Source: a virus | Direction: 5' to 3' (one strand) | DNA: 23,239 bases | IMG/VR virus record: IMGVR_UViG_3300002231_001540 | Span: 5,229-28,467 of that record | Part shown: positions 1 through 23,239 of the stretch, in pieces | How the letters are laid out: the number at the start of each line of letters is the position of its first letter | Numbering within the stretch: the stretch's first letter is position 1 | Translations under genes and position numbers: made by a program | The notes under the pieces: model-generated | What the model saw: the letters and a program-made list of their open reading frames with translations, nothing else | The model's database searches: none | Told to the model about the DNA's origin: nothing

Positions 1-569
1 ATCCGGTCAGCGGGTCGATCGACACCACAGAACGCGAGTAACCGCTTCGCCTCTGTGATATCCCTGTCCCGATAAAAACTTTCGTAAGATATGATGATAT
101 GTGGAACATCGAACTCATCCAGCGCACGTGATAACCGTTCGTCATATTTGCGGATCACCTGTGTCAGTTCCGTCCATGAAAACCACCGGAATTCGTTCAA
201 CTGGCTTTTTATCGTGTTATGTATCGACCGCTTGACCCATATCAACCGATCTATTTTGTTGTGCCATACGGGCAACATAATCATCAATTTCGGGTCTTTC
301 CAGTTGATGTCCGGGAACTCTGCAATCTTCTCTGTCCTGTAATTTCGTAATGTATCATAGGGCGGTATATCATCGAACAGTAACGGTCCGACACCTTGGG
401 GCGGTAATCGTGCCAGACGATTGATTATGATATCGTTGAGTAACCGCCCGAATTTATGTTCGTAGTTTCGTTCATGGTCATACGGTCCCGGGAACGGTAT
501 CCCGAGCGTGACGAGTAATTTGACTATCGCGGTCGTACCGGAACTGTTGAAGCCCGTCAGGACGATCAC
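1..569 (-). CDS. Sulfotransferase-like P-loop protein, C-terminus cut by window edge
   Basis: My translation from a GTG at 569 gives 189 open codons and runs off the left edge. The N-terminus reads VIVLTGFNSSGTTAIVKLL, resembling the 5'-phosphosulfate loop of PAPS-dependent sulfotransferases (GxxxSGTT). Near the visible end, VPHIIISYESFYRD resembles their second conserved block, and an FCGVD-type helix follows, as in that family. The GTG start is supported by GGAGGT six bases upstream and by a GTGA overlap with the stop of the preceding gene. Family members transfer sulfate to sugars, proteins or small molecules; the substrate here is unknown. The position directly after a glycosyltransferase and structural genes suggests a virion glycan. 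A different P-loop kinase-like enzyme remains possible because the 3' end is missing. Confidence 0.6.
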   Translation of the reverse strand, partial: MIVLTGFNSSGTTAIVKLLVTLGIPFPGPYDHERNYEHKFGRLLNDIIINRLARLPPQGVGPLLFDDIPPYDTLRNYRTEKIAEFPDINWKDPKLMIMLPVWHNKIDRLIWVKRSIHNTIKSQLNEFRWFSWTELTQVIRKYDERLSRALDEFDVPHIIISYESFYRDRDITEAKRLLAFCGVDRPADR

Positions 570-1024
570 GCCCGGACCTCCAGCCGAACGATCACGTCCG
601 CGTAATGGCATAGATGACCCGCGAAATCTGCCATGCCGATATCGGTCGCCTGTGCGCCTTCCATGTCCTCGATCCTGTCCCATGCGTTGGCATACGAGAT
701 ATTGGAGTGGACCGCGTCCACAACACCGTCGACTATGGTATGGAAGATATCTTCCGTATTGATCGAATCTTTGAACCCGTAATAGCCGCGACAGCGCATG
801 ACATGGATCTTCTTGATAAGCGCGGATGTGGATAATATCGGCGCGTAGGCGGTACGAGTGATCTCCCAGCCATTGATTATCTGCCGTGAATTATCGAAGA
901 AATATTCCTTGAACTTTGCAGGTTCGTTCGTCCAGCGCAACCGGTCGTGTACCTTCCCGATCCCGGTTACGCCCTCGAGGATGGTTTTCAATGCCGCTTT
1001 TATGTCAACGAGGGTGTCTGCCAT
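566..1024 (-). CDS. Probable tail terminator / tail completion protein
   Basis: This 152-residue protein follows a gp10-like gene, with one glycosyltransferase between, where HK97-like phages usually encode the tail terminator that caps the tail tube. It starts MADTLVDIKAALKTIL, continues with a mixed alpha/beta chain, and ends in a strand-like DVIVRLEVRA, the general look of tail-terminator proteins. No catalytic motif is visible. The ATG at 1024 lies inside the end of the upstream glycosyltransferase gene (25-base overlap), with GGAGG about ten bases upstream. The call rests mostly on gene order and size, so it is moderate; a generic minor tail protein is the alternative. Confidence 0.5.
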   Translation of the reverse strand: MADTLVDIKAALKTILEGVTGIGKVHDRLRWTNEPAKFKEYFFDNSRQIINGWEITRTAYAPILSTSALIKKIHVMRCRGYYGFKDSINTEDIFHTIVDGVVDAVHSNISYANAWDRIEDMEGAQATDIGMADFAGHLCHYADVIVRLEVRA

Positions 1025-2148
1025 TTACTGGCGTCCTCCATCTCGGGGTCCAGGATGGTTATCACCTGTTCTGACCATACATCTTCCGGGTCTTTGCGCG
1101 GCTGGTAGCGACCGTTATTATTGAGTGTTATGCTCTTCTCGGTCAGTATTTCAGTAAACCGTGCCGCACTATGATCCCAGGTGAGCGTATCATGCGCCCA
1201 CTCGCTCGCCTGTTTACGTTTCTTCGATGTATCGCCGTAATTGCGTGTCACACGCTTCAGGATATCAGCTAATTTATTTATATCCGGCTTCCAGCATGGG
1301 GTCAAATATTGTTCGATATGGCCATATTTATCGCCATTCTCGTCGATCTTATTCGTCATCTCACGGACATACATCTCAGCCGGTCGGGTAGGAACGATAC
1401 AGGCGGTATCGGGGGTTATATGTGTCTTGAGTCCGCCCTCTGCTACCGATACGACCAGCGCACCCGTCGCCATTGCTTCGAGCGGCGGCAGGCCGAACCC
1501 CTCCATCGTGCAGGTATGCAGAAAGACGTGGCTCTTGTAATAGAGCGCTTTCAGTTCCGCCCGTGTCATCTGCCTGCTGTCGAATATCGCGTTTGACAGG
1601 ATATCTATCCGGCCCGCCTTGTCTTCGGATGTGGTCTTGATATACAATTCGACGCTCTTATCATCCGGGTCGAATGCCTGCCAGAACGCATGAAGCGCAT
1701 AAATCCACATCTTACGGTGCGTGAATGCGCCCAGCCACAGGATACGGATCGGGTGTGGATCGTCCGGCCTGTCCCGATAGGCAAAGTCAGGATCAAAACC
1801 CAGGGGGCAATGATAGAACGGTGCTGACACGCCCGCGTTTTTGAACCAATCCGCGACGGTCTTGTTCGGCACCATGACGCCGTCCGCCTGATTGACACGA
1901 TTCGCGTAATTGCGGGGCACCTTCTGAAATTCCATCAGGCCATAAATCCATTCCTCACGGCTCCAGTCACGATCAGAAAACATCGGGATCATCAACTTGA
2001 TATCCGCACCCGGCCGGTGTATAATCCCGCGTCGATCAAGCGCATCAAGTAATGACTTCATGGTCGTCAGCCACCCGAATGTGGCCGGCAGTGCGTACTT
2101 CTGCCGTTCTTCCCAATTATCAACGTCTATTTCATGGAGTGCGGTCAA
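1000..2148 (-). CDS. GT-B glycosyltransferase (GT4/group 1 type)
   Basis: A 382-residue enzyme with the C-terminal hallmark of group 1/GT4 glycosyltransferases: MEGFGLPPLEAMATGALVV at about residues 216-234, where the glutamates normally contact the nucleotide sugar. Upstream are the inter-domain segment ADGVMVPNKTVADWF and IRILWLGAFTHRK, which begins the donor-binding Rossmann domain. Translation most likely begins at TTG 2148: the first in-frame ATG comes too late, GAGGA lies seven bases upstream, and the TTG overlaps the preceding TGA (TTGA). The gene sits between the gp10-like and tail-terminator-like genes, inside the structural operon, so it should be expressed late with virion proteins. 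Donor and acceptor cannot be told; modification of a capsid or tail protein is an inference. Confidence 0.82.
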   Translation of the reverse strand: MTALHEIDVDNWEERQKYALPATFGWLTTMKSLLDALDRRGIIHRPGADIKLMIPMFSDRDWSREEWIYGLMEFQKVPRNYANRVNQADGVMVPNKTVADWFKNAGVSAPFYHCPLGFDPDFAYRDRPDDPHPIRILWLGAFTHRKMWIYALHAFWQAFDPDDKSVELYIKTTSEDKAGRIDILSNAIFDSRQMTRAELKALYYKSHVFLHTCTMEGFGLPPLEAMATGALVVSVAEGGLKTHITPDTACIVPTRPAEMYVREMTNKIDENGDKYGHIEQYLTPCWKPDINKLADILKRVTRNYGDTSKKRKQASEWAHDTLTWDHSAARFTEILTEKSITLNNNGRYQPRKDPEDVWSEQVITILDPEMEDASKWQTPSLT

Positions 2149-2651
2149 TCGAGTTTCCTCGCGATATCTGTCGCTATCTTGCCCAATGTGCGGTTGATGT
2201 AAGGTTTCATAACTTTCAGCCCTTTCTGGTGCATCTGATATCCGCGCTTCTCCTTGAAGCCCTTACGCGCTATTTTACGTGCGATCAAGAACGCCATGCG
2301 CTTACCCTGCGGCAGACCCAACCGTCGGCCTTTACGCTTGAGCCAGTATTCGATCGCCGATATCGGTGGGAATTTGCCCGGATATTTACGACCGAACTCG
2401 ATGATCGAGCCATACGCCTCTGTCGGTGCGATACGACCGAGCCAGCCTTTACGGGTTTTCCTGACTGTCCAACCCTGCGCGATGCTCTGTGAGAGTGCGC
2501 CTGTAGAACCCACCGGTGTCAAGTCGCTTATCTTACCCGCTGTGATACCTGTCACGGCCTTCATCCGCGACTCAAATACCTGGTCGGTCACGTGCTTCAC
2601 GTTCTTATCGAACAGTGGGCCGCTGGTCTTTGCCTTACTCATGCTCAGCAT
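2145..2651 (-). CDS. HK97 gp10-like head-tail / minor tail protein
   Basis: A 168-residue basic protein with the pattern of the HK97 gp10 family: a central TPVGSTGALSQSIAQGW followed by YGSIIEFGRKYPG. Members act at the head-tail interface of siphophages and are normally encoded between the head-tail connector and the tail terminator, which matches the order here. The C-terminal half is rich in Lys and Arg, including IARKIARKGFKEKRGYQ. The start is ATG 2651, or possibly the fourth residue at 2642; no strong SD separates them. The stop overlaps the TTG start of the glycosyltransferase gene. Confidence 0.75.
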   Translation of the reverse strand: MLSMSKAKTSGPLFDKNVKHVTDQVFESRMKAVTGITAGKISDLTPVGSTGALSQSIAQGWTVRKTRKGWLGRIAPTEAYGSIIEFGRKYPGKFPPISAIEYWLKRKGRRLGLPQGKRMAFLIARKIARKGFKEKRGYQMHQKGLKVMKPYINRTLGKIATDIARKLD

Positions 2652-2654
2652 CGA

Positions 2655-3362
2655 TCACCGATAATCTTTCGTATGGGTCAGATAATCCACCTGATTGGCA
2701 AATTCGGAATCCCAATCTTTGGTCGATACCGCCACCTCCGGTTGCGGCTTATCGGACTTACCGATTGCCGTGAAGTATAACGCCCGGAACTTTTCCGCCA
2801 GCCGCGTATATTCCTCGCCTTTCGTCCGGTAGTTGATAACGTCCTGGCTCATGGTCGCGTCCTGCGTCTGTGTGAACTTCCCGGCAAGCGACCGATAACA
2901 ATACGCCGAGGCGAGCATACAGACAGCATTGAAATCATGGGCTGAGATCGTGTCTGTAGCGGGTCGATCGACAGGCGAGGTATGACGGCTCGTATACTTC
3001 AACTGGTAGGTGTCGGATGTGGACGGTGCCGCCGATGTGAACCGGAGTTGATACTTCGTGTTCGCACCATCATACCATATCGACCAATCTTCGGGTTCCA
3101 GTATCGTCCTCGGGTTGTTCCCGGTCGGATATTCCAACTCCAGGATCTTTGACCAATCCCAGATGAACCCTGTCGGAAGGTCATAATCGGGCGGGTCGCC
3201 ACCGTCGCCTGCTGTACGTTGATACTGGATATATGGCCGGTGGTCAGAGTGTTCATCCACCGCCGCTGTGATACATTCATCCATATCGAGTTGCGGTAAG
3301 TCGCTTATATCCACACGCAGGTAGGTCTTGACACGCTCCACATAATCTGAATAATCAGCCAT
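2655..3362 (-). CDS. Head-tail connector-like structural protein
   Basis: A protein of about 235 residues placed between small capsid-proximal genes and the gp10-like gene, where head-tail connector (gp6-like) proteins are usually found. The N-terminus (ADYSDYVERVKTYLRVDISD) resembles the short helical opening of connector proteins; a Tyr- and Thr-rich middle section suggests beta structure, and the C-terminus is helical. The start is placed at ATG 3362 rather than the longer GTG at 3371, because AGGTGA lies five bases before the ATG and overlaps the GTG itself. The gene follows the stop of the 94-residue gene by only a few bases. I do not recognise a specific family, so the function is by context. 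Confidence 0.5.
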   Translation of the reverse strand: MADYSDYVERVKTYLRVDISDLPQLDMDECITAAVDEHSDHRPYIQYQRTAGDGGDPPDYDLPTGFIWDWSKILELEYPTGNNPRTILEPEDWSIWYDGANTKYQLRFTSAAPSTSDTYQLKYTSRHTSPVDRPATDTISAHDFNAVCMLASAYCYRSLAGKFTQTQDATMSQDVINYRTKGEEYTRLAEKFRALYFTAIGKSDKPQPEVAVSTKDWDSEFANQVDYLTHTKDYR

Positions 3363-3367
3363 CGGGA

Positions 3368-3649
3368 TCACCTGTAATAGAGGTTGACAGCATCGATTTC
3401 ACCGTTTACGTCCACATATAACCCGCCTGCGAACGCTGTTACGGGGTCCGCTACCGCGGCATTATTCGCGATACAATTCACATGGAGCAGTTTCTTGCCG
3501 CTCGTGGAACTGCCTGCGTAGATGATCGCCTCACCAGTAGCCGTCCCGGCGCTCAAAACCACCTGGCCCAATATCCCGTTGATGTTGGTGGCCACGGCCT
3601 GGCTTGCCTGCGTGACAATAGCGACCTCGAAAGGTCCGAAATATGTCAT
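3368..3649 (-). CDS. Small structural protein, possible decoration or fibre component
   Basis: A protein of about 93 residues rich in Ala, Gly, Val and Thr with short alternating hydrophobic stretches (VNGILGQ-type, EAIIYAGSSTSGKKLLHV, FAGGLYVDVNG), typical of small beta-rich phage structural proteins. It has no catalytic motif, signal peptide or membrane segment. The gene overlaps the end of the glycosyltransferase-methyltransferase gene. Two adjacent ATG codons are possible (3652 and 3649); the second has better spacing from AAGGTG. Capsid decoration or head-fibre roles are guesses from its position between capsid and connector genes; it may also be an acceptor for the neighbouring glycosyltransferases. 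Confidence 0.55.
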   Translation of the reverse strand: MTYFGPFEVAIVTQASQAVATNINGILGQVVLSAGTATGEAIIYAGSSTSGKKLLHVNCIANNAAVADPVTAFAGGLYVDVNGEIDAVNLYYR

Positions 3650-5047
3650 CATTTCACCTTCGCTTTCTTCTTGCTGTTTTTCTTTCGTGATGGTGGGGCC
3701 TTTATCTGTTCCTGTATCTGTGACGCTACCTGCGAGGCTGCTATTGTGGTGTCGATCTTACCGCCCCGCTGTTGTGCGAGGATATGCTTGCCCAGGTTAC
3801 GGGTATCCTCCGCCGCTTCGGCCACCTTTTCGTCGTATTTATCGTCCAGGACGGGCTGCAGGTTCCTGGCTTTACGGTGTCGATACTTTGTCGCACGCGC
3901 TATCAGGTTGATCGTCCGGCCTGTCGGGTCACGTTCGATGTCGATCTCCTTCAGGCAACCCATCGATTTGAGCAATTTATCGAGCATCTGTACCGTGAAC
4001 CCGATCCGGTGGTTATACTGCGGGGTCGGTTCCGGCTTGCCGTAGATTATCCACCAATCCTGCGCGCCGTCTTTCTGGTCCAGGATATTACGCATCGCGC
4101 GTTCGAGGTCGGGTACTTCAAGCCGTAATTCACCATCGATCTTCAATATCCGAAGCCATTCCCGTAACACGTCAGGTACTTCCTCATAATCGAAATGCTC
4201 GAGTACGTTGTTGGAAAAGACGACATCGAATTTCTGGTCCGGTTCCGGGATCTTACGCACATCACAGCGCACGTCTGGGTTGACCGATTCATCGAGATCA
4301 TAACGTATGACACGACCGTCCATACAGCCGCGAGTGACCATTCCACTACCGATATCAGCGATTAACTTGCCTTCATAGCCGGATGTGGTCACCTGCGGTT
4401 GCGCCTGTGTCATATCGTTCGTCAGGCCCCACGCCATGCCGCTGTTGCGGTCTTCGTGCCAGCATTGTATCGATGCGTCGGCCCATAACTCGTATCCGGC
4501 CTCTTTCGTCTTCGCGTAGAAATAATAATCTTCCGTCGCTATCGGGACGGGTTCGTCCTGTTCATCGGAAAAGAGCCAATCACACGAGAACCAGGGCGGA
4601 TCGATGTTCCTGAATACGTCCGTATTGACCATCAGACAATCACAACCCGCGAGGTTTACTTTGAAGAATTCGCCTGCCTTCCAATCCAGGAACGGACCTT
4701 GCTGATAATCACGCCAGATATAGGGCAATGTCGGACTGCCTTTTGTCCAGTAGATCCCGGTGACGATATCCACCTGCCGTGACCATAACTGCGAGAGCAC
4801 ATTCGCGGGTGGGATAACGTCATCCCCAAGAAAAAACAGGTATTTCGAATCGATCTCCAGCGCCAGTTCGACGATCTCGTTCCGTGCATCCGCGACGGCC
4901 TTGTCGAACACGAATTTTTTCGGCCACGGTACTACCCAACGGGGCGCTCAGGTGACGAAACCCGAGCGCCCAGTTGACAGATACGCGGCCCTTGCTGAAG
5001 GTTGGAATACCCACCGTGAATAACGGACATATCTTAGGCTTCGGCAT
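3649..5047 (-). CDS. GT-A glycosyltransferase-methyltransferase fusion, interrupted by a frameshift
   Basis: The gene is read in two frames. From ATG 5047 (AGGGG upstream) 44 codons encode MPKPKICPLFTVGIPTFSKG and onward to STVAEK, the first strand and helix of a GT-A glycosyltransferase. At an A6 run (4915-4920) the frame must move forward one base to continue as FVFDKAVADARNEIVE, then FFLGDDVIPP (the DD metal/nucleotide-sugar site) and LAGCDCLMVNTDVFRNI, giving about 465 residues. The second half is an SAM methyltransferase: LIADIGSG, then DVVFSNNVLEHF and LKIDGELRLEVPD. The tail is Lys-rich. Without a shift, the first frame stops at 4820 and the second could only start at GTG 4911, lacking the first strand. 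Sequencing error, +1/-2 recoding, slippage or an inactivated gene are all possible. It lies between structural genes. Confidence 0.75.
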
Positions 5048-5069
5048 TGGCCCCTGCTCTTTCGGTTGG

Positions 5070-5495
5070 TTAGCGCAATTCGTAATCAAAGAAAAAGTTC
5101 GCGGCGAACAGTTTGCCCACACTCGACGCCGTGGCCTGAGTCGAAAACGCGGCTACAACGATATCGCCCGCGTCCAGTTCGGTCGTACCCGTAGTCGGGA
5201 TACTACCGCTCGCGTTACTTGCCACGGACGCCGTGAACCGGTAGGACGCGAGTACCGCCGTTCCCGTACCCGCCGCACCGGCATCCAGGATCGATACCTT
5301 GTGGTTGTTTGTCGCGTGAGCGGTCTGATCGCCTTCGGTCGGGATCCACCTGACAGCCGTGATCCGGCATTTATGCGGTGCGGTCCAGACCCCGAATTGT
5401 GTGGCGGCCGCAGCGTTCGACGCACGGCTCGCCTGTGTGAATGGACCGGCGGTGAATACAAGGCCCCGCAGGTCGGAAGCGTTTGTGCTACCCAT
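5070..5495 (-). CDS. Beta-rich capsid-proximal structural protein (decoration-like)
   Basis: A 141-residue protein immediately downstream of the capsid fusion gene, the usual place of head decoration or capsid-stabilising proteins. The sequence is low in charge and rich in Ala, Thr, Ser and Gly, with alternating beta-like patterns such as ITAVRWIPTEG, HKVSILDAGAAGTGTAVL and GDIVVAAFSTQ, and an aromatic end (FAANFFFDYELR). Two near ATG codons are possible; GGAGGG lies eight bases before ATG 5495 but only two before 5501, so 5495 is preferred. The specific family is not recognised. The many Ser and Thr residues would suit O-glycosylation by the neighbouring enzymes, which is speculation. Confidence 0.55.
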   Translation of the reverse strand: MGSTNASDLRGLVFTAGPFTQASRASNAAAATQFGVWTAPHKCRITAVRWIPTEGDQTAHATNNHKVSILDAGAAGTGTAVLASYRFTASVASNASGSIPTTGTTELDAGDIVVAAFSTQATASSVGKLFAANFFFDYELR

Positions 5496-5529
5496 TGTCA
5501 TATCCCTCCGTTTGATTTCAAGTCAATTG

Positions 5530-8040
5530 TTACACGACGCCCTTATAGAACCCGCGGTAATCCAGCACACAGATCCCGAAGATGTGCCGGATCTTGTAAC
5601 TGATCTTATCCGCATTGAATACAGACGTTGCGGCGATCATGTTCGAGTCCTGGACGAACAGCTCCGGTTCCTCACGGCCATTGAAAAAGCCCACCTCCAG
5701 GAGCGGCATCTCCATCTTATCCGCCACGAGGATATAGTCCTTCGCGTCCGTCCAGTAATCGATCACCATGTACTTGAGACCCTTGTACGGGTTCGGGGTG
5801 GTCGCTGTCTGTGACGCTACCGTGGTGAATGCGGTCGCATCGAAGTTCGTGTCTGACTCCGAAATCAGCATCGCCAGGCTTTTCAACTCGTTCGGTACGC
5901 AGAGCAGCACGGGCTTATTGACCGCACCCAATGTTTCGGCGCTGTTACCGTATGCCGTCTGTGTCCGCATGGCGTATTCCGCCGCATCGATTGCCGATAG
6001 CGATAATGACGATGTACCGCTATTGGAATGCGATCCGTGGAACAGGGTCGTACCGTCATACGCCGTGGCCGTGTTATCGACGAAAACATCGAAAACGGCC
6101 TTGTAGAGTGTGCGGATAGCGGCCCGTGCCAGCGAACGCGGGATACGGCGGATGAAGCCTACATTATCGTTTGCGACCATCTCCATCGTGATGTCATCAA
6201 TCCCGCCGTATTTCGAGATCGAATAGGTATTCGCGTCATCACCTGGGCTGGTCAGCGTGTTGTAAGTACCCTGCTCCGCCACGGTTGACAGGTCACCATA
6301 CCCGCCGAATATCGAACGGGTCTGGGTCTGAAACGACGAAATCGACGTGATATCGGACGCTACCTCGCGCCATGCCTGTAACGGCGATTCGCTGTACTCG
6401 CGGATCAGGACGTTATTGATCGCCGTACCGAGCACCGACGCCAGGTCGGAGGTCTGTAATGATTCGCGCAGGTAGTTCTGTTCCTCCCTGTCCGGCGAAT
6501 AGAGCGCGATCTCACGCAGAATTTCGGCCGGTGACGCGAACCCATCACCCATGACCTTCTTGCACGATTCCGTAAATGACCGGAAACGCGGGATACCGTC
6601 GATATCCTTGTTCTCGAAGAAACCCTCGAACGCCTTCCGTTTCTTGTCCTGTTCCTCCTCACGGACCTCGATCGTCTGGCCCGGAACCTTCACGACACCC
6701 GATCCACTCAATTTCGACAGGTATTCCTTCTCCTGCGAGATCGATTCCCGGATCTGTGCCCTGGTCGCGACACGGTCACGGTAAAGGTGTTTCACCCGCT
6801 CACGTGCGATATCCGGCAGGTTCGCGTCCTGTAATTCTTCCTTGAGCGCCACCCGTGTCTGTGTCAGTTCCAATTCCTTGAGGATCTGATTCGCCTTCTG
6901 TTCGGTGATGCCCATGTGCCTATCGAGCGTGTTATTGCTCTCAGTGCTGGTGCTGGCTGTCTCCACCGGCTCTGGGTCATCCTCGACCTTCGGCGGTTCT
7001 ACAGGGTTTAGAATATCGCTGAAGATCGATTCTGCCTCTTCCAGCTTATCCTCCTGCAAGTACCCGTATGCGCGGTTCAACTTCGATTTCAGTACACTCT
7101 CGGAAAACTTGTCATCCGAGAGTGATTCCACGACCGCGACGAATTTTTCTGCGATCGCCTCCGCTGTTGCCGCGTCCTTGTCGAAATCCTCCAGCACGTC
7201 GGGCTTTACGGCCTCGATCAGCTGGAGCAGGATTTTCTTGATTTTGTCCATCTTCATGTCCTCTCGATATTTATCCATAGATGCCACAAGCCGCTCGAAT
7301 TTGCCGCCTGCGGCTGGATGGGTCACCACGTCCACGCTGTCCAACCCGGTAATAGAACCCACCCAATCGACCATCTTGCCCAGGTGCTCGCGTGCCTCGC
7401 TTACACCCACGGCATCAATAGAAAGCCCGAGATAATCGTGATTACCACGCTTCCACGCATCCAACAGTTTTTGCCTTAACCAGGACGCTCCCTCGTCAAT
7501 ATGAAATTTGGCGACAGCAACTGCTTTCTCCGTGCCCTCAACGACTTTCGTTATAACGCGCGGTTCGCTGAACCAGCCAACCAGGTTACCGACAAGACCA
7601 TACGGTTGTTCTCGTTTTGCTTCCAGCGGGAGATGTTCCTGCCGGTCCTTTGCGGTATATGTAAACGCCTTCGCGCCCTCGAGATGTTTCGCGACCGCCT
7701 CGATCGCCTCCCTCGAGTAATAGCGCGGGATGAACCCGCCGTTACCGTCATGGCGGCCATTCTTCGACTCGCCCTCCTCGATAACGACGACTTCCCATAC
7801 CTTGCCTTCCGGGTCGGCTTCGACCAACCGGCCAGGTAGAGATTCCTTGAAGCTCAATTCACTCATCTCATCGATTGCCTCCTTTTTCTTTTTTAAGATA
7901 GCGTTCGCGGCCTTGAACGCCTTTTCCTCGTCCTTTGTCTCCTGCCAGACGGACATCCAGATGTGCATCCATTCACGCTGTATCTTTTCGGGATACTTTC
8001 TTACGTGGTCTGGCAGATCTGATATTCTGCTGTATGGCAT
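5530..8040 (-). CDS. ChaB domain-prohead protease-scaffold-major capsid protein fusion
   Basis: One unbroken 836-residue frame joins four parts. Residues 1-55 (MPYSRISDLPDHVRKY to AANAILKK) match the ChaB family. Residues about 60-255 look like a phage prohead protease: possible catalytic His at QEHLP (136) and Ser at GLSIDAVG (207), then VDVVTHPAAGGKF, the conserved block near the domain end. Residues about 260-440 are charged and helical, as in scaffolding regions that the protease removes. Residues about 450-836 form an HK97/Mu gpT-type capsid domain with TLFHGSHSN and IRHIFGICVLDYRGFYKG near the end. AAAGG precedes ATG 8040. An internal ATG at 6915 (MGITEQK) could give separate scaffold-capsid chains, but its SD is weak. 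In most relatives protease and capsid protein are separate genes. Confidence 0.85.
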   Translation of the reverse strand: MPYSRISDLPDHVRKYPEKIQREWMHIWMSVWQETKDEEKAFKAANAILKKKKEAIDEMSELSFKESLPGRLVEADPEGKVWEVVVIEEGESKNGRHDGNGGFIPRYYSREAIEAVAKHLEGAKAFTYTAKDRQEHLPLEAKREQPYGLVGNLVGWFSEPRVITKVVEGTEKAVAVAKFHIDEGASWLRQKLLDAWKRGNHDYLGLSIDAVGVSEAREHLGKMVDWVGSITGLDSVDVVTHPAAGGKFERLVASMDKYREDMKMDKIKKILLQLIEAVKPDVLEDFDKDAATAEAIAEKFVAVVESLSDDKFSESVLKSKLNRAYGYLQEDKLEEAESIFSDILNPVEPPKVEDDPEPVETASTSTESNNTLDRHMGITEQKANQILKELELTQTRVALKEELQDANLPDIARERVKHLYRDRVATRAQIRESISQEKEYLSKLSGSGVVKVPGQTIEVREEEQDKKRKAFEGFFENKDIDGIPRFRSFTESCKKVMGDGFASPAEILREIALYSPDREEQNYLRESLQTSDLASVLGTAINNVLIREYSESPLQAWREVASDITSISSFQTQTRSIFGGYGDLSTVAEQGTYNTLTSPGDDANTYSISKYGGIDDITMEMVANDNVGFIRRIPRSLARAAIRTLYKAVFDVFVDNTATAYDGTTLFHGSHSNSGTSSLSLSAIDAAEYAMRTQTAYGNSAETLGAVNKPVLLCVPNELKSLAMLISESDTNFDATAFTTVASQTATTPNPYKGLKYMVIDYWTDAKDYILVADKMEMPLLEVGFFNGREEPELFVQDSNMIAATSVFNADKISYKIRHIFGICVLDYRGFYKGVV

Positions 8041-8149
8041 TGTTCTTTACCTTTGGTTCCTCGACCTGGTACCGCCGTCCCTCCATGTCGATTACATAGG
8101 TGATCCCGTTCCAATTGTACCAGTGTTGCATCGGGGTTAGGAGCTTCAA
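7973..8149 (-). CDS. Small hypothetical protein between MuF-like and capsid genes
   Basis: A 58-codon frame begins at TTG 8149, overlapping the stop of the MuF-like gene as TTGA, with GGAGG four bases upstream, and ends inside the capsid-fusion gene. It reads (M)KLLTPMQHWYNWNGITYV, then DMEGRRYQVEEPKVK and a basic tail RKKVSRKD. The aromatic, beta-hairpin-like middle looks like a real small domain. An internal ATG at 8131 has no SD. The 68-base overlap with the next gene is long, but overlaps of this size occur elsewhere here (TerS/TerL). Function is unknown; without this gene, 105 bases would be empty in an otherwise tightly packed operon. Confidence 0.5.
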   Translation of the reverse strand: MKLLTPMQHWYNWNGITYVIDMEGRRYQVEEPKVKNNAIQQNIRSARPRKKVSRKDTA

Positions 8150-9003
8150 TTTTCCTCCAGTTCCGGTACGGTCAACACGATTCGACAGCCGCAGTTGATA
8201 TCGTTCGACGGATCGCCAAACATCCGGGGCGCTTCGGCCGATACGGGGAACCCTCTCGCGTTCGTGGTCGTGAACTTCTCGCCTGGTTTCACCATCGTAC
8301 CGTCGAGATCGGCGTGTTTCGGGCGTCCGATACCCGACCATCTCCATTTATTGCGCAGGTTCATCTCTTTCTTTGTTGCGTCATCGATCTGATCCAACCG
8401 GGACAGATATGACATCGACCGTATCCGCCCTGTTTCGGTACGCAGGATCGTCTCGGCACGCAAGCCCACGGTCTTGAAATGACCACTCTCAAGGCCCGCA
8501 CGACCGAGCGCCTGTATCGCGTCCTGTTGTGATTTGACACCCATCGACACAAACCGTGTTTCGAGGTTGATCCGCTTTCGGAGATCACGACCGACATCCG
8601 CAACCAGGTCAGCGCTCGTCAATGTGGATAATTCGGTCAATTGTGTGGATAACATCGGGGCTGATACCTGTCTGCCCAATGCCTCAAGAGGGAGATCCAC
8701 CATATCCCGGCCCAACTCCGAATGATCGACTATGGCGTCCGCCATGATCGTGCTGTACCGCACCTCAAAGGCCGCTATGACACGATTATATTCTGCTGAT
8801 AGTTCCTGCAGGTGAACACGGGAAAACCCTTCAGCGGCGCCTAATATGCGTTTCATCTCCGCCTGGGTCGATATCAGCGCGTTACGTAGCTGATTCACCT
8901 GCGCCTTGTCGAGCCGGTCAATGCTCTTACGGAGGTCTTCCATGGTACGGAAGTAGGCCTGTCGTTCTTCTGCGCCTATCGCTTCACGGAGTGCCAGCGC
9001 CAT
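8146..9003 (-). CDS. MuF/SPP1 gp7-like head morphogenesis protein
   Basis: A 285-residue protein with the C-terminal MuF signature: LRTETGRIRSMSYL, then WRWSGIGRPKHADLDG, and PSNDINCGCRIVL with paired cysteines near the end. The N-terminal half is helical and charged. Proteins of this family (SPP1 gp7, Mu gpF) are minor head proteins packaged with the portal and are nearly always encoded next to it; here the ATG follows the portal stop with no spacer. No toxin-like C-terminal extension is present, unlike polymorphic MuF toxins. Start at 9003 is fixed by this junction. Confidence 0.88.
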   Translation of the reverse strand: MALALREAIGAEERQAYFRTMEDLRKSIDRLDKAQVNQLRNALISTQAEMKRILGAAEGFSRVHLQELSAEYNRVIAAFEVRYSTIMADAIVDHSELGRDMVDLPLEALGRQVSAPMLSTQLTELSTLTSADLVADVGRDLRKRINLETRFVSMGVKSQQDAIQALGRAGLESGHFKTVGLRAETILRTETGRIRSMSYLSRLDQIDDATKKEMNLRNKWRWSGIGRPKHADLDGTMVKPGEKFTTTNARGFPVSAEAPRMFGDPSNDINCGCRIVLTVPELEEN

Positions 9004-11403
9004 TTAAGCCGTCCTGATTCGTTTCAACATATCCGTATAGCCAGCCCATGATTCCTGTGCTGCCGTCTCCATATCCTCAAACGTCCATTCGACACCGAAC
9101 GGTTGGGCCACAACCTGCAGCATATCCCGGACATGGGTCTCGTCGATATCGCCGTCTATCTTCAACTGTATCAACGCCTGCGCGGTCAGTTGCAATACCT
9201 TCGCGTGCTGTTCGAGGTCTTTCGGTGATAGTTCCGGGAATGCTACATTGACGGTCGTGTCCGCTTCTTTCGGGATTTCGCCCGCTTCTTTGCCTGTTTC
9301 GATCACATAATCGAAGATATAGCGCATGATGGCCTCGATCTCCGCCTGTCGTGACCGCAGCCGCTTGTTCGCGGGGTCGCCCATCTCCAGCGCTGTCGCC
9401 CTGTTCACATCACCGCCCTCGCCGAGCCAGTGTTCCGGGAACCCAACCCCGAACCCGATATAATTACGGATCAGGTTGAAATCGGTCTGGAACTGGTAGG
9501 CTTCCAGTTTCGGGGCCATGATATCATATTGCAACCGGTCGTTATGCGCGTTCACACGGCCTGGTTTCGGCATCTGTGCGCCGGAACCTGCAAGGAACGC
9601 GTCCACCTCTTCCTGTGTCGCACCCGGCATCACGACATCGACCCAGTAATTCGATAATACCTCGACCTTTTCTGCGCGGTTGAACAGAAGCCGATCGAGC
9701 ACATCGATAGCGTCCATAACGGGTAACAGGTCCGACAGGCCGCGTGTCGCGTTCGAGAGTTTATTGACCGCGAAGTAAAAGACCTGCCCGTCGGTAAAGG
9801 TATCGCGTTTCGCCTTCGCCTGGTCCGATATCGCCGTCTCATCCAGCAGCGTCTTCGCCTGATATTCATCCAGCCCCACCTTCCAGGTGATCCCGATCGC
9901 GGTCTCGCAGTTCAAGGGGTCGACAATCACTTCCTTGATGTTCCTGGGATCGAGATAACCCAGCCGTACCATGCCGGTATATTCGTCCACGAATACCGGC
10001 CAGCAATTTTTCACAACCATACCCTCAGCGACATAATTGTGATGATGCTCAACATTCATATTGTAGACATCAACAGGTTCTGGCACATCTTCGACAGACA
10101 AAACAACATGGTTGAGCGCTCTGTTTTGTGCCCGCGATTCTCTATTTTTAGCAATCATTTGCCTGCGCGATTCTTCAGACATTCTTGCCATACCTTCAGA
10201 TATCCGTCGAGATTGTTCTGCCTTCTGCTCTGGGGTCATTCGCGCTTGGTATGCTAACTTAGCTGCCCGGATTTTTTCTCTTGTCTCTTGAGAGGGGGGC
10301 GCCTGTACGGCGGCTCTCCACGCAAACGACTCTTCTGTGGCCTTTCTTGCGGTTGCAATTCTGGCTGCCCTTTCCTCATCAGAGTAACTTGCCCATAACT
10401 CGCGCGATCTTATGCCAACTTTTGCACGATTCTCGGGATTGTCCATTGGGTTGTTTACCTTTAACTCCTTGCGTTTATACGGCTTCGGCCGACGCCCATG
10501 AATTGCCATGTGCGCCTCTCTCGTAAGAAGCTGAAGGTTCTCAATACGATTGTCTTTTTTGTTGCAATTGACGTGATGAATATCGTGACCTCCCGGGATC
10601 GGACCGTTTGTTTCTTCATAAACAAAGCGGTGAGCTTGCTTGCATCCTTTGCCGACTCGAAGATATTCATACCCAAGCCTTTCATGAGAATAAAGGGACA
10701 TTACCCTGTCCCCGGGCCTCAAGTCGCCAGCTTCACGCCATTCTCCTGATGTTAGTAAAATCTTATGGTCAGGGGTGCATGTAATTTCATCGACTCGTTT
10801 ATGGTTGGCGTGTAAAGTCCGCAACCGGACAACGTGTTTGTTACCGGTCTTCCCGCATTTAGTCGCGCGTCCAACCGTAAATCGTTTGTTTTCAAAATCC
10901 CAACAATAGACATCGAATGGTTCTTGCTTGGCTGCTAAATCTTGAATCCGCCTATGGCCATTCGGTGTATGTATGCGGGTGTCGCCGGAAACGCATTGTT
11001 CGCCGTACAGGCTCAACTCACGCACCTTCGCGTGTAATTTCGTTTCCCACCGGTTTATCGGATCGGTCCAGAACCGGTCGAGCCAGGCCTGAACGTCCTT
11101 GTCCTCAGCCTTGTAGGACAGCCCATCACCGACGACATAATCTTTCTTGAGTTCGATAATCGACCGTGCGATGGGGTTTACGACCCAGACATAATACGCG
11201 AGTTGCAGCATCTTATCGTGATCGATCGGTTTCAGGTCTTTATCCGATCGTGCGGTTAAAGGCCGCCACAGGTTTTCATCGGTATCCACCCACCGGCCGA
11301 TAACAGGCACATCGGCCTCTCGAAGAGATGTCGGTTGTGGCGGCTTAAAAGCGTTGTCGATGACAGTCAACGCTTCCCTGGCTTTGGTTAGGTATTTATT
11401 CAT
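9004..11403 (-). CDS. Portal protein precursor containing an intein
   Basis: A 799-residue precursor. Residues 1-136 and 467-799 join to form a portal of about 469 residues: the N-terminal portion has LQLAYYVWVVNPIARSIIE and the ELKKDYVVGDGLSY block, and after the splice WPVFVDEYTGMVRLGYLDPRNIKEV and YQFQTDFNLIRNYIGFGVGFPEHWLG resemble phage portals. The portal forms the dodecameric ring at the capsid vertex through which DNA is packaged. Residues 137-466 are an intein (separate entry), so function should depend on protein splicing. Neighbours (TerL upstream, MuF-like downstream) fit. The start at 11403 overlaps the end of a 58-residue gene by eight bases. Confidence 0.88.
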   Translation of the reverse strand: MNKYLTKAREALTVIDNAFKPPQPTSLREADVPVIGRWVDTDENLWRPLTARSDKDLKPIDHDKMLQLAYYVWVVNPIARSIIELKKDYVVGDGLSYKAEDKDVQAWLDRFWTDPINRWETKLHAKVRELSLYGEQCVSGDTRIHTPNGHRRIQDLAAKQEPFDVYCWDFENKRFTVGRATKCGKTGNKHVVRLRTLHANHKRVDEITCTPDHKILLTSGEWREAGDLRPGDRVMSLYSHERLGYEYLRVGKGCKQAHRFVYEETNGPIPGGHDIHHVNCNKKDNRIENLQLLTREAHMAIHGRRPKPYKRKELKVNNPMDNPENRAKVGIRSRELWASYSDEERAARIATARKATEESFAWRAAVQAPPSQETREKIRAAKLAYQARMTPEQKAEQSRRISEGMARMSEESRRQMIAKNRESRAQNRALNHVVLSVEDVPEPVDVYNMNVEHHHNYVAEGMVVKNCWPVFVDEYTGMVRLGYLDPRNIKEVIVDPLNCETAIGITWKVGLDEYQAKTLLDETAISDQAKAKRDTFTDGQVFYFAVNKLSNATRGLSDLLPVMDAIDVLDRLLFNRAEKVEVLSNYWVDVVMPGATQEEVDAFLAGSGAQMPKPGRVNAHNDRLQYDIMAPKLEAYQFQTDFNLIRNYIGFGVGFPEHWLGEGGDVNRATALEMGDPANKRLRSRQAEIEAIMRYIFDYVIETGKEAGEIPKEADTTVNVAFPELSPKDLEQHAKVLQLTAQALIQLKIDGDIDETHVRDMLQVVAQPFGVEWTFEDMETAAQESWAGYTDMLKRIRTA
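10006..10995 (-). mobile_element. Intein with HNH homing endonuclease, inserted in portal gene
   Basis: Residues 137-466 of the portal precursor (330 residues). The N-terminal splicing block is CVSGDTRIHTPNGHRRIQDL with nucleophile Cys137. Block B is EITCTPDHKILLTSGEW, carrying the TxxH motif, followed by DLRPGDRV. The C-terminal blocks are PVDVYNMNVEHHHNYVAEG and VVKN, then Cys467 as the first extein residue. The penultimate intein residue is Lys rather than the usual His. The middle holds an HNH endonuclease (HDIHHVNCNKKDNRIENLQ) and repeats such as SQETREKIRAAK and MSEESRRQMIAKN that look like NUMOD3-type DNA-binding elements. The DNA is visibly more AT-rich than flanking portal sequence, consistent with acquisition by homing. 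Confidence 0.93.
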
Positions 11404-11572
11404 CAGGACTGTCCTTATCTAATTGCAATCCTACGTTCATTATGCGCGCTGCAAGCCGAATCAATTGAACGCCAATCCATACGCGCATCTTAAATTCGCG
11501 AACACGTTTCAACGTAACATTGAGAGTTAGGTGCTTTGCAACATTCACGGCATCGATAGACGGTTTTGCCAT
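11396..11572 (-). CDS. Small hypothetical protein between TerL and portal
   Basis: A 58-residue frame from ATG 11572 fills the gap between TerL and portal. It begins MAKPSIDAVNVAKHL, has a central amphipathic-to-hydrophobic helix (FKMRVWIGVQLIRLAARIM), and ends LDKDSPDE. AAGGAA lies about eight bases upstream of the ATG, and the stop overlaps the portal start by eight bases, suggesting translational coupling. The helix could attach to a membrane or pack in a small oligomer; no known motif allows a function. Similar-looking short proteins occur between terminase and portal genes of other phages, as far as I recall. Confidence 0.65.
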   Translation of the reverse strand: MAKPSIDAVNVAKHLTLNVTLKRVREFKMRVWIGVQLIRLAARIMNVGLQLDKDSPDE

Positions 11573-11584
11573 TTTAACCGTTCC

Positions 11585-13228
11585 TTAACGAAACATCCTC
11601 CCGCCTCCGTGGCGGTCTGCTATTTGTGATATGGCGGACTCCTGTTTTTTCTTATCCGGTACAGCGTATGCTATAGGCGGTAGTGGCGGGATAAACGTGT
11701 TCTTGAGTGCATCAACCCCATCCGGCGACCGACCGAGCCGGTCCGCTTTTGCGAGTACCTCTTTGGCTTCTACCCGGATCTTGCCGGCTGATGTGGGTGC
11801 CATATACCGCAATGAGGTCAGGTCTGCCGTCAGCCGATCGTCAGGCGGCAGGATCGGTAAATACCCCGACTCTGGATTGAGCCATTCCACAACCGCATAG
11901 GTCAATTGCGCCCGGATATTGAGAAATTGCAATTCACCGGAGATGTCTCTCGTGGTTGATGACGCACCCGGCTTCACGGGCGTCACGGGCACACCCTGTT
12001 CCCGTAACCGGCTGACGACCCCACTACCGTATCCGCCCCCGACTTCGACATATAGCTCCGTCTCGTGTTGACCGTTCTCATCATAATCGGTCTTAAGTAT
12101 CCCGCACGATTCCATCTCCGTGAGGTCTCTATGATATTCGATCTCCGTGACACCCAGACCCGTATAGCGCGTTGCCTTGCAGTTCATGTCGTTACCTTCA
12201 CCGGCAGGGTCGTATCCGATCTTACGGACCGTGTTATCAGGTATCGGCTGGCCCGCACGGTCCCATTCACGCCAGCGTTCATTTGCTGCCTCGATCCATT
12301 CGAGCGGGATCATAGCGCCCTTTTCCGCACTCGCGAATTCGCCTAAAACCTGATTCCGGTACATCGGGCTTTTCTCGCCCCACTGGTTACGTCGATCGCG
12401 TACCCAGGCTTCGGAGACCATACCGCTTTCGAGTAGTTGGGCCAGAGTCCAGTGCATGACGTACCAATCTTCATAGCCCGGCTTACGGCTCTGGATATCG
12501 TAGAACCGACCGGCAGGTATCCCGGGTGTGGATGTAGCACGCCATTCCGCCAGTTCGCAGACCGCGATATTACCCGCAAATGCACCTTCTGGTGCGTCCC
12601 AGGTAGGCGCCGGGATCGACTTGCCCTCATCATACAGGTAGCGGATCACTTTCGCGTGTGCGCCCTCGATCGATGTGGGATCATACGGCGCGGACGCAAA
12701 TGCGTACCGCTGTGTGTCCACGCTCTTGATCTCATGGACCAGCATCTCGTCACGTCGAAACGGCTCCCGGAAATTTACCACATCCCAATCGATCCGTGAA
12801 GCCCATTTATGCACTTCCGGCCACAAGAACTTTTCGAGTTGCAGCCACTTACTGGCTGTTGTCGGGATCTTGATCTCGTCATAGCAGAGATAACCATGCA
12901 GAATCTCAATAGAATCGATCGCCGACTTACCGCCATTACGTGGTGACCGGAGACAGACACGCGGGTATTTATCAAACTTCGTCAGCGCCTCTTCCTGGTG
13001 CTCCTTCGGCGCCTGACCCGCCGGCCAGTGGAAGCAATCGTGCCAGAAGGCGACTCGATCATTGCGGTATTGTTTCTGGAAGGCTCTTTGACGCAATTCA
13101 TCACGCAAGCCGAATATCTCGTCTGTCTGTTCCGCGCTATCAAGGCTTTCAATCACATTCTGCGGCAACTTCAGCGAGGAGTTTTTCGACTTCTTCACGT
13201 GCTTCTCTGCGATCATTGACGTTGACAT
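11585..13228 (-). CDS. terL: Terminase large subunit
   Basis: A 547-residue DNA-packaging motor. The ATPase domain has a Walker A-like RSPRNGGKSA (about residues 94-103), a Walker B-type VIRYLYDEGKS (Asp-Glu at 200-201), and the downstream coupling segment. The RNase H-like nuclease domain begins at IGYDPAGEGND (about residue 337) with its first metal-binding Asp, and ends with RSPDGVDALKNTF carrying the last one. The frame is open upstream to 13375, but that part overlaps TerS, whereas ATG 13228 has AGGAG four bases before it, so the shorter start is chosen; this leaves an 80-base overlap with TerS. TerL docks on the portal, hydrolyses ATP to pump DNA into the prohead and cuts the concatemer. 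Confidence 0.92.
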   Translation of the reverse strand: MSTSMIAEKHVKKSKNSSLKLPQNVIESLDSAEQTDEIFGLRDELRQRAFQKQYRNDRVAFWHDCFHWPAGQAPKEHQEEALTKFDKYPRVCLRSPRNGGKSAIDSIEILHGYLCYDEIKIPTTASKWLQLEKFLWPEVHKWASRIDWDVVNFREPFRRDEMLVHEIKSVDTQRYAFASAPYDPTSIEGAHAKVIRYLYDEGKSIPAPTWDAPEGAFAGNIAVCELAEWRATSTPGIPAGRFYDIQSRKPGYEDWYVMHWTLAQLLESGMVSEAWVRDRRNQWGEKSPMYRNQVLGEFASAEKGAMIPLEWIEAANERWREWDRAGQPIPDNTVRKIGYDPAGEGNDMNCKATRYTGLGVTEIEYHRDLTEMESCGILKTDYDENGQHETELYVEVGGGYGSGVVSRLREQGVPVTPVKPGASSTTRDISGELQFLNIRAQLTYAVVEWLNPESGYLPILPPDDRLTADLTSLRYMAPTSAGKIRVEAKEVLAKADRLGRSPDGVDALKNTFIPPLPPIAYAVPDKKKQESAISQIADRHGGGRMFR

Positions 13229-13580
13229 CGATCTCCTGTTTCTCGATATAGCCCCTTTGTTTGCCCTGGGTTTTGAGATAAAAACAGATAGCCCAGGCTT
13301 CACCACGCTCAATCGCACGAAACAGCGCAATCTCTGTTCGATCAAGTTGAAACTCGCGCATGCCTGCAAGTGCATCCTTGATCTCGGGATGCTTTGCTAT
13401 CTTGTTGTAGATGGTTTTGCGGCTACAGTGGATTGACCGGGCGGCTGCGACTATCATTCCGTTGTTGGCTTCAAGCGCCTGGATTATCTGTTCTGGCGTA
13501 AAGCGCGATTCCCGACCACCCGGCCTGGCTTTTTTAGGTGTATCTTTTGTAGATTCTTTGGCAGGCTTTTTCTTACTCAC
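13149..13580 (-). CDS. terS: Terminase small subunit
   Basis: A 143-residue protein: a basic N-terminal tail (KKKPAKESTKDTPKK), then a helix-turn-helix at about residues 25-63 (TPEQIIQALEANNGMIVAAA and CSRKTIYNKIAKHPEIKDAL), a helical middle, and KTQGKQRGYIEKQEIDVNV, typical of small terminases. It recognises the packaging site and regulates TerL. It is the first gene of the late operon, about 70 bases downstream of the promoter hexamers. The start is GTG 13580; no ATG is available before the HTH and no well-spaced SD is seen (AGGAAG is too far), so translation may be weak or controlled by the leader hairpins. Confidence 0.85.
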   Translation of the reverse strand: MSKKKPAKESTKDTPKKARPGGRESRFTPEQIIQALEANNGMIVAAARSIHCSRKTIYNKIAKHPEIKDALAGMREFQLDRTEIALFRAIERGEAWAICFYLKTQGKQRGYIEKQEIDVNVNDRREAREEVEKLLAEVAAECD

Positions 13581-13587
13581 AAAAAAA

Positions 13588-13621
13588 CCCGACTTCCTGG
13601 TTCCGGGGGACAGTTATCCCC
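13588..13621 (-). promoter_or_regulatory. Two overlapping leader hairpins before TerS
   Basis: In the late-operon leader, GGGGA (13621-13617) can pair with TCCCC (13610-13606) over a six-base loop. Alternatively CCCG (13607-13604) can pair with CGGG (13591-13588), followed at once by seven T residues (13587-13581) and the GTG start. The two helices share bases 13606-13607 and so exclude each other. The second resembles a weak intrinsic terminator. Regulation is an inference from layout only; the helices are short. Confidence 0.35.
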
Positions 13622-13649
13622 ACAAGTACCTGAGCCGGGTGCTGGTATG

Positions 13650-13679
13650 ATTATATAGCGGTAGTTGTCAGGTTGTCAA
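13650..13679 (-). promoter_or_regulatory. Late promoter with consensus -35 and -10 hexamers
   Basis: On the minus strand TTGACA (13679-13674) and TATAAT (13655-13650) are separated by 18 bases. Both hexamers match the bacterial sigma-70 consensus exactly. The -35 overlaps the stop codon of the RuvC-like gene, and transcription would begin near 13643, about 60 bases before TerS. It is placed to drive the whole packaging and structural operon with unmodified host RNA polymerase. Confidence 0.85.
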
Positions 13680-14254
13680 TAGTTTTGTTCTTTATTAACG
13701 AACTCACTCGTAGCCCAATCGAGGATACAGAGCGCATCGGCCTGATTATCGTCCTCGATCTGTTGATCCGGGTATTTCTTTTGAGCAGCGGCGATCATCT
13801 CCTCTTTTGATGCCCGTCCGGACCCAGTAGCGTATTTTTTCAATGTTCCGGTGTGTACGCTTTGATATTCAATCCCATAATCCGCGCAATATTCCTGTAT
13901 CCGTGTACTGAATCCGTTCAAGATTTCCGTGGCAGCACCTCCCCGATGATGTGGCGCTTCATAAGCCATCAAGTTTGGCTCCACCTGAGTAATCAATTCG
14001 AACATCCAGACGCTGAATCTCAAGTATCGCATCCCGGGTGATTCTCCGCGTTTGACATCGAACACCTGTACACCTGAAATCACCCCCAATTCGGGAGTAC
14101 TGATCGCCCACCCGGTTTTTGTTCCGAGATCGAGTGCGATAATTTTCATTTCTCTCCCCTCCAATCGTCTCACGATGGGCCTTGCCATGCTCCATGATTT
14201 GCCTTCCGTGTGATGGCCGTTTCCGGATATTTGCCAGTATTCAATCACCATCAT
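13676..14254 (-). CDS. RuvC-like Holliday junction resolvase
   Basis: The core begins MKIIALDLGTKTGWAI, the first RNase H-like strand with its catalytic Asp. NLMAYEAPHHRGG carries the second acidic residue, and DDNQADALCILDW has the final Asp pair typical of RuvC-family resolvases. Such enzymes cut branched DNA, here probably to resolve replication or recombination intermediates before packaging. Two in-frame starts exist. ATG 14254 has AAGGAG five bases upstream and an ATGA overlap with the preceding gene, giving 192 residues. ATG 14149 has GGAGGGGAGAG upstream and begins exactly at the conserved core, giving 157 residues. The extra 35 residues (VIEYWQISGNGHHTEG and on) match nothing I recognise. 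Confidence 0.82.
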   Translation of the reverse strand: MMVIEYWQISGNGHHTEGKSWSMARPIVRRLEGREMKIIALDLGTKTGWAISTPELGVISGVQVFDVKRGESPGMRYLRFSVWMFELITQVEPNLMAYEAPHHRGGAATEILNGFSTRIQEYCADYGIEYQSVHTGTLKKYATGSGRASKEEMIAAAQKKYPDQQIEDDNQADALCILDWATSEFVNKEQNY

Positions 14255-14703
14255 TTTTTCTCCTTGCATCGTGGGCATTGGTCTTTGGGGAGTGGGCTAT
14301 AATACAGCGATGTTATTGGGTGAATTGGCCCCTCTTTTGGGAGGCAAATATGTCCTTCCAATCCATCCCCCGCGGGTTCGGGGTTTTCGGGTCCAAATGC
14401 AGGTGGTCGAACAAACCGTGGATCTTCCGGTTCGGGGTCGGGTTTCTTTGGTTTGTATGGCTCAATCTTTGCCACATCCCACAAGGCATTATTCGCTTGT
14501 CGTAAAGCATCCTTCAGCCGTTCGATTTCCTGGCGCTGTTTTTCAATCTCTTCCCCCCGTTCGATGGCGATGCGGTGGGCGTTTGGGCAAGAACGAATTG
14601 CCACGTCTGGGCAAAGAATTTCACAGCCACACTTATAGATAAGCGATTCGTTTTTTCCTTCGTGGCAATATTCATTCCCGCAGACGGGGCATTTGTTGGT
14701 CAT
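14251..14703 (-). CDS. Cysteine-rich zinc-ribbon-like protein with coiled coil
   Basis: A 150-residue protein with CPVCGNEYCH at the N-terminus, then CGCEILCPD and a further Cys, and a C-terminal CPRCKEKK. Together these give several CxxC or CxC pairs able to bind zinc. The middle (about residues 45-75: IERGEEIEKQRQEIERLKDA) is a charged heptad-like helix likely to form a coiled coil, followed by a Pro-rich linker (KPKKPDPEPEDPRF). The start at 14703 has AAGGAGGAG upstream. The gene is coupled by ATGA to the RuvC-like gene. The function is unknown; nucleic-acid or protein binding is likely. Confidence 0.7.
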   Translation of the reverse strand: MTNKCPVCGNEYCHEGKNESLIYKCGCEILCPDVAIRSCPNAHRIAIERGEEIEKQRQEIERLKDALRQANNALWDVAKIEPYKPKKPDPEPEDPRFVRPPAFGPENPEPAGDGLEGHICLPKEGPIHPITSLYYSPLPKDQCPRCKEKK

Positions 14704-14796
14704 GGCTCCTCCTTCTATCGTCCGTTAATAATCCAGCATGAAGTTTGGTTTACCATCATTAATTTTTATTTGTATTCATTTTCCCCCTTTCCCCCC

Positions 14797-14970
14797 TTAT
14801 ATATATACATTGTCGTTTTGTCGCAAACCGAGAAATTCATTATGTAAGAGTCGTGAATTACCGACATAATTACGACAACCCGACTTTGTTATTGCCACAC
14901 CCTTGTAGGGGTGTGGCTGATAACAAGTTAGTCTATGGGCGCAGTCGAATAAAGGACGTGTTTCCGACAT
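14797..14970 (-). CDS. Possible 57-residue protein
   Basis: A frame from ATG 14970 to a TAA at 14797 reads MSETRPLFDCAHRLTCY to LGLRQNDNVYI, with AGGGGG five bases before the ATG. It contains three cysteines but no recognised motif. Against it: it contains the strong hairpin at 14886-14926 and lies in a low-complexity region with regulatory character. It may be a real small protein or an accidental open frame behind a G-tract that mimics an SD. Confidence 0.3.
   Translation of the reverse strand: MSETRPLFDCAHRLTCYQPHPYKGVAITKSGCRNYVGNSRLLHNEFLGLRQNDNVYI
14798..14826 (-). promoter_or_regulatory. Weak candidate promoter for zinc-motif/RuvC genes
   Basis: TTGCGA (14826-14821) and TATATA (14803-14798) on the minus strand are 17 bases apart. 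Each matches four of six consensus positions. It points at the gene starting at 14703, about 90 bases downstream. Low certainty because the area is AT-rich. Confidence 0.3.
14886..14926. repeat. Interrupted palindrome / strong hairpin
   Basis: TTGTTAT (14886-14892) and GCCACACCC (14894-14902) pair with GGGTGTGGC (14909-14917) and ATAACAA (14920-14926). This gives 16 base pairs around a six-base loop with one small 1x2 internal loop. No T-run follows on either strand, so it is not a standard intrinsic terminator. Protein-binding site, origin element or RNA-processing hairpin are possibilities. Confidence 0.7.
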
Positions 14971-15074
14971 GTTTACCCCCTGTTTCCCCCCTGTTAGCGA
15001 CAAATCCAGGAGTTACATACGCTACATATAAAGCCGTGTCGGTACCGTTATTATGTAGGCAATTTTTTCCTACT

Positions 15075-16802
15075 CTATAATTGTGTAGGTGGGACGGCAT
15101 ACCAGCCTCGTTTTGGTTGATGTACGGCTTCGATTTTCTTCAGGTGTCGTAATGCCCGCTCGACGGTTTTCTTGTTGAAGTCGTTACTTTCGGCTGCTTC
15201 GTTGATCTCTCGCGTCCGTGCCCGCTCACGACCGGAGAGCCAATCGATAAGCCATTCCGAGCATTTTTCGATCTGTGTCTCCATATCTCTGGCGGGTCCC
15301 TCGCCAATCAGCCGTATCGGCCCGGTGGCGGAATCTTCTTCATAGCGTACGATCATGGATATCTTCCTGGACCGTCGTCGTTTGGCCTGTATGATCTTCA
15401 TGGTGTTCGCGGTATCGCCTGGCATGGCGTACCATACGGTAGATGATTGTGTCCCATGCGCGGTGGAGCCGCGTATCATCTCAAGCGCGTCAATACGATA
15501 TGGGGCGGCTTTCTTCTTGTGGTGGACCAGCACGAACGTCAGGTCATAGAGATCCCGCAGCCTGAATATCTGGCTGTAGACGGCCCCGACATCGGAGGCG
15601 CTGTTTTCCTCAATCGGTCCGAACGTCTGCTGGATGGAATCGAACACGAGCACTTCGGGTTTATGGCGTTCTATCTCGACTTCGAGCCGTTGTATCGCAT
15701 CCTCGCCATATAGCGACATTCGTTGCCCGGACGCAGCGTGGAAGTTGCCATTCATGGCACCCAGGCGCACGAGTGTCATCCCGGTCGTATCCTCATCCAT
15801 CTCCTCGTCGTAATAGATAACGCGGTATGTACGTGGCGGCATAATCCCGCACCATTCCCGTTTCAATGACAGCGCGATGGCCAGGTCCATCGCCGTGGTG
15901 GATTTACCGATTCCGCCACCACCGGCAAATAATGCGATATCCTTTTCTGCGAGCCACCCTTCGAGTATCCACCGTGGCGGTCGTATCCCGTGTCTGCGGA
16001 TAGAATCTAAATCAAGGTATTGTACCGCGTTGGGGTCGTCTTCACGGGTCATCGGCCTGGTTTCCGACACGATTCCCTCGAGTTCCGCCATGTTTCCGCC
16101 ATGTTTATCTCGCCAATCGGTTAAGTCTTTGGCTGGCAGGTCGATCCACCGTATTTCGGGGCAGCGGTCGAAACAATCACGGACGATTCTACTCATAAGC
16201 GCCCTGCCGGGTTCGTCCTGGTCGGGAATCAATACGAGGCTGGCACCATTCAAGTCGGCAGCATACCCGGTCCGCCAGCTATTTGATCCATGTGGCGGTG
16301 TGGTGGCTGTGAGTCCCCATGCGCGGGCCGTTTCGACATCTTTCTCGCCCTCGACGATATAGACGAGTTGGCCGGCTTCTCGTGCGGCGATCACTTCCGG
16401 TAGTTGATAGAGCGGTTTGTCGATCCCCTTCGTGTCCTGTGACCAGCCACCACCCTCGATGGGCCTGCGGCAATAGAACCGTTTACCTGGACCCCGCACC
16501 TTTTCGTATAACAGGTTGCCGTCACGATCATGGTACGGATAATGTATCGCCGTTTCGTTTTGTTGGGGGGGTGATGTAATATCGGACCGGTCCAGGAATA
16601 GGTCGGCGGGCGCGAGGTGTAGCGCCTCGACGATATCGTCCGCACTGCATCCCGCATGGCAATTTATGAGTATCCGCCCGTCGGTTCCTGTACCGACAGA
16701 CAGCGATCGATGCTGGTCGCCGTGTGCGGGACATAGTGCGGTCCATCCGTCACCCGCCTGACGTACATCCTGTAATCGCGTGAGGAACTCATCGGTCGTC
16801 AA
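15075..16802 (-). CDS. Primase-helicase (CHC2-type zinc finger, TOPRIM, RecA-like helicase)
   Basis: A bifunctional replication protein of about 575 residues. The zinc motif is CPAHGD followed by INCHAGCSADDI. A TOPRIM core follows with VYIVEGEKDVETA and LVLIPDQDEPGR. The C-terminal half is a RecA-like, RepA/DnaB-type ATPase with Walker A FAGGGGIGKSTT (about 293-304), acidic YYDEEMDED, Walker B LVFDSIQQTFG and VLVHHKKK. The last 60 residues (REINEAAESNDFNKKTVERA) look like a winged helix. No in-frame ATG exists near the start. TTG 16802 is preferred because GAGGA lies eight bases upstream and the start overlaps the end of the preceding gene by 14 bases; the frame is open to TTG 16865. It probably primes and unwinds DNA at the phage fork. 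Confidence 0.88.
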   Translation of the reverse strand: MTTDEFLTRLQDVRQAGDGWTALCPAHGDQHRSLSVGTGTDGRILINCHAGCSADDIVEALHLAPADLFLDRSDITSPPQQNETAIHYPYHDRDGNLLYEKVRGPGKRFYCRRPIEGGGWSQDTKGIDKPLYQLPEVIAAREAGQLVYIVEGEKDVETARAWGLTATTPPHGSNSWRTGYAADLNGASLVLIPDQDEPGRALMSRIVRDCFDRCPEIRWIDLPAKDLTDWRDKHGGNMAELEGIVSETRPMTREDDPNAVQYLDLDSIRRHGIRPPRWILEGWLAEKDIALFAGGGGIGKSTTAMDLAIALSLKREWCGIMPPRTYRVIYYDEEMDEDTTGMTLVRLGAMNGNFHAASGQRMSLYGEDAIQRLEVEIERHKPEVLVFDSIQQTFGPIEENSASDVGAVYSQIFRLRDLYDLTFVLVHHKKKAAPYRIDALEMIRGSTAHGTQSSTVWYAMPGDTANTMKIIQAKRRRSRKISMIVRYEEDSATGPIRLIGEGPARDMETQIEKCSEWLIDWLSGRERARTREINEAAESNDFNKKTVERALRHLKKIEAVHQPKRGWYAVPPTQL

Positions 16803-17049
16803 TGTCGATATCCTCGTCAAATATCGGGTGACCACATTCGGCTTTGACCTCTTCGAGGATATCAAGCGCCAGTTTTATCTTTTTAATAATCCGCGCACGT
16901 CGATCGTCCAGTTCTTTATTGAGCGGTGTCAACAGGTCTGCAACGGCATCGACTTCTGCCTGACTCATCTGTCGTTTACCGCGTGCGATGTTACGATCTG
17001 CTTTACGCTGTGCGTCGGCCCATGCTCGCCTGTAATTCCTTCGTGTCAT
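16789..17049 (-). CDS. Small basic helical protein upstream of primase
   Basis: An 86-residue protein with a strongly basic N-terminus (TRRNYRRAWADAQRKADRN), a long helix (DDRRARIIKKIKLALDILEEV), and an acidic end (FDEDIDIDDR). It may bind nucleic acid or the primase, whose start lies within its last codons, so the two are probably made together. The start at 17049 has GAGGAGGT eight bases upstream. No family recognised. Its mRNA leader holds the terminator/attenuator-like structure described separately. Confidence 0.65.
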   Translation of the reverse strand: MTRRNYRRAWADAQRKADRNIARGKRQMSQAEVDAVADLLTPLNKELDDRRARIIKKIKLALDILEEVKAECGHPIFDEDIDIDDR

Positions 17050-17069
17050 TACTGCGCACCTCCTCTGAG

Positions 17070-17109
17070 AAAAATAAAATAGCCCACCCTGAAGCGCCCA
17101 GGATGAGCT
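17070..17109 (-). terminator. Intrinsic terminator-like hairpin
   Basis: In minus-strand RNA, the ten bases at 17109-17100 (AGCTCATCCT as DNA) pair completely, with two G-U pairs, with AGGGTGGGCT (17090-17081) across a nine-base loop. A T-rich tail ATTTTATTTTT (17080-17070) follows at once. This is the form of a Rho-independent terminator located after the helicase-methyltransferase genes and just before the SD of the 86-residue gene. Confidence 0.6.
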
Positions 17110-17213
17110 GATTATCGACGAGGATACCAGGCCCGAGCATAAGCCCAGGATGGGCTGTTAATTGTCTTCCGCTTGAAATAAAAATATCCTCGTTATCATA
17201 ATCAGCTCCACCC
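17105..17213 (-). ncRNA. Candidate attenuator/antiterminator leader RNA
   Basis: GAGCTGATTAT (17105-17115) and ACGAGGATA (17118-17126) are complementary to TATCCTCGT (17185-17193) and ATAATCAGCTC (17198-17208). This is 20 base pairs with one 2x4 internal loop, and two further G-C pairs lie beyond. Its loop holds a second copy of the terminator arm (17143-17156, differing at one of 14 positions), which can self-pair as AGCCCA/TGGGCT. The 3' arm of the long helix shares 17105-17109 with the terminator's 5' arm, so the two structures exclude each other. No known riboswitch class is recognised. A 71- to 78-codon frame crosses the region but the repeats are not in phase with it. Confidence 0.55.
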
Positions 17214-17250
17214 ACAAATCTACACCTTCTCCCCATCCGATGCAAGGAAT

Positions 17251-17475
17251 TTATAGTTCCTTTATCGCTTGTTTCGTGCGGCCCTGGTTCCATACGACGC
17301 GGTACTCACGGTCCGGGTGCAGGTCTTTGAGCCACCGCATTTCCATCGCCAGCCAGTCGTTTGCCCGGTACTCGAAGTTGTGTCCGCCGCCGCCATGTGC
17401 GGAGCAATATCGTTTATCGGGGTCAATCCATCGTGTCACGATCCCGCGTGGTTGGTTTTGATGTTGCCAGTTCAT
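17251..17475 (-). CDS. Small hypothetical protein coupled to helicase-methyltransferase
   Basis: A 74-residue protein whose ATG overlaps the stop of the upstream fusion gene as ATGA, so it is likely translated by coupling. It contains DPDKRYCSAHGGGGHNFEY, a His/Cys/Gly-rich turn, and WLAMEMRWLKDLHPDREYRVVW, a tryptophan-rich helix followed by a strand, then a basic C-terminus. No known family. An AAGGAA/TTCCTT hairpin spans its stop codon (17244-17262). It may be an accessory of the upstream enzyme or simply its operon partner. Confidence 0.6.
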   Translation of the reverse strand: MNWQHQNQPRGIVTRWIDPDKRYCSAHGGGGHNFEYRANDWLAMEMRWLKDLHPDREYRVVWNQGRTKQAIKEL

Positions 17476-19751
17476 TTGGTTACCTCCATATCAAATAGTG
17501 TCGGTGTCGTTGATTGAGTCTCAATGGTTCTCAAGTTTTTTAATGCTTCTTGATAGTATGACTTTTTCAACTCGATACCGAGGAACCGCCTGCCTAATGC
17601 AATTGCCATATATCCGGTAGAACCGATCCCCATAAATGGATCGAGAATTAGTTCTTTCGGGTTGCTCCACAGCTTGATGCATCTTTCGATTGTCCCGAGT
17701 TGCAATGGGCAGATGTGTTTTTCGTCATCTTTATCGCGCGCCTTGCTGTACTGCAGGGTTTCTGTCTCTCGTATCCCGAACCATATCCCGTGTGCCCAAT
17801 TAATCCAGGTTTCATTGTCCAATTCATTATTGGCAACTGGTGTGATCGGAACTGCGTTATCGCCCGGCTTTTTGAATATCAAAATCTGGTCAATGAGTGC
17901 AGGTCTGGATGCAGCGCTATCTTTACGGATTTGAACAAAGAGTAGCGCCTTGCTTTTCACCCGTATCGCCTGCGCCTGTGGATTCTTTTGTATAAATGCA
18001 CGCCCGGAAAAGATCCAGCCTTCCTGCTCATGTGCCCGGATTACTTCACCCGGAAAGTCGCGAACTCCGATATACCCATCACGAACGGCCATCGCGGGGA
18101 TATCGCTTACATGAACAGCGGATATCCGTCCTGGTTTTGTCGCTCGTAGGACGCCCTGAACAATAAATTTATAATGCTTAAAAAACTCCGACCAATCTCG
18201 ACAGTTTCCGAGATCGCGCTCACTTTCTGTATAAGTAAACAGGTCTGCAAAAGGTGGAGAATAAACCGATAAATCTATACTGTCGTTATCTATTCTCATG
18301 AGTTCTTCGCACGAGTCCCCTCTTGTTGCCTCCCAAGATCCGCCTTGTTCAACAATCCTCTCTGTAGACTCAATCCTATTTTTCTTCCCCATCAATTCCT
18401 CCTTTTGATAGATTGATGCGTGTTCAATAAGCCCTCTTCGCAGTCGCTTCGCCATTGCATCTTTACGCATTATATTCTGATAAATCTCTATTTCAAGATT
18501 AGATGAAATTACATATACATTAACGGGTCTATCTTGACCAAACCTCCATTGCCGCCGGATACATTGATACCATGATTCCCAGGAGTCATTAAGCCCAAAG
18601 AACATCATGTTGCTCGCATTCTGGAAGTTCATTCCAAAGCCACCAATCCGGGGTTTTGTAACCAAAATCCTAAATCTTCCATCTTGGAAATCTTCAAATG
18701 TTTTTGCCTTATGATCTGGTGAATCAGATCCTCGTACTTCCCTGGCATTGCCGTCTAATGTCTTCATTATGTTTTTTGCCTCGGAATCCAACCCAACCCA
18801 AATAATCCACTGACGGTTACTTAATACAAGGACTTTGTTCAAGGCAGCGAGGCGCGCATCCAATGTTTTCCTGCGGACGTTTGCACGATCAGATATACCA
18901 GATAGTTTTGTAAAAAACAATTGACCGACTGGGACATAATCTACGTTAACAAACATCGGTTTAATATTGAGTGGCGGCAAATCAAAACCATCATCACCAT
19001 ATCCTAAGTCGGAAGGCCGCATAAGACACATTGCCCAATTAGAAAGCCAACGGAAAAATGGCTTTTCTGCTGGATGTTTTAGTCGCCATTCCTGACCGCC
19101 ATTATTAGACCCCTTCTTGCGCCATGCCTTACCATTTTCATCAATAAATGTATGCTCTTTATTCGCGTTGATAAAAAACATAGCCTGCATCTCAGTTGCC
19201 TTACAGATTCCCAAAAACTCAGCATGGTTCCCCAACTCTATTAAATCGTTTGGAGCTGGCGTAGCAGTACAACAAAGCCGGTATTTTGTATCTGAAAACA
19301 TCTTAATGAGTTTTTGTTTTGTTTTCCCCCCGATCGCTTTCAATATCGATGATTCGTCTAAAACAACCGATCGAAAGGCTTCAGGTGTAAAGTTGTTTAT
19401 CATCTCATAGTTTGTGATGTTTATCCCAGGCCTTACTCCATCTTGTCCCCGGCAATAATTAACAGATAAACCCAGAAGCGAAGATCCCATTCGAACTGTT
19501 TGACGAGCAACGCTCAGGGGCGCAATAATTAAAGATGTCCCCCCCAACAACCTCGACCATTCTAACTGCATTAAGGTTTTTCCTAATCCAGTATCAGCGA
19601 AGATGGCCGACCGCCCCATTTTTGCTGCCCAGATGACAATATCTCTTTGAAAATCAAATAGTCGATTGTCAACATCTCTGCAGTCTATGTCAATGCCTCG
19701 ACCAACTACCGTCATCTTTTTTGACTTCAAAAACTCGCCATAATCTGGCAT
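17472..19751 (-). CDS. SNF2-like helicase/translocase fused to DNA methyltransferase
   Basis: A 759-residue two-part enzyme. The N-terminal half is a superfamily 2 SNF2-like motor: LFDFQRDIVIWA, Walker A ADTGLGKT (52-59), DESS in place of DEAH (132-135), CTATPAPNDL (161-170), and motif VI QCIRRQWRFGQDRPV (396-410). The C-terminal part from about 470 is an amino-methyltransferase of the N4/N6 type: SVYSPPFADLF (motif IV, 495-505) precedes the SAM-binding LILDPFMGIGSTGYMAIALG (701-720), the beta-class order. SPPF hints at N4-cytosine but N6-adenine is not excluded. GGAGG precedes ATG 19751. The DNA is clearly more AT-rich than neighbouring genes, suggesting recent acquisition. No nuclease domain is seen, so self-protection from host restriction is more likely than restriction. 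Confidence 0.88.
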   Translation of the reverse strand: MPDYGEFLKSKKMTVVGRGIDIDCRDVDNRLFDFQRDIVIWAAKMGRSAIFADTGLGKTLMQLEWSRLLGGTSLIIAPLSVARQTVRMGSSLLGLSVNYCRGQDGVRPGINITNYEMINNFTPEAFRSVVLDESSILKAIGGKTKQKLIKMFSDTKYRLCCTATPAPNDLIELGNHAEFLGICKATEMQAMFFINANKEHTFIDENGKAWRKKGSNNGGQEWRLKHPAEKPFFRWLSNWAMCLMRPSDLGYGDDGFDLPPLNIKPMFVNVDYVPVGQLFFTKLSGISDRANVRRKTLDARLAALNKVLVLSNRQWIIWVGLDSEAKNIMKTLDGNAREVRGSDSPDHKAKTFEDFQDGRFRILVTKPRIGGFGMNFQNASNMMFFGLNDSWESWYQCIRRQWRFGQDRPVNVYVISSNLEIEIYQNIMRKDAMAKRLRRGLIEHASIYQKEELMGKKNRIESTERIVEQGGSWEATRGDSCEELMRIDNDSIDLSVYSPPFADLFTYTESERDLGNCRDWSEFFKHYKFIVQGVLRATKPGRISAVHVSDIPAMAVRDGYIGVRDFPGEVIRAHEQEGWIFSGRAFIQKNPQAQAIRVKSKALLFVQIRKDSAASRPALIDQILIFKKPGDNAVPITPVANNELDNETWINWAHGIWFGIRETETLQYSKARDKDDEKHICPLQLGTIERCIKLWSNPKELILDPFMGIGSTGYMAIALGRRFLGIELKKSYYQEALKNLRTIETQSTTPTLFDMEVTK

Positions 19752-19752
19752 C

Positions 19753-19875
19753 TCATCTCCTCCACAGTTTCGACACGATCACGCGCCCGATCAGTTTATT
19801 GACGAGCCGGTTGAATATCCGCCCTGTCGTCAATGCGCGGATATCACGGAATATGCGGGCGATACGGTAGATCAC
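19753..19875 (-). CDS. Very small basic protein
   Basis: A 40-residue frame from GTG 19875: (M)IYRIARIFRDIRALTTG, then RIFNRLVNKLIGRVIVSKLW and RR. GGAGGAG lies eight bases upstream. It fills the space between two genes, ends one base before the helicase start, and its last codons carry the helicase SD. The regular spacing of Arg/Lys and hydrophobic residues suggests an amphipathic helix. Function unknown. GC content resembles the main genome rather than the AT-rich gene that follows. Confidence 0.55.
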   Translation of the reverse strand: MIYRIARIFRDIRALTTGRIFNRLVNKLIGRVIVSKLWRR

Positions 19876-19878
19876 GAA

Positions 19879-20076
19879 TCACACTCCTCCGCCTCTGCCA
19901 CTGTTAATCTCAATCACCTTCACAGTGCCAATCGTATCTCCAATATCACCATTGTCGTGTAACAGCAGGTTGTCGCCCCGCAAGATGCCATTATAGAACC
20001 AATCCACCGCATCTTTTTCATCTCCGTGCATTGTTTCTGCGTCGTAATCCAACTCTATCGTCAATTGTAACTTCAT
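19879..20076 (-). CDS. Small acidic hypothetical protein
   Basis: A 65-residue protein: MKLQLTIELDYDAE, DEKDAVDWFYNGIL, GDNLLLHDNGDIGDTIGTV, KVIEINSGRGGGV. The beta-alpha-beta-beta pattern and acidity suggest a compact small domain. ATG 20076 overlaps the preceding stop by one base (TGATG), with AAGGAGG four bases upstream; an earlier GTG at 20079 is less well spaced. No family recognised. Confidence 0.65.
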   Translation of the reverse strand: MKLQLTIELDYDAETMHGDEKDAVDWFYNGILRGDNLLLHDNGDIGDTIGTVKVIEINSGRGGGV

Positions 20077-20372
20077 CACTCCTCCTTGTTGGTTTCATCA
20101 TAATCGGCCTCTTCCGGTTCAATATCCCTTGGCTTGAGTTTGCTGTAATGATTCCCACATAATCTTTTATACCCATCTTTTGTGGGTGTCCCGCAGGTTG
20201 CAGGTTTATCGCATCCCGGCACATTACACATATTTTCAAACCGTCCAATCTCTTTACATCCGGGACAACCCGATATTGTCATGTTGTCATCAAATGGATT
20301 TGGCGCGGTCAACAACTCTTTTGTTTCACAAACCCAACCGCATTCAGTGCATCTCCATAGCAACTCACTCAT
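20076..20372 (-). CDS. Zinc-binding protein with several CxxC motifs
   Basis: A 98-residue protein starting MSELLWRCTECGWVCETKEL. Metal-binding pairs are CTECGWVC, CPGCKEIG, CNVPGCDKPATC and LCGNHYSK, and the C-terminus is acidic. The overall layout resembles small zinc-ribbon proteins common in phage early regions, whose function is generally unknown. The start is ATG 20372, supported by AAGGAGG at ideal distance. The frame remains open further upstream only because the GC-rich leader has few stops; that part (to 20582) has no coding character. A 16-base block containing SD and start is repeated exactly before the next gene (20073-20088 and 20369-20384). Confidence 0.78.
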   Translation of the reverse strand: MSELLWRCTECGWVCETKELLTAPNPFDDNMTISGCPGCKEIGRFENMCNVPGCDKPATCGTPTKDGYKRLCGNHYSKLKPRDIEPEEADYDETNKEE

Positions 20373-20395
20373 CACTCCTCCTTGTCGATGTTGTC

Positions 20396-20641
20396 GGGCG
20401 GCGTGCCAGTGATTAAGCCCTAAGTTCGTTCCGGCGGCTTCGGTTCCCTCGAAAGGTACTGAGCAAGCCATCAACGCCGCCCTGTCATCTGTTCGCCTTG
20501 TGGGGCCGCCAGGCAGGTCCGCGCTGCCTCGCCCTATCTCCGCCCCGGCGCACCGGGCGTTCCCAGTACGCGACGGCCCCATTGGTTGTCCCCCGCGCCC
20601 GCTTCACAGAGACTGCCAGGTGCCTGATCCATGAGCGCGGG
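20396..20641 (-). ncRNA. GC-rich candidate structured RNA
   Basis: About 250 bases upstream of the zinc-protein SD are much more GC-rich than the surroundings and hold nested complementary arms. CCCGCGC 20592-20598 pairs with 20635-20641 (7 bp). GGGGCCG 20502-20508 pairs with 20574-20580 (7 bp) and encloses two hairpins, 20511-20516/20524-20529 (AGGCAG/CTGCCT) and 20541-20548/20553-20559, making a three-way junction. GGGCGGCGT 20396-20404 pairs with ACGCCGCCC 20474-20482 (9 bp). A competing helix pairs 20433-20438 with 20476-20481. The 9-bp helix ends 12 bases before the zinc-gene SD. No known RNA class is recognised. A 60-codon frame starting at 20667 crosses part of it without an SD. Confidence 0.45.
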
Positions 20642-20658
20642 AGTGTTGAGTCAACACT
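20642..20658. repeat. 17-base perfect palindrome, operator-like
   Basis: AGTGTTGA and TCAACACT flank a single central G, a perfect eight-base inverted repeat. It lies at the border between the SSB-like gene and the GC-rich region. The length and symmetry suit a dimeric DNA-binding protein; in RNA it could not close a normal hairpin without losing central pairs. Confidence 0.5.
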
Positions 20659-20666
20659 AACGGACA

Positions 20667-21065
20667 TCAAAAGGGCAATGGTTCATCTTTTGGCGATGAC
20701 GCATCGCTTTTCTTCACGTCACGCAATGTCTTCTCGATCTCCAACACTCGCTTTTTTGTCGGCGTGGCATTAAGCACAATCTGCGCCCGGAGCCGCCCGT
20801 TCCATTCCTCGACCAGGATGGGGATCTCCTTACCTTTCAACAGATCGGGCCTGTCGATCAAATCCGATAGCGGCTGTTCATCCACCTTGAACCCGCAGGT
20901 TTTGAGGCACGCACGCGCGATCCCGGCGGCTGCTTCCGTGAGCCAGATCAGGACATCGATCTCGTCGTTTCCGACCGTACAGGTCAACCGGACCGCTTCC
21001 TTGCCCGCTATCTGCGCCAGTGTATTCGACTGGATCACCGCCTGATATTGTCCGACATCAATCAT
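20667..21065 (-). CDS. Single-stranded DNA-binding-like protein
   Basis: A 132-residue protein ending KSDASSPKDEPLPF, the acidic tail plus Pro-Phe tip typical of bacterial and phage SSB proteins, which recruits partners. The body includes IQSNTLAQIAGKEAVRLTC, a CLKTCGFKV segment and EIPILVEEWNGRLRAQIVL, compatible with a small beta-barrel, though a classic OB-fold signature is not obvious. It follows the Sak4-like gene with an eight-base overlap and has GGAGG eight bases before ATG 21065. Sak4-type recombinases are known to work with SSB, so this pairing supports the call. Another accessory protein with an SSB-like tail is the alternative. Confidence 0.65.
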   Translation of the reverse strand: MIDVGQYQAVIQSNTLAQIAGKEAVRLTCTVGNDEIDVLIWLTEAAAGIARACLKTCGFKVDEQPLSDLIDRPDLLKGKEIPILVEEWNGRLRAQIVLNATPTKKRVLEIEKTLRDVKKSDASSPKDEPLPF

Positions 21066-22110
21066 CGTTGTTGCCTCCGTTCGCTATAATGTCCTTGATT
21101 ACCACGAGCCCGTCACGTAACCGTTCGGAACTCATCGACTCGACAGCCGTCCATGATCGTGTCCCGAACGCGGCTTCTATCGCCTCGACCTTCGATTTTT
21201 TCTCGTCTGCTTTCTGGCCCGGCCATTTACGCATCAACTCACCCTGTATTTCCTCACATAATATCACCCGTTGCTTGCGTTCGTGATGCCATTCGGAATC
21301 GCCTTCATCCGTGATCCCGGCATCGGTCTTGACCGCTGTATCCACCGGCGCGCTGGTGCCCGGTATCAGACATTCGATATGCGGCAGGAAGAACTCGAAT
21401 GTCGGGTTATCGCATTGTGCGCCGTCGATTGCCGCGAACCGATCTCCGATCACGGTAGCACGATGAACGATCTCGGTCTTATCACCCAACTTCTGCACAC
21501 GCTCCATCTCCACGAGCAGTGACGGCTCAAACCCAAACTCGCCCTCGGTCTTCATCTTGACCCCGGTCTTTACCAGGTCACGACCGGACCCGTCATCGCG
21601 TTCCTGGAAGTCCCATTCATAACCCGCACGGCCACAGATGATGACGTGTACGGGCGAGTTCAAGTACCATTCCGTCCAGGGTGCCCACCTGTTTTTGATA
21701 GCGGCCCAATCCTGAAATTCGAGCCGTGTCCGTGGTGCACGGCCCTTCGCCCTCAATACATCGTTCGTGCCCTTGAGATGTGCCTCACAGAGTTCGCGCC
21801 ACGGGTGCGTGATCGAATCCACCATGAATATCGATACACCCGCTTCTTCCGCCTCTTTTGCTGCGCTTAACAGATCATCAAACGCACGTGAGCGGATACC
21901 CAGCAGTTCACCACCGCCATGACGCGCAATGATGGGTGCGACATATACCGACCCGCCCTCAGTGTCGAACATGGCGATAGGGCCTTTAAGGTCCATGTGT
22001 TCTTTCAGACCACAGGCAAGTAGTGCAGCTGTGTAGGTCTTACCGGATTTGGGGAACCCGAGAAACCCTGCCTTCAGGTATCCGGTTCCGGTGCCGAGTT
22101 GTTCTAACAT
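21058..22110 (-). CDS. Sak4-like RecA-fold ATPase, probable recombinase
   Basis: A 350-residue protein with Walker A FLGFPKSGKTYTAALLACG (about 16-34), then IAMFDTEGG, Walker B SIFMVDSITHPWRE (Asp at 98) and VHVIICGRAGYEW, as in phage AAA_24/Sak4 proteins. These are short RecA/Rad51-like ATPases used for single-strand annealing during phage recombination. A C-terminal region of about 100 residues (DEGDSEWHHERKQRV and on) adds a charged helical segment not found in the smallest Sak4 proteins. ATG 22110 is chosen because AAAGGAGG lies seven bases upstream; the frame is open to 22200 but that part overlaps the preceding gene. SSB-like and RuvC-like genes complete a recombination set. Confidence 0.8.
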   Translation of the reverse strand: MLEQLGTGTGYLKAGFLGFPKSGKTYTAALLACGLKEHMDLKGPIAMFDTEGGSVYVAPIIARHGGGELLGIRSRAFDDLLSAAKEAEEAGVSIFMVDSITHPWRELCEAHLKGTNDVLRAKGRAPRTRLEFQDWAAIKNRWAPWTEWYLNSPVHVIICGRAGYEWDFQERDDGSGRDLVKTGVKMKTEGEFGFEPSLLVEMERVQKLGDKTEIVHRATVIGDRFAAIDGAQCDNPTFEFFLPHIECLIPGTSAPVDTAVKTDAGITDEGDSEWHHERKQRVILCEEIQGELMRKWPGQKADEKKSKVEAIEAAFGTRSWTAVESMSSERLRDGLVVIKDIIANGGNNDD

Positions 22111-22159
22111 GGTGCTGCCTCCTTTCGCCACACCCGTCATGGACATGGCCGATAAAGGT

Positions 22160-22405
22160 TTACCCACCGAAATAATACCGATAGAAATGATACAGCGCAT
22201 AGACGAGACAGAGGATCATCATCGCAGGGAAGATATAACGGTCAATCACCCGCTCCGATTTCGTTCGACGATCCTCGAGCCGGTCGAGTTCTTCTTTCAT
22301 CAGGTTCCGGGTCGGCGCGTATTCTGCGTCGATATCCCGGAAATCACGTTGCTTCAATCGATCGATCATCTCACGGTTGCGCTGGAAAGTATCGAAGTTT
22401 CTCAT
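22160..22405 (-). CDS. Small single-pass membrane protein
   Basis: An 81-residue protein. Residues 1-54 are highly charged (RNFDTFQRNREMIDRLKQR, EELDRLEDRRTKSER) and helical. Residues about 56-76 (YIFPAMMILCLVYALYHFY) form one membrane segment near the C-terminus, followed by RYYFGG. This tail-anchored layout with a large cytoplasmic helix does not fit a typical multi-pass holin, and the early position argues against lysis. ATG 22405 has AGGAGA eight bases upstream. Function unknown. Confidence 0.65.
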   Translation of the reverse strand: MRNFDTFQRNREMIDRLKQRDFRDIDAEYAPTRNLMKEELDRLEDRRTKSERVIDRYIFPAMMILCLVYALYHFYRYYFGG

Positions 22406-22431
22406 TGTGATTCTCTCCTGAGGTAAGGACC

Positions 22432-22460
22432 CCGCCGGGGCCGAAGCCCCGACGAGGCGG
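22432..22460 (-). promoter_or_regulatory. Stable cUUCGg tetraloop hairpin
   Basis: CGGGGC and GCCCCG (22436-22441/22446-22451) close a loop that reads UUCG in minus-strand RNA, with four more pairs outside (22432-22435/22457-22460). It stands between two genes and has no T-run, so it is more likely an RNA-stabilising or processing hairpin than an intrinsic terminator. Confidence 0.6.
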
Positions 22461-22468
22461 ACGCCGAA

Positions 22469-22759
22469 TCAAGACGATTCGACTGAAGATATGGTAGTCT
22501 TGTGCGATTCGTTCCTTGTTTCGGCGTCCTTTTTTGTCTGCTTCAATTCCTTGACCAACTGCATACAGGTCATGGCCAACTGCTCATAGAACCGGATCTT
22601 GAAATCCGCTCCATGCACGCCATTCCAGCCCCCTAAAAAACTCAACCCGAGACTGTGCTTGTTCTGCTCGTCGGTTATTTCGAGGGTGTCTTTGTAAGTC
22701 GATATCGTTGGCTGGCCTCCACGGATATCGAAAAAAGCGGTGTACTCGTGGTTAAACAT
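22469..22759 (-). CDS. Hypothetical early protein
   Basis: A 96-residue protein: MFNHEYTAFFDIRGGQPTIS, then SLGLSFLGGWNGVHGADFKIRF, then a helix EQLAMTCMQLVKELKQTKKDA and a Ser/Thr-rich end. A beta-rich first half with a helical second half is suggested. ATG 22759 has AAAGGAGGTGAG upstream; this SD is also the last two codons and stop of the preceding gene, which couples their translation. No family recognised. Confidence 0.65.
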   Translation of the reverse strand: MFNHEYTAFFDIRGGQPTISTYKDTLEITDEQNKHSLGLSFLGGWNGVHGADFKIRFYEQLAMTCMQLVKELKQTKKDAETRNESHKTTISSVESS

Positions 22760-22765
22760 CTCTTC

Positions 22766-23164
22766 TCACCTCCTTTCGTACACTGCGTCCCCATCAGAAC
22801 AATTCCATCCGACGATGACCTCTTCCTCGATTTCTTCTTCACGGAACCCCGTCGGGACCTGCTTGACCTTTTTCTGCTTTTCGATGATCGGAGTGCAGGT
22901 CTTTGGTGCTTCAGTCACCCCGAAAATCCGAATCCTGACCCCATCAATTTCCCCCGTGTAAGACCACCATCCGGTGCTTTCAGCCCAGTGCTTCTTCCAG
23001 ACAACCCCAGGAAAATAACCACGGACTGTTTTGGCCTGTTCCTGCGTATCTGCAATGAATTCAAGCCCCCCCCGGTCAAAGTCAAACCACACACCATCCG
23101 GCAGGTTTTTGAGGAGCATCATCGACTTTTCCATAATTGCAACCGCTTCGCTTCCTGTGTACAT
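22766..23164 (-). CDS. Hypothetical early protein
   Basis: A 132-residue protein: an N-terminal helix (GSEAVAIMEKSMMLLKNLP), a segment rich in Trp and Phe (DGVWFDFDRGGLEFIA, VVWKKHWAESTGWWSYTG), a strand DGVRIRIFGV, and an acidic run FREEEIEEEVIVGW. It has the look of a compact beta-sheet domain. ATG 23164 has AGGAGGTGAG upstream, the same SD as the next gene. No known function. Confidence 0.65.
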   Translation of the reverse strand: MYTGSEAVAIMEKSMMLLKNLPDGVWFDFDRGGLEFIADTQEQAKTVRGYFPGVVWKKHWAESTGWWSYTGEIDGVRIRIFGVTEAPKTCTPIIEKQKKVKQVPTGFREEEIEEEVIVGWNCSDGDAVYERR

Positions 23165-23176
23165 TCAACTCACCTC

Positions 23177-23239
23177 CTATCCTAACGCTCCGGTGTCAGG
23201 GTTACTCCACGCGTCACTATCCGCATGGATCGGGCAATC
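23177..23239 (-). CDS. C-terminal end of a gene entering from the right edge
   Basis: The last 20 codons of one frame read DCPIHADSDAWSNPDTGALG, followed by TAG at 23177 that overlaps the SD of the next gene. The sequence looks like a genuine protein end. A second frame is also open here and ends at 23182, so the call is weak. No function can be given. Confidence 0.35.
   Translation of the reverse strand, partial: DCPIHADSDAWSNPDTGALG

Follow-up and report, generated by a model that had tools for sequence, protein, structure and literature searches.

A candidate virion-glycosylation cassette among the head and tail genes of an uncultivated phage

Why would a phage keep genes predicted to make and modify a glycan among the genes for its head and tail? 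The question is raised by 23,239 nucleotides of viral DNA (hereafter, the window) from IMG/VR record IMGVR_UViG_3300002231_001540, a parent record of 28.5 kb that is probably partial. All of the head-tail and glycan-modifying genes lie on the minus strand, 3' of the gene for a protease/major capsid protein fusion (MCP, 5530..8040) that served as the anchor for our comparisons. After the MCP come genes for a predicted capsid cement (decoration) protein (5070..5495), a fusion of a putative GT-A glycosyltransferase and a class I methyltransferase (3649..5047), the small protein p94, possibly a minor head protein (3368..3652), a connector-type (head-tail joining) protein (2655..3371), an HK97-gp10-like neck/tail completion protein (2145..2651), a GT4-type (GT-B) glycosyltransferase, GTB1 (1000..2148), a tail-terminator-like protein (566..1024), and a sulfotransferase-like protein, ST (3..569, cut by the window edge). 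Overlaps of 4 bases join the fusion to p94, p94 to the connector gene, and the gp10-like gene to GTB1; GTB1 and the tail terminator gene overlap by 25 bases, the connector and gp10-like genes are 3 bases apart, and the GTG start of ST overlaps the tail terminator stop by 4 bases. Because most junctions overlap or abut, we read the genes as one late operon with enzymes interleaved among head-tail genes, as an earlier note on this DNA had proposed. That note counted three carbohydrate-modifying genes. Methyltransferase and GT4 profiles bear out two of its assignments, and the set is larger: beyond the window, the parent record continues with a second methyltransferase (MT2) and a second GT4 gene, whose product is 37% identical to GTB1, followed by the tail tube gene. 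The tally across window and parent record is at least five glycan enzymes in three insertion sites.

The structural genes are recognizable to different degrees. The MCP matches PF25209 (Phage_capsid_4; E 8e-42, 144.8 bits) as well as PHROGs 133 and 4523, annotated as head maturation protease and as major head and protease protein. The gp10-like protein matches PHROG 5 (neck/tail completion, E 1e-4) and falls just under the cut-off for PF04883 (HK97-gp10; E 0.003, 18.8 bits against 21.4). The connector-type protein had no Pfam match and no significant PHROG match, and the tail terminator belonged to no Pfam family, so both names come from position and from homologs in the same gene order, found in 81 loci for the connector and at the equivalent position in 68 loci for the terminator. 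No family was returned for p94 by Pfam or PHROG. Small proteins of similar size, with similarity judged by eye, lie just upstream of the connector gene in four relatives (L005, L016, L181, and L147, where the look-alike has 88 amino acids).

Among the enzymes, GTB1 is assigned to the GT4 glycosyltransferases from its sequence, with matches above cut-off to PF13692 (E 3e-11, 44 bits against 27) and PF00534 (E 4e-11, 43.3 bits against 26.4), a match to PHROG 2170 (glycosyltransferase, E 3e-29), and an intact E-x7-E motif, EGFGLPPLE. The C-terminal half of the fusion is likewise predicted to be a class I SAM methyltransferase: it matches PF08241 (E 2e-10, 41.7 bits against a cut-off of 21.2) and carries a glycine-rich motif I (DIGSG) and an LEHF motif, both largely conserved in the family alignment. 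In that alignment FFLGDDV is conserved and DWKAGEFF is invariant; the GDD motif is kept in most homologs, with its second aspartate invariant. The homolog in contig L004 comes just below the cut-off for the glycosyltransferase family PF00535 (E 2e-4, 21.9 bits against 23.3), and the GT-A half in the window, its N-terminus missing through a frameshift, matches Anp1 weakly in Pfam. The window's fusion gene is interrupted: an extra base in an A6 run (4920-4915) puts its N-terminal part (from 5047) out of frame with its body (4911-3649), and read-through yields one protein of the expected type. Seven other contigs have homologs in a single, unbroken frame, so the frameshift probably reflects either faulty sequencing or a mutation that arose very recently.

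The sulfotransferase-like gene is the least secure member of the set. Its start is most likely at 569 rather than 683, and it leaves the window, crosses an NN gap (record 5227-5228), and extends to approximately position 5186 of the record. The only Pfam family that its product matches, even at E values up to 10, is PF13469 (Sulfotransfer_3), at E 0.023 and 14.7-15.4 bits, under the cut-off of 27. The alignment spans profile positions 126-213 of 216, which is the expected C-terminal part, and PAPS-type motifs are present, correctly ordered and spaced (SGTT close to the N-terminus, KDPK, an arginine followed eight residues on by a serine, and YES). This combination is absent from every other one of 11,744 ORFs, for a pattern written with ST in view. 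An assignment to the sulfotransferases is thus plausible from sequence. The rival account, that ST is a different P-loop enzyme and no sulfation takes place, is one we take seriously while judging it unlikely; it is favored by the subthreshold profile score, by empty NCBIfam and PADLOC searches, and by the failure to find a homolog in the viral contigs, phage isolates, plasmids, and bacterial genomes searched, and it is opposed by the register of the one profile match and by the motifs. Chance matches to RNA-binding proteins were all that PDB sequences returned, and a single-sequence structure model was unusable (pLDDT 39.5). With ST found only in the window's own record and placed only weakly among the sulfotransferases, the earlier proposal that the glycan is sulfated is not supported in the form in which it was put.

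A candidate acceptor lies at the other end of the enzyme block. The earlier note had named, as one of two candidates, the Ser/Thr-rich product of 5070..5495, whose gene directly follows the MCP and has homologs in 64 loci. An AlphaFold2 model built from 40 homologs (pLDDT 78.8, eight strands) predicts a jelly-roll capsid cement fold for this MCP-adjoining gene. Foldseek on its own picked out no cement protein clearly, and a viral structure library gave no helpful named match; VIA re-alignment did bring out cement proteins, with Z scores of 9.9 (7dn2), 9.5 (7eel_H), 9.3 (7dou), and 9.1 (8h89_J). The named cement proteins among these matches are the trimeric cements of phages KHP30 and KHP40, cyanophage Pam1, and Ralstonia phage GP4, which share the fold over 110-123 residues at only 7-20% identity, and in GP4 the trimers are found on the outside of the capsid (PMC9698820). 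The match is good and not unique, because the unrelated structure 8yzo scores 9.6. What sets the cement proteins linked to the fusion apart from those of the named phages is their Ser/Ala-rich loops with the motif A-S-x-A-S.

Relatives place different enzymes at the same positions in the same structural framework. They were found by profile scans, whereas scans with the single sequences of GTB1, MCP, and terminase returned nothing; the MCP profile found no relative in prophages or bacterial genomes. We compared 52 related contigs in which the region from MCP to neck is visible and defined slot A as the interval from cement to connector and slot B as that from tail terminator to tail tube. Slot A holds the fusion in L004, L016, L181, L096, and L162, and an MT2-type methyltransferase with a GT9-like gene in L137, L149, and L143. 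Slot B holds a CgeB-like glycosyltransferase in L005, L016, and L181, a methyltransferase with a CgeB-like glycosyltransferase in L147, L148, L157, and L163, and, in the record from which the window comes, ST, MT2, and GT4. Contigs that share the MCP, connector, gp10-like, and tail terminator genes thus exchange glycosyltransferase and methyltransferase genes at two fixed sites, and the interleaving, which recurs in independent contigs, is more than chance. Conservation beside the same structural genes, which the earlier note had proposed as a check for all three enzymes, was found for the fusion and not for GT4 or ST. In an unrelated capsid lineage (PHROG 9953 MCP), the order MCP, small protein, GT-A recurs in 31 of 39 loci, and a methyltransferase usually follows; only the position of the glycosyltransferase is informative there, because these relatives were retrieved for carrying it.

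The fusion always follows the cement gene directly or after small ORFs only, and glycan genes were detected only in contigs with a cement gene; for slot A these were 7 of 27 contigs with the gene and 0 of 25 without it (p 0.01, with no correction for kinship). The cement proteins encoded ahead of the fusion group together in one clade (support 98/94, and 98/89 after removal of the motif columns), to which the window's protein belongs. Most of them carry two spaced A-S-x-A-S motifs at matching positions; L162 has one, and L181 has lost the exact motif and keeps the fusion. The motif occurs in none of the cement proteins not linked to the fusion, a correlation that was spotted post hoc and is confined to one clade. 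Near GT-A genes, A-S-x-A-S was found in 8 of 65 clusters compared with 13 of 990 clusters (p 1.5e-5), an enrichment that is only suggestive, given that the motif was picked with the data in view and that neighbors share families. High Ser/Thr content, tried as a mark of the acceptor, separated the fusion-linked cement proteins from the rest among the first nine sequences and not in the larger set. The best tree of the MCPs does not unite the fusion-bearing contigs in one clade. A single origin is not rejected (AU p 0.30), so the link could be plain shared descent, and transfer of cement gene and fusion as a unit is not supported by the same test.

We favor, with somewhat better than even confidence, a modular virion-glycosylation cassette whose likeliest first acceptor is the cement protein. 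Its glycosyltransferase genes are located with virion genes, a feature expected of a phage virion glycosylation system, and gene order in the relatives supports the earlier idea of a phage-encoded enzyme set acting on the particle. The cassette would be switched on late, together with the head and tail genes, and would build and modify a glycan on the particle of the phage itself. In the likeliest scheme, the GT-A domain would attach a first sugar to serines in exposed cement-protein loops, the fused methyltransferase would cap or modify it, and the two GT4 enzymes would extend the glycan; MT2 would add a methyl group and ST, if it is a sulfotransferase, a sulfate. A sensible purpose would be capsid masking, or altered surface charge and adhesion. 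Counting against this reading are the frameshift in the window's fusion and the slot B genes, which are nearer to the tail tube than to the capsid. A more specific version is quite unlikely to be right in all of its parts, namely that a trimeric cement protein carries a methylated and sulfated O-glycan, that the GT-A family recognizes A-S-x-A-S in exposed loops, and that this same pairing of GT-A and methyltransferase acts on small proteins encoded next to the MCP in two or more unrelated capsid lineages.

The glycan may instead sit on another virion protein, such as the tail tube beside slot B, the MCP, or p94, with the cement gene a mere neighbor. Half of the enzymes, partly outside the window, adjoin the tail tube; slot B alone is filled in the four contigs with the methyltransferase and CgeB-like pair; and the known mycobacteriophage glycans are on capsid and tail tube (PMC12619734). 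Yet the fusion adheres to the cement gene, and detected slot A genes are missing where that gene is missing, and we regard the alternative as rather unlikely. Within it, p94, the second acceptor proposed earlier, is the weaker candidate, because its look-alikes occur both with and without a nearby fusion.

Other targets would take the enzymes off the particle altogether. Glycosyltransferases with which phages alter the surface polysaccharides of their hosts are well known, and the enzymes could be late-expressed modifiers of a host surface glycan, acting in superinfection exclusion or receptor masking; in L016 and L181, small proteins next to the fusion look membrane spanning when judged by eye. 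We consider this improbable given that the genes are woven into a head-tail operon, often with translational overlap, that they adjoin the MCP in two capsid lineages, and that relatives put different enzymes in the same structural slots. Furthermore, among window proteins run through Pfam, from a record that is a fragment, there were no parts of a gtr cluster (GtrA flippase, GtrB, or membrane glucosyltransferase). Phage glycosyltransferases that act on DNA are also known. Sulfotransferase-based nucleotide modification has in addition been suggested (PMC10829341), and together these offer a precedent for glycosylation or hypermodification of the phage's DNA. Such a role is very improbable here: the enzymes are located with virion rather than replication genes, the DNA enzyme that was seen, an N6/N4 DNA methylase with a fused helicase, is of an ordinary kind, and no modified-base biosynthesis gene was recognized among the window proteins run through Pfam, which in a fragmentary record is no proof of absence.

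Virion glycosylation itself is established experimentally for a few mycobacteriophages, and what is new with the favored cassette is the gene set, its location, and the candidate acceptor. As PMC12619734 and PMC12363180 relate, both citing Freeman 2023, Mycobacterium phage glycans are carried on the C-terminal ends of the capsid and tail-tube subunits, and Che8, Corndog, and Myrna likewise encode glycosyltransferases proposed to act on their own particles (Freeman et al. 2023, as cited in PMC12619734, PMC12363180, and PMC12691614). In these accounts the enzymes differ from the fusion beside a cement gene, two GT4 enzymes, second methyltransferase, and ST described here, and the acceptors named are capsid and tail tube rather than a cement protein. 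If our reading is true, virion glycosylation would be a modular trait of uncultivated phages with recognizable insertion sites, and a GT-A/methyltransferase family would recur beside the MCP in two capsid lineages, with a named candidate acceptor. A sulfated, methylated capsid would alter particle charge and adhesion and would offer a testable reason for sulfotransferase-like genes in phages.

Sequenced isolates provide two further points of comparison. The nearest by MCP, Microcystis phage Mae-JY22 (PP438414; MCP fusion 32%), has the connector (33% identity, E 4e-27), gp10-like, and tail terminator (29%, E 1e-17) genes in the same order; its connector gene directly follows the MCP, with no cement or glycan gene detected between MCP and tail terminator. 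The connection to actinobacterial phages raised earlier is only distant: GTB1 is 22-26% identical to Streptomyces phage glycosyltransferases (117 records, including LukeCage gp43 and Faust gp18), whose genes in LukeCage and Faust lie near ribonucleotide reductase and endolysin genes rather than between head and tail genes, in LukeCage upstream of the portal gene.

Our analysis reveals a set of glycan-modifying genes embedded among the head and tail genes of an uncultivated tailed phage, for which gene order, linkage, and enzyme classes (with a caveat for the sulfotransferase) were observed. The parent virus record, which is probably a fragment, is 28,467 bases long, and the window covers 5229-28467. 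All genes of the cassette and the head-tail set are on the minus strand, with transcription running from the capsid genes toward position 1. Specifically, the major capsid protein (MCP; 5530-8040) is followed by a cement-type protein (5070-5495), a fusion of a GT-A glycosyltransferase and a methyltransferase (3649-5047), the small protein p94 (3368-3652), the connector (2655-3371), a gp10-like protein (2145-2651), the GT4 enzyme GTB1 (1000-2148), the tail terminator (566-1024), and a sulfotransferase-like gene (3-569). Beyond the window, the parent record continues with a second methyltransferase (MT2) and a second GT4 enzyme, and then the tail tube (PF18906, E 7e-34) and a tape-measure-like open reading frame. 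Neighboring genes share 4 to 25 bases at most junctions, which points to a single, translationally coupled late operon of head-tail and glycan genes.

GTB1 exceeds the curated Pfam cut-offs in PF13692 and PF00534 and retains an E-x7-E motif; the second GT4 enzyme, which is 37% identical to GTB1, exceeds the cut-off in PF00534. MT2 and the methyltransferase half of the fusion are both above the cut-off for PF08241. The GT-A half can be putatively assigned through its family. Across eight aligned fusion proteins, an FFLGDDV segment is conserved and a DWKAGEFF block is invariant, and the PF00535 match of the homolog from a related contig, L004, falls just below the cut-off. In the window, an A6 run (4920-4915) with one base too many interrupts the fusion gene; a single protein is regained when four bases are read as one codon, and homologs in relatives are single frames. 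None of 50,697 isolate phage records contained a match covering 80% of the fusion protein.

The putative sulfotransferase is the weak point of the enzyme assignments. Its sole Pfam match (PF13469) scored 15.4 bits (cut-off 27), with the register correct, and the sequence carries SGTT, KDPK, R-x7-S spacing, and a YES motif in the order of PAPS enzymes. This combination was absent from all others of 11,744 open reading frames, using a pattern devised with the protein in view. Homolog searches, including among the phage's relatives, gave none. Two metagenome studies include sulfotransferase genes in their lists of viral auxiliary genes (PMC10829341, PMC12285232).

Profile scans retrieved more than 100 contigs, and an MCP-anchored comparison included 52 distinct contigs in which the MCP-to-neck stretch was visible. 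No glycan gene was detected in that stretch of Microcystis phage Mae-JY22, the nearest sequenced isolate by MCP, or of many other contigs. Among glycan-bearing contigs, two slots were recurrently filled: slot A, between cement gene and connector, and slot B, between tail terminator and tail tube. Slot A holds the fusion in the window, L004, L016, L181, L096, and L162, and instead a methyltransferase with a GT9-like protein (labeled from its appearance and a marginal NCBIfam match, E 0.07) in L137, L149, and L143. Slot B holds a CgeB-like glycosyltransferase in L005, L016, and L181, a methyltransferase plus a CgeB-like glycosyltransferase in L147, L148, L157, and L163, and the sulfotransferase-like gene, MT2, and a GT4 enzyme in the window's record. 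The position of GTB1, between gp10 and the tail terminator, was found only in the window among contigs compared. Counting profile-detected glycan genes only, which leaves out any that profiles miss, slot A was filled in 7 of the 27 cement-encoding contigs and in 0 of the 25 that lacked a cement gene (p 0.01, kinship ignored); for both slots together, the counts were 10/27 and 0/25.

Some relatives showed further features. In L016 (7620-7841) and L181 (2471-2897), genes for small proteins of membrane-spanning appearance separate the cement gene from the fusion gene, and L183 (5537-8334) has a deviating order of MCP, cement gene, GT-A-like gene, and head morphogenesis gene. In L004, a 114-residue protein before the connector (13245-13589) resembles, by eye, the C-terminal extension of the same contig's tail-terminator-like protein (15071-15871), as if a surface domain had been copied and fused.

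The cement protein was modeled from forty homologs (pLDDT 78.8, eight strands). With VIA-align, cement proteins of phages KHP30, Pam1, KHP40, and GP4 ranked 1, 3, 5, and 6 (Z 9.1-9.9), a predicted fold match that is good rather than unique because an unrelated protein reached 9.6. The GP4 capsid bears its cement trimers on the outside (PMC9698820). Cement proteins followed by the fusion formed one clade (support 98/94; 98/89 without motif columns). In the best MCP tree, the fusion-bearing contigs were not one clade, and a single clade was not rejected (AU p 0.30). A short serine motif, A-S-x-A-S, occurs at two matching positions in cement proteins of the window, L004, L016, and L096, and in the window model both copies lie between strands (residues 22-30 and 88-96). 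L162 keeps one copy; L181 retains the fusion and lacks the exact motif; L183, where a different GT-A-like gene follows, has no copy; and the motif was found in none of the remaining cement proteins. As a mark of fusion-linked cement proteins the pattern is suggestive rather than proof, since it was noticed after looking and marks a single clade.

Many loci retrieved with the GT-A profile encode an unrelated capsid protein (PHROG 9953), and none had both MCP types. In 31 of 39 PHROG 9953 loci, a set in which some contigs are represented more than once, the MCP precedes a small protein (about 160-240 residues), and the GT-A gene comes either next or after a single small open reading frame, usually with a methyltransferase behind it; L060 2581-5601 is one example. 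These contigs were selected for carrying a glycosyltransferase, so that position is informative and presence is not. A-S-x-A-S occurs in 5 of 16 small proteins from the first set of this lineage, mostly near the C-terminus. A second GT-A gene often lies a few genes further on in these loci.

The simplest interpretation is that the cassette modifies the virion of the phage that encodes it; the acceptor, the sugars, the sequence of reactions, and their purpose are inferred. The GT-A domain would put a first sugar on the cement protein, to be built upon by the GT4 enzymes together with MT2 and the methyltransferase half of the fusion; sulfate may come from the sulfotransferase-like protein. According to three reports citing Freeman et al. 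2023 (PMC12619734, PMC12363180, PMC12691614), capsid and tail-tube subunits of Mycobacterium phages bear C-terminal glycans made by phage glycosyltransferases. In a limited survey of the open literature, we came across no GT-A/methyltransferase cassette linked to a cement gene. Alternatively, the enzymes could modify the host surface or glycosylate DNA. Two points make both scenarios less likely: the genes are interspersed within the head-tail operon and lie next to the MCP in two capsid lineages, and neither gtr-type genes, which bear on the host surface, nor modified-base genes, which bear on DNA, were recognized among the window proteins run through Pfam, in a record that is probably a fragment.

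Elsewhere in the window, the portal protein (9004-11403) contains an intein, spanning roughly residues 140 to 467, with an HNH endonuclease domain (PF14890, E 3e-15; PF13392, E 3e-17), and a single 759-residue protein (17472-19751) combines an N6/N4 DNA methylase with an SNF2-type helicase.
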